Positions 1 to 64,000 of a stretch of 64,000 bases of DNA are shown here, piece after piece. This DNA comes from Brachionus plicatilis. Taxonomy: Eukaryota > Rotifera > Eurotatoria > Ploima > Brachionidae. The position numbers and the translations under genes were made by a program. The notes beneath the pieces were generated by a model. It was given only the letters and a program-made list of their open reading frames with translations. It did no database searches and was not told where the DNA came from. Within the stretch, counting starts at the first letter, position 1; every line of letters starts with the position of its first letter. The stretch lies in assembly GCA_010279815.1 (NCBI GenBank), contig QEOQ01000221.1:41088-105087 (forward strand), read 5' to 3'.

Positions 1-593
1 GAAGAATAAAAATTGTTTTCGCTTGAATATAAAAAAATTAAAATTTTAATATGTGAATCAACTTAAACTGGATTATTTAAATTAATGAACGTTTTTGTTA
101 AATAAATTAGAGGTCGATCATTTTGATTTTAATAAATCACTGTTAGGCATAGCATGTTTAGCAATTTTTGGTATTTATTTCTTAAAGAATAATTAAAATC
201 ATTTGATTTATTAAGTTTTGAAATTTTAAATGATCATTTGGATCTTAAAATTTGATCTGAAACTTATTTTTGTCAAAAAAAAAACATGAACAGTGAGATT
301 GGATTATTTTAATTTTGTTATTTTTGATTTCTTAAAAAAAAAGTAAGCTTTTTTAATAGAATAGCAATTTAAAAGATACTAATTTTTTATTATTGTAAGC
401 TCATCTAGCAAATTTGTTTAAATTTTAGTCACGTTTTAATTGTCTAAAATCTAGAATTTGTTTCTGAAAATCTCATTTTAATAAAATATTCAATTAAATT
501 TAAAACTTTCCAATAATTTATTTAAAAAAAAGATAAACGACTAGAAACAAATAAATGCTGAAAAATTGAGTAAAACTTAAGCAAAAAAAAAGA
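1..593. other. AT-rich intergenic sequence
   Basis: No open frame, RNA gene or clear repeat is visible. The stretch is homopolymer-rich A/T sequence downstream of the first peroxidase gene. Confidence 0.6.
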
Positions 594-2896
594 TTAATAA
601 ATCAAACTATTAATCAAATTATTTAATTCTTCAATTTGAGTAGTGTTCACAAACCATGGATTAATGTTAAAAGGCTTCAATTGTCTGCAGTCAATCAATG
701 GATTGTGCTTGAAGTGTGGCTTTAACAGCGGTCTTCTCGGAACTTTATCTATGTTCAGAAATTGGCACAACATAACACTTAGGGACGATTCTCGAATCGA
801 TTGCAGTTGATTCAAGTTAAACCTGGTGAACTTGCTGTTGCCAAATTCGTAGTAAAATCTGTCACCAAATTTAAGATCGTTGAATTGTTTGGCTATGATA
901 CCTAAGCAAAAATTAATTAATTTTAATCCCTAAAAAAAATCTCATTCATTGTCAATTTTAGAACAAAAATTAAATTTTTTTTTTCCGAAGAGATAAAAAT
1001 TTTTTGCCAGAAAATTTTAAGAGGGTACTTTAATTGCAAATCATTAAGTATCTTCAAAAAAAATGATTTAATTTCGGTGCTAAAATTACCAATGGCTCTT
1101 TTGCTTACAGCCAAAAGTTGGGCCTACAATTCCACCCTCAACAGGCAGCTCACTGGCACCACCTACAAACAAATCAATGTCAAAAACACTCGGATAAATG
1201 CGTCTCAACTTTTCAACAACATGTCTTGGCATATTGGTCAAGTCATGGAAGCTCTTCACTTTTCCCAGGCCGCACAATTCCCTGTATTTGAAATAGGCCG
1301 GAATGCCATGGTCCCTGCCTCTTTGTACCACAACAGCAATTGAGTCAATCAACTCTTGCTTTGTTTCTTCCAAATTGACCCGGGCACTCAAGTACCCAAG
1401 GCTAAATGCAGCCGAAGCAAACTCGTTAGAGGCACTTGGATACAAATTTTGATTGTACTTGTAGCTGTATCCGTGTTTGAGAGTTTTGAGATCATACTTT
1501 TCATAAATGGTGTCGCCTAGTATTAGCGGCAGCAGCTCGTCATAAGTAATGTGCTGAAGGACACCTATGGTTATTTTTCTTGCTTCCAAAAACATTTTCT
1601 CTTCATTCCAGTCTGGATTTAAATCCTGTATCTGTTGTTGCACTGCTAGCTGAATTGTTTTGGTAAACTCATCCAGCGATTCGATCATGATGTCGTTGGC
1701 AAATCTTTTCTGGCGCGGTCTGTCAATGCTTCTCTTTCCCCTCAGCTCCAGTCTCTCGAACTCAATCTGGTCCAAATCAATGAAGCTGGCTGCCAAATTC
1801 AACTGTTCTCGGGCACCGAGATAGCAGTCAAAAGTACGGAAAGACACTGCTGAACGAGTGTACGGCAGACAATCAGCTACACTTATCTCGTTGAGTGGCA
1901 ACGGGATGTTAAAGCAGTCCTTGTCCTCACTCATGCAGGAGCACAGCTTTGGATCCAAGTTTGCTTCGTTTAGAGTGGGCGCCACTCTCGCTATGTCATC
2001 AAATATCAATTGGTAAAAGTCAAAAAAGAAGGTTGACAGAGGAAAGTTTGGGTAGATTGAGGACTCGATTAAGTTTGCCAGTATTTTGGCGCTGGGCAAC
2101 AGTTTACCATGCATCACTGACTTTGTTCTTGGCTCTGTAAACAAGTCATCGAACTCGGGAGGAAGCAGTCTTTTGAATGGAGTTGCGCTCTGACCCCACC
2201 ATGGATTGATCAGGTTGTTGCATGAGCCATCTGTATTGCTGTACTGGTTGTACGCATCGCACTCGCTCACCAACAGGTTCTGGATTTGGAAAAAAAAATT
2301 TTGCAAAATATTTATTAATTTAAAAAAAAAAGGATTGTCAATGAAAAATTTATTAAAATAATTATTACCGGGCAAAAGTCCGCCGGAAGTTTCATTTGAC
2401 TTATTATGGTGATACTTTGAAGCGGGTTTTTGGACACATAACTAGATAAATGTCTGGAAGCCAGCAGAGCCATGTTGCTTACTTTGTGGATTTCGTGCGC
2501 GTTCTCTCTGGCAACGCTTTGAATCCCAGATACTAGAGAAATTGTTTGAGCCATCTTTTTTTTAAAAAATTTGTCTAACATTACCATTTTGCAGCGATGG
2601 CTTCAAACTAAGACTTTTTATTCTGTTGCGGTCCAGCGCTGGAGCGAAGCTGGTCAAGTAATTGGGCGGAAGAGAAAAGTCAGAGTGTGGATCAAGGACA
2701 TCGTTTATTTTTAACTCGTCATAGCTTTTGATTATCTCAACACCTGTTGAGTCGGATAAGTAGGCTTCCACGGATGCAGTGAGCGAAATGACGACACACA
2801 TGCACCAAATTAGAAGTTTCTTGGAATTTTTATTTAATTTTTGAGTCAATTATTTGATGGCAAAAAAAGGCAATATACTTTATTGGCAGGTGTCAT
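594..2896 (-). CDS. Animal haem peroxidase-like protein lacking catalytic residues (pseudoenzyme)
   Basis: Five exons can be joined in phase: 2879-2896, 2585-2819, 2369-2532, 1109-2279 and 594-901 (631 residues). All introns are GT-AG, of 59, 52, 89 and 207 bp. The start is inferred as the ATG at 2896, which gives a signal peptide (MTPANKK then a hydrophobic run), because the longer open frame of exon 2 begins at a TTG. Peroxidase landmarks remain: SCNNLINPWWG, GAREQLN, QRGRDHGIPAY, and the C-terminal IIAKQFNDLKFGDRFYYE block. The catalytic residues do not. Where the family has Q-x-x-D-H, this protein has Q229-L-I-F-D. The proximal histidine of the AAFRFGH motif is Y435. The distal arginine/REHNRIA segment is missing. 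It is probably a secreted protein that cannot do normal peroxidase chemistry. The frame is open throughout, so it is a gene rather than an obvious pseudogene. It lies beside a more canonical paralogue on the same strand. Confidence 0.8.
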
Positions 2897-3378
2897 TTAG
2901 GTGTCCTGTGCAAATTATATATTACAAAAAAACAATCTAAAAATTAAATTCAAAAAGTTGTTCAAGCTTTGAGAAAGATTGGCGTCGATTTTACAAGCAT
3001 TAAAGTGATGCAAAGTGATGTTCAACATTTTTGTAGCTTTTGTTAGAGCTTATTTGGATCATGATTGCGATTTAAAGCTACGCACAAAGTAAATGCATTC
3101 AAAAGCTTAGTATTTATCAAGTCATTCGAAGTCTTGGTTTCATTTCCAAGCAAGTTTTTTTTGGCTTAATTGATGATCTGAGATGAATTTAAAAAAGTTA
3201 GACTAAAAAGCAAATTTAAAAAAAAGATGTCTAAGTTTAAGCTCTTAGCAATCTCAAAAATTATTTTATAGCCAAATAAACATAATTCTTTTTTTTTTAT
3301 TTTGTCTGAACAATTAATACATTAGATACTTGGGATGCATTTGAATATTATTTTTTAGTAATAATAAACTTTTTTTCC
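2897..3378. other. AT-rich spacer upstream of the first peroxidase gene
   Basis: This should hold the promoter of the minus-strand gene ending at 2896. I see no convincing TATA box or other element. Confidence 0.4.
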
Positions 3379-3720
3379 GTATTGTGAAATTAAAATACAA
3401 ATTGAACGAAAATTTTTCCTTTTTTGATGAATTAAAATCAAATTTAATAAAAAATACTTAAAAAAACACCTTTCTTATAAAAAATACTTTTTCTCATGTT
3501 TAAATAAGACAAAAAATTAAATATAATTAATATTTAAATTGATTATTGGTTTAATTTACCAAAAAAAAGAAAATAATGATTTTATTTTAGGTAATTTAGG
3601 TTCAACAAAGTAAGTTGCACTTTGTTGCAGTAATTTTTTAAGTATATTTTATTAACTTTGATTTTAATTCATCAAAAATGGAAGAATTTTTGTTCAATTT
3701 GTATTTGAATTTCACAATAC
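3379..3720. repeat. Foldback element with about 95-bp inverted arms
   Basis: The left arm starts GTATTGTGAAATT and the right arm ends AATTTCACAATAC. The arms stay alignable for about 95 bp (through TTGATGAATTAAAATCAA and its complement). They enclose about 150 bp of AT-rich sequence with no ORF. The structure fits a MITE; I could not identify a target duplication. Confidence 0.6.
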
Positions 3721-4386
3721 CCTTTTTTTTATTTATAAAAAATTTTCAAAGTTAAATTTTTGGTTAGAATAGCTCTCAAATGAGTACGAAAGTAAAAAAA
3801 TTTTCAAAATAATTAAAAATTTTATCGATACTCCGAAATTGTCGAAATTTCACGTAAAAAAACCTTACTTTTATGAAAGTGTCCATTTTTAGAAATTTGG
3901 TAAAAAATAAAAAATTGAAAAAAAAATACCAAAAAAAGCCAATAAAGAAATTTTTTTTTTTTAATTGCTAAATTTTATTCTCAAAATTGGAATGAATTTT
4001 AAAAAATAGAAAAAAATTACTAAAATAAATCATTAACTATTTAAAAATTTTAATCAAAATTTTAAATTTAGAGAAGTTTATTTTTTAAAACTGAAAAAGT
4101 TTTTAGAACTTTTGTTCAACAATTTAAGTTTATCCTTGGGTAAATAAACTCCTTGTTTTTTGCTTCTGATATTCATGTCTAAAAGAATACTTTTTTCAGT
4201 TTAATGGTATGTAGTCCTAGGGATTACTTAATAAACCACTTTTTTTTAAACAAAATATTTTATGATATTTTACGTAAAATATAGTAAAAAATAGTAAAAT
4301 ACAGATATCGTAACACCACTGTATATTGACAATTTTTTGAATATTTTAACTAAATTTTGAAACCAATCCCATTAAAAATTATCATT
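3721..4386. other. AT-rich spacer containing a possible transposon end
   Basis: There is no gene. Near 4255-4325 a run with TTTACGTAAAA ends in AACACCACTGTA. The same end (AACACCACTGTA) recurs near 63195-63206, so it is probably the terminus of a dispersed DNA repeat whose other end I could not place. Confidence 0.4.
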
Positions 4387-4590
4387 ATGCCACCAAAGTC
4401 TAAATTTATCCATTCTCGCACTAGTAACCTTGGAGTATTTATCAAGAAAAAAATTAGTGATCTTGAAAATGATGATAAAATGGAAGTTGATGTTGAACCT
4501 GATAATGATAATAGTAATCAAGAACCTTTATTTTTATCAGAGTCTGAAACAGAGGAATTGGATTGTGAAGTTTTCTTTCAAGAAGGATGA
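4387..4590 (+). CDS. Short acidic hypothetical protein or fragment (67 residues)
   Basis: The frame starts at an ATG (MPPKSKFIHSR) and ends in a strongly acidic tail (ESETEELDCEVFFQEG). I do not recognise it. Basic start and acidic serine/glutamate tail resemble the N-terminal leaders of transposase-derived proteins such as the one at 58230. It may therefore be a decayed transposon leader. No downstream domain is present. Confidence 0.25.
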   Translation: MPPKSKFIHSRTSNLGVFIKKKISDLENDDKMEVDVEPDNDNSNQEPLFLSESETEELDCEVFFQEG

Positions 4591-5388
4591 TCACAATAGA
4601 TATTTCCCTAATATCACAGTTAGTTGAATTTTTATTACTAAAAGAGATGTTAAACAGCCTTTTAATTTTTTAATTTATTTCTAATTTTATGATAACTAAA
4701 TAAAAATAATCTACCTTAAAACAATTTTTAAGTCCTACAAAAAAAAAATGAATTTTAGGGACATAGTTTACGAATTTAAAGTCAAAAATAAGAAATTCAA
4801 ATAGTTAGCACTTAAGTTTTGAATTTCTGGAACCCTAATTTTTTTTCCTTAAAAAATATGTTTTGTTTTTATTTTTATTTTTTTGTTCTACTTAGATAAT
4901 TAGAATAAAATTTAATTTTTTTTTTTTTTCATAAATCATGAAATTTTTTATAATAACTTTTTTATATTCTACTTTTTTTTTTCTTTTTTTTTTATACTTG
5001 TCCATGGGACTTAAATTTTAATAAATAATAATAATAATAATTAGAGTTATATTTTTCTAAAAAAAAGTAATATATAAAAAATTTTCTTCTAAATTCAGTA
5101 TTTTAGTTTTGCAAAAAATAAAAACAGGTAATAATTATATGCAAAAAAAAGCCTAAAGATACAATCATCAAAAATAAATAACAAAATTTTTCTAATAGTC
5201 ATTTTTAAGTTAATGTTGAACGAAAAAGAGGTCAAAAAAAAAATTATTTTTAATTTTTGTATCCTCAATCATCAAAAAAATAAAATTAATTTAAACATTT
5301 TTATTATTTAAAAAAAAAAAATATTCATATTTTTCTATCAGAAAGTTTTATTTGAAATATGAAGAAAAACTAAACCATATTGAAATTT
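4591..5388. other. AT-rich spacer with dispersed-repeat remnants
   Basis: No gene is seen. Around 4745-4845 (minus sense) lies a copy of a dispersed repeat also seen at about 63500-63580; both contain GAAATTCAAAACTT and TTCGTAA. At about 4998-5043 a small hairpin (GTCCATGGGAC) followed by (AAT)n resembles the 3' end of a LINE or SINE. Confidence 0.4.
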
Positions 5389-7523
5389 TCAATAGTCCCA
5401 TGCATCCAAGTCTAAGCGAGCAAATTCTCTGCAGCTTACAATCGGATTTGTTTTTGGACATGGCACTAGGAACGGATTTCTTTGGACAAATTTCAAATCT
5501 GTGTTGTCGCACAAAATTCTAGCCATGGAAACTTTTCGGATGGAATCCAATTGTTTCGCACTAAACTTGGTCTTGTCGTCCTGTCCATTTTCATAGTAGA
5601 ATCTGTCTGCGAACTTTAGGTCTCTGTACTGTTTGGCTATGATGCATGCAGCAGTTGGTCCCAAAAATGACCTCTTATTCGGTTTCTCACTCACTAGACC
5701 GATGAACACGTCCACATCATCCGGATGCTTGTAGATTCTGGCCAAATCAGCAATGGTCTCTGGCGGAATTTCTTCAAAATCTTTGAATGATTGCGCTTTT
5801 TTCAATCCGCAAAATTGTCTGTATTTATTGTAGCCTGGCAGTCCGTGGTCTCTTCCTCTGTTTATACTCAATGCGGGCAATGACCATCTCTTGGTGTACG
5901 GGTCCGAAACGATGCCTTCAAATAGATAGTCATTTAAAACCCTGGTCACTTTTGGCTTGGCAGCAGGACAATTGTGGACAAGAGTGCCGAACACACTGTC
6001 ATCAACGTCTTCAACATACGGAATTGAGGTGTTCATGTTCATTTGCATCAATGAAGCTCGTGAATACACTTTTAATTTTTCATTTGCCTTGTAGTAATAG
6101 GGCGACACTCTGCAATGGCATGATCTGAAGGCTGCAGTCACAAAAACATTGGATATTTGGGGATAGAGGCCACAATTGTAGTCATTGAAATAGCCATTTT
6201 TGAGAGGCAACAGGTCTAGATCAGCTGCTAATTTTTTGCCAACAAAAATTGGCAAAAATTGGTCATAAATAATGTTCTGGTATTCGGCGATGACAATTCG
6301 GCGTGCTTCCTGGTAAACAGTATCATCGCACCACTTTGGATTTATCTTTTTTAGAACTCTGGCTATTCTGTTATGCTCTCGGATCCAAATGGAATGAATG
6401 GAAACAGAAATGGAATTGTGCTCTGTTCGGGCATCACCAGTTGCAAAGCATGCTTTGCTTCGTGGGCCGCCCGGGCAGCTCGAGCCAGGTCTTCTTGGCG
6501 GAAGATCGCGTGAGCCATAGCCTCTTGAGGTCTTCAGCAGTCCATTTTTGCACCTAAAATCTCTTGCTTTCTCTTCACTATCTCCATAGACATTGCTTAG
6601 ATCTATCCAATGGGTCAGCAGGTTGTTTTGCTCGCGCGGTCCAAGCGAACACTTGAAATCCCTGACCGAGGCGCTCGACCGAGTCGAGCTTATGCATCTT
6701 TGGTCTTTGTTCACGTGATCTCCTTGGGGAATCGGAATTGAGTTGCATTCTGGGTCTTTGGTGTCACAGGAGCACTTTTTGTAATTGGAAGAAGTGTATG
6801 CTAAATCATGGGCTGTAAACTGGGCAAAATAGAGGAAAAAGCTAGCAATGTTGGACGTGTACTTGGGATACTTGTTGACGTTCATGACCACCCATCTTGG
6901 ATTTGGCAGCTCACAGCCTTTGACCGATTTACTTCTTGGCCTGTCGACTCCGTCATCGTACTCAGGCTCTAGGAGTCGTTTGTACGGGGTCTCTGTTTTG
7001 CCCCACCATGGTGTCTTCAGGTTGTTGCATGAGCCATCCATGGAGCGATAGAGGTACTTTTCGTCGCAGTGAGCAACTTTTACTTGGGGACACCGTGGTG
7101 ATTTGAAGTGAAGCAATTGTAAGTCTTTGTCTTTGCTTTTCAGTTCTTTATAGGCTGTCATCATTATCTTGGCCTGTTGGTTCATGTCAAATGAATTTTT
7201 GGAGGCGTCCAGCCACATCACATGAAAGTTGTTCACGTCATCGTCAGAGTTTAGGATGTCAAAAGTTTGGTTAGGCTTTGGGTGAGCTGACAGTTGGTCA
7301 AATACATCATTGAAATCTTTTTCAGTTGCTTCATCAGGCTCTCTTATGTTGAGCAAACGAGCTTCATCAAAGCTTACATAACTAGATCCTTTTTTATCCA
7401 CTTGATTGGCATGTACCATGCTGCACAAGAGGAAAGCGCTTATTAATACCAAAGTCTAGTTAAATGAAAAAAATCAAATCCTGGTTTTTAGGCAGTTAAA
7501 TGGTAAATTACAGTTTTGGTCAT
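5389..7523 (-). CDS. Secreted animal haem peroxidase (peroxidasin/MPO superfamily)
   Basis: Exon 2 (5389-7455) is one long frame. A 12-nt exon 1 (7512-7523, MTKT) joins it in phase across a 56-bp GT-AG intron and supplies the ATG; without it the frame begins at TTG. The product is 692 residues with a signal peptide (core LVLISAFLLCSMVHA). The peroxidase domain covers roughly residues 125-660. It retains distal Q216 and H220 (QFTAHD), the distal arginine R347 (GDAR), REHNRIA, the LSNVYG calcium-loop region, the proximal H451 (AAFRSCH) and INRGRDHGLPGY. The two acidic residues that ester-link haem in mammalian peroxidases are replaced: D to A219 and E to H350. It probably oxidises substrates outside the cell using H2O2, with haem bound less covalently than in mammals. 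It is a tandem paralogue of the degenerate gene at 594-2896. Confidence 0.88.
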
Positions 7524-7584
7524 TTGAGCAGTTTTTTTCTTAAAAAGTTTTTTATTTTTTTTTGTTTAAAGAAAAATTTTTTTA

Positions 7585-7592
7585 TATTTATA
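7585..7592 (-). promoter_or_regulatory. Possible TATA box for the peroxidase gene
   Basis: TATAAATA on the minus strand lies about 60 nt upstream of the inferred ATG at 7523. In a genome this AT-rich such a match is weak evidence. Confidence 0.3.
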
Positions 7593-8309
7593 AGCGGTGG
7601 TATGTTGAGTATGTTTTTTATTAAAGCAGTTTAAAGCTGTTTTTAATTTGAAGCAACAAGTAAACAATTTATGTGGTCGTGACTGTGAGGTGAATATGAA
7701 ATTGACAAAATGGCGTCAATTTTAGCCAAGCTATTTTAGCTTTTTTAATTTTAGCCAATTTTTGCTTAGGTTTTTATTTTAGATTTAAAAAAAAAAATAT
7801 GTAAAATTTAAAATTTTGGCTTACTGATCAATTTTGAAAAAAAATACAGATATTTTTATAATTTTACTGAGAAAAACTTACAAATTAATTAATGTCTTTG
7901 GCAATAGTCGTAACAAGACTCGAATAAGCCGGAGTGAGCAGTAAGGAATTAAGCTTGTTTTAATCAAGCGCTAAAAAATGAAAATTGACAAAAAAAGCAG
8001 GGTCATCAAAAAACTAAAATTAAGTCCAGCTTTTGAGTAAAAAACAAAAAATAAATGGGCAATGATAATAATTAATTGTAATCCTAATTTAAAAAAAAAA
8101 TTATTTTTGCACTTTTTCCAGGTAATCCTGGTTTGCGCTTAATGATTTGCCGTGAATATCTTGTTTTGAATTGTACTTTTGGTGATTACAATGATTATGC
8201 AGATGAGGGTGACTAAGACTTGGGTGTCGATTAATTTTTTTAAGATCGATTATTTTAATTTGTATCAAATATATACAAATCATTCCTTTCAATTTTATTT
8301 CTCGAATTG
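7593..8309. other. AT-rich intergenic sequence
   Basis: No convincing ORF or repeat is seen; a 63-codon minus-strand frame here has low complexity and no recognisable domain. Confidence 0.45.
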
Positions 8310-8317
8310 TTTTAGAC

Positions 8318-9270
8318 GGGTCTCACCTTTTTTATGACCAGTTGGTCACAAAATTTGTGACCAAGTTAGTCGGTACCGGTTTGGTGACCACTCTGGTCAT
8401 AAACTTTTATGACCAGGTTTTTTGTGACCAAGAAAAAAAATGATGACCAGAATTTTTTATTTTAATTATTAAAATCTTAACAAACATTTGAATTCTTTAA
8501 ACTTTGAACTCATTAGCAGCCCAACATTTTATTATTGCAATTATAATATTAGGTGTTTTTTTAACAATGAAAAAAATGAACTCTCATTGACAGAATTGTA
8601 AGTTGTACAGCTATTACAGCGCCAATTTTGAAGTTTTTTTTCATCCATCTTGTTTCTCTTTCTAAGATTTAGAACTCTCTTATTACCTTTTTTTAAAGTT
8701 TAAATTCGAACATTCTTGAATAGGTAAAACTAGTCCAAAGTCTCGAAGTTTAATAAACAATTAATATTGTTCATCATTTTCTAAATTTTGAATGCTCATT
8801 TTGGCTTATCCAAAGTGAAATAGATTTTCAAAATAAAAATAGTATGAAAAAGGTTTTAAATGTTTATACAGTGGATAACAGTATAAACATTTAATTTATT
8901 AACAGATTTGATTTGATTTGATAACAGTATTTTACGTAAATTGACGTAAAATCCGAAAAGTGAAAAAGAGGTATTTTACGAAATTATACGTAAATTTTCA
9001 GGATTTTGAGATAATTTTGGTAAAATTTGGTAAAATTCAAAACGGCCAATTCAAAATTCAAAATTTAAAAAAAAATCCTATATATAAAAGGCTATTTTTC
9101 AAAAATTTTGAAAATTTATTCAATGTGGCCAGTAATTTTTTATAGTGACCAAAAAACTGGTCACAAAAAACCTGGTCATAAACTTTAAAGACCGGAGTGG
9201 TCACCAAACCAGTACCGATTAACTTGGTCACAAATTTTGTGACCAACTGGTCATGAAACAGGTAAGACCC
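8318..9270. mobile_element. Non-autonomous DNA transposon with about 130-bp inverted termini and 8-bp target duplication
   Basis: The left end begins GGGTCTCACCT and the right end, read on the other strand, begins GGGTCTTACCT. The ends remain complementary for about 130 bp, rich in the motif TGACCAGTTGGTCA. Flanking 8-mers are TTTTAGAC (8310-8317) and TTTTGGAC (9271-9278), a 7/8 match that suits a hAT-type duplication. The interior has no transposase. It contains a further AT-rich repeat near 8860-9000 with TTTTACGTAAA-like motifs, probably a nested insertion. Confidence 0.7.
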
Positions 9271-9563
9271 TTTTGGACAATACAAGTACAAATAAACAAA
9301 TTAAAAAACAACAAACATCAAAATTTTAATTCAATGAAAACATAAATCCAAATCAAAATTTATTTTAATTTTTAAAAAAAAATTTGGTCATTTGAATAAA
9401 AATTTGAAAAAAAATAAGTCATTAATCAAATTGTAATCAAGGACCAGAATGAAACGTAAAAACAGCACATTTATTCATTTTAATTATTTATACAATTAAA
9501 GTTTAAGTCTCGTGTGATTTTTATATAAAAAGAGTTTAAAAATTTAATAATCATAGTTAACTC

Positions 9564-10001
9564 GGATCTATATTAAAATAGCATTAATCAGAATGGCACA
9601 TTTTTTATGATATTTTGATGAATTTTTTTTTGATTTTTACATGCACTAAACTAAACTTAATTTCATTTCAGTCTTCAGTACGAACACGTTCTATTATATA
9701 AAAAAAAATTCATATTGAATTATTAATATTGAATTCGTTAAATCTATTTCTTTATTGTAAAAAATTGAGTAATTTATTGCATTTTTTGTTTTAGTTTATA
9801 AAATTTTCATTCATTTATCTTGTATCTATTCCGTATTTATCAGAAATTAAATCATATTTTGTGCTATTTTGAAAATTTTTTTTATGCTATTTTGATTACA
9901 AAAAATTATTTTTATACCATTTTGATAAAAAAACGGTGTGCTATTTTTTTATGCTATTCTAATTGATGCTATTTTGATTAATGCTTTTTTAATCTAGTCC
10001 C
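9564..10001. mobile_element. Mutator-like MITE with 9-bp target duplication
   Basis: The direct repeat AGTTAACTC (9555-9563 and 10002-10010) brackets a 438-bp element. Its left end starts GGATCTATATTAAAA; the right end, reverse-complemented, starts GGGACTAGATTAAAA. Inside the ends, AATAGCAT-like units are repeated. A 9-bp duplication, GG termini and repeated subterminal motifs match the Mutator-like element at 15970-16516. No coding capacity is seen. Confidence 0.7.
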
Positions 10002-10104
10002 AGTTAACTCAGGTAAATATGATTTTTTTTTCAAATTTCAAGCCCAATCAACTTGTGCTCTTATAGAAGAAGACTGATTTGTTTAATTAATTAAATAAAT
10101 TTTT

Positions 10105-10711
10105 AACATGTCTGGCCATGCACTTTTCGACCAAATAAGAAACGAATTTTATAAAGACACCCAAGGTGCTATTCTAGTGTTTGACGTCACCGACAAAAAA
10201 GAGCTTTGAAAGCTTGGAAAATTGGATAGGAGAAATAAAACAGGAGCTTAAAACTAACAGTGAATCTATAGAGAACATTGCTTTTGTTGTTTGTGGAAAC
10301 AAGATAGACAGAGGAAAGAGAGTTGTTGATGAGGGAGACGCCAGAATTTGGGCTTTGTCCAAAGGCTTTCACTATTTTGAGACTTCGGCAAGTTCTGGCG
10401 CCGGCATCAATGAAATGTTCGAAACACTTCTCACTGAAATTGTCAGCACTTTTGAGAATGGTGACAAAATAAAGCAGACAAACACTATTTTGAGCAAAGA
10501 CCAAATAGAGGCCATTCAGCGGTTGAAAAACTCCAAAGACAACTTTGAGCGCTTGGGTCTGAAAATGGGCTGCAGCAAAGAAGAGATCAACAATTCATTT
10601 AGAAGATTGGCTAAACTTCTGCATCCTGACAAAAATATTCATCCTGATAGTACTGAGGCTTTTAAAATTCTTATGAATGCCAAAACTGATCTGATGAGAA
10701 ATTTTTCCTAA
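10105..10711 (+). pseudogene. Truncated, frameshifted DNAJC27 (RBJ) copy
   Basis: From ACATGTCTGGCC onward this matches the intact gene at 60110-60904 almost base for base, but on the opposite strand. Everything upstream of codon 63 is missing, including the P-loop and switch I. One extra A in the run after ACCGAC (about 10193-10199) shifts the frame. The J-domain end (LLHPDKN) and stop are present. Homology runs past the stop to about 11055, so the copy arose by DNA duplication rather than reverse transcription. The abrupt start at 10105 marks an edge of the large inverted duplication. Confidence 0.9.
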
Positions 10712-11055
10712 CTGTGAGAAAAAAATGAACTTGCATTTTTGCTATGTAATAAAATTAAATAAAGCTTTATATTTTTAGTTTCTTAATTTAATATTTTTGA
10801 ATACTTTAATGAAAACAAAGAAAATTTAAAATTCATGATCATAATTACATAATCATTACTTAATCAATCAAAAACTCACTAAAAATGATGAAATAAGCTT
10901 TTTTGTTTCTTTTTTTAATTGACCATTAATTGTTTAATATATTAAATTTAAAAAAAAATCCTTTTTTCTCATTGATCTTTAATTGATTCTACAAAAATAT
11001 TTATTTAAAAATTTTACATACATTTAAAATCCACATTAAGTTATCCAAATTATGG
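10712..11055. repeat. 3' flank of the duplicated DNAJC27 segment
   Basis: This AT-rich stretch aligns, with small indels, to the reverse complement of about 59770-60109. It is therefore part of the inverted duplication and contains no gene. Confidence 0.75.
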
Positions 11056-11317
11056 TTCACCCGAGAAAAAAAAACGCGTTTTAAGAGAAAACGCTAAAAA
11101 AACTTTTTAGCCATTTTTTAAATTTTTAAAATTTTTTTTTTTAATTAAAAAAAAAGTGAAAAATTGTAATTAAAATGTCAAGTTAAATTGCGTTTATTTA
11201 GATAAATTTTTTTAGTATTTTGGGAAATTCTTTCGAAATCATTTTTAATAAATTATTTCATTTAAACTCTTTTAAATCATCATCTTCTAAATTCTAAATT
11301 AAAAATTTGGTCTCCCT

Positions 11318-12476
11318 TTTCCGCACAAACAAAAATATTTTTAGCGCCTAAAAAATCTGATCAGCATATAGACGGCGAATAATTTTTGCATACAGCTATT
11401 TTTAATAAAAATACCGCTAATTTAATAAAAATACTGCTAATTTATTAAAAATACCTCTAATTTAATAGATTTTCCTCTAATTTAATAAGCTTACCTCTAA
11501 TTTAATAAAAACTCATCTAAATAAATAGAAACTCATCTAAAATAATAAAATCACCTCTAAATTAATTAAAAATATATCTTAATTAAGATTTAAACTTATA
11601 TCAACACTTAAAATTATTAAATAACGGTATAAAAAGTAAGAAATGGTTACAGATATTAAAAACTTAAAAAAAATAAAATTATTTTAGCAAAAAATTTCCA
11701 AAAAAAAAAAGAAAAATGGAAAATGGTTCTCAAAATGAAGAAAATAAATTGTGCTCAACTTGCAACATGCCAATGGCTAAAAGAATATATTTTTTTTGTT
11801 CTAGATGCAACTAAAAAAATAGATAAATTTTTTTTTTTATTATGTTAAATATTTTTTATAATAAAAGATGTAGTTTATATTAATTTAGATATTTTTATTA
11901 TAAAAGATGTAGTTTTTATTAAATTAGACGTGTTTTTATTATTTTAGATGAGTTTTTATTAAATTAGCGGTATTTTTATTAAAATAGCGGCATTTTTGTT
12001 AAAATTAGCGAAAAATTTATTAAAATTAGCGGGAGGAAAATTATGGGCCCACAAAGACCCCTCTTCCCAGCACAAAAAATTTAAATCATCTAAAAAAACT
12101 TTAGAGCACAAAAATTTTGTGTTTAAACAATAATTTTATTTTGCATGAATTTTTTGTATTTGAAATTAAAAAAGAAAAATTTCAAAATTTGCTTTATCAA
12201 CAAATGAGTTAACAAAAAATAAATTCCAAAATATATATAGAAAAGAGGAAGGAACAAATTGGCTGAAAGGTGGTTACCATGCATTAAATTTGACTTAATT
12301 AAAAAATTAAATAAATATTTAGCATTTTTTTTTATTTAAATAAAATTATGGTTTGAACACAAAATTTTTGTGTTAAAAAGCTTTTTTAGGCTTATTAGAT
12401 TTTTGGTGCTGAGAAAAGGGGTCTTTGTGCTGAACAGATTTTTTTTGTGTTGAAAAGATTTTTCTTTGTGCGGAAA
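11318..12476. mobile_element. Nested foldback elements with 20-bp subterminal tandem repeats
   Basis: The outer ends are complementary (TTTCCGCACAAA at 11318 and TTTGTGCGGAAA ending at 12476). A second complementary pair (GCACAAAGACCCC) lies near 12045-12085 and 12395-12440. Inside, about eight degenerate 20-bp units of the form TAATTTAATAAAAATACCGC run from about 11408 to 11570. Their inverted counterparts (TTTTTATTAAATTAGCGG) run from about 11870 to 12045. This suggests one transposon inside another. The corresponding part of the other arm (57.9-59.8 kb) lacks it, so it inserted after the duplication. Confidence 0.6.
11716..11814 (+). CDS. 32-residue zinc-ribbon-like micro-ORF inside a foldback element
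   Basis: ATG to TAA encodes a peptide with two CxxC pairs (CSTC and CSRC) 12 residues apart, the spacing of a small zinc ribbon. It sits in the middle of the foldback element, between its inverted subterminal repeats. It may be a relic of the transposase zinc-binding domain or a chance frame. No ribosomal or splice context supports expression. Confidence 0.3.
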   Translation: MENGSQNEENKLCSTCNMPMAKRIYFFCSRCN

Positions 12477-13617
12477 CAATATTCTTTTAAAAATTTCTAA
12501 TTTAAAAAAATGATATTAAATATAATAATTAGTGAGCTTTTGCAATGTCTGTATACTTTATTATACAAGGTCACAGTTAATTAATTTAAAAATTTTGGTT
12601 TTGTTATTAGGCTTAGTTTTTGATTAAATTTACACGAATTTGATTAAATTTTTATTTAATTAATTAATTTTCTTTGATTTAATTATTATTTTATTTACTT
12701 TTTATAAATACTTAAAAAAGGTAAAAAAAATATATATTTCTCGTAATTAATTATTAATTCAAATTTATAGTATTCATATTTTTCATTTAATATTTTTTTT
12801 TAAACCATACTCTTAGATATTTTATTAGTTCGAAATTAAATTCTGAAATCTTGGCTTAATTGCTTTACTTGACTATCTTATTAAAAAGAAAAAAGAAAAT
12901 GGATTGGTAAAATTTTAGTTATATCTGCGATCTAAAGCAAATAAAATATATTAAGCTTAGCAAATTTAAAAGAAACAATTTGAAAAAATAAAATTTAATC
13001 TATAAAATTTAATTTTTGCTAGATCAGGCTTCATATCAAAAAATATATATGCTCTTGAGTTGTCTAATGCAAAAGATTTTCCATATTTCAGAATTTTCTA
13101 AAAATTTTAGCATAAATTTCTTCAAAATTCTTCTTCAGTATTCAAAAATTTAAAGTCTTTGCTCAGACTTGGCTAGTTTGTTACCATTAATTCTAAGGTC
13201 AAAATGCACTGCGTTTGAACATAATGAAATCTAGTTTGAAGATTTTTTTAGACCTTGATAGCTGATGCAACTTTGAAATATGCACAATGTTGTAATCAAG
13301 AAACTAATTTTAAAATTACAGAAAAAAAGTTTTTGACGTTACTTGAAAGACGGATCCGGATCGAAAAATTTCTAAGAATTTTTGGATTAAAAAAATTTTG
13401 AATTTTTAATATTCTAAAAAATTTATAATTTATAAATTTAGAATATTAGCCTATAGCAATTAAGATAAGGTAAAAAAGTTTAAATATAATTTAAATATAA
13501 ATATTATTATATATAAAATTTAAATATAATGATATTTGATTAAAGAATGATTAAAATAAATTTTTTAAATTTTAATTAATCTTAGATTCATAAAAAAAAT
13601 AATTATTTTATGAAAAA
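12477..13617. other. AT-rich spacer with one segment shared with 57.7-57.9 kb
   Basis: About 12500-12660 aligns, in inverted orientation, with about 57720-57910 (shared pieces include ATATAATAATTAGT and TTATACAAGGTCA). It fits the nested order of the large inverted duplication but could be a dispersed repeat. The rest shows nothing recognisable. Confidence 0.45.
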
Positions 13618-13850
13618 TTAGCTCCAAATTTTAATTGATGCATTATTTGATCCACTCGCTAAGTTTCCATTTTGAAGAAGTGCTAGCGATCGAACTATAC
13701 CTGAATGATTATTCAGGGTCATTTTTACACTTCTATTATCTAAATTCCAATTTTTAATGGTTGAATCCTCTGATCCTTTTACTAAGTCTCCATTTTTAAG
13801 AACTGCTAGGGAAAGAACACCACTTGATTGATTATCGAGATCCATTTTTA
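13618..13850 (-). CDS. C-terminal WD40-repeat exon (partial gene)
   Basis: The frame encodes two WD40-like blades of the form SLAxLxNGxLxxGSxxxxIKxW, ending at a stop after KIWS. A splice acceptor (TTTTCCAG at 13851 and beyond) precedes it in phase 1, so codon G+TA gives the VKMDLDNQ start of a blade as in the second repeat (VKMTLNNH). This is most likely the last exon of a WD40 protein. Two blades cannot form a propeller, so either upstream exons are missing or this is a remnant. The only candidate upstream coding stretch nearby is the apple-like frame at 13991-14200. Confidence 0.5.
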
Positions 13851-13990
13851 CTGGAAAATTGAATTTAAGGAAATAATTTTATATATTTTTTAAAATTTAC
13901 TTGTAAAATTTGAATCTAATTTAAGTGAATTTTTAATTTTTTTATTAAAATATAATCCATTTCAATGTTATTGATTGAAAAAATTTCATG

Positions 13991-14200
13991 TTAAATTGAA
14001 CAATTTTTATCGTTGACAATCGCCATTTTACAAGTTTCTTTTTTTAAACATTCCATCGCACATTTAAATTGATTAATTTTATCTTTTTGATTAAAATTAT
14101 TTCCGTTGTACCTTTTAAAATAGCCTTCCAATTGTTTACAATCACAATCAAAATTTTTTATGATAAAGGATAAAAAATAAATCCAAAGATTATTTTCGTT
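13991..14200 (-). CDS. Possible exon: hydrophobic leader plus PAN/apple-like cysteine pattern
   Basis: A 70-codon open stretch without a starting ATG reads hydrophobic residues (LWIYFLSFII), then DCDCKQLEGYF, then CAMECLKKETCKMAIV and a last NCSI. The spacing CxxxCLxxxxCxxA is typical of PAN/apple or similar secreted modules. It ends in TAA soon after the last cysteine. It may be an exon of the gene whose WD40 exon lies at 13618-13850, or a decayed fragment. No clean donor site is visible. Confidence 0.3.
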   Translation of the reverse strand, partial: NENNLWIYFLSFIIKNFDCDCKQLEGYFKRYNGNNFNQKDKINQFKCAMECLKKETCKMAIVNDKNCSI

Positions 14201-14704
14201 TTATTTTACCAATCGACTCTGATGCTCGAATTAAAATATTATTTATTTATTTTTTTAATTTCCTCAATCTATATGTCAAAAAATAAATTTAATTAATTTA
14301 ATTTTTTGTTTTGTCAAAAAAAACTAAGTTTGTGATGCTTTATAGAAACTTTAAAAGATATCAGGATCCGATTTAGATCCTATTTACAACCTTATGATTT
14401 AAAAACGACCTTTTGAGTCCCTTCATTAAATAAGCCAAAAATGTGTTTGGAACTTGGTAAAATGTTCCAATTAGTTCGATTTATCTCGAATCTAAAATTT
14501 GAAACAGAAAATTTAGAAAGTTTTTATAGGTAAAAATTAATCTAATAAAGAATTTTAAACTCATTAAATATTAATTTTTTTAAAACAATCAGAGCAGGAA
14601 ATCATTGTTTTTTTTGCAAGTTTTTTAATGATCTTTAATTCAAGGGTTTTTCAATTAAACCTTATTTTATGGTGTTTTTAGTCAATTTTGTTGAAAAATA
14701 AAAT
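14201..14704. other. AT-rich spacer, nothing recognised
   Basis: No ORF, RNA gene or repeat is supported between the apple-like frame and the LINE 3' end. Confidence 0.5.
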
Positions 14705-14756
14705 TTAATATTTATTTATTATTATTTATTTGTATGTCTGTACCGAGCTAAAGCTC

Positions 14757-15029
14757 NNNNNNNNNNNNNNNNNNNNNNNNNNNNNNNNNNNNNNNNNNNN
14801 NNNNNNNNNNNNNNNNNNNNNNNNNNNNNNNNNNNNNNNNNNNNNNNNNNNNNNNNNNNNNNNNNNNNNNNNNNNNNNNNNNNNNNNNNNNNNNNNNNNN
14901 NNNNNNNNNNNNNNNNNNNNNNNNNNNNNNNNNNNNNNNNNNNNNNNNNNNNNNNNNNNNNNNNNNNNNNNNNNNNNNNNNNNNNNNNNNNNNNNNNNNN
15001 NNNNNNNNNNNNNNNNNNNNNNNNNNNNN
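14757..15029. other. Assembly gap (273 N)
   Basis: A run of N bases. It falls within the 3' untranslated part of LINE-A, where a simple-repeat tail may have prevented assembly. Confidence 0.99.
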
Positions 15030-15969
15030 AATTAAATTAAGTTAAGTAAGTAAGAGGAGAAATTTAAAAACTCCGGTTTACACAGTTAAGGTTTCAGGAA
15101 AAAAAGAAGAAATAGTAAGGTAGCAATTACACAATGGAGTCGGGTATTCAACATACCTTGATTTAAAACCCGCTTTATATTCATCAACCAGCTTGATAAC
15201 TAATGGAACAGAATGACGCAGTCCTCCAGCTACATATCTTTCGCTTAATTCAAAAAGTCGATTCGAGACAGTTAAGAATTTAAGTTTATTGAAGGCCTCA
15301 TATGCAGAATATTGGAAGGAGTATCATATTTTAGTTTAAGTACAAAACGAATTGCTGAGTTTTGTAAGACTTGAATTTTTTTAATGTTTGTCTTAGAAAA
15401 TGAATTCAGACATGGAAAAGAGTAATCAATTATAGATCCGATTAAAGATTTATATAGGTTTCCTAGTGTGTTATAATTAAGACCCCATTTTTTGTTTGAC
15501 AATATTCTTATTAAGTTCAATCGTGTACTACAACGCTGTTTTATTTCATCAACCATTGGGGTAAAGGTTAATTTTGAATCAAATTTTATACCTAAAAACT
15601 TGATTTCCTTTTGACTCTCAATTTTATTTTCATATATTTTTAGATTTAAGTCAATATTTTCCTTATTATATTTAGTGAAGACAATGTAACAAGACTTTTC
15701 AACAGATATTTTCATCTTCCACTTGAATAGCCTTTTTCTAGTTCGTCTAAGTATTTGTTTATCTTATTTTCTAAATTTCCTTTTTTCTTAAAAATATAGA
15801 ATGTGACCAAGTCATCAGCAAAAAGAAGAGAGTATTCCCTATTTGTTTTATTTCTTTTAGGAATATCATTGATAAAAATGCTAAAAAGGAATGGACTAAT
15901 TACCGAGCCTTGAGGAACACCTGCAGTAATGTGGTATTCATCACTCATGTGATCATTTACATTTACTTT

Positions 15970-16516
15970 GGCTCTGTATTATTTTAGCAGACTAAAAAAT
16001 AGCAATATCATTTTAGCTGTTTCATTTTAGCACGGTTAATTTAACAAGATTATAAAATTAGCAATATTGTATAATAAAATTAGCAAAAAAAAAGTAGCAA
16101 ACCCATTCACTTAAATTTAACAAGTTCATTTTAGCAAATATTTTCTATGGCTGAAAATAATAATTTAAATGATCTAATTGATCAATTTAATGATTTACAA
16201 GTTCAATTTGGACTTGTAACATCATCACAGAGAGGTCAACCGCAGTTATCTTTTGATGGATTTTTTTATCAAATTTCAAGTCAAACTAAAGATTCTAAGT
16301 TCAATTGGAGGTGTGTTGAAACTACAATATTTTGCAAGGCTAAATGTTAAATTTTCAAGGTAAAAAATATGCTAAATTAATTGATTTTATTTTTATTTAT
16401 TGCTGATTTTAATAAATAGTATTGCTAATTATAATTTGCTAAATTGAAACAATATTTTTCTTACCTTTGCTAATTTAATTATGCTAAAATGATACGTTCT
16501 AAAATGAATCGCTCCC
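15970..16516 (+). mobile_element. Non-autonomous Mutator-like element with 9-bp target duplication
   Basis: ATTTACTTT is duplicated at 15961-15969 and 16517-16525 around a 547-bp insert. Ends begin GGCTCTG on one side and GGGAGCG on the other, followed on both by ATTTTAG. Removing the insert restores LINE-A coding (FKVN joined to NDHMSDEY). The related LINE at 28850-28880 shows the uninterrupted sequence. The interior is dense in TTTTAGCA/ATTAGCA units and carries a FLYWCH-type ORF. Confidence 0.85.
16147..16350 (+). CDS. FLYWCH-type zinc-finger ORF in the Mutator-like element
   Basis: A 67-residue frame starts MAENNNLNDL. It then carries a FLYWCH-like core: SSQRGQPQLSFDGFFYQ, WRC and a closing C-x-A-x-C. 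FLYWCH domains commonly sit at the N-terminus of Mutator-like transposases, so this is best read as the surviving DNA-binding part of a transposase whose catalytic domain was deleted. The final HxH part of the finger is absent, so binding is uncertain. Confidence 0.6.
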   Translation: MAENNNLNDLIDQFNDLQVQFGLVTSSQRGQPQLSFDGFFYQISSQTKDSKFNWRCVETTIFCKAKC

Positions 16517-16985
16517 ATTTACTTTAAATGATCTTGAGTCTAAGAATGAATTAATCCAATGTATTAGGTAAGAGGGAAGGTTCATTTTTATTAATTTATA
16601 AATAAGACCATCATGCCAAACCCTATCGAAAGCTTTGGAGATATCAAAAAATAGGGAACAAACTTTCTTCTTTCTATTAAATGATTCTACAATTTTTTGA
16701 ATAAGGAAGAAAAGATTATCAGCGGTTCGTCGATTTTTTCTAAAACCTGATTGCTCCTGAATTAGTAATGAGTTTTGTTCTAAAAAACTATATAATCTTG
16801 AGTAGACGATACGTTCTAAAAGTTTTCTTAGACAGCATGTCATACTGATTGGTCGGTAGTTAGCAGGGTCTTGTGTAAAATTTGATTTTTCAGGTATAAT
16901 AGTAATGTTAGCAGATTTCCATGCATTCGGGATTTTACTTTCTCTTAGACTTAAACTAAAACGATACAAAATGTCTTTTAATAAA

Positions 16986-19433
16986 GAAAACGAATTAAAT
17001 TGATTTAGTCCCATATTTTCGGTTTCCAAAGACAATCATTGTGAAGGTCTTAAATAGTCCAAGCTCAAAAGAGGTATTAAAATGGCTTAGATAGTCATCT
17101 TGATCAGGGCTGAAGTTTTTTTCCAAATTTTTAAATGAAAGACAGAAAGCAATTATAAAAAACAAGACAATAATTATCAATTTATTTGCTTTTCTCATTA
17201 TTTTTCCAATAACTCTTATATATTTACCAAAATGGTAGAATTTGTCCATTTTAATAACTAGAACACTGTATGCTAAAAGAATTGTTACAGATATTAAAAT
17301 TAAATTTGTCTGGCTGAAATCCAAAAATAGTGTTAAAAAACCAAGTAAATAAGTTAAGCATTCCATAAAGTTTTTTTTTGAAAAAAAGTATAATTTTTCA
17401 AATTTTGCATTTTTAATTTGAATAATAGAATAAATTATTTGACTGGCTTCAAATAATGAATTGATAATTAAAAAAAATAATGAAATAATCTTTGAATAAC
17501 TTTTCCATGAACTTGAAAGCTGTTTGTATTCCGAAATATAAATTGAATAGAAAACAAGAAACATAAAGTATAATAATAACAATCCATTGTATATAAATGA
17601 TGGCAGTCTTTTCCAGCTTTTGTCAAGAATTGTCTTAAAATTTGCGTCTTCAAAAATCTTTTCGTCAGGATATTCGACTAACTTTTTGAAAAAAATTTCT
17701 ATTGTAGTGGATTTTTTTTCGCTGTCTTGATTATTTTTTATTTTGCCGTCTTGATAATTATCTTTTTCTTTTCTTTTTTCTATGATCGTTGAAATTATGT
17801 CTCCATTATTTAAATAATTTTCTTTGTTTTCCTTGCTATGAAATAAATATTTTATAATCAAAATAATATTTTATTTGATATAAAATCTTAGTAGAACAGT
17901 ATACCCCAATTTAAGAAAAAGGTTTTCAGTTAATTAATTTTTTTTATAATAATTTTTATTTTTAGCATTAATATTGAATTTATTTAATTAAAAACTACCA
18001 AACTTTAATCTACAATGCTAATACTTGAAAATGGTTCTGTTTTCATAATTTTTTAAACAAGTTTTTTACAGATATTTAAATGAGACAATTTGATTATTTC
18101 TTACATAAATGAAATTTAAGTTTTAGAAAAAATTTATCAATCGTGATCAGACATTGTAAAATTATACTAAATTTTTAGTTAAGCCAATGGCTTAAGCAAT
18201 TCAATTCTAAATTTTTTTAGTTGATAATTTTTTTGGGATTTTCTCCATAATTTACTTCTATTTTCTGTCGATTTTCCTGACAACTTAATAAATAAAACTG
18301 GAAAGTTTTTTTCTGGTTTTCAGGGCGAACGATAGATCTAATTACAAAAGAAAAAAATTAATTACTGGCAGTTCATCTTTATTAAATATTTTTTAATTAA
18401 TTTTATTTTGTAAAAGTGAAGATTTTTACTGGATCTGTGGAGAGTCTTTTGAAAAAAAAAATCACATTTAAGAGAAGAATTTATTCTTTATTCTTAAATA
18501 TTAACTAATATTGTTTCCTAAATTTTTTGAATATCTTAAGCCATTGGCTTTACTTAAAAATTAGTTAAATTTACTACGTCTGATTACGATTGATAAAGTT
18601 TCTTTAAGACTAGAATTTCACTTTTGTAAGAAATTATCAAATCGTCTCATTTAAATATCTCAATATTCTGAATTCCGAATCATCAACGGTTGGCTGAAGC
18701 AATGAATGCATATTGAACATAAGAACTTTGATGAATATTAAATAATTAATGACCATAATCATGGTAAATTATTAAATATTTTAGTATCAAAAATGTTAGA
18801 ATAAAATAAAATAAGTTGCTTTTTAGGCATTACTTTCAATTGAGATATTCAAAAGTACAAAACAAATAAAATAAATGTTATTAAAAAAAAATGTTTTTAA
18901 AATTACCTTTTTTTTGGTTCATAATAGATAAAAAATTGTAAAAATTCATCTTTCAATAGATAGAAAATCAAATCAGACCATTCTTTTTCGATGAAAAATT
19001 CATTGTATCTAAGCTCTCTGAAAATAAAATTTCTTGCTTCGTTTACTTCATCTTCTTTAAAATCTTCCAAATATTCTTTAAGAATAATAAAATAACGAAT
19101 AAAAAGATTTTCATTAGGTTTTTCTAGTAAAATGTTCCAACAATTTTCAAAGTTTATTGTTGAAATATATTTTTTACGATTATGAATATAGCTTTTACTA
19201 TTAATAATGAAAGCGTCGAATAATTCGATTTCACCCCTTTCTAGCAAAAATTCAAAGGAATAGCTTGAGAATATGAAAAAATCAAAATTTTTATACATAT
19301 TATTTTTGATTGTATAATCGAATAAATTTTTTAAGTCGAGAATAAAATCAAGTTTGAAAATGTCAAACATTATAATCAAATCTAATACACTATAGTTAAA
19401 CGCAATAAAATTTTCATAAACTAATCTAGTATC
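16986..19433 (-). pseudogene. Fragment of LRR-channel gene A (direct duplicate of 22853-25306)
   Basis: The block is about 99% identical to the intact gene B. It holds the end of the LRR exon (18907-19433), the intron (17836-18906) and the start of the channel exon (16986-17835). A small deletion in the pore region (GATGATCGGGTC reduced to GATTGTC near 17033) shifts the frame. The channel is then cut off by LINE-A at its pore, so TM6 and the tail are missing. Upstream of 19433 the coding sequence switches to unrelated sequence. It cannot encode a channel. Confidence 0.88.
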
Positions 19434-19855
19434 CAAGCTAGTCTGTTTTTTGTCCAACTTACAAAATCTCAATTTATTAGTCATGCATTAAATGAATAAA
19501 TTCATCTTCGGTAAAACATTTTTTTTGTTCATTATAATTAATTAAATTATCGAGGCGGAGTAGGTGACATTTTTTTTCTGAACTTTTGACTTATTAAATA
19601 AACACTTGTTTTTTTACTTTTTTTATAATTGAAAATAACGTAAGTAATTTTCGAAATGATTTTATAACACTGAAACAGTAAAATTATATAAATTTTAGCA
19701 GTTTCAACTCAACATTTTATCTAAATTTTCTTCGGATTAGAGAATTTCGAATCTTCGGATTAAAGAGTGAAAATAACATGTATTTTACATGTTACAGCTT
19801 TTATTTCCTAATTTTTCTTCTGATTTGCGAATTCTTTGGGATATCGAACTTCGGA
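19434..19855. other. Unrecognised AT-rich sequence between gene A fragments
   Basis: It replaces about 310 bp of LRR exon found in gene B. A hairpin-like stretch (ACATGTATTTTACATGT) and TCTTCGGATTA repeats are visible, but no gene. Confidence 0.4.
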
Positions 19856-20287
19856 AATGAAAAAGTTTAGATAAAGATAAAGAATTATTCGAGAAATTAA
19901 ATTTTTCAAGATATTTGAGAACATTAACAAAATCATTATCCAAAGAAGATATTGAATTGTCTGATAAAAAAAGTTTTTTAAGCTTTGTATCTTTTGAAGA
20001 ATTAATATCGAATTTGCGAATTCTATTATTATTTAGATAAAGCTCACTTAAATTTTTAGATCTTTCAAAGATTGATATAGTCTCTTTAATTTCCTTGATT
20101 AAATTACCACTAAAATTAATTATTTCAATACCAATATCATCTTCGAGAAAGAAAGAAAATATTTCTTTAATTAAATTGCTAGAGAAATTAATTCGTTTTA
20201 GTTTTTTTAAATTTTTGAAAAATTTTACATTTATTCTTTTGATCTTGTTTCCACAGAAGTCTAATTCGTTAATAACATTTTCATCTA
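19856..20287 (-). pseudogene. Second LRR fragment of gene A
   Basis: It matches about 25623-26050 of gene B, coding the last 48-residue repeat (here LDFCGNKIKRIN) and the divergent terminal LRRs (LYLNNNRIRKFDIN, LFLSDNSISSLDND). Both ends break into unrelated DNA. It shows that gene A is scrambled rather than merely truncated. Confidence 0.8.
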
Positions 20288-20640
20288 GCTCGTCGTGCTT
20301 TTGTCTGGAACGCCGGATTCCGGAATCCTGGACTACCCTGTATTTTTAATTCAAACTTTTTCTTATAAAATTTATAAGCAAAAAAAAATTTTTTTTTATA
20401 AATTTAAAATTTTAACTAGCCAATAACAATTTAATCTTTTTTAAATGAATTTCTTTTATATGAAATATTGAAATTAAAATAAAATTTGTAATTTTAAATC
20501 AGATTTCGAAACGGTAATTGATATTTTTTTTTAATTTCAAATGAAGAAAACATTTAATACTCATTTTAATTGTTTAATAGAAAAAAAATTAAACATGTAA
20601 CCGGTAAATAATAAACAATGTTTAATCTTTTAAAAGCTTT
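20288..20640. repeat. Dispersed repeat shared with 31785-32100
   Basis: It begins CGTGCTTTTGTCTGGAAC, then GGATTCCGGAATCC, then CCCTGTATTTTTAATTC, and stays highly similar to the 31.8-kb copy for about 300 bp. Reverse-complemented, the start reads CAGGGTAGTCCAGG, like a hAT-type terminus. The repeat resumes at about 21512-21600, so 20640-21511 is a later insertion. Confidence 0.6.
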
Positions 20641-21290
20641 ATTTAAGATATTGAACGTTTTGAAGTTCTAAGAATGGAATTCTTATTTATAGAGACCTAA
20701 GCAAAAAATCGATTATTAAAGAGGTTCTCGACTGTTTTGAAGAAGAAAAGGTAGATGTTAACAGCATGTTGATACTAACACAAATGAAAATGAAAGACTT
20801 AATAAAAAAAGAATCAAATGGTATAAGTGACTCCATAGAAGTATGTTTAAAATATATGGGAAATGAAACATATAGAAAAATGCTAATAGAGCTAACAAGA
20901 TCATATTAGCGGTGATAAAAGAAAAAAAAAGAAAAAGGAAAAAAGAAAAGATCAAAAGAAATGCAAAAAATGTGTACCTTGAGGAAAGTCTCCATCGATG
21001 TTGGCTAGTCGAATCCTCTCCTAAATCGCTTAGTTGTAGACGAATTTTTATTTTCTTTTTTTTTCATTTGATTATTTTTTTTCTTTCTCATTTTTATTTT
21101 TATTTTTAAAGAAACACAATATTTCGATAAAATGAATAATAATTATTGAAATATAAAAAAAATTAACATTTTAAATTTGAAATCTTTTTCAAATCTTTAC
21201 TCAAACACTTATTTTTGTCTTATTGTATCTTTATACTTATTCTTAATTTTTAATTTTTTTACATCGCCTTAAAGGCGTTCATTGAAATAA

Positions 21291-21323
<33 letters not shown>

Positions 21324-21511
21324 TAATAATACCTTTATGCTCGTGTCAAGAACACGAGCTTATAATTAAGTCAAGATGTGAGCTTAGTGCTTAATGTATA
21401 TGTCAGCATTTCGAAGCGTCTAACTTCTGAGATACGTGACAAGTATAATTCCTACTTATCTTTGTGCATCAGTTGACAAGCTGATGAATAAGTGATTATT
21501 CAGGGTAACAA
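20641..21511 (+). mobile_element. Probable LINE 3' fragment inserted in the dispersed repeat
   Basis: Flanking repeat sequence is continuous in the 31.8-32.2 kb copy, so this is an insertion. It has an open stretch ending TRSY (about 20696-20910; contains SIIKEVLDCFEEEKVDV) that I do not recognise. Later comes a hairpin (CGCCTTAAAGGCG, 21266-21278) and an (AAT)n run to about 21335, the usual look of a LINE/SINE 3' end. The last about 170 bp (CACGAGC and following) are unrecognised. Confidence 0.4.
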
Positions 21512-21600
21512 ACATTATATTATTTAAATATAGAAACTTTCTCTATAAGAAATTAATTGTTCATTTTTTGAGTGATTAAATTTATTTATTTATTCTTTTT

Positions 21601-22383
21601 TTTTCATCTTTTTTTGTGATATTTTTTTATTTTTTGTGTTCTTTTTCTGAAATAAATATTATAAACTGAATTAGTTAATTGTTTATTGATTTTGTTATTT
21701 TTTTATTAAATTAGTAAAGATTTTTACTGGATTTGTGGATATATATTATTTTTGCTCTATATTTTCTATCAAAATTATTCTATGAAAAAAAAAAAATTTG
21801 GGATTTCAAAGGTCGTAGTTTACGGATTTCAGATCAAAAATTAGAAATTTAGAAAAGAGTAAAAGAAAAATACTTATTTATTGGTAGTAAAAATATATAA
21901 GAAAATAAATAACCTTAATAATGATCCCTATGCAATTACAAAAGTTAGGTAAATCCATTTTAATGCAGTTTATCTCTGACATAAACTTGAGTTCACTGTA
22001 ATTGAAAAAAATTGAAATCTTACCAGTTTAAGCAGTATAAAAATTTAGAATAAATTTAAAAAAAAATTTTAAATATAAATTTTATTTATTTAAAAAAAAT
22101 TTGAAACTAAAATGTTAAATATCATTTATTGTTTTGAAGAAACCAAATTTTATATAATTTTTTTTTATGATTTTAGAAAAGAAAAATTCTAATAATAAAA
22201 ATTAATCCTAAAATTGAATTTTGAAAAATTGTTTGGTTTCTAAAAGAAATCCGTAAAAAAATGCTTGAAAAATTAAAAGATTTCTATTTACTCTTTTAAA
22301 TAGAAATGTAAAAAAATACAATATAAATTCATTGAAATTTTAGATCTAAAATGTGAAAGTTAAATTTTTTTGATCTTATTTGA
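21601..22383. other. 3' flank of gene B, part of the inverted duplication
   Basis: From about 21720 to 22383 this aligns with the reverse complement of 43210-43636 plus 47703-47950 (for example GTGAACTCAAGTTTAT and TTCATAGAATAATTTT). It therefore shows the empty site of the CR1-like LINE. No gene is visible. Confidence 0.6.
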
Positions 22384-25300
22384 TCATTTTTTTTTCGAAT
22401 CTCGATTTTTTATCGTGTGTATTTTTTCTATTTTAATTTTTAATTGATTTAATTCGTTTAAAATTTTAATTGAATTGTCTTCACTTACTTTGAATGTTTT
22501 TTTATTATTTTTTTTGGATTTATTGGCCAAAAATTTCTTGTACTTATTGTATAGATCATAAATTGATAATGTTTTTAATGAAGGTTCGAAGATTTTGTAT
22601 TGAAAAAAATCTTTGGTTGTATTTTGTATCTTTGTCAAAAATTTTTCTAGCGTTTTAATTAATGGGCCAACATTTTCGATCTTTTTTAGCTCTTCTATTT
22701 TTAATATAAAATCAATCTTATTTGAAGAATCATCTTTTTCTGCGCTTTTGAACAATTCATTCACTTCGTCAATTGAAATACCTGTGAAAATGTTCAGCAA
22801 TAAAATTGACATAAAATAAATGAAAAATGCATAAATTAAAAAATTAATAAAAGAAAACGAATTAAATTGATTTAGTCCCATATTTTCGGTTTCCAAAGAC
22901 CCGATCATCATTGTGAAGGTCTTAAATAGTCCAAGCTCAAAAGAGGTATTAAAATGGCTTAGATAGTCATCTTGATCAGGGCTGAAGTTTTTTTCCAAAT
23001 TTTTAAATGAAAGACAGAAAGCAATTATAAAAAACAAGACAATAATTATCAATTTATTTGCTTTTCTCATTATTTTTCCAATAACTCTTATATATTTACC
23101 AAAATGGTAGAATTTGTCCATTTTAATAACTAGAACACTGTATGCTAAAAGAATTGTTACAGATATTAAAATTAAATTTGTCTGGCTGAAATCCAAAAAT
23201 AGTGTTAAAAAACCAAGTAAATAAGTTAAGCATTCCATAAAGTTTTTTTTTGAAAAAAAGTATAATTTTTCAAATTTTGCATTTTTAATTTGAATAATAG
23301 AATAAATTATTTGACTGGCTTCAAATAATGAATTGATAATTAAAAAAAATAATGAAATAATCTTTGAATAACTTTTCCATGAACTTGAAAGCTGTTTGTA
23401 TTTCGAAATATAAATTGAATAGAAAACAAGAAACATAAAGTATAATAATAACAATCCATTGTATATAAATGATGGCAGTCTTTTCCAGCTTTTGTCAAGA
23501 ATTGTCTTAAAATTTGCGTCTTCAAAAATCTTTTCGTCAGGATATTCGACTAACTTTTTGAAAAAAATTTCTATTGTAGTGGATTTTTTTTCGCTGTCTT
23601 GATTATTTTTTATTTTGCCGTCTTGATAATTATCTTTTTCTTTTCTTTTTTCTATGATCGTTGAAATTATGTCTCCATTATTTAAATAATTTTCTTTGTT
23701 TTCCTTGCTATGAAATAAATATTTTATAATCAAAATAATATTTTATTTGATATAAAATCTTAGTAGAACAGTATACCCCAATTTAAGAAAAAGGTTTTCA
23801 GTTAATTAATTTTTTTTATAATAATTTTTATTTTTAGCATTAATATTGAATTTATTTAATTAAAAACTACCAAACTTTAATCTACAATGCTAATACTTGA
23901 AAATGGTTCTGTTTTCATAATTTTTTAAACAAGTTTTTTACAGATATTTAAATGAGACAATTTGATTATTTCTTACATAAATGAAATTTAAGTTTTAGAA
24001 AAAATTTATCAATCGTGATCAGACATTGTAAAATTATACTAAATTTTTAGTTAAGCCAATGGCTTAAGCAATTCAATTCTAAATTTTTTTAGTTGATAAT
24101 TTTTTTGGGATTTTCTCCATAATTTACTTCTATTTTCTGTCGATTTTCCTGACAACTTAATAAATAAAACTGGAAAGTTTTTTTCTGGTTTTCAGGGCGA
24201 ACGATAGATCTAATTACAAAAGAAAAAAATTAATTACTGGCAGTTCATCTTTATTAAATATTTTTTAATTAATTTTATTTTGTAAAAGTGAAGATTTTTA
24301 CTGGATCTGTGGAGAGTCTTTTGAAAAAAAAAAATCACATTTTAAAGAAGAATTTATTCTTTATTCTTAAATATTAACAAATATTGTTTCCTAAATTTTT
24401 TGAATATCTTAAGCCATTGGCTTTACTTAAAAATTAGTTAAATTTACTACGTCTGATTACGATTGATAAAGTTTCTTTAAGACTAGAATTTCACTTTTGT
24501 AAGAAATTATCAAATCGTCTCATTTAAATATCTCAATATTCTGAATTCCGAATCGTCAACGGTTGGCTGAAGCAATGAATGCATATTGAACATAAGAACT
24601 TTGATGAATATTAAATAATTAATGACCATAATCATGGTAAATTATTAAATATTTTAGTATCAAAAATGTTAGAATAAAATAAAATAAGTTGCTTTTTAGG
24701 CATTACTTTCAATTGAGATATTCAAAAGTACAAAACAAATAAAATAAATGTTATTAAAAAAAAATGTTTTTAAAATTACCTTTTTTTTGGTTCATAATAG
24801 ATAAAAAATTGTAAAAATTCATCTTTCAATAGATAGAAAATCAAATCAGACCATTCTTTTTCGATGAAAAATTCATTGTATCTAAGCTCTCTGAAAATAA
24901 AATTTCTAGCTTCGTTTACTTCATCTTCTTTAAAATCTTCCAAATATTCTTTAAGAATAATAAAATAACGAATAAAAAGATTTTCATTAGGTTTTTCTAG
25001 TAAAATGTTCCAACAATTTTCAAAGTTTATTGTTGAAATATATTTTTTACGATTATGAATATAGCTTTTACTATTAATAATGAAAGCGTCGAATAATTCG
25101 ATTTCACCCCTTTCTAGCAAAAATTCAAAGGAATAGCTTGAGAATATGAAAAAATCAAAATTTTTATACATATTATTTTTGATTGTATAATCGAATAAAT
25201 TTTTTAAGTCGAGAATAAAATCAAGTTTGAAAATGTCAAACATTATAATCAAATCTAATACACTATAGTTAAACGCAATAAAATTTTCATAAACTAATCT

Positions 25301-27607
25301 AGTATCTCTTTTTTTAAAGGAGAGATTATTTAAAATAAAAATAAAAAAACTAAACTCAAAAGAACGATTTCGCAAAAGATATTCTCCAGATATATCATAC
25401 AAATCATGTCTTTTAAAAATTTCTTTATACTTCTTATTACTTAAAATTATTGGATCAGTATCAATTTTTTCTTTTTTAAAATTTTTTTCCCTTTTATCTT
25501 TTTCATATTTAATAAAGATTTCATCAAACTTAAATGGATCAATGATATTTAGGACATCTTGGACCAGAAAGTTAAATTTAAACTCAACTGACAAATCACG
25601 GTAGAAATCAAAATTAAAATTAAAATGAAAAAGTTTAGATAAAGATAAAGAATTATTCGAGAAATTAAATTTTTCAAGATATTTGAGAACATTAAAAAAA
25701 TCATTATCCAAAGAAGATATTGAATTGTCTGATAAAAAAAGTTTTTTAAGCTTTGTATCTTTTAAAGAATTAATATCGAATTTGCGAATTCTATTATTAT
25801 TTAGATAAAGCTCACTTAAATTTTTAGATCTTTCAAAGATTGATACAGTCTCTTTAATTTCCTTGATTAAATTACCACTAAAATTAATTATTTCAATACC
25901 AATATCATCTTCGAGAAAGAAAGAAAATATTTCTTTAATGAAATTGCTAGAAAAATTAATTCGTTTTAGTTTTTTGAAATTTTTGAAAAATTTTTCATTA
26001 ATACGTTTGATCTTGTTTCCACTGAATTCTAATTCGTTAATAACATTTTTATCTAGCCCAATAAATTCGGGTAGTTCCTCGATTAAATTGTTAGAGAAAT
26101 TAATTCGTTCTAGTTGTTTAAAATTTTTGAAAAATTTTTCATTTATTCCTTTGATCTTGTTTCCACTGAAGTCTAATTCTTTAGTAACATTTTCATCTAG
26201 CATAATAAATTCGGGTAATTCTTCAATTAAATTGTTGGAAAAATTAATCGAAATAGTTTGGTTAAAATTTGTGAAAAAATCTTTATTTATTCTTTTTATC
26301 CTGTTTCCACTAAAGTCCAATAAAATAAATGAAAATCTATAAATGATATTAATTAAGGGGAATTCTTCGATTAAATTGTTGGAGAAATTAATATAAAATG
26401 AATGTTTAAAATTTATGAAAAAATTTCCATTTATACTTTTGATCCTGTTTCCACTAAAGTCTAATTCTTCAATAACATTTTCATCTAGCATAATAAATTC
26501 GGGTAATTCGTCGATTAAATTGTTGGAGAAATTAATTCGTTCTAGTTGTTTAAAATTTTTGAAAAATTTTTCATTTATTCGTTTGACCTTGTTTCCACTA
26601 AAGTCTAATTCTTCAATAACATTTTCATCTAGCATAATAAATTCGGGTAATTCGTCGATTAAATTGTTGGAGAAATTAATTCGTTCTAGTTGTTTAAAAT
26701 TTTTGAAAAATTTTTCATTTATTCGTTTGATCTTGTTTCCACTAAAGTCTAATTCGTTTATAACATTTTTATCTAGCCCAATAAATTCGGGTAGTTCCTC
26801 GATTAAATTGTTGGAGAAATTAATTCGTTCTAGTTGTTTAAAATTTTTGAAAAATTTTTCATTTATTCCTTTGATCTTGTTTCCACTGAAGTCTAATTCG
26901 TAATAACGGTTTATATCTAGCAAAATAAATTCGGGTAGTTCCTCGATTAAATTGTTAGAGAAATTAATTCGTTCTAGTTCTTCAAAATTTTTGAAAAATT
27001 TTTCATTTATTCGTTTGATCTTGTTTCCACTAAAGTCTAATTCGTTAATAACATTTTCATCTAGCATAATAAATTCGGGTAGTTCCTCGATTAAATTAAT
27101 AGAGAAATTAATTCGTCTTGAGTATTTAAAATTTTCGAAAATTTTTCCATTTATTCCTTTGATCTTGTTTCCACTGAAGTCTAATTCTTCAATAACATTT
27201 TCATCTAGCATAATAAATTCGGGTAGTTCCTCGATTAAATTGTTAGAGAAATTAATTCGTTTTAGTTGTTTAAAATTTTTGAAAAATTTTTCATTTATTC
27301 GTTTGATCTTGTTTCCACTAAAGTCTAATTCTTCAATAGCATTTTCATCTAGCATAATAAATTCGGGTAATTCGTCGATTAAATTGTTAGAGAAATTAAT
27401 TCGTTTTAGTTTTTTTAAATTTTTGAAAAATTTTACATTTAATCTTTTGATCCGTTTTCCACTGAAGACTAATTCATCAATAACATTATCATCTAGCCCA
27501 TTAAATGAGGGTAATTCCTCGATTAAATTGTCAGAGAAATTTTCGACAAATATTTTTATTTTTTTTCTGCCTGAGCTAGTTACTTCAAATTCTTGTCTGA
27601 ATTCCAT
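22384..27607 (-). CDS. Leucine-rich-repeat protein with C-terminal TRPA-like ion channel (gene B, intact)
   Basis: Two long frames join in phase across a 1,072-bp intron. Exon 1 (24780-27607) ends AAAAAAAG|GTAATT, where reading through gives an immediate stop. Exon 2 (22384-23707) follows TTATTTCATAG. The joined codon is AG+C, giving 1,383 residues. Residues about 22-560 are eleven 48-residue units, each of two LRRs (FSNNLIEELP and LDFSGNKIKRIN); divergent LRRs follow to about 660. Residues 660-940 are helical and unrecognised. The end is a six-TM channel: TM1 1023-1044, TM2 1058-1083, TM3 1099-1116, TM4 1119-1139, TM5 1159-1177, pore helix about 1200-1218 (FKTFTMMIGSLE), TM6 1229-1254 (LLLNIFTGISIDEV). 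The pore and post-TM6 pattern is most like TRPA channels, with LRRs in place of ankyrin repeats. There is no signal peptide, so the LRRs are probably cytosolic. Ion choice and trigger are unknown. Confidence 0.8.
23708..24779 (-). other. Intron of gene B (1,072 bp)
   Basis: GT-AG bounded and AT-rich. It contains TAAGCCAATGGCTTAA and its partner near 24410, forming a small internal inverted repeat. The equivalent intron of gene C is 2,058 bp because of inserted sequence. Confidence 0.7.
25930..27540 (-). repeat. 144-bp tandem coding repeat (11 units)
   Basis: The LRR units are repeated at DNA level with period 144 bp. Neighbours often differ at only a few bases, which suggests recent unequal exchange or gene conversion. 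The antisense strand stays open over several units purely because of this repetition. Confidence 0.9.
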
Positions 27608-28535
27608 TATTTTTCCATTCTTTTTTTTTTAATTTTACTTTATTTAAAAATTAAATATTAAATTTAAATTTTTTATGCTTAATAGTTATTCTTTTTATAT
27701 TGTTAATTTGCATGACAATTTTTTCTTGTTGCTCAGTAGCCATTTTATTTTTTATTCTTGCAATATTTAAATTTATTTATTCAATTTTAATTTTATTTGC
27801 ATGAATTGTTTATTTGCATGACAATTTTTTCTTGTTGCTTAGTAGCCCTTTTATTTTTTATTCTTGAAATATTTAAATTTATTTATTCAATTTTAATTTT
27901 ATTTGCATGAATTGTTTATTTGCATGACAATTTTTTCTTGTTGCTTAGTAGCCCTTTTATTTTTTATTCTTGAAATATTTAAATTTATTTTTACAATTTT
28001 AATTTTATTTGCATGAATTGGTTATTTTCATGACAATTTTTTCTTGTTGCTTAGTAGCCCTTTTATTTTTTATTCTTGAAATATTTAAATTTATTTTTAC
28101 AATTTTAATTTTATTTGCATGAATTGTTTATTTGCATGACAATTTTTTCTTGTTGCTTAGTAGCCCTTTTATTTTTTATTCTTGAAATATTTAAATTTAT
28201 TTATTCAATTTTAATTTTAATTTTTAATCTTGCTTTATTAATTTTATGTATTTTTAATAGATCGATCGATCAATTGCTTTAAAATTAAGAATGACAAATG
28301 GCTCTAAAAAAGTCTTGTTTACTTCAAAAGAACAATGGATAATAGAAACGAATAATGGGATTTTATTCAGATAAGGGCTGGTCAAAAATTTTCACTCATA
28401 ATTGATGAGATGATTCAAGAATGAAGCAAAGATGGAAATTTTTATTTTTTCATGGGTCATTACTAAATATTTTTGAAAGAATGTGATGAAAATTTTCTGG
28501 TTTAAATCTAAAAGCATTTTTCATGAATAAAAAAT
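27608..28535. repeat. 5' flank of gene B with five 106-bp tandem repeats
   Basis: The word CATGACAATTTTTTCTTG recurs at 27711, 27817, 27923, 28029 and 28135, an exact 106-bp period. Two inverted copies precede gene C at about 36875-37075. A conserved ATCGATCGATC block lies at 28261-28271. The array sits where the promoter of gene B should be. Confidence 0.85.
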
Positions 28536-28552
28536 CTCAAATTTTCAAATTG

Positions 28553-29937
28553 AAACCTTTATAAGTCTTTGATTGGATCTATTCTAGATTATCTTTTCCT
28601 TGTCTTAACTCTCTTTCAGAAACTAATATAAAAAGGTTAGAAGTAATCCAAAATTCAGCAGTTCGTCTTACTTTCTATATTTCCATTTGTTTATAAAAGA
28701 AAAAAGTGACAAGATCGTCTGCAAAGAGAAGTGAATATTCTTTATTAGATTTATTTCTTTTAGGAATATCATTAATAAATATACTAAATAATAAAGGACT
28801 AATTACTGATCCTTGAGGAACGCCAGCTTATATTTTGAATTCATCACTAATGTGATCATTTATTTTTACTTTAAATGTTCTACAGTTAAGTAATGATTTA
28901 ATCCAATAAATTAAGTAGGCAGCTATATTTATCTTTATCAACTTGTAAATTATACCTTCATGCCAGACTTTGTCGAAAGCTTTAGAAATGTCAAAAAATA
29001 AGCAACATACTTTTTTCTTTCTATTAAAGGATTCGACAACTTTTTGGATAAGGAAAACTAAATTATCTGCGGTTCTTCGATGTTTCCTAAAACCAGATTG
29101 TTCCCGAATTAGCAAAGAATTTTTTTCCAAGAAATCATATAACCTTGAAAAATAATACGTTCAAGCAGTTTACCCAGACAGCTTGTAATGCTTATTGGTC
29201 GATAATTAGATGGGTCTTGTGTAGGAGAAGATTTCTTTGGTATCATTGTGATATTGGCACTTTTCCAAGCTTTAGGAACTGTACCTTCTTGAAGACTAAG
29301 ATTAAAAAGATCTTTTTTTTCTTTTAACAAATTTAAAGGGAGGTTTTTTAACATAAAATTGTGGATAAGGTCAGGTCCGCAAGCTGCTTCTCCCTTTAAC
29401 CTTTTTAATGCCATAATCATTTCATTAAGGCTAATCGGTTCGTTGAATATTGGCTGACTATTATTCTAAAAGTATTTTAATTTAAAATGAGTTATTTCTT
29501 TATCTTTTTCATTTTTTTCGAGGTCAGAATTAAGACTAAATGTTGAGGATAATATTTTTCCAAATAATTTCCCTTTTTCCTCATCTGTTTTGAAATCTTG
29601 GTTGTTCAGAGTTAAAGTTGGGATTAAATTTGATCCTTTTTTTGATCTAAACTTATTTATTTTTTTCCAGAATGGCCTACTTGATAGGGGGTTTTTCCCA
29701 ATCTTTTTGATAAAATCAAACCAATTTTGATTCCAAAATTTTTTCAGGCTAATTTTAATTTCCAATGTTAAATGATTATATCTTTGTTTTGTCATTTGAA
29801 AGCGAGTTTTTTGAAAATATCTTCTTATTTTCCTACGTTCTTTAATCAAATCTACAATAAAAGGAGGTAGACTGCTCTTGAAAACTTTTTGAAACTGAAA
29901 TGGTATACTTTTTGGTGCAGCTGATAATATTTTTACA
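28553..29937 (-). mobile_element. LINE fragment related to LINE-A, with its tail piece inverted
   Basis: On the minus strand from 29937 the sequence codes the linker before RT (IKERRKIRRYFQKTRF), then RT motifs NYRPISIT, QSGFRKHRRTADNL, LFFDISKAFDKVWH, GVPQGSVISP and LLFADDLV, ending at about 28675. Stops and frameshifts (for example a TAA just before AGVPQGS at about 28829) inactivate it. The next downstream part of the same protein (LYKSLIGSILDY ... IQNSAVRL) is found at 28553-28672 on the plus strand, so the two pieces run tail to tail. Endonuclease, ORF1 and the 3' end are absent. Confidence 0.75.
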
Positions 29938-30014
29938 TAAAAAAAAGTTTAACTATTATAATTTTTTTATTCATGTAAAATTTTTAGGAAAAAATTACAC
30001 AAAAAATTGTTTGG

Positions 30015-31001
30015 CAAGCATTTAATAGTTAAAAGGCGTTTTTTATTATATGTCTTACCATTTCCCATATTAATAATAAAAATAATTATGCTTTTGTAAT
30101 TATTTTTCAATCGTCTAAATCGTCTAAATAATTATTATATAATTCGCACATTTTTTAAATCAACTGCCCAAAGTTTTAAAATTATCAACTTTCAAAGTAA
30201 AGCAGCTTTTAAACATGTCTACTTAAATTATTTCATATGCAAAATTTAAAATCCTCCCAACCTCGTATACAAATTTTGTAACATGGCGAAGATTTTTGCT
30301 CCAAAACAATCATTAAAAAACTGAAAAGAATTAAATAAAAATAGAATTGAATAAGGAATCTAAAAATGAAGCAAAAATAACAATAATGACAACTGTTAAC
30401 GAATAAAACCATTAAAAACCAAGAATTTGCCTTTTTTTACTTCTGTGGTCTGTAGACCCCCTACGCCAAAGGACCATCGGTTGTTTGTTTAACTTAAAAC
30501 AGTAATTAAAAAAATCTAGAACTTTGAAGCGCTGTAACTTTTGAGTGGAAGGTCAGATTTTTATAATTCTAACAGATCATGATTCAGCTCGTCGAGATCT
30601 ACCAGAAAATATATAAAAGTTTAATTTTTCGATTTTTTATTTATGATTGCCCCATATCCATATAATCTTGGAATCTATATGGGGCAATTTTTCAGTTTTT
30701 TAATGATTGTTTTGGAGCAAAAATCTTCGCCATGTTATAAAATTTGTATACGAGGTTGGGAGGATTTTAAATTTTGCATATGAAATCATTTAAGTAGACA
30801 TGTTTAAAAGCTGCTTTACTTTGAAAGTTGATAATTTTAAAACTTTGGGCAGTTGATTTAAAAAATGTGCGAATTATATAATAATTATTTAGACGATTTA
30901 GACGATTGAAAAATAATTACAAAAGCATAATTATTTTTATTATTAATATGGGAAATGGTAAGACATATAATAAAAAACGCCTTTTAACTATTAAATGCTT
31001 G
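30015..31001. mobile_element. Foldback transposon with about 314-bp inverted arms
   Basis: Left arm 30015-30328 (starts CAAGCATTTAATAG) is the near-perfect reverse complement of 30688-31001 (ends CTATTAAATGCTTG). The 359-bp centre has a smaller inverted pair (TGCCCCATAT and ATATGGGGCA, about 30649-30687) and no ORF. I see no target duplication. It is a MITE or foldback element, situated close to the middle of the large inverted duplication. Confidence 0.8.
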
Positions 31002-31784
31002 GGTATAACTCAAGAATTTAAAGAAAAAGCAATATTTGCTAATAACATGCTAATTAAATATTAAAAGTTGATGTTAAAAATTAATTAATTAGAGAACTAA
31101 TGACTAAAAACTTAACAATTTATCTTTGATTCTCATGAATTAATTCTGCTCCTGTTTGCAATCAAAAAAACTGCTATAAAAAATAAATTAGATAATTTTT
31201 GATTTGATAAACGAAAAAAAATATTTGATAAAAAAAATAAAAAAATTGCTCCTATAGAAAATATAAGCCATTACTAACATATGTAAAGCAGTCGAGATTT
31301 TTGACAAATTTTACATGACATTGTTTGATCAAGAAATGATCAATTGAAGATGTATATTCACCTTTTTTGCAGGTGAATACGTTTTTTCCTTCAAATTTAA
31401 TCTTCAAACATTCAAGTGAATAACTTTTAATTATGAAACTCTAATCACAAAGAAATTGATAATTATGAAGCCAGAAGATTATTCACATGGTGTTTTGAAC
31501 GTGTCTAATAAATTTAGTTCATTTATCGATCCGAATGCTTTGAAAGCTTTGGAATCTGTTTTAGCCGTCAAAATATTTTTTTTATTTCTAAGAGAAAAAA
31601 TAAATAAAATTTTAATTAAAACTTAATTTAAATTATTAAAAGCAAATTTCTTGAATTTTGTTTTGTATCGATAATGCAAATAAAAATTGAAATATTAAAC
31701 AAAATTTTTTTAATCGAGCTCAAGAGTCCGTATTTTAGTAATATATTCAAAAATCCAGATCCGGGTTTTAGCAATCGAAAATCC
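31002..31784. other. AT-rich sequence, nothing recognised
   Basis: Only short hairpins (for example TTCACC...GGTGAA near 31359-31377) are visible. Confidence 0.45.
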
Positions 31785-32170
31785 GTGCTTTTGTCTGGAA
31801 CACCGGATTCCGGAATCCAGGACAACCCTGTATTTTTAATTCAAACTATTTCATATAAAATTTATTAGCAAAAAAAAATTTTTTTTTATAAATTTAAAAT
31901 TTAAACTAGCCAATAACAATTTAATCTTTTTTAAATTAATTTCTTTTATATGAAGTATTGAAATTTAAATAAAATTTGTAATTTTAAATCAAATTTTGAA
32001 ACGATAATTGATATTTTTTTTAATTTTTAATAAAGTAAATATTTAATACTTATTTATTGTTCAATTGAAAAAAAATTTAAATATTAAATTATTTGAATAT
32101 AGAAACATTCTCTATAAGAAATTCTTTGTACATTTTTTGAGTGATTGCATTTATTTATTTATTCTTTTTG
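31785..32170. repeat. Dispersed repeat, uninterrupted copy
   Basis: It aligns with 20288-20640 plus 21512-21600 in the same orientation. Homology stops at 32170, just before a hairpin formed by AAAAAACCAC and GTGGTTTTTT (32171-32213), which probably marks the end of the next element. Confidence 0.6.
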
Positions 32171-32246
32171 AAAAAACCACCGAATAACTGAGTTTCTAGT
32201 TAATGTGGTTTTTTTGTTGGAATTTATACAATAATATTTTCAAAGC

Positions 32247-32540
32247 TTAGGACTCTAGATTAAGAAGCATAATCAAATGTTTGCCCTGTGCTTTATTGAT
32301 AGTGATTTCAAAAGCCGGTCTTATTGAAAATTGGGTTCTTTGAAAGTTGAATTGGTCTCCAGAGCCTGTAGAGATTAATGGCAATCTTGGTTTATAAACT
32401 TGCTTTCCTTTATGTTCACCGATTTCTATTTCTGCATGAATTAACTTTTCATATTTTTTTTTATTATTAGTATCATTACATAGGCCAGTTTTCAAGGGAT
32501 TTTTCTTAAGAGGATTAAGCGCAAGCCGACTTAAAATCAA
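32247..32540 (-). pseudogene. PIF1-type helicase C-terminal remnant (Helitron-like)
   Basis: The 97-codon frame keeps the order typical of the last part of PIF1/Helitron helicases: LSRLALNPLKK, then LCNDT, KPRLPLIS, QFSIRPAFEITINKAQGK and LIML. The motif FAxTINKAQGQ is the helicase motif VI region. Only this end is present and the first methionine is arbitrary. The likely source is a Helitron RepHel, but a cellular PIF1 fragment is not excluded. A hairpin at 32171-32213 lies downstream on the coding strand. Confidence 0.65.
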
Positions 32541-33546
32541 AATGAATTTTTGAGGAGATACATTGGATATTAATTCTTAAACTTGACTACAAAATCAATT
32601 TCAATCAATTTAGAGGTTAATCAACAGGCTAGTGCCCTTGTCAAAGTCAACTAGTCAACACTTCATTTATTTAATTATTTATTTCATTTTGCGCCAATTC
32701 TGGCGACTTTTTACATTTTTAATTTATTTAATATAAATAAAATTCTAATATTCAACAAAAGAAAACTCGGCTGCTTAATCACAAAAATTTCAAATTAAAA
32801 TTTAAAGAGAAATCAAAAAAATTTATTAAAAAAATAAACATTAATTGAAGTATTACAAGTTGATTTTTAGTTTCTTTGAGTAATTTTTTTAAACTTTATT
32901 TTTTTTCAGATAATATTTAAATTTTTTTAAAAAAGGGTTCGAGCTTTCTAGTATTATAATTGAGATTTTCGTAAACAAAAAAAAATCAATTGTTTTTATT
33001 ATTAACTGGATTCTTTGTAACTAAGTTGAATTATTGTTCACAAATAGACATTGACTCCAAAAGCAGAATTATTATTTCTCATGTCTGTTTAATTGTTCTC
33101 TCATTTGAAACCATGGTTTCTGAATACTTTTAAATTTATAAGCAATTTTTATGTTTAAATTTAAAAAACAAACAGGTAAAACCATGGTTTCAAAAGAAAA
33201 AATAATCAAAAATTTTAAAGAAGCAAAAATAGAAAAATTAAAACAAAATATTAGAAATAATGATCACATTTTCAAAAAAATTTAAAAAAACTTTTTGAAA
33301 TTTTTGAAAAATTTAAAAAATAAAAATACTTTTTGTTTAAGAATTTTTATTTAAATAAATTTTAAATATTTTATTGACTTAGCAATATATGATTAAAACT
33401 ATGATTTCTATCGAATAATAAAAAATATAATAATTTATTTCAATTTTTTGTTGGAAATTAGTTTTTAAAAATTAGCATTCTCACTCAATATTTAAAAAAA
33501 ATGGATAAAATTTCTGTTTGAAACATCATCGTCAAGCTAAAAATTA
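32541..33546. other. AT-rich sequence, nothing recognised
   Basis: Contains short inverted motifs (TCAACTAGTCAAC-like, GCGCCAATTCTGGCG-like) but no coding or clear mobile sequence. Confidence 0.4.
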
Positions 33547-33976
33547 AGATTTTTTATTCATGAAAAATGCTTTTAGATTTAAACCAGAAAATTTTCATCA
33601 CATTCTTTCTAAAATATTTAGTAATGACCCAATCATGAAAAACTAAAAATTTCCATCTTTGCTTCATTCTTGAATCATCTCATCAATTATGAATGAAAAT
33701 TTTTGACAAGCCCTTATCTGAATAAAATCCCATTATTTTTCTAAAGACTCAAACGGGTCAAAAATCGACTCAAAAACCCTTTTTAATAGTATTTGATTTA
33801 AAAAAATTACTGTATAAAACCATGATTATTAATCTTAATTGAATTTTATATAATGTAAAACAAAAGAAGCTTTCATATCTTTGAATTCCGGTTGGTACAA
33901 TAATTTTTAATCAGATCAACTAAGAAATAGACTTTTGAAAAATTTTAAAATGAACATGTGAAATTAGGGTTCTATT

Positions 33977-34228
33977 TTTATGATTTTTTTGATTATATTT
34001 TCTAATATTTGTAAAAATATTTTGGTTGACCGCTTTATTCTCGATTTAACCAGTGAACTGTTTAACCAGTTCCAATCAAGTTCTAAAATTGAAACGTTCT
34101 TTTGAAGTAAACAAGACTTTTTCTAGGGCCATTTGTCATTCTTAATTTTAAAGCAATTGATCGATCGATCAATTAAAAATACAAAAATCAATAAAGCAAG
34201 ATTAAAAATTAAAATTAAAATTGAATAA
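33977..34228. repeat. 252-bp direct repeat, left copy, bordering the PLE
   Basis: Same length as 36633-36884 with one substitution (GCTTTATTC versus GCTCTATTC) and no indel. Its right end abuts the 3' end of the PLE. Confidence 0.9.
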
Positions 34229-34308
34229 TTTTTAATGAAAATATTTTATTTAAAAAAAAAAATTTTTTTTAAAATTTTATTAAAAAAGACTAAATTTCTT
34301 TTTAAATT

Positions 34309-34348
34309 AGAGCGACCGGTTTCGGCTAAAAGCCTTCTTCAAAGCTCT
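34309..34348 (-). ncRNA. Hammerhead-ribozyme-like motif of the PLE
   Basis: On the minus strand: stem I AGAGC/GCTCT; core TTGAAGA (consensus CTGANGA, so C3 is T); stem II GGCT-TTT-AGCC; GAAA; the self-complementary CCGG as a minimal stem III; then TC, the expected cleavage position. This layout resembles the short-stem-III hammerheads reported from Penelope-like elements. Activity is unproven because of the C3 change. Confidence 0.65.
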
Positions 34349-34470
34349 AAAAAATTAAAAAATAAAAAATATTATAAGGTTATTACACAAAAAATAAATT
34401 AGAAAAGAAACGGAAGAATAAAATATTTTTCGTTTCATTAAGAAAAGTAAAGTTTCAATTTTTGCATCGT

Positions 34471-36577
34471 TCATTTATAAAAAGTTTTAATGCTTGGTAT
34501 AAAATCATTTATCAATTGCAAATCTAATTTCAAAAATAAATTGATCAAAAAACATTCTAAATTTAATCTAAAATTGTCTTTCAGATTAATTTTATAAATA
34601 AAGAAGCTAAAATGATCTTGATATAAGTGATATTTAAGATTAAAATGAATTAAAACACTACTTGAATTTAAAGAAAAAGGTTTAAAGTTTTTTATGTCAT
34701 AGATATGTTTATAAATCCGTTTTTTAATATTATTAGTTTGACCTATATAAAATTTATTACAAAATTTACAATTAATAATATAAACACAATTCAAAGAATT
34801 ACAATTAGAATTATCCCAAATCGGTAAAAAATAATTATTTTTTAATCGAATTTCAGAATTTATATTAGCAAAATTACAAGTTAAACAATCTTTATTAGAA
34901 CATTTCTTAAAATTACACATGAAAGAGTTAGGAAATTTAAAATCATGCACCATTAAAGAACTCAAATTATTCTGAGTACTATTCATAATTCTATATTTGA
35001 ATTCTTTAAATTCCTCATATTTTTCAATTAAGGATTTAAAAGCTCTGTTAAAAGCTAATTTAAAAACAGCTGAATTTTTATCGAATTCTATTTTAAAATC
35101 GAAGACCTTATCATTTTTATCTTTTTTCGTTTTATATTCCAAGAGTTTATATCTGTCTAAATTAAAGACCATGTTGAAAACTTTATTTATTTTCTTCAAA
35201 TTATAACCTCTATCTAAAAGTTGAAAAGTCAATTTTAAAGAATATTTCGTATAATCACAAAGAGTAGAACAAATTCGTCTTAATCAAATAAATAAAGATT
35301 TAGGAAGATTTTCAAAAATAAAATCAGGATGATTTGAATTAATCGGAAAGGTAGCAAAATGTGTTAGTAGGTTTACAGTATAATGAAAAAATCAAATAAT
35401 TGGTAAACTTATCTATGGAAATCTTAAGATCTAAAAAATTAACTTCACTTCCATGAACTAAATTCAATTTTAAACGCCCAAAAGAATTTTTAAGATTCTC
35501 TAAAGCCTCAAGATTATTAACAATCACAAAAATATCATCAATATATCTAGCATAAAAAAGTGGTCTATGAATATTTAACCAAATTCTTTCGTAACAATAT
35601 ACAAATAAATTTGCTATTGTAGGACCACAAATTGAACCCATTGCAATACCCATTTTTTGAAAAAAGAAAAATTCTTTATTATAAGAAAAGTAATTATTCT
35701 TTAAAATTAAGTTTAAAATGTTAATAAAACCTATAACATTTATATGTATAGAACAAAGCTTATCTTTCATGTAATCACCTATAACCTTTAAACAGTCATC
35801 ATGGTCAATATTGGAATAAAGTGAATCAAAATCACCAGTAACCAAAAAGGAATTTTTAGGAAACATAATATTTTGTGTTTTTTGAATTAAGTTTTGAGAA
35901 TCTTGAATAAAAGATTCACAATTTTTGACAAAAGGTCAAAGTATTATATCTACTAATTTACATAATAAAGTCGTTGGATGATATTTATAGTTAATAATTG
36001 GTCTACAAGAGAATTTTACTTTATGTAGTTTTGGTAAGATTCTAAAACTACCTAATCTAGATCTAGAAGGAATTAAACTTATAAAAAGTTCTTCACTAAT
36101 ATGAGAATTTTCAAAAAGATCCAGGAGACTAGATTCAATATTTTCAATAATTTGATTTAATGGATTAAATTCTAACTTTGTATAAGTATTCGTATCATCT
36201 AAAAGCTCAAAACAAAGTTTTTCATATAATTTATTATCAATTAAACCTGCTCCTATATTCTTATCTAGTTCAACAACTTTAAAAGGTTTAGTAGTACAAA
36301 AATTTTTTAGTGTATGCAGTTCATCAAAATTTAAATTCCTATATGTGCCTATTTCTACATTCTCTAACTCCTTCAAAACTTCTAATTGAAAATAAATAGA
36401 ATGTTCTAAAAATGGGATATTTTTATCATTATAATTCTTTTTACAATTTTTAATAAAGCAATCTAAAGAGCTACAATTAGATTGAATTTGTTTAATTTTT
36501 AAAGAATTACAAGATTTAAGATTATAGAAAAGTTGTTTATTGAAATTAAACATATTATTATCAAAAGAATAAATCAA
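34471..36577 (-). pseudogene. PLE polyprotein: reverse transcriptase and GIY-YIG endonuclease, broken
   Basis: Three consecutive frames cover one protein. The first (35936-36577) has LPKLHK and RPIIN, RT motifs of PLEs, and ends in a stop. The second (35339-35866) has the catalytic DFDSLYSNI and RYIDDIF. A frameshift near 35345 and a TGA near 35280 follow; the sequence between still reads PINSNHPDFIFENLP, the conserved SNHP region. The third (34471-35232) has a cysteine cluster (CNFKKCSNKDCLTC), then the GIY-YIG core (VYIINCKFCNKFYIGQTNNIKKR) and H at the expected site. At least two stops and one frameshift make this copy inactive. Confidence 0.85.
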
Positions 36578-36632
36578 ATTTTTGAAAATGTGAAAAATAT
36601 TAAAATGATAGCAAGGAATAAATTTAAAGCCA

Positions 36633-36884
36633 TTTATGATTTTTTTGATTATATTTTCTAATATTTGTAAAAATATTTTGGTTGACCGCTCTATTCTCGA
36701 TTTAACCAGTGAACTGTTTAACCAGTTCCAATCAAGTTCTAAAATTGAAACGTTCTTTTGAAGTAAACAAGACTTTTTCTAGGGCCATTTGTCATTCTTA
36801 ATTTTAAAGCAATTGATCGATCGATCAATTAAAAATACAAAAATCAATAAAGCAAGATTAAAAATTAAAATTAAAATTGAATAA
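36633..36884. repeat. 252-bp direct repeat, right copy, bordering the PLE
   Basis: It continues into the 106-bp repeats of the gene C flank exactly as the paralogous arm B does, so this junction is ancestral. Its left end abuts the 5' end of the PLE. Confidence 0.9.
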
Positions 36885-37156
36885 ATAAATTTAAATATTT
36901 CAAGAATAAAAAATAAAAGGGCTACTAAGCAACAAGAAAAATTGTCATGCAAATAAACAATTCATGCAAATAAAATTAAAATTGAATAAATAAATTTAAA
37001 TATTTCAAGAATAAAAAATAAAAGGACTACTAAGCAACAAGAAAAAATTGACATGCAAATTAACAATATAAAAAGAATAACTATAAAACATAAAAAATTT
37101 AAATTTAATATTTAAATTTAATATAAAGTAAAATTTTGAAAAAAGAATAGAAAAAA
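36885..37156. repeat. 5' flank of gene C with two 106-bp repeats
   Basis: Two units containing TACTAAGCAACAAGAAAAA are the reverse complement of the gene B array. There are only two copies against five, an array-size difference between paralogues. Confidence 0.8.
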
Positions 37157-40129
37157 ATGAAATTCAGATATGAATTTGAAGAAAAAATAGATTATTTAAG
37201 CGCAAAGAGAATAAAAAAAATTAAAATATTTGTCGAAAATTTCTCTGACAATTTAATCGAAGAATTACCCGTATTTATTGAGCAAGATGAAAATGTAATT
37301 GATGAATTAGACTTCAGTGGAAATAGGATCAAAAAATATGAAGAATTTTTCAAAAATTTCAAAAAATTTCAATTCTTTGATTTCTCTTACAATTCAATCG
37401 AAGAATTGCCCTTATTTAAACTTGAAAATAAAAATGTTATTTACGAATTAGACTTCAGTGGAAGTAGGATCAAAAGAATAAATGAAAATTTTTTCTTATA
37501 TTTCGCGAAGTTAAATCGAATTAATTTCTCTAACAATTTAATCGAAGAATTGCCCTTATTTAAACTGGAAGATAAAAATGATATTAACGAATTAGACTTC
37601 AGTGGAAATAGGATCAAAAGAATAAATGAAGAATTATTCAAAAATTTCAAAAAACTTCGACGAATTGATTTCTCTAACAATTTAATCGAAGAATAACCCG
37701 TATTTATTAAGCAAGATGAAAATGTTATTGATGAATTAGACTTCAGTGGAAATAGGATCAAAAGAATAAATGAAGAATTTTTCAAAAATTTCAAAAAACT
37801 TCGACGAATTGATTTCTCTAACAATTTAATCGAAGAATTACCCGTATTTATTAAGCAAGAAGAAAATGTTATTGATGAATTAGACTTCAGTGGAAACAGT
37901 ATCAAAAGAATAAATGAAGAATTTTTCAATAATTTCAAACAACTAGAACGAATTAATTTCTCTAACAATTCAATCGAAGAATTGCCCTTATTTAAACTGG
38001 AAGATAAAAATGATATTAAAGAATTAGACTTCAGTGGAAATAAGATCAAAAGTATAAATGAAGAATTTTTCAATAATTTCAAACAACTAGAACGTATTAA
38101 TTTCTCTAACAATTCAATCGAAGAATTGCCCTTATTTAAACTGGAAGATAAAAATGATATTAACGAATTAGACTTCAGATCAAAAGTATAAATGAAGAAT
38201 TTTTCAAAAATTTCAAAAAACTTCGAAGAATTGATTTCTCTAACAATTTAATCCAAGAATTGCCCTTATTTGAACTGAAATATGAAAATGTTATTGATGA
38301 ATTAGACTTCAGTGGAAATAGGATCAAAAGAATAAATGATATTTTTTTCAAAAATTACAAACAACTTCGACGAATTGATTTCTCTAACAATTTAATCGAA
38401 GAATTGCCCTTATTTATACTGGAATCTATAAATGATATTAACGAATTAGACTTCAGTGGAAACAAGATCAAAAGAATAAATGAAGAATTTTTCAATAATT
38501 TCAAACAACTAGAACGAATTAATTTCTCTTACAATTCAATCGAAGAATTGCCCTTATTTAAACTGGAAAATAAAAATGTTATTAACGAATTAGACTTCAG
38601 TGGAAACAAGATCAAAAGAATAAATGAAGAATTTTTCAAAAATTTCAAACAACTTAAACGAATTAATTTCTCAAATAATTTTATTAAAGAAATAATTTCT
38701 TTCGTTCTCGACGATGATATTGGTATTGAAATAATTAATTTTAGTGGTAATTCAATCAAGGAAATTAAAAAGACTGTATCAATCTTAGAAAAATCTAAAA
38801 ATTTAAGTGAGCTTTATCTAAATAATAATAGAATTCGCAAATTCGATATTAATTCTCTAAAAGATACAAAGCTTAAAAAACTTTTTTTATCAGACAATTC
38901 AATATCTTCTTTGGATAATGATTTTTTTACTGTTCTACAATATCTTGAAAAGTTTAATTTCTCTAATAATTCTTTAACTTTATCTAAATTTTTTCATTTT
39001 AATTTTAATTTTGATTTCTACCGTGTTTTGTCAGTTGAGTTTAAATTTAATTTTTTGGTCCAAGATTTCCTAAATATCATTGATCCATTTAAGTTTGATG
39101 AAATCTTTATTGAAAATGAAAAAAAAAAAAATGATAAAAAAAAAAATGAAAAAATTGATACTGATCCAATAATTTTAAGTAATAAGAAGTATAAAGAAAT
39201 TTTAAAAAGACATGATATGCTTGATTTATCAAAAGAATATCTCTTTCGAAATCGTTCATATGAGTTTAGTTTTTTTATTTTTCTTTTAAATAATCTCTCC
39301 TTTAAAAAAAGAGATATTAGATTATTTTATGAAAATTTTATTACGTTTAACTATAGTGTATTGGATTTGATTTTAATGTTTGACGTTTTCAAACTAAATT
39401 TTATTCTCGACCTAAAAAATCTATTCGATGATACAATTCGAAATAATGCGTTTATAAATTTTGATTTTATCATATTCTCAAGCGATTCCTTTGAATTTTT
39501 GCTAGAAAGGGGTGAAATTGAATTACTCGACGCTTTCATAATAAATGGTGAAAGCTATATTCATAATCGTAAAAATTATATTTCAAAAATAAACTTTGAA
39601 AAATGTTGGAACATTTTATTAGAAAAAGATAATGAAAATCTTTTTATTGGTTATTTTAAAATTCTTAAAGAATATTTGAAAGATTTTAAAAATGATCAAG
39701 TAAACAAAACAAGAAATTTCGTATTCGGAAAGCATAAATCTCATGAATTTTTCTTCAAAAAAAAATGGTTTAATTTGATTTTCTATCTAATGGAAAATGA
39801 ATTTTTACAGCATCTTATTTTTTATGAACCAAAAACAAGGTAATTTTAAAAAAATAATTTAAAACGATACTTACATTTTTAATTTGTTTTTTATCTTTGG
39901 ATATCTTAACTTAAAATAATTCGAAATAATTAAGATATTTTATTTTATTCAAACATATTTAATACTTGAATATTTTTTAATACTCAAAGATTATTGTCAT
40001 TAATCATTTAATATTTATCAAAGCTATTATTTCAATACTTTCATTGCTTCAGCAAACCTTTGATAATTCGAATTTCGGAATTATCAGATATTTAAATGAG
40101 ACGATATGATTATTTAAAGTTATTTTTTT

Positions 40130-41390
40130 GAGATCTTCAGCAGTTGAGCCTTGTTAGATAATATTTAATTGATTTTTTTTTATATATGATTGAAGAACTC
40201 CCATGTAACGTTTTTTGCAAGAATTTTTCAATAAGTTAGCCTTATTGATAAGGTCACCACACAATTGGTTAATTCTATCGATAAGGAACCGATAGCAGAT
40301 ATCGTTGACTTATCGATACTAACTATCATTTATTTATTGTTATTAATTATTGTAAATTTTTAATAAGCCTGAAAAAAATTTACATATCACCTATTTAAGA
40401 AATAAAAAACCCTTACGTACTAATTCTTATTATTTATTTATTTGTATATCTGTACCGAATATTTTTATATGCAATTCTTTAATTATTTTTTATAGCGAAT
40501 AAAAATATTCAATATTTAAGGCCTATTTATTTTATAGTTAAATAATGAATATTGTGAAGAAAAGTGTTCATGAGGATTAAAATAAATGTTCTAAAGCTTT
40601 TCTATGAATAAATAAAATTAATTGGTTATCCAATTAACATTTATTTCAAAATTTTATAATCAATTAAATAATACCGACTGCTGTGTTTTTAGGTCGGACA
40701 AAGATCTAAAAAAATAATTTAAAATGTTTTAGGCTTGTAGGGTTGTATTTTTAAAAACAGTATGCTTGCGCATAGGCTTAATGGGTCTTGTGAGAGGTAA
40801 TCAAAATACAACATTGACATAATTCCTTTTTTAAATTAATTTATATTTTTCCTTGTCAAATAACACACCATTCGGCCTAATTTCAAAAAGTTAGATTATT
40901 CTTTGTCTTGTGTACTATTTTATTAATTCAAAATACAAAAATATATTTTGATCAATTTTGAAATAAAATTATCTCTTATCACTAATTTTGAAATTAAATT
41001 ATCTCTTATCACTAATTATGCTAATTTTTATTTAAGCTAATTTACCACTAATTCAAGATAAGGAATTTTCCTACTGTAACCAAAAGAATTTTTGAAATAG
41101 TGAATGATAGCTTATTAAATAACTGTAATAACAAAAAAAAATTTTAATACTAACATTAGTGATAAATAAAAAATCAACGATAAAGTATCGATAAGAAAAG
41201 ATATAAATCTTATTACAATAAAAAAACTAACGATAATTAGCGAAAAATTTGCGAGAATTAATGATCTTATCGATAATTCTCGTTTTTGTATCGTTAAATT
41301 AATTACGATTATAGAACTCACCACAGATCCTAAAATAGCTATTTTAGGATCTGTGGTGAGTTCTATTGACGTTCAGTGAAAGCATCAAGA
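40130..41390. other. Extra sequence in the gene C intron
   Basis: About 1 kb is absent from the gene B intron. It holds TATCGATAAG motifs near 40288, 41188 and 41265, a LINE-A-like tail (GGTACAGATATACAAATAAATAA, minus) at about 40436-40458, and a perfect palindrome at 41311-41366. It is probably composed of nested mobile DNA; no ORF is recognised. Confidence 0.5.
41311..41366. repeat. Perfect 56-bp palindrome
   Basis: The left half (ATAGAACTCACCACAGATCC, then TAAAATAG) is exactly mirrored, with no spacer, by CTATTTTAGGATCTGTGGTG followed by AGTTCTAT. Confidence 0.9.
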
Positions 41391-43209
41391 GTCTTGATAT
41401 TAAAGACATCTTTTACCTAATTTGAATTAATTATGGTGTATGATGTTGTAATATTTAAAAATTTACAACAAATTTACGATGAAAGAGATATTTTTTTTTT
41501 CAAACATAAAAATTTTAAATTCGCTAAAAAAAGGGTAAGGAAAAAATAAAAGGTGTCAGTAGGCTGTTCTTTGGAATTTTGAAAAAAAAAATCACTTAAG
41601 TAATGAAGAAATTTTTTTAAATTACGAGTACTGAAATTTAATAATCAAATCGTTTCATTTAGATATCTGTTTAACGAATTATGAAAACAGAACAAGTTTC
41701 AAGCATTAAGATATAAGATAAGGGTTAGGCAGTTTTTAATTAAAAATAATTCAATTTATATTAAAATAAAAATTATTAAATTTATTAAAAATTAATAACT
41801 AATGAACTGGAAACGGTTTTTAAATGAGGTTTCCAATTCGGTTGATATTATTTATCAAATAAAATAATATTTTAATTTTAAAATACTTATTTCATAGCAA
41901 GGATGACAAAGAAAATAATACAAATAATGGAGACACATTTTCATTGATCATAGGAAAAAGAAAAGAATTAGATAATTATCGAGACGGCAAAATAGATAAT
42001 AATCAAAACAGCAACAAAGAATCCACTACAATAGAAATTTTTTTCAAAAATTTAGTGGAATATCCTAACGATATGATTTTTGAAGACTCCAATTTTAAAA
42101 CAATACTTGACAAAAGCTGGAAAAGACTGCCATCTTTTATATACAATGGATTGTTGTTATTATACGTTATGTTTCTTGTTTTCTATTCAATTTATATTTC
42201 GGAATACAAACAGCTTTCAAGTTCATGGAAAAGTTATTCAAAGATTATTTCATTAATTTTTTTAATAATCAATTCATTATTTGAAGCGAGTCAAATAATT
42301 TATTCTATTATTCAAATTAAAAATGGAAAATTTGAAAAATTATACTTTTTTTCAAAAAAAAATTTCATGGAATGCTTAACTTATTTACTTGGATTTTTAA
42401 CAATATTTTTGGATTACAGCCAGACAAATTTAATTTTAATATCTATAACAATTATTTTATCATACAGTGTTCTAGTTATTAAAATGGACAAATTCTACCA
42501 TTTTGGTAAATATATAAGAGTTATTGGAAAAATATTGAGAAAAGCAAATAAATTGATAATTATTGTCATTTTATTTTTAATTGCTTTCTGTCTTTCATTT
42601 AAGAATTTGGAAAAAAACTTCAGCTCTGATCAAGATGACTTCATGAGCCATTTTAATACTTCTTATGAGCTTGGATTTTTTAAGACCTTCACAATGATGA
42701 TCGGGTCTCTGGAAACCGATAATATGGAACTAGATAAATTAAATTGGTTTTCTTTTATTAATTTTTTTATCTATGGATTTTTCATTTATTTTATGTCACT
42801 TTTATTGCTGAACATTTTCACAGGTATTTCAATTGACGAAGTGAATGAATTGTTCAAAAGCGCAGAAAAAGATGATTCTTCAAATAAGATTGATTATATA
42901 TTAAAAATAGAAGAGTTAAAAAAAATCGAAAAAGTTGGCCCATTAATTAAAACACTAGAAAATTTTTTAACAACGATACAAAATGCTACAAAAGATTTTT
43001 TTCAATATAAAATCTTCGAGCCTTTATTAAAAATATTATCAATTTATGATCTGTATGAAAAATACAAGAAATTTTTGGCCGATAAATCAAAAAAAAATAA
43101 TGAAGTAAGATTTGAAGTAAGTGAAGACAATACAATTAAAATTTTAAACGAATTTAATCAATTAAAAATTAAAATGGAAAAAATGCACGAAAAATTAATC
43201 GAGATTTGA

Positions 43210-43636
43210 AAAAAAAATTGATCAAAAAAGATCAAAAAAATTACTTTCAAATTTTCGATCTAAAATTTGAAAGAATATATTCAATTTTATTAAATTTCTA
43301 TCTAAAAGAGTTAATAGAAATCTTTTGGTTTTTCAAGCATATTTTTACCGATTTTCTTTTTAACAGTGTATTAGTTTTAACAGTAAACAGTTTATCAAAA
43401 TTCAATTTTAGGATTAATATTGATTATTTGAATTTTTCTTTTTTTAAATCATAAATAATTAGTTGAAAAAATTGATTTCTTCAAAATAATAGATGATTTT
43501 TAACATTTTAGTTTCAAATTTTTTTAAAATAAATAAATTTTTTATTCAAAATTATTTTTTTTTTAAATTTTTTCATTGCTATAACTGGTTTTTGTCAATT
43601 ACTGTGAACTCAAGTTTATTTTAGAGGTAAACAACA
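43210..43636. other. 3' flank of gene C
   Basis: AT-rich and homologous to the reverse complement of the gene B flank up to GAGGTAAACAAC, where the CR1-like LINE interrupts it. No separate gene is supported. Confidence 0.6.
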
Positions 43637-43677
<41 letters not shown>

Positions 43678-43698
43678 TGAAATCGTAAGCAAAAAAAT

Positions 43699-44556
43699 AT
43701 GACAGACCTTATCCAACACTGGCCAACCTGCCCCCCGGCAGCTACACCAATGGCAAAAACTCAGCACACGTGGCCACAACAATTATCGTCAGCAATGACA
43801 ACAATGCAAACCAGAATCCGCATACTCGAAGATGAAAACAAGTCTCAAGCAATTGAACTGGTTTCTCTAAGAACAGAAGTAAACGAACTGAACAAAAAAA
43901 CAACAGCAACAGTAACAACAACAGCAACAGTAACAACAACAGCAAACGTAACCTTTGCCAGCATGATTCAAAACAACGGTAAAAAAAGCGAAGCTGACAT
44001 GGTGTCTTTCACAATAATGGCGCAAGAATTTAAAGAAAGAGAAAGAATCGAAAATAACGTAAAAATCAGTGGACTTGAAGAAAGCACAAACGATAACGAA
44101 GAGGAAAAAGCAGAAGAGGATCAACGGAAAGTAGAGGCAATACTCGAAACTTTAGGCGTAAATAAAACAAAGTGCAAAAGAATAGCTAGAATGAAAGCCA
44201 GACGAAGAGTTGAAACAGTCTCAGAAGAACAAGCTACAGCCACAAGACCAGCATTAATAATTGTCGAACTTAAAGACAAAGAAAGCAAGCAGGTGGTTCT
44301 TCCTAAGTCTCGCGACTTGGGAAGAACAACCCAATTCAAACATATTTACATAAATCAGGACAGAACTCTATCCGAAAGAGCCCTCGAAAGACACTTGAGA
44401 GAAACAAAGAAACAGAGAAACAGCCAGCTCCCGGAAGAAATAACAGAAAACGGTGTAACTCTCAGATATAAAATTGAAAATGGAAAGAGATGGTTCTGGG
44501 GAATACGTAATGGAAACGTTGTCTGGGTCCTCCACAAAGATGACCGAGACAACTAG
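43699..44556 (+). CDS. LINE ORF1 nucleic-acid-binding protein
   Basis: The 285-residue frame begins at ATG. Residues about 30-75 look like a coiled coil, followed by a low-complexity threonine/alanine/valine linker (repeated ACA-rich codons). The RRM-like core of many LINE ORF1 proteins follows (RENNVKISGL, RPALIIVELKDK, HIYINQDRTLSERALERHLRE) and a short basic C-terminal part with GKRWFWGIRNG. It presumably binds the element RNA and forms RNPs. No PHD, esterase or protease domain is present, unlike ORF1 of LINE2. ORF2 starts 69 nt downstream. Confidence 0.75.
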   Translation: MTDLIQHWPTCPPAATPMAKTQHTWPQQLSSAMTTMQTRIRILEDENKSQAIELVSLRTEVNELNKKTTATVTTTATVTTTANVTFASMIQNNGKKSEADMVSFTIMAQEFKERERIENNVKISGLEESTNDNEEEKAEEDQRKVEAILETLGVNKTKCKRIARMKARRRVETVSEEQATATRPALIIVELKDKESKQVVLPKSRDLGRTTQFKHIYINQDRTLSERALERHLRETKKQRNSQLPEEITENGVTLRYKIENGKRWFWGIRNGNVVWVLHKDDRDN

Positions 44557-44625
44557 CAAACATTCAGCACAAGAAAAGTCGAGCAGTCAAATATACAACC
44601 TTTTTACAAAACAATAACTAATAAT

Positions 44626-47600
44626 ATGCCCTCAGCTTCCTCAATCGTTTCAAATTCACTTTTCGCCTCACCGAACTCGTCAAACGAGCCCTCAGCTTCC
44701 TCTTTCGTTTCAAATTTATTCTCTAGTTTATCTACACCTAATTTAAACATAAATTGTTTATACGCAAATGCATGCTTACTCAACAACGATAAACTAGCTG
44801 AGCTTACTCTCAGAACTTCTACAGAAAAGCCAGCTATTGTTTTTATCACAGAAACTTGGTTTAGCGATAACTCCATATCTCTTCTTCCGAATTATCATGT
44901 TTACCAAACTGATAGATCGTCCCATGGTGGAGGAGTTACTATATACGTACGAGACGACATTAATTCTTCTAACATTACCATTCCTAGTCTACAACAAAGC
45001 CTGAAATGTGTCTACTCCGAACAAAGCTGGTGCATGATAAAAATAGGTCTCGATACGGTAATTTTGGACTGCATTTACCGGCCTCCCCCGAGCAACAACT
45101 ACTCTCAGAATTCTCTAATAGATAATGAAATTAAACGGACCATAAAAGCAGTGAAATCAGCCAATGATACCCAGAAGTGCAGCTCTATTCTTATCACAGG
45201 TGACTTCAATTATCCATCGATCAAATGGCACAAAGACGGCTCCCTCACAGTTTTTGGCAGCGATGATAGCCCAGCTAACGCCTTTGTTGACATGTTAAAT
45301 GACGAATCACTAAGCCAAATCGTCACCTCTCCAACATTTCGCAAAGCAAAAGGCAATACAACGAATACGCTCGACCTAATAATAACTGACTCGAGAAATA
45401 GACTAAGCTGTTTGTCAGAAAGCTCTCCTCTTGGCTCGAGCGAACAGGCTCATATTAGCCTTTCTTTCAAAATAGAAATTGCTAACGAAATAAAAGAACA
45501 GTTTTTTAGCAACAAATATGCGTATAAACGTGGCGATTTCGGTCAAATGCAGCTCGAACTAGATAGAAAAAACTGGGGAGAATTATTTGAAAACAAAAAC
45601 ATTGAACAATGCTATGACGAGTTCTTAAATACGTACAATTCTCTTTGTGACAAATTTATACCCAAATTCAAACAAAAAATTAATAAACGTAAGCCTTCGT
45701 GGATTATTCCAGAGCTCGCAAAACTTATAAGAAAAAAAAAGTCGCTCTGGCATCAACTTCGGGTTTCCGGAGGCAAAAACCGAAGCCTCGAGCAAAGCTA
45801 CACCTCAGTAAAAAGGGAAATTGAAAAGAAATCAAGGGACTCTATCATATTATTCGAAAAAAGTCTAGCTGATGATAAATTAAACCCGAAAAGACTATAC
45901 GCATACGTTAACGAGAAGCAGAAAGTAAAAATGCGTATAACGTCGATCACAAACGATTCCGGTGTATCCACGACCAATAGAAATGAAATCGCTGATACGC
46001 TCAATAAACACTCAGCTCCGTATTCGTCAACGAAGAGAGCTCAAGTGAAATGCCAATTTTTAATCAAAGGACCAATGAAAAAATAAGCGACACATCTTTT
46101 GCTCCATCGAACATATTAAAAATATTAAAAAAGTTAGACATATACAAATCAATAGGCACTGACGGCGTCCATCCTCACGTACTCAAAAGCTGCGCCAACG
46201 CTTGGGCTCTCCCGTTAAGCATGATCTATAAGCTCTCTCTTGACTCTGGTGCAGTTCCCAAAGCTTGGCGTGAAGCAAACGTAACTCCGTTATTCAAAAA
46301 AGGAAACAACACTGACCTATCCAACTACAGACCAATCTCTTTAACTTCAGTTGTATGTAAAATAATGGAAAAAATTCTAAAAACGACAATAATGACTCAT
46401 TTAACGAAATTTAAGCAACTAGCAAATGAACAACACGGCTTCATCAAAAACAAAGCATGCATTACAAATCTACTCGAAACTCTTGATTTTACCACGAAAG
46501 CTTTGTCTAATAAAAAATCAGTCGACATTCTTTTCCTCGACTTTGCAAAAGCCTTCGACAAAGTACTGCACAAACGTCTAATTCATAAACTGGCCAATTA
46601 CGGAATAAGCGGGCCTCTATTAAGCTGGATCGAATCCTTTTTGACAAGCCGACGCCAAAGAGTTGTTTTAGGAGAGCACCAATCGAGCTGGAGCGCTGTC
46701 AGGAGCGGGGTACCTCAAGGATCTGTTATTGGGCCGATTCTTTTCATATTATATATTAACGATCTCCCAGGCTTATTAGAAAACAAATGTAAAATGTACG
46801 CAGACGACACAAAAATAATCAGCGAAATTGACCACATGTTTGCACCGACAGACAACTTAAGGCTGCAACGAGACATCGACAAAATAACAGAGTGGACGAA
46901 CACTTGGTTAATGCGCCTAAATATTGAAAAATGTAAAATAATGCATACTGGTAAACGTAACCCTCAATTCAAATACTCAATGCAAAAATACGAATCACAA
47001 ACAGAACGTATCCAAATAACTAAAACGGAATGCGAACGAGACCTCGGTGTACTAATCTCTAACGATATGAAACCTAGCTGCCAATCCAACAAAGCTGCTT
47101 CGAAAGCTAACAGCATTTTATCAATGTTAAAAAATACATTTGTATATAAAGACGCAGCTCTGTGGAAAAAATTGTACACTGGGTTTGTTAGACCCCATCT
47201 TGAATTTGCTGTCGCTGCTTGGAATCCATACTTAACTAAAGATATAAATTCATTGGAAAAAGCTCAGCAAAGGGCAACAAAAATCCCTCATATGCTTAAA
47301 CAATTCGATTATCCTACGAGATGCACTAATCTAGGCCTTACTACACTATCAACCAGAAGACTCAGGGGTGACCTGATTCAAAAGTTTAAACTCGAAAACG
47401 GTCTAGAAATTATCGACTGGCACATACCACCGATCTGTTCAATGCCACGTGGTGGACACAGAGGTCACTTCAGAAGAGAAATCATCCGTTTTTGTAACCC
47501 GCGACACAACTTTTTCAATAACAGAATCGTAAACGAATGGAACAAGATACCAGACGATATAATAAAATCTAAAACAGTCAACGAATTTAAAAACAAGCTG

Positions 47601-47663
47601 GACACGTACTGGAAAAACTGCTATAGGACGTCATCTACTGATGACGTGCTCCGCATGGTTTAG
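44626..47663 (+). pseudogene. CR1-like ORF2 (APE endonuclease and reverse transcriptase), one frameshift
   Basis: The first frame (44626-46086) holds the endonuclease: LNINCLYANA, ITETWF, GGGVTIYV, YRPPPS, ITGDFNYP. The final SDH motif reads S-E-Q (PLGSSEQAHIS), a change in both catalytic-loop residues. The second frame (to 47663) holds the RT: NYRPISLTS, LFLDFAKAFDKV, GVPQGSVIGP, catalytic MYADDTK, and the C-terminal FVRPHLEFAVAAWNP. The frames meet near 46010-46050: restoring one T in AAACACTCAGC would give the conserved HFSSVF motif, so a 1-base deletion is likely. The same deletion occurs in the 54-kb copy. Confidence 0.85.
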
Positions 47664-48041
47664 GCCATGTCGCAGTTTAAATACTACTACTACTACTACT
47701 AAATGGATTAACTTATCTAGTGTAATTTCATAGAGTTAATTTTTAAGGCTTTTTATTTTCTGATTTATTTTAACTACCAACAAATAAGTTTTTTCTATTA
47801 CTTTTATCTAAATTTCTAATTTTTGACCTGAAATCCGTAAACTGCGACCTATGAAACCCAAATTTTATTTCTTTACGTAGAACAATTAATTCATAGAATA
47901 ATTTTTATTGAAAAATATAATTGAATAAAATTTAGAAAAAAAATAATATATCATTTATTCTAGTTTTTTGTTTCATAGAAAAATTAATTTATAGTTTTTA
48001 GAAAAATCTAATTGAATAAAATCAGGAAAAAAATCAAAAAT

Positions 48042-48447
48042 ATTTTCATTATATTAAATTTTCAAGTGTAAAAATAATTTGTTCAAAACACTTTAAAACA
48101 TCCTTATGATTCTGAAAGAGGAGAAAAAGTTCTGCTTGGCAAATTGTTTTTCTAAAGGTCTGGACATATGAAAACCCTAAAAAAACCGCTAAAGACCGGA
48201 AAAGTAGAGGTTTAGACCGGATTTTTCAAAGCACCCTGAATATTTATTTTTAAAAATGTTTTTTAGTGAAAGAAACAAAATTTTTAAATACAGTTTTTAT
48301 AGGGTTTTCACATGTCCAGACCTTTTGAAAAATAATTTGCCAAGCGGAACTTTTTCTCCTTTATCAGAATCAAAAGCGCTTTGCAGAGTGTTTTAAAGTG
48401 TTTTGTACAAAATATATTTACACTTGAAAAATTAATATAATGAAAAT
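48042..48447. mobile_element. Foldback MITE (about 145-bp arms)
   Basis: The arms start ATTTTCATTATATT and end AATATAATGAAAAT and contain AAAGGTCTGGACATAT and its partner ACATGTCCAGACCTTTT. No ORF. A second copy lies at 56533-56938 as part of the 3.3-kb repeat. Confidence 0.7.
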
Positions 48448-48454
48448 TTTTTTT

Positions 48455-48741
48455 CAGACTTGTGCGTAAGTCAAAAAATAAAGTCATTTTTAAGTCATTT
48501 TTTGGTTAAGTCAAAGATTTGACTTGACTTAAGATTTTTTTTTTTAAAGTTAAGTCATTTGACTTGACTTGACTTAGAATGACTTGAATTTCAAAAAATT
48601 TAATTTGTGTTTTCGAAGGAATTTGATAAAAAAATCTTCTAATTAATTTTCTAATATTTACAACATTAAAATTTAAAGAATCATAATTAGGATTTGATGC
48701 TTGTTACCCGTTTTATATTGACTTTCCCAAAAATAATTCAA
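48455..48741. mobile_element. MITE cut by the LINE2 insertion (left part)
   Basis: It begins CAGACTTGTGCGTAAGTC like the complete element at 56946-57341 but stops at 48741, where LINE2 begins. The missing right end follows the second direct repeat. Confidence 0.75.
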
Positions 48742-48855
48742 TTCAATCGAAGAGACTTGTGCCAATCCTATAATAATATAGGTCGATTGAATCCATTTAT
48801 TCAAAAATAAATAAATATAAAATTGATAAAAATAAGTAGTAATATTAGTTTTAAT

Positions 48856-51828
48856 TTAATAATAAAATATTTTGAAATCCAGATCAAACTTGGTAAAAAT
48901 TGTACAAAATTTTACAAAAATATTATTAATATTATTTTCAATTCTATGACAAAAAAGATTATAATTTAATTCGAGGTCCTTAATTAAAAATTCATTAATA
49001 AATTTCGAACAAAAATATACAAAAGAATCTTCCATGTGATCATTATATTTTCCTTTCGCCGGTATGTGAAACAGGTTTTTGTTTCTGAGGTCAAAAGGAA
49101 TAATTTTTTTACAATTATTTCTTGTTAAACAAGTTTTTAAGCTATGTGGTCCATTTTCATTGGTAACCACGTTGAATATGTATCGTGATATTCTCTTTAT
49201 CATTCTGTGTTGAATGCAATCAAGGTTAAATCTGCTGAGTTCGATGTTTATCTTGTTGAAATCCTCTGTCTTTGTTACCATAAATTTTAGATTCAGTAAT
49301 TTATATACACAGCGATAAAAAGTATTAACCAATTTCTGGAGTGTTCTTTTCGGAAAATAAATTGAAATTGACATACAATAATCAAAGTGCGGTAGTAAAA
49401 AAGATTTGAAAAATTGTAGTCTGACTTTATGAGACAAATAAAATAAACGTTCGATTGTATAAACTCGTTTATTGATGGAAGTTCTCAAGTCTGAAACGTA
49501 TTTTAAAAACGTGAGCTTATTGTCAATAGTAATACCAAGTAATTTAAAGCAGTTCACAACTTCTATATCATTGCTGTCTATTGTAACCCATTTTGGAAAA
49601 GTTAAATTTCTTTTATTTGACACAAACATTATTTTTGTTTTAAGCCAGTTAATGTCAATGCGATTGAATTTACACCAGATGATCAAATTCTTATTTGAAA
49701 TTTTAAAGTCATCAATAAGTGACTGTAGGTCTTCACCGATTTTTAAGATTGTAGTATCATCAGCAAAAAGCTTGATCATAAAATCTTTTAAAAAACGTAC
49801 TATGTCGTTGATAAAAATTAAAAATAGTAACGGACCAAGTACACTTCCTTGTGGAACACCAAGTTTAATTTCAAGAGCTTTTGAAGAGCAGTTGTCAATT
49901 TTAACATATTGCATTCTACACTCAAAATAATTTTTTAATAAATGTAGCGCAGTTTCAGAAAAACCATATTTTTTCATTTTTAGCAAAAGTAAGTTGGCGT
50001 CTACGGTATCAAACGCTTTTTTGAAGTCGATGAACAATAATAATCCTATTGATCGTTTGCTTCTTATTTTGTTGATTTCAGAAATTATTTCATGCAAAGC
50101 CGATTCACAACTATGGTTCGACCTGAATCCATGTTGGTTATCGGTAATAATCTTGTTTTCATTGAGATATGAGATTATTTGCTTGTGTAATAATTTTTCA
50201 AATAACTTTGCTATTGGCGGAAGAATAGATATGGCACGATAATTGTTCAAATCATCATTTGGTCCTTTTTTTTTGTAAAGTGGTGTTACAACAGCAGTTT
50301 TCCAATCATTAGGAATTGAGCACGATAAAATTGAAAAATTAAATAGATAAGCAATTAAGGTTTTTAATTTGGTAGAATCTGTTTTTAGAACTCTTGTCGG
50401 TATCCCACATATACCAGGCGCACTTGATGTTGGCAAGTTATCTAGAAGGTCGTTTATTTCATTTGCAGTTGTAAAGCTAAATTTAAACTTTTGATTTTCA
50501 TCATTTGACTCAATTTGTTCGTCAATAAATTTTTCTGCCTCTTTAATTGATACATTTGACGAAGAAGAAATTGAAGTGAAAAAACAGTTAAAAATGTTGC
50601 AAAGCTCAAGTTTATTATCTGTCACTTTTCCATTAAATTTTACATGACTGATTGGGTTTGACGAAGATTTATCTGACTTTATGCTAATTTTTGATGAGTA
50701 AAATTCCCAGAACTTTTTTGAACTTTTAAAATCATTCATTGACTTGTCTTTAAAATATTCAATCATTTTTTCATCATTCAATGCATTGAATGTTTTGTTG
50801 AAGTGTTCATAAGCCTGTTTATCATCTGGAAGCCGTGAACGAGCAAAACGTTTATAATACGTGTTCTTGAGGTGTTTTAGTTTAAAAAGGTCTTCATCAT
50901 ACCACGGAAATTGGTTACCACTATTAATACTAATTTTCCGAATCGGTGCGATTTCGTCAACAATATTTAAGATGGCATCTTTGAAAAAAGTCCATTTCCC
51001 TTCGATGCTTTCAATTTCTCTCATTTGCTTGAAATTTGCTTCTTCAATTTTTAAACAAATTTGAGCCATGTTGGAGGCACTTAGATTTCTACATTCAACT
51101 TTATTGACAGAATTGATAGATTTTTTTTTTCTTTTGATCTCTAATTTGGCCAGTACAAAGCAATGATCACTGAATGGGCAGTTTAATACATCAGTGTCAA
51201 TGATGAAATCACCGTTTGGCAACAGGAGGTCAATCATTGTCGATGTACTTCTAAACGAGTTTGTATTTTTGTAAAACTTAGACGAATTTCTCGTTGCCTT
51301 TTTGACGAAATTAATAAGCTCATTGTTGGTCATAAATTCTTTGATTTTAGAATTTTCACCATTATTGAAATCAATGTTAAGATCACCAATAATAAAAAGA
51401 GGTTCACTCAAATTTAGTGAGTGAATAAAATCATCCAATTTATCTAAAAAGAGTTGTTCATGCATACTTGGTGCACGATAAGTGTACACAAAATTTAATT
51501 TTTGGCTTCTAACTTGAAGTTGAAAATAAATAAGCTCCAAATCTTCGAGAAGGTTTGATTTTTTAACAACCAAATTGTTCTTAATAAATACAAGTAATCC
51601 ACCACCATTCCTTGTTCTATCCAGTCTAATTTTAAAATAGTGATCATTTTTGTAGAAAGAGTTCGGAATTGTATCGTCAAGTTTAGTTTCACTAAATAAC
51701 ACAACGTCAAACACTTGTGTACTTAGCATATCGTGAACTTCAATGATGTGATTTAGAATTGAGTTAATATTAAGGTGAATTAATTGGAAATTCGTTGAAT
51801 TTTTGCCAAATCTTAACAACTGATTCAA
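48856..51828 (-). CDS. LINE2 ORF2: APE endonuclease plus reverse transcriptase
   Basis: A 990-residue uninterrupted frame from ATG. The endonuclease (about 1-230) has all catalytic signatures: HLNINS (N20/N22), SETKL (E47), GGGLLVF, YRAP, GDLNID (148-153) and SDH (220-222). The RT has NYRAISILPPIAKLFEKLL, HGFRSNHSCESALHEI, LFIDFKKAFDTVD, GVPQGSVLGPLLF and catalytic LFADDTT (about 687-693), then the thumb with PHFDYCMSI. It would nick target DNA and copy element RNA by target-primed reverse transcription. The sequence type is the CR1/Jockey superfamily; I cannot fix the clade. With every motif present it could be active. Confidence 0.88.
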   Translation of the reverse strand: MNQLLRFGKNSTNFQLIHLNINSILNHIIEVHDMLSTQVFDVVLFSETKLDDTIPNSFYKNDHYFKIRLDRTRNGGGLLVFIKNNLVVKKSNLLEDLELIYFQLQVRSQKLNFVYTYRAPSMHEQLFLDKLDDFIHSLNLSEPLFIIGDLNIDFNNGENSKIKEFMTNNELINFVKKATRNSSKFYKNTNSFRSTSTMIDLLLPNGDFIIDTDVLNCPFSDHCFVLAKLEIKRKKKSINSVNKVECRNLSASNMAQICLKIEEANFKQMREIESIEGKWTFFKDAILNIVDEIAPIRKISINSGNQFPWYDEDLFKLKHLKNTYYKRFARSRLPDDKQAYEHFNKTFNALNDEKMIEYFKDKSMNDFKSSKKFWEFYSSKISIKSDKSSSNPISHVKFNGKVTDNKLELCNIFNCFFTSISSSSNVSIKEAEKFIDEQIESNDENQKFKFSFTTANEINDLLDNLPTSSAPGICGIPTRVLKTDSTKLKTLIAYLFNFSILSCSIPNDWKTAVVTPLYKKKGPNDDLNNYRAISILPPIAKLFEKLLHKQIISYLNENKIITDNQHGFRSNHSCESALHEIISEINKIRSKRSIGLLLFIDFKKAFDTVDANLLLLKMKKYGFSETALHLLKNYFECRMQYVKIDNCSSKALEIKLGVPQGSVLGPLLFLIFINDIVRFLKDFMIKLFADDTTILKIGEDLQSLIDDFKISNKNLIIWCKFNRIDINWLKTKIMFVSNKRNLTFPKWVTIDSNDIEVVNCFKLLGITIDNKLTFLKYVSDLRTSINKRVYTIERLFYLSHKVRLQFFKSFLLPHFDYCMSISIYFPKRTLQKLVNTFYRCVYKLLNLKFMVTKTEDFNKINIELSRFNLDCIQHRMIKRISRYIFNVVTNENGPHSLKTCLTRNNCKKIIPFDLRNKNLFHIPAKGKYNDHMEDSFVYFCSKFINEFLIKDLELNYNLFCHRIENNINNIFVKFCTIFTKFDLDFKIFYY

Positions 51829-51876
51829 AAAATAATTTGATTTTATTTTCTGATCTGAGATTTGGTAATTTGCTAG

Positions 51877-53682
51877 TCAGTCGTTTTGATCAGTTAAATT
51901 AATTTCAAATCTTCTTATCTCATTTGCGATTTCAATTCTAATTTTCGGAATGTCTTTTTGTGAAAAATCAAATACTTGATTAAATATATAATATTTTGCG
52001 TATTGACAAACGTAAGCACCGCAATCGTGAACATTATTTATCTGTTTTGGGTAATCGAAATTAGCATTAATTGACCAAGAGCCTGCATGTTTTAAGCTTC
52101 CAATATACTTTGAGAGTACAGTAATAATTTTACGAATGAGATTGTAATCAATTTGAAAAATCGAGTCAAAAAAAGTGATTGAGCTTTTTGAAGAATCAAT
52201 AACCAAAAGTGACCAATGGTTTTGTCTAATAAAAAGCGGAAAAAATAAGACTTTAAAGCTTATTTGATTGTATTTGTCAAAGATTTTTGAGATGCCTCGA
52301 TGGTCGGATGAGATAATTTTATTTATTATAAGCGAGTCAATAGACATGGTTTTGATCTTAACCATAGAGTTACATAATAACGAAAGATAAAAATTAACGA
52401 TTTTATCATTAAATTTTACACCGTTGGTAACATCATTCAAATCACTTTTAAGAATCTGGAAACCCAGTCCTTTAACAATTACTAAATCAGTTGATTTTAT
52501 TTCTATATTTTCTTCACATAAGTCTTTTTCTTGTGTAGAGTAGACTTTTAGATTTCTCCATAAATTTGCATTATTTTGAGAAGGATTTGAGTTGTTTGAA
52601 TTTTGAGTCTGGGTGTTGTTCGCACTCTGAGACTCCAATTTAGAATGATTCAAGGACTGACATGATTTATGTTTATTTTGATGAAAATTTGTTGTACTGA
52701 TGGTCGGTTTCAACTTTTTTGTATAAGAATGTGCATAATTTTCAACAGATTGACAGTAATAGTTAGTTTTCGAGTTTGTTGGCAATTGAGTCGAGGACTT
52801 GTTCAAGTTTTTTGACTGGGTGGCTGGTGAGTTCGAATTTTGACCAATTTTTGATCCAAATTGGTTTTGATTAGTTGACTTGCTGGCATTAGACAACTTT
52901 TTTGGATCAACTTGTTGGCATTGTTGGTCAATTTTCGAGTTTGTTGGCAATTGAGTCGAGGACTTGTTCAAGTTTTTTGACTGGGTGGCTGGTGAGTTCG
53001 AATTTTGACCAATTTTTGATCCAAATTGGTTTTGATTAGTTGACTTGCTGGCATTAGACAACTTTTTTGGATCAACTTGTTGACATTGTTGGTCAATTTT
53101 CGAGTTTGTTGGCAATTGAGTCGAGGACTTGTTCAAGTTTTTTGACTGGGTGGCTGGTGAGTTCGGAGTTCGGTTTTTTTCTTTTTTCACCTCTCTCATT
53201 TTGGACTGCCTTATTATAGAGTCGATTATTCTTTCATTTACTGTTAAATGTTGATTAATGTAAATATTTTTAAATTCCTTTAACGACTTCAATTTGTACG
53301 ATGTATTTAGGATTTGCTCTACATGATGCTCACTTATTAGATCACAAATTACTGGTTCTGGGTAATTCTTACATTCGATTGATTTGAGTCGAGTGATTTT
53401 TATCGGCATTGGTTGTTTTAATGTTTTGAATATTCGATAAATTTGTTGCTTGTCATCTATTGTTTTGTTTAGACCGAGTAAAACTATACTTTGTTTTCGT
53501 TCGTATCGTTGTTGTTGTTCGCGATCGATCAAGTCGACGATAGATAGCGAAAAGTTACACCCGAAATTTAAGATGTTGTTTCGTTTTTCATGCCCATTTA
53601 GTACTGGTTCAATTTGTTCAATACAAGGACCAAAAATAATGGAAAGTGAAGAAATCAATTTACTTACCTTATTTTCCAACAT
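51877..53682 (-). CDS. LINE2 ORF1: RNA-binding domain, repeat linker and Ulp1-type cysteine protease
   Basis: A 601-residue frame from ATG. Residues about 60-160 form the RRM-like ORF1 core (KQSIVLLGL, PEPVICDLIS, FKNIYINQHLTVNERIIDS), aligning in style with the CR1-like ORF1 at 43699. Residues about 174-305 are a polar linker of two and a half nearly identical 55-residue repeats (SPATQSKNLNKSSTQLPTNS; 165-bp period in DNA). Residues about 405-590 match the Ulp1/SENP (C48) fold: IVNFYLSLL, VLFFPLF, H489 in HWSLLVID, D506 in FFDS, Q547 in YPKQIN and C554 in DCGAYVC, so the H-D-Q-C set is complete. In cells this family removes SUMO or similar tags. Its role in a LINE is unknown: perhaps self-processing or countering a host modification. 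Confidence 0.82.
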   Translation of the reverse strand: MLENKVSKLISSLSIIFGPCIEQIEPVLNGHEKRNNILNFGCNFSLSIVDLIDREQQQRYERKQSIVLLGLNKTIDDKQQIYRIFKTLKQPMPIKITRLKSIECKNYPEPVICDLISEHHVEQILNTSYKLKSLKEFKNIYINQHLTVNERIIDSIIRQSKMREVKKEKNRTPNSPATQSKNLNKSSTQLPTNSKIDQQCQQVDPKKLSNASKSTNQNQFGSKIGQNSNSPATQSKNLNKSSTQLPTNSKIDQQCQQVDPKKLSNASKSTNQNQFGSKIGQNSNSPATQSKNLNKSSTQLPTNSKTNYYCQSVENYAHSYTKKLKPTISTTNFHQNKHKSCQSLNHSKLESQSANNTQTQNSNNSNPSQNNANLWRNLKVYSTQEKDLCEENIEIKSTDLVIVKGLGFQILKSDLNDVTNGVKFNDKIVNFYLSLLCNSMVKIKTMSIDSLIINKIISSDHRGISKIFDKYNQISFKVLFFPLFIRQNHWSLLVIDSSKSSITFFDSIFQIDYNLIRKIITVLSKYIGSLKHAGSWSINANFDYPKQINNVHDCGAYVCQYAKYYIFNQVFDFSQKDIPKIRIEIANEIRRFEINLTDQND

Positions 53683-53934
53683 TTAAAAATTGGTTTTGTA
53701 ATTGATTTTGGCTATCAAAGTAATGCTCAAGTGAAACGATCGGTTCCATAATTAATGTTTACAGTTTGTACGTCGGGAACTACTACTTATCACTAACGTT
53801 TGGTTTCGCTAATAACGGCGTTTGTTTAAGTTGTAGTTAAACTTTTTATTTGCCACGTGATGACGCTATTAAATTTCAAGATTCAAATTTACTAAGCCAA
53901 AATTCAAATTTGCAACTTTTTTTTTAATTTTAAT
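53683..53934 (-). promoter_or_regulatory. LINE2 5' leader
   Basis: This 252-nt sequence is less AT-rich than its surroundings and precedes ORF1. An internal promoter would be expected here, as in other LINEs, but no element is identified. Confidence 0.35.
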
Positions 53935-56154
53935 ACAGGCTCATATTAGCCTTCCTTTCAAAATAGAAATTGCTAACGAAATAAAAGAACAGTTTTTTAG
54001 CAACAAATATGCGTATAAACGTGGCGATTTCGGTCAAATGCAGCTCGAACTAGATAGAAAAAACTGGGGAGAATTATTTGAAAACAAAAACATTGAACAA
54101 TGCTATGACGAGTTCTTAAATACGTACAATTCTCTTTGTGACAAATTTATACCCAAATTCAAACAAAAAATTAATAAACGTAAGCCTTCGTGGATTATTC
54201 CAGAGCTCGCAAAACTTATAAGAAAAAAAAAGTCGCTCTGGCATCAACTTCGGGTTTCCGGAGGCAAAAACCGAAGCCTCGAGCAAAGCTACACCTCAGT
54301 AAAAAGGGAAATTGAAAAGAAATCAAGGGACTCTATCATATTATTCGAAAAAAGCCTAGCTGATGATAAATTAAACCCGAAAAGACTATACGCATACGTT
54401 AACGAGAAGCAGAAAGTAAAAATGCGTATAACGTCGATCACAAACGATTCCGGTGTATCCACGACCAATAGAAATGAAATCGCTGATACGCTCAATAAAC
54501 ACTCAGCTCCGTATTCGTCAACGAAGAGAGCTCAAGTCAAATGCCAATTTTTAATCAAAGGACCAATGAAAAAATAAGCGACACATCTTTTGCTCCATCG
54601 AACATATTAAAAATATTAAAAAAGTTAGACATATACAAATCAATAGGCACTGACGGCGTCCATCCTCACGTACTCAAAAGCTGCGCCAACGCTTGGGCTC
54701 TCCCGTTAAGCATGATCTATAAGCTCTCTCTTGACTCTGGTGCAGTTCCCAAAGCTTGGCGTGAAGCAAACGTAACTCCGTTATTCAAAAAAGGAAACAA
54801 CACTGACCCATCCAACTACAGACCAATCTCTTTAACTTCAGTTGTATGTAAAATAATGGAAAAAATTCTAAAAACGACAATAATGACTCATTTAACGAAA
54901 TTTAAGCAACTAGCAAATGAACAACACGGCTTCATCAAAAACAAAGCATGCATTACAAATCTACTCGAAACTCTTGATTTTACCACGAAAGCTTTGTCTA
55001 ATAAAAAATCAGTCGACATTCTTTTCCTCGACTTTGCAAAAGCCTTCGACAAAGTACTGCACAAACGTCTAATTCATAAACTGGCCAATTACGGAATAAG
55101 CGGGCCTCTATTAAGCTGGATCGAATCCTTTTTGACAAGCCGACGCCAAAGAGTTGTTTTAGGAGAGCACCAATCGAGCTGGAGCGCTGTCAGGAGCGGG
55201 GTACCTCAAGGATCTGTTATTGGGCCGATTCTTTTCATATTATATATTAACGATCTCCCAGGCTTATTAGAAAACAAATGTAAAATGTACGCAGACGACA
55301 CAAAAATAATCAGCGAAATTGACCACATGTTTGCACCGACAGACAACTTAAGGCTGCAACGAGACATCGACAAAATAACAGAGTGGACGAACACTTGGTT
55401 AATGCGCCTAAATATTGAAAAATGTAAAATAATGCATACTGGTAAACGTAACCCTCAATTCAAATACTCAATGCAAAAATACGAATCACAAACAGAACGT
55501 ATCCAAATAACTAAAACGGAATGCGAACGAGACCTCGGTGTACTAATCTCTAACGATATGAAACCTAGCTGCCAATCCAACAAAGCTGCTTCGAAAGCTA
55601 ACAGCATTTTATCAATGTTAAAAAATACATTTGTATATAAAGACGCAGCTCTGTGGAAAAAATTGTACACTGGGTTTGTTAGACCCCATCTTGAATTTGC
55701 TGTCGCTGCTTGGAATCCATACTTAACTAAAGATATAAATTCATTGGAAAAAGCTCAGCAAAGGGCAACAAAAATCCCTCATATGCTTAAACAATTCGAT
55801 TATCCTACGAGATGCACTAATCTAGGCCTTACTACACTATCAACCAGAAGACTCAGGGGTGACCTGATTCAAAAGTTTAAACTCGAAAACGGTCTAGAAA
55901 TTATCGACTGGCACATACCACCGATCTGTTCAATGCCACGTGGTGGACACAGAGGTCACTTCAGAAGAGAAATCATCCGTTTTTGTAACCCGCGACACAA
56001 CTTTTTCAATAACAGAATCGTAAACGAATGGAACAAGATACCAGACGATATAATAAAATCTAAAACAGTCAACGAATTTAAAAACAAGCTGGACACGTAC
56101 TGGAAAAACTGCTATAGGACGTCATCTACTGATGACGTGCTCCGCATGGTTTAG
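53935..56154 (+). pseudogene. Second copy of the CR1-like ORF2 (endonuclease end and RT)
   Basis: Two frames (54038-54577 and 54541-56154) repeat the end of the endonuclease region and the whole RT of the element at 44626, including the same 1-base deletion before the RT. One RT residue differs (L to P in NNTDPSNYRP, the family-typical residue). It begins in mid-gene without ORF1. It was copied as part of the direct repeat, not by its own retrotransposition. Confidence 0.9.
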
Positions 56155-56532
56155 GCCATGTCGCAGTTTAAATACTACTACTACTACTACTAAATGGATT
56201 AACTTATCTAGTGTAATTTCATAGAGTTAATTTTTAAGGCTTTTTATTTTCTGATTTATTTTAACTACCAACAAATAAGTTTTTTCTATTACTTTTATCT
56301 AAATTTCTAATTTTTGACCTGAAATCCGTAAACTGCGACCTATGAAACCCAAATTTTATTTCTTTACGTAGAACAATTAATTCATAGAATAATTTTTATT
56401 GAAAAATATAATTGAATAAAATTTAGAAAAAAAATAATATATCATTTATTCTAGTTTTTTGTTTCATAGAAAAATTAATTTATAGTTTTTAGAAAAATCT
56501 AATTGAATAAAATCAGGAAAAAAATCAAAAAT

Positions 56533-56938
56533 ATTTTCATTATATTAAATTTTCAAGTGTAAAAATAATTTGTTCAAAACACTTTAAAACATCCTTATGA
56601 TTCTGAAAGAGGAGAAAAAGTTCTGCTTGGCAAATTGTTTTTCTAAAGGTCTGGACATATGAAAACCCTAAAAAAACCGCTAAAGACCGGAAAAGTAGAG
56701 GTTTAGACCGGATTTTTCAAAGCACCCTGAATATTTATTTTTAAAAATGTTTTTTAGTGAAAGAAACAAAATTTTTAAATACAGTTTTTATAGGGTTTTC
56801 ACATGTCCAGACCTTTTGAAAAATAATTTGCCAAGCGGAACTTTTTCTCCTTTATCAGAATCAAAAGCGCTTTGCAGAGTGTTTTAAAGTGTTTTGTACA
56901 AAATATATTTACACTTGAAAAATTAATATAATGAAAAT
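56533..56938. mobile_element. Foldback MITE, second copy
   Basis: Identical in layout to 48042-48447; duplicated with the 3.3-kb repeat. Confidence 0.7.
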
Positions 56939-56945
56939 TTTTTTT

Positions 56946-57341
56946 CAGACTTGTGCGTAAGTCAAAAAATAAAGTCATTTTTAAGTCATTTTTTGGTTAA
57001 GTCAAAGATTTGACTTGACTTAAGATTTTTTTTTTTAAAGTTAAGTCATTTGACTTGACTTGACTTAGAATGACTTGAATTTCAAAAAATTTAATTTGTG
57101 TTTTCGAAGGAATTTGATAAAAAAATCTTCTAATTAATTTTCTAATATTTACAACATTAAAATTTAAAGAATCATAATTAGGATTGGATGCTTGTTACCC
57201 GTTTTATATTGACTTTCCCAAAAAAAATTCAAGTCATTATAAGTCAAGTCAAGTCAAATGACTTAACTTTAAAAAAAAAAATCTTAAGTCAAGTCCGTGA
57301 CTTGACTTTGACTTTGACTTAGTGACTTACGCACAAGTCTG
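56946..57341. mobile_element. Complete MITE with about 110-bp inverted termini
   Basis: It starts CAGACTTGTGCGTAAGTC and ends GACTTACGCACAAGTCTG. The ends are full of TGACTTGACTT repeats. It is bordered on both sides by T runs, so an 8-bp duplication of T would be invisible. The CAG...CTG ends suit a hAT-type origin. No ORF. Confidence 0.75.
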
Positions 57342-58229
57342 TTTTTTTTTTAATATAAAAATTGATGTTTATTAAAATTGAAGTTTTTAGAAAAAAATAT
57401 ATAAAAAAAAAAAGGTATTTAAAAATATATAAAAAAAGGTATTTTATAATATTTAATGCGGATTACACGAGGTGCTGTTTTTTCGCTTTTTTGACGGGTG
57501 CTGTTTTTAAAGAATACCGCTTGACTCGATCAGAATTTACTTAATAAATAAATAAATAAAAATGTTTCAAAAAATATAAGCCAAAATAAAATTATTTTGT
57601 AATTAAAATTAATTATTTATATGATTTTTTTGATTTTAGTTTTGATGGAAAAAAAAAATTTGAAAAAAGATTCAATTTTAGGAACAACAAGCAAAAGAAG
57701 TCCTAAAAAGAGTCGAAAAAAACCCTCCGGTTTTTGAGTGTCAAATAAAAATTTAATCAAATTCGTGTAACTCAGCCAAATAACAAAACCAAAATTTATA
57801 AATTAATAAAACTTTGACCTTGTATAATTAAGTATACACTCACTAAGAACACACGCAAAAACTTACTAATTATTATATTTAATATTCTTTATTATCATTT
57901 TTTTTAATGCGGTATTATTAATCGATCTCTTACATTACTTAAACGATCACTTAATAAAATATATTATTTTATTTTTTCTATCTATAATATTATTTATTCG
58001 ATTAATTTGATTAATTAGCTGTCTCTAATAATAAATATTTATGTATCCTGAGTTTTTTTGTCACTAAATTTACTGAAGATGAGTATGATTATGATGAATA
58101 TAGCTCTTAACTTAATTAATGAAAAGTTGAAATTATCTCTTGATTTAATTTAATTATCTCCTGTGAGAGTTTTTTTTGTGGATATTTAAAGATGATCTAA
58201 TGTGATCTAAGTTTTATCAAAGTATTGAA
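57342..58229. other. AT-rich spacer; 57720-57910 shared with 12500-12660
   Basis: Apart from the inverted match to the 12.5-kb region there is no supported feature. A short frame before 58110 (ending DEYDYDEYSS) is acidic like the next gene's start. Confidence 0.4.
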
Positions 58230-58669
58230 ATGTCTGATAGTGAGTATCGAGTAGTTGATGACTATGTAACTTCTGAATCAGAATCTGAAGACGAGGTTCA
58301 AGAGTCCAATAAAAAGAAAAGAACCAGGAAGAACTGGATCTATGAGAGAACATTCGACGATCAAGAAGCATCCAAAGACTGGTTAGATAATGAAAAGATT
58401 TGGTCTTCTCTGAAAAGTAGTGAAACTGAGGCCGGTTTAAGAGTTGATTATCGATGCAACCTAGTTAAGAGAAAAGGACCTCAATGCGAAAGATAACAGA
58501 AGTAAGGGAAGAAACTCCACAAGAAACAGTTATACCAACAAAAAAGAACAAAAAAACAATTGATAAGGAAGCTGAAAAAGTAGTGCAAGCATCATCCAGC
58601 AGTGATATAAGTAAGAAAGTAGAAGCTCCTCTAAAGAGAGGTAGAGGTAGACCAAGAAAAAACTTATAA
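58230..58669 (+). pseudogene. Truncated transposon-derived gene with AT-hook
   Basis: The first frame (58230-58496, MSDSEYRVVDDY) has an acidic leader, a basic patch, and a W-x(n)-YRCN-x-V-x-RKGPQC pattern resembling the N-terminal module of Mutator/FLYWCH-type proteins. It stops after QCER. An overlapping frame (58484-58669) continues with lysine-rich sequence and ends in an AT-hook (KRGRGRPRKN). The two parts look like one protein split by a frameshift or an unrecognised splice; GAA|GTAAGG near 58498 could be a donor. No transposase core follows. Confidence 0.4.
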
Positions 58670-59769
58670 GATATTATTTTATTTGAAATTTTTTGAAATT
58701 TTTTATAGTTCTTTTTTTTTTAAATCAATTTAATAAATAAAAATAAGAGATACTTTAAGTAAAATTAGTTGCTGTTTTATTTAATTTAGGAGACAGATTA
58801 ATAAATATAAGTTAAGGGTATTTAGTAAAATAAGAGATAGAAAAATATTAGTAATCGATTAAATACCACCCTTTTTCAATTAGAAATTTTTAATTGATGA
58901 TTTAGAAGATGATGATTTAAAAGAATTTAAATGCAGCAATTTATTAAAATTGCTTTCAATAGTATTGGCTACCTTTAAAACCTACACCCGGTTGTTTTTT
59001 TCATTTTTTAATTATTTTCTTTAACTAAATAAATTTTTCTACAACCCAAAAACATTTTTAATTTTCTGATAGAGAATTTAATTCTCTTCAAGTCTGTCTA
59101 GTTTTCAGGCTCTAGAGCTTTTGAAATTTATGAAAAAATTTCACTTTTCTCCAATTTTCGGGTGCCTCTCCTGTATATTTTTGTTAAAAAATTAGAATTT
59201 TTATAGTTTTTCTAGGGTTTTTGAGGGCAAAAAACACGAATATGCGGTTGGTTTTGGCAAAAAATTAAAAATTAACATAATTGACTAAGGGACCCTAAAT
59301 GTACATGTTGATATTCAGTGTAAATGAGTAGAAATATAAATTTTTTGTTGAAAAAAGACTATTTTTTATGAAAGCTGACATGCTCTTTTACAAATGACAA
59401 GCCTTGTGCTTGAATTAAGAAAAAATAATTTAGTTGAAATAGAAAACAAAAATTAAATATAAGCTAGAAGCTTCAGTCTAAAAATAGTTTAAAAAAAAAA
59501 TTAATTTGAAAAATTTGGTAAAAATTATTAAAGAATCAAATTCATTGATATCAATTTTTACCATATTATAATAAATTTTCCCTTATTTCATTCAAAAAAA
59601 AAAAAATTTGTCCTCAAACTTTATTTTGCATTAATTTTTTTGTATTTTTACAAAAACTAATAATATCTTCTACTTGTATTTAAGTAATTTAGATGAAACG
59701 ATAACAAATACTTATAGGAAAAAAGAAAAATTTCAATTACACAAGTAGTATATATTATTAGTTTTTGTA
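58670..59769. other. AT-rich spacer, nothing recognised
   Basis: Two short inverted sequences (ATACTTGTATTT.../...TACAAGTAGTATATATTATTAG) flank about 59630-59780. No gene is supported. Confidence 0.4.
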
Positions 59770-60716
59770 ATTTTGGATAACTCAAAATAGATTTTAAATA
59801 TGTCTGAAAAATTTTCAAAATAAACATTTTGGATGAATCAATTAAAGATCAATGAGAGAAAAAAGATTTTTTTTTTAATTTAAAATATTAAACATTTAAT
59901 GGTCAATTAAAAAAAGAAACAAAAAAGTTTTTTTCATCATTTTCTGTGAGTTTTTAATTGATTAAATTTTGATTATGTAATTTTGATCATGAATTTTAAA
60001 TTGTCTTTGTTTTCTTTAAAATAATCAAAAGAATTAAATCAAGATACTAAAAATATAAAGCTTTAATTTTATTACATAACAAAAATACAAGTCCATTTTT
60101 TTCTCACAGTTAGGAAAAATTTCTCATCAGATCAGTTTTGGCATTCATAAGAATTTTAAAAGCCTCAGTGCTATCAGGATGAATATTTTTGTCAGGATGC
60201 AAAAGTTTAGCCAATCTTCTAAATGAATTGTTGATCTCTTCTTTGCTGCAGCCCATTTTCAGACCCAAGCGCTCAAAGTTGTCTTTGGAGTTTTTCAACC
60301 GCTGAATGGCCTCTATTTGGTCTTTGCTCAAAATAGTGTTTGTCTGCTTTATTTTGCCGCCATTCTCAAAAGTGCTGACAATTTCAGTGAGAAGTGTTTC
60401 GAACATTTCATTGATGCCGGCGCCAGAACTTGCCGAAGTCTCAAAATAGTGAAAGCCTTTGGACAAAGCCCAAATTCTGGCGTCTCCCTCATCAACAACT
60501 CTCTTTCCTCTGTCTATCTTGTTTCCACAAACAACAAAGGCAATGTTCTCTATAGATTCACTGTTAGTTTTAAGCTCCTGTTTTATTTCTCCTATCCAAT
60601 TTTCCAAGCTTTCAAAGCTCTTTTTGTCGGTGACGTCAAACACTAGAATAGCACCTTGGGTGTCTTTGTAAAATTCGTTTCTTATTTGGTCGAAAAGTGC
60701 ATGGCCAGACATGTCA
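59770..60716 (-). repeat. Right outer arm of the inverted duplication
   Basis: Aligns with the reverse complement of 10105-11055, covering most of DNAJC27 and its 3' flank. The homology edge at 60716 falls inside codon 63 of the gene. Confidence 0.85.
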
Positions 60717-60904
60717 AATATGTTGACTTTGAGCTCCAGGTTGTTCAGATTAACTTTGGTTACACCATAGTCGATGCCAATTGTTTGCAAATACTTGGCG
60801 ACAAACCGCTTCTCGCAATATCTTTTTATGATGCAACTTTTTCCCACTTCGCTGTTGCCAATACTTATGACTTTGATTCTCAGGGACTTTTTTACTTTGG
60901 ACAT
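60110..60904 (-). CDS. DNAJC27: DNAJC27/RBJ: Rab-like GTPase with C-terminal J domain
   Basis: A 264-residue single-exon frame from ATG at 60904; a longer frame reaches TTG at 60961 but has no ATG. The order is the RJL family signature. P-loop GNSEVGKS (16-23), switch region YLQTIGIDYG, G3 DMSGH (64-68, in place of Rab WDTAGQ, as typical of this family), G4 NKID, G5 ETSA. The J domain is at about 200-264 with HPD (236-238). There is no C-terminal prenylation cysteine, also typical. Family members bind GTP and are linked to Hsp70 recruitment and MAPK/nuclear signalling in vertebrates. It is the intact source of the broken copy at 10105-10711. It lacks introns, although neighbouring genes have short ones. 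Confidence 0.92.
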   Translation of the reverse strand: MSKVKKSLRIKVISIGNSEVGKSCIIKRYCEKRFVAKYLQTIGIDYGVTKVNLNNLELKVNIFDMSGHALFDQIRNEFYKDTQGAILVFDVTDKKSFESLENWIGEIKQELKTNSESIENIAFVVCGNKIDRGKRVVDEGDARIWALSKGFHYFETSASSGAGINEMFETLLTEIVSTFENGGKIKQTNTILSKDQIEAIQRLKNSKDNFERLGLKMGCSKEEINNSFRRLAKLLHPDKNIHPDSTEAFKILMNAKTDLMRNFS

Positions 60905-61505
60905 TTGTTTCTCGGGTGGTTTAGCATTTATAATGAGCGAAATAGAAGAGGCGAATTTCAAGAATATGCATTAAGTGTTAACCGCTGTTGTCATGGTTAC
61001 TAAAATATGCACGATTTGTTTATTGGATTAATTACAAATGGATAATGTTTGCCGAATACAATTCAGCGATCAAAGCCATGGTGAACTTAAAAGGTAATTT
61101 GGATCAGAATTTGAAAAGTTTTTATTTTTAAATAAAGTGTTGATAAAAGAATATTTTTAAATCACGGTATCATAATTTCTTTTAATTTTTATTGATTTAT
61201 AGAATATTTCATAATGTTTTTTTTGTAAAAATGAATTTTTTTTTTATTTTTGATTAGAGAGAATATCAGAAACCATGAAAAAAAAGTAGCTAAAATAAGT
61301 TGAACAATGGCTTTTCAAATAGAAATTGAAATTATATGTTAAAAAATCATGTAACATTATTTTTGAAAAAAGATTTATTATGACAATGTAAAAAAAGAGA
61401 AAAAATTTCTCTGGTAATTTTACGTGAATTTTCTTTGTAATAAAAAAATGAATTTACGTAATTTTCAGAGTTGTATAAAAGTAACAAGTCAAGTGCAAGT
61501 CAGAC
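60905..61505. other. AT-rich spacer upstream of DNAJC27
   Basis: It should contain the gene's promoter; no clear TATA or other site is visible. Around 61430-61470 the TTTACGT-type motifs of a dispersed repeat occur. Confidence 0.4.
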
Positions 61506-61720
61506 TTTGACTTGTTACAAAAATTTTTGAAAAAAGTCAGAATTTTTACTTATTTTAAGAATAGAATTAAAATATTTAAAAAAAATAATAAGTATTGAAT
61601 TTTTTTATCCAGGAAAAAATAAAATTATATGTTTAAATTTCTTTTTCAATTTAAATATTGAGACATGATTTTTTAAACAATTCACATAATTGTGATATTC
61701 TTTTTAAGTGAATTTATTAA
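61506..61720. repeat. 215-bp direct repeat, left copy
   Basis: Matches 62545-62759 at constant offset (1,039 bp) with one substitution noticed (ATATG versus ATTTG). It borders an 824-bp segment. Confidence 0.9.
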
Positions 61721-62544
61721 CGTAAATTACACACAAATTTACATTTTGATCACAAAAATATTAAGTGTACTCTTTGTGATCAAAAATTGATCACCAAAAT
61801 TTTTTTTTGATCACATGAAATTTTTTTTGTTGAAATCAAAAATTTTTTTCATTCTAGAAATTTCAAAATTTTAAAATTATGTTAATATTGAATGAATTAA
61901 AAGAAACAAAAAAAAATTGCAACTCACCATAATAAACTATAAAATTTGAAATATATATAAGATTTAAAAACCGTAAAAGAAAAGGTAGTTTTTACAAAGA
62001 AATTGCTTTGGCCCCAGTAGAATCGTCCGATGTAGCTAAATTAGCTGCAAAAAAAGCATTAAGCAAACAGTCAAAACCGGTGCATTTGTGGTGAATTTAT
62101 GAAAAATGAAAAGGGTGTTAAACTGCACATGTCAGAAAAACACAAAGAATAATTAAGATTTCGTCTTATTTTATTTTGAAAATCGAGACTTAGAATTTTT
62201 TTTTTAAATTGCTAATAAAGTTTGATATATTTTAAAAAATTTTTCTGATCACCAAAAAAAATTTATTTTTCATAAATTAGAGGCTTTTTTGATCACGAAA
62301 TATGTAATAATTGATCACTGATCACATTCTGGACATGACCCTTATTTTCTTCTGCTAGCAATTTTTTTTTATCTGATTGTAAAATTATGTTTATGATAGT
62401 ACAATTTTTTCTTTTGATACCAAAAATAAAAGTATAAAAAAAAAACCGAAAATATTTTGATAAAATTTTATTCATATTAAGTTTGAAAGGAAGAAAATAG
62501 AAACTAGAAATGTTTTAAAAATTTTAAAAAAAACAAGTCATGAT
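61721..62544. other. 824-bp segment between 215-bp direct repeats
   Basis: AT-rich with many TGATCA-containing motifs near both ends (61757-61815 and 62246-62326), suggestive of a transposon with repeated subterminal motifs. It carries the gene fragment at 61960-62152. Confidence 0.5.
61960..62152 (+). pseudogene. Fragment of a C2H2-like zinc-finger gene
   Basis: The first frame reads RFKNRKRKGSFYKEIALAP and continues to KQSKPVHLW and a TGA. Shifting frame by two bases gives CICGEFMKNEKGVKLHMSEKH and a TAA, a C2H2-like finger with unusual CxC spacing. An AG (TATATAAG) just before could be a splice acceptor. GC content is higher than the surroundings. It looks like a captured last exon, now frameshifted; the parent gene is not in the window. 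Confidence 0.4.
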
Positions 62545-62759
62545 TTTGACTTGTTACAAAAATTTTTGAAAAAAGTCAGAATTTTTACTTATTTTAAGAA
62601 TAGAATTAAAATATTTAAAAAAAATAATAAGTATTGAATTTTTTTATCCAGGAAAAAATAAAATTATTTGTTTAAATTTCTTTTTCAATTTAAATATTGA
62701 GACATGATTTTTTAAACAATTCACATAATTGTGATATTCTTTTTAAGTGAATTTATTAA
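62545..62759. repeat. 215-bp direct repeat, right copy
   Basis: Second copy of 61506-61720. Confidence 0.9.
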
Positions 62760-64000
62760 TAAAAAACAAAAATATTTGTGCTTAAAAAAATTTTAGAAAT
62801 AAATTAAACAAGATACAAAAAATATAAAAAATCAAGATATAAAAAAATCTATGACTTGTAATTTTCCTATTTTTGTAACAAATCAAAGCCATGACTTGTA
62901 TTTTTTTGAATTTTTATTACTAGTCAAGACTTGCTATTTTCAAAAAATATTTTTCAAGTCCAAGACATACTTTGACATGTTCTTGACTTGTTAAGACTTT
63001 TTTTTAAAAAAAATTACGAAAAGGCAAAAAGAAATTGCGCTTTTGGCGTTCAATTTCATTTCAATTTTTTGGACATTTTTTTTTTTACACAAATTTACAT
63101 AAAATCTGATAAATTTACGTTTTTTACAATATTTTACGTAAAATTTAGTAAATTTAATATTTTTTTCGTAAATTATCGTAAATTACTAAATCCGGAACAC
63201 CACTGTAAATTTACGTAAAATTATCAGAAATCCACTTGTCAAATCGGCACTGTATCTCAAATGAGAGATGGGATCTAAAACCCAAAATATTAGGAAATAT
63301 TTTTGCTAATATTTTTTTGAATTTTAACGCGTCATACCTACGTGTTTAAACTCATCTGCAAATGAGTTAAAACGCGTTACTCTATGCATTTTTTGAAAAA
63401 TTTTTCCCATTTAAAAACGTGACGCCCTTTTTGCGTCTAAACGCAATTAAATCAAAAAGTAAAATCGCATTTAAACTTGATTATTTTTTTTGTAAAGTTC
63501 ACGAAATTCAAAACTTTAGTGCTATCTGAATTTCACATTTTTGACTCAAAATTCGTAATCCACGCCCTCAAAAACCTCAGAAAAAAATTTTTTTGAAGGG
63601 GACAAAAAAAAAATTTTCTACACCCAGGGTTCCAAAAATAGCAAACTTTTTAAAAAGTTGTTGTTCTTTAAGATTCAAAATCTCAAAGATAAAACTTAAA
63701 TATAATAAAAAAGTATATATGTTCTGAAGAGCTGAAGAGCATTAAATTCTCTACATGCTAATGTAATTTAGAAAAAAAAAGGGTGTGGCGGTTTTTTGTT
63801 GGCTAAAAAAAGGAAAAAAATGTATTATTTCTGGTTTAAATCGTATCTCCTCCGAGGGATCAATTATGACCCAACTTTTTTTTTTTTTAAAAATCTAGAC
63901 AAAATTCTGAACAAATCTATGGTTTTACTTTTTTACCTTACTTCTTTATTTTTCTTAAAAAATCTCTTCAAATCATGTGATTTTTAAAAAATTTGTACAT
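62760..64000. other. AT-rich sequence with dispersed-repeat pieces
   Basis: It contains the AACACCACTGTA terminus near 63195-63206 (shared with about 4309-4321), the repeat at 63500-63580 (shared with 4745-4845), and ACTTGT-rich stretches. Frames here are low-complexity; no gene is supported. Confidence 0.45.

Follow-up and report, generated by a model that had tools for sequence, protein, structure and literature searches.

Gene B, located on the minus strand of the window analyzed here (64,000 nucleotides of a Brachionus plicatilis contig), is quite probably a cation channel that arose from an ankyrin-type TRPA channel, with most of the ankyrin array replaced by a solenoid of leucine-rich repeats (LRRs). 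Its features are as follows.

24780..27607, minus strand: exon 1, with the ATG, the LRR array and a helical linker, ending at the donor
25598..27544, minus strand: LRR array (residues 22 to about 670), with about 27 LRRs, mostly of 24 residues
24780..25597, minus strand: linker (residues about 671-942), for which the evidence comes mostly from relatives
23708..24779, minus strand: phase-2 intron (AG+C) of 1,072 bases
22384..23707, minus strand: exon 2, with the pre-S1 segment, S1-S6, pore, TRP-helix region, C-terminal tail and stop
22897..22902, minus strand: residues 1212-1213 at the filter, G-S in gene B and G-E in Drosophila TRPA1

The open reading frame list contained an LRR frame (24776-27628, minus strand, 950 aa) and a channel frame (22384-23742, minus strand, 452 aa), which the sequence-only reading had joined into one gene. 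When exon 1 (27607-24780) is joined to exon 2 (23707-22384), the predicted product has 1,383 aa plus a stop. The donor was AAAAAG followed by GTAATTTT after 24780, and the acceptor was TATTTATTTCATAG followed by CAAGG before 23707. Pfam identified both LRR_8 (6.2e-58) and Ion_trans (PF00520; 8.2e-9, 35.5 bits against a cut-off of 25, profile positions 6-238 of 241). LRR starts followed a 24-residue spacing from residue 22 to 574, giving 24 units with two patterns pooled, and three further starts at 600, 623 and 647 brought the total to about 27, which replaces the initial count of 11 double-LRR units (22 LRRs). Gene B is supported as one LRR-plus-TRPA-like polypeptide, which would be transcribed as a single transcript.

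In the proposed mechanism, the channel would be a tetramer held together by S1-S6 and the helical C-terminal tail, as in the TRPA fold, while the LRR solenoids would form a sensing arm in the cytosol. On binding a ligand or partner, the LRRs would exert a pull on the ankyrin-remnant linker and the pre-S1 segment, and this pull would move the TRP helix and the S6 gate, so that the stimulus would gate the tetramer through the LRRs. The ankyrin arm of TRPA1 is thought to act on the gate in a like manner. A sensing role for the LRR arm is moderately favored. A less likely role, though still a plausible one, is that of a tether to cytoskeletal or membrane partners, where the arm would act as a mechanical spring or a trafficking handle instead of a ligand-binding sensor. 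The length of the LRR array varies widely (about 27 LRRs in gene B; a first frame of 2,141 aa in C25), which would suit a tether, and the long ankyrin arrays of other TRP channels have been discussed as springs. Such a tether would be compatible with the proposed anatomy. More speculatively, and rather improbably, rotifers may possess diversifying cytosolic LRR receptor-channels, where a variable LRR array recognizes a partner or foreign molecule and directly opens a cation pore. Receptor and channel would then be combined in one protein on a TRPA chassis with a retuned filter, for which ion-channel-forming immune receptors of plants provide a parallel.

Two further copies of the gene were found in the window, with the following features.

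16499..20345, minus strand: gene A, a recent partial copy of B with broken frames
41863..43209, plus strand: gene C channel exon, open, 448 aa and 84% identical to B
37151..39843, plus strand: gene C LRR-linker exon, interrupted as it stands by an in-frame stop and a frame change

Of the three copies proposed from sequence alone, only B was intact. Gene A had one break near 16995-17035 and another between 19487 and 19785, and gene C had an in-frame stop at 37694-37696 and a frame change near 38164-38191. With two of the three local copies broken, gene A matching B at 99.5% over 2,463 bases, and retroelement frames close to gene B, B itself might be a decaying or silent member of a real family, i.e., a recent duplicate heading for loss. 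This possibility is compatible with the proposed anatomy, but it was judged unlikely, as B is open over 1,383 codons and its dN/dS against C119 was 0.445 in the channel exon, 0.477 in exon 1, and 0.443 in the last 290 codons of exon 1, although such a paralogue value is averaged and does not demonstrate that B itself is constrained. In the broken copy C, the linker had a ratio of 0.55-0.64. The values against C119 support an average constraint on both halves of the predicted protein.

The same splice pattern was found beyond gene B. Donor, acceptor, and phase were identical in genes A, B, and C, which extends to A the matching phases (AG+C) previously noted for B and C. In nine two-exon loci, which are not independent because they are paralogues and include the near-copies A and B, the LRR frame ended at a phase-2 GT whose letters form the stop codon (eight GTAA and one GTGA), a recurrence beyond what chance would give. 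The count covered two-exon loci that break at the same place as B, with C50 included and L033 excluded, as the latter breaks elsewhere, with an LRR frame that extends into the S1 region. By reading, a pyrimidine-rich acceptor in the same register was clear in six of the nine loci, and in C8, C25, and C2 a phase-compatible AG was present among other AGs. When the linker of B was used as a query, a channel exon was found downstream on the same strand in all nine linker loci. In principle, the gene for an LRR protein standing alone and a neighboring gene for a short six-TM channel could have been read as one by chance, since the frames lie 1 kb apart with an intron between them. This two-gene reading is very improbable and was rejected because of the one-frame paralogues and relatives described below and a homology that runs through the junction; the nine phase-2 donors also argue against it, as does exon 2 of gene B, where no Met codon was found ahead of S1.

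The best proof of the joining in gene B came from paralogues in which no splicing is required. Four intronless loci of the same genome (L021, L022, L023, and L024) encode LRRs, linker, and pore in a single frame, with the LRRs identified by Pfam in all four and the pore by alignment with B. In blastp, gene B and L021 shared 27.6% identity over B residues 327-1377, across the junction at 942/943 (4e-91, a value inflated by LRR similarity because the search was run without low-complexity or composition correction). L021 and L022 aligned over residues 410-991 (4.6e-52). Ion_trans fell below the Pfam cut-off of 25 bits in L021 and L022 (23.0 and 19.7 bits), and it had no match at E 0.1 in L023, L024, and P0001.

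Homology searches with the pore, or the linker plus pore, as query identified 19 relatives, and LRR families were found in 17 of them. The pore of B itself retrieved one relative (P0001), while L021 retrieved 13 matches and P0012 retrieved 11, of which five were new. The precomputed domain lists included Ion_trans in eight of the 19, and several relatives from other sources were predicted proteins with LRRs and pore in a single frame. One relative, P0004, was labelled Brachionus calyciflorus (unnamed protein product). Like the family, it has LRRs, linker, and a TRPA-type pore in one predicted protein, and in the searched region it shares 45% identity with L021; it differs by an extra hydrophobic N-terminal part, perhaps from a fused gene model. 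Its visible record name makes no mention of a channel. As judged from sequence, the LRR-channel family is genome-wide with a Brachionus relative, and LRRs, linker, and pore occur together in its one-frame genes.

The pore and pre-S1 segment of the family are homologous to those of TRPA. As a single sequence, the pore matched Drosophila TRPA1 first (7.8e-8), and a profile search returned Drosophila TRPA1 at 6.6e-27, TRPV3 at 1.3e-11, and human TRPA1 at 2e-11. For the predicted fold of relatives, the first 11 Foldseek chains were all TRPA1, while TRPV1 and TRPA1 were tied in VIA-align. The suggested likeness of the C-terminal half to TRP-type channels was thereby borne out as a TRPA match in profile and fold, with the folds modelled on relatives of B. 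In the pre-S1 segment, a HMMER stretch at 31-76 aligned with 7ykr 729-774, and the segment also aligned with two ankyrin TRPA-like genes of the same genome, L025 and L034. Compared with TRPA1 (human 6pqp and 9moe; Drosophila 7ykr and 7yks), the family shares the six-TM pore, the TRP-helix region, the pre-S1 segment with its tryptophan, and a predicted fold spanning the last ankyrins and the channel, but it has LRRs and no detected ankyrin family.

The AF2 model of P0012 included an LRR solenoid, linker helices, S1-S6, a pore helix, a TRP helix, and a long C-terminal helix. The two models of relatives, built from 14 and 16 sequences (pTM 0.60 and 0.56), both had long C-terminal helices, partly of low confidence, and support a six-TM fold for the family.

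The linker of gene B is probably what remains of the last ankyrin unit and the post-ankyrin segment. The ankyrin TRPA-like genes aligned with the family by blastp into their last ankyrin unit (P0006 184-578, 1.6e-26), which suggests that the LRRs were grafted onto a truncated ankyrin base. An hhalign comparison of linker and ankyrin was collinear and weak (score 31.4 with a probability of 16.7%, against 21.9 for the best of five shuffles). Pfam found no ankyrin match at E 10 in four linkers and no Ank family in B, the open exons of gene C, L021-L024, L030, or P0001, and the precomputed domain lists of P0001-P0019 contained none. As the blastp alignments extend to the last ankyrin unit, the proposed replacement of ankyrins by LRRs probably did not take in the whole region. 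Both L025 and L034 share the pore and pre-S1 alignments with the family, and in L025 the last ankyrin unit aligns as well; they differ by an ankyrin array (Ank_2 5.3e-56 in L025; judged by eye in L034) and a GE filter. In the tree, the two ankyrin genes grouped together (100/99), and the LRR and ankyrin rows were left unresolved. With a weak backbone and a midpoint root, the tree speaks neither for nor against a single origin of the LRR swap. Its long rows (C64, C2b, C59, P0001, P0005, and the stem of the C45 pair) are possibly misplaced, and it left out P0014, which ends within the channel domain, and P0015-P0019.

An acid at the filter position, which we take to be a defining feature of TRPA and which is E in L025, L034, and 7ykr, was lost in the LRR family. 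Among 31 family rows (P0006 and P0018 counted though without in-frame LRRs, P0014 dropped), the residue was S in 11, G in eight, N in six, and Q in five, so that 30 rows had no acid there, and D in one (P0018). The preceding glycine was missing in P0009, P0012, and P0013. Channels of the family would have a lower calcium selectivity, and the altered filter provides a testable prediction on ion selectivity. Because two TRPA features, the ankyrin array and the filter acid, are absent, gene B was classified as an LRR-TRPA variant.

Other channels with LRRs were also considered. Polycystin-1 is an 11-TM protein. It is a known channel-family protein, related to TRPP, with LRRs in its extracellular N-terminal domain, where they lie within a very large region of many other modules (PMC12799467). 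A polycystin-1 (PKD1/TRPP) type with LRRs outside the cell was rejected as the least probable reading, as peak hydrophobicity in the first 50 residues stayed under 1 in 14 of 15 proteins (all but P0004; P0006, P0009, and P0014 left out), no LRR capping families or PC1-type domains were found in Pfam scans, and the pore is closest to TRPA1. The N-termini, the lack of LRR caps, and a sequon that 24 of 31 family rows carry in the S5-pore turret support a cytosolic N-terminus in the family. LRRC8/VRAC is a channel with cytosolic LRRs, and it has four TM, LRRs after the pore, and a different fold. This layout was also rejected, as the LRRs of the family precede Ion_trans and six membrane helices follow them in the P0012 model.

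Among the matches listed in a search of open-access literature, no description of an LRR-TRPA protein was found. An LRR gene of Adineta was moved by a Penelope element (PMC3846280), in the accessible part of which the terms "ion channel" and "TRP" were not found. An LRR-armed TRPA would amount to a domain swap made by nature in a sensory channel. Since one genome carries both ankyrin-armed and LRR-armed relatives, it can be asked whether the stimulus is set by the N-terminal arm and which part of the ankyrin base is indispensable for gating.

Two linkers included stretches whose hydrophobicity is high enough for an additional membrane segment, namely residues 783-801 of gene B (KD 1.77) and a stretch in P0015 (2.24). 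The pre-S1 hydrophobicity was used only for P0015, where the peak lies in the linker, because the landmark finder fell inside or after S1 in many rows.

Gene B was read from sequence alone as an LRR frame spliced to a TRPA-like channel frame, and this joining into one protein is supported by one-frame genes elsewhere in the genome, by an alignment through the junction and by phase-2 donors in nine loci. The layout of the gene is as follows.

27607 (ATG) to 22384 (end of stop), minus strand: gene B, whole
27607-24780, minus strand: exon 1
23707-22384, minus strand: exon 2

The 1,072-base intron lies in phase 2 between the donor AAAAAG/GTAATTTT and the acceptor TTTCATAG/CAAGG, and the spliced product has 1,383 amino acids. 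Its LRRs recur with a 24-residue period between residues 22 and 574, with three further LRRs after, and are followed by a helical linker and then the pore, whose membrane segments lie within residues 1023-1247. A direct repeat (window 27699-28223; 419 bases, 96.9% identity, offset of about 106 bases) is found immediately upstream of the start.

The window lies at C65:41088-105087, and a search of its genome (102.9 Mb, 173 contigs) gave 18 matches to the channel exon, four of which lie in a single open frame.

Paralogues with LRRs, linker and pore in one frame
L021: 1,091 amino acids
L022: 1,049 amino acids
L023: 1,808 amino acids in the fetched piece, 2,202 in the genome search
L024: 956 amino acids

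Pfam identified LRRs in all four. Ion_trans scored 23.0 bits in L021 and 19.7 bits in L022, both below the Pfam cut-off of 25, and was absent from the Pfam scan results of L023 and L024, where the pore was assigned by similarity to gene B. L021 aligns with residues 327-1377 of gene B, across the splice junction (4e-91, with no composition correction). Nine two-exon loci have an LRR frame that ends in a stop spelled by the phase-2 donor itself, and in a tenth (L033) the break lies at a different place. All nine loci retrieved by the gene B linker are followed on their own strand by a channel exon. On contig C50 about 12.4 kb separate the two frames, and retroelement-like frames were observed between these exons (L037, C50:604500-614400). 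A related channel on C64 (L026) has a 674-aa frame, with no LRR frame in the 8.5 kb examined.

Relatives were also found beyond this genome, 19 predicted proteins in all, retrieved with pore queries from gene B (one relative) and L021 (13) and a linker-plus-pore query from the relative P0012 (11, five of them new). Precomputed domain lists contained LRR families in 17 of the 19, the exceptions being the two shortest frames, P0006 and P0018; Ion_trans was listed for eight and an ankyrin family for none. The one relative with a named source, P0004, is an unnamed protein product of Brachionus calyciflorus, and its additional hydrophobic N-terminal part possibly reflects a fusion of gene models. 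This relative makes a rotifer origin of the window likely.

Of the proposed local family of three, the two further copies are present but broken in frame as they stand: copy A is partial (99.5% identity over 2,463 bases) and copy C is inverted, with two long blocks at 84% and 88% identity. Both frames are open in a close relative on contig C119. Between gene B and C119, dN/dS was 0.445 in the channel exon and 0.443 over the final 290 codons of exon 1; the corresponding values against the locus on C97 were 0.333 and 0.471, all of them averages between paralogues.

The pore and pre-S1 of the LRR family align with those of two ankyrin TRPA-like genes of the same genome, L025 and L034. P0006 (184-578) aligns to L025 (449-810) at 1.6e-26, and L021 (539-928) aligns to L025 at 5.5e-17. 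The linker profile matches L025 collinearly over its last ankyrin unit and the post-ankyrin segment. The score of 31.4 is modest (probability 16.7%) but exceeds the top score from every one of five column shuffles (13.6-21.9); Pfam detected no ankyrin in four linkers. The LRR family is best read as having arisen by truncation of an ankyrin array with LRRs grafted in front, and a tree of LRR and ankyrin rows allows more than one direction and number of such events. The suggestion that LRRs take the place of TRPA ankyrins would hold for most of the array but probably not for the whole of it, as the alignment of L025 with the family extends upstream into its last ankyrin unit.

An ankyrin array and a filter acid are TRPA features, and gene B lacks both; it is therefore classed as an LRR-TRPA variant rather than a TRPA member, although it probably works like a TRPA channel. 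PC1 is a channel-family protein with LRRs, described as extracellular in PMC12799467, whereas those of the gene B family are most likely cytosolic. No TRPA-type channel with cytosolic LRRs was found in the open-access literature searched.

The cytosolic placement is argued from sequence, because 14 of 15 proteins have no hydrophobic N-terminal stretch, Pfam scans gave no LRR caps, and a glycosylation sequon occurs in the S5-pore turret of 24 of 31 family rows; a hydrophobic patch in the gene B linker makes this less certain. At the filter-acid position, 11 of the 31 rows have S, eight G, six N, five Q and one D, against E in L025, L034 and Drosophila TRPA1. By analogy with work on the corresponding acid of human TRPA1, a lower calcium selectivity is predicted. 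The LRR arm would gate the channel.

Near the cluster, animal haem peroxidase frames occur at window 1086-2441 and 5389-7455 (minus strand). Two 3.3-kb stretches spanning a reverse-transcriptase frame (45444-48745 and 53935-57236) are 99.8% identical and represent very recent copies of an element. At 48856-53682 (minus strand), an Ulp1-type peptidase frame (Peptidase_C48) precedes an endonuclease-RT frame by one stop codon in the same reading frame; the two may belong to a single element whose first ORF is unusual. Elsewhere, other Ion_trans matches are tightly clustered at C38:812830-828313, C10:1358400-1370464 and C1:4688716-4699858, which suggests tandem channel families.
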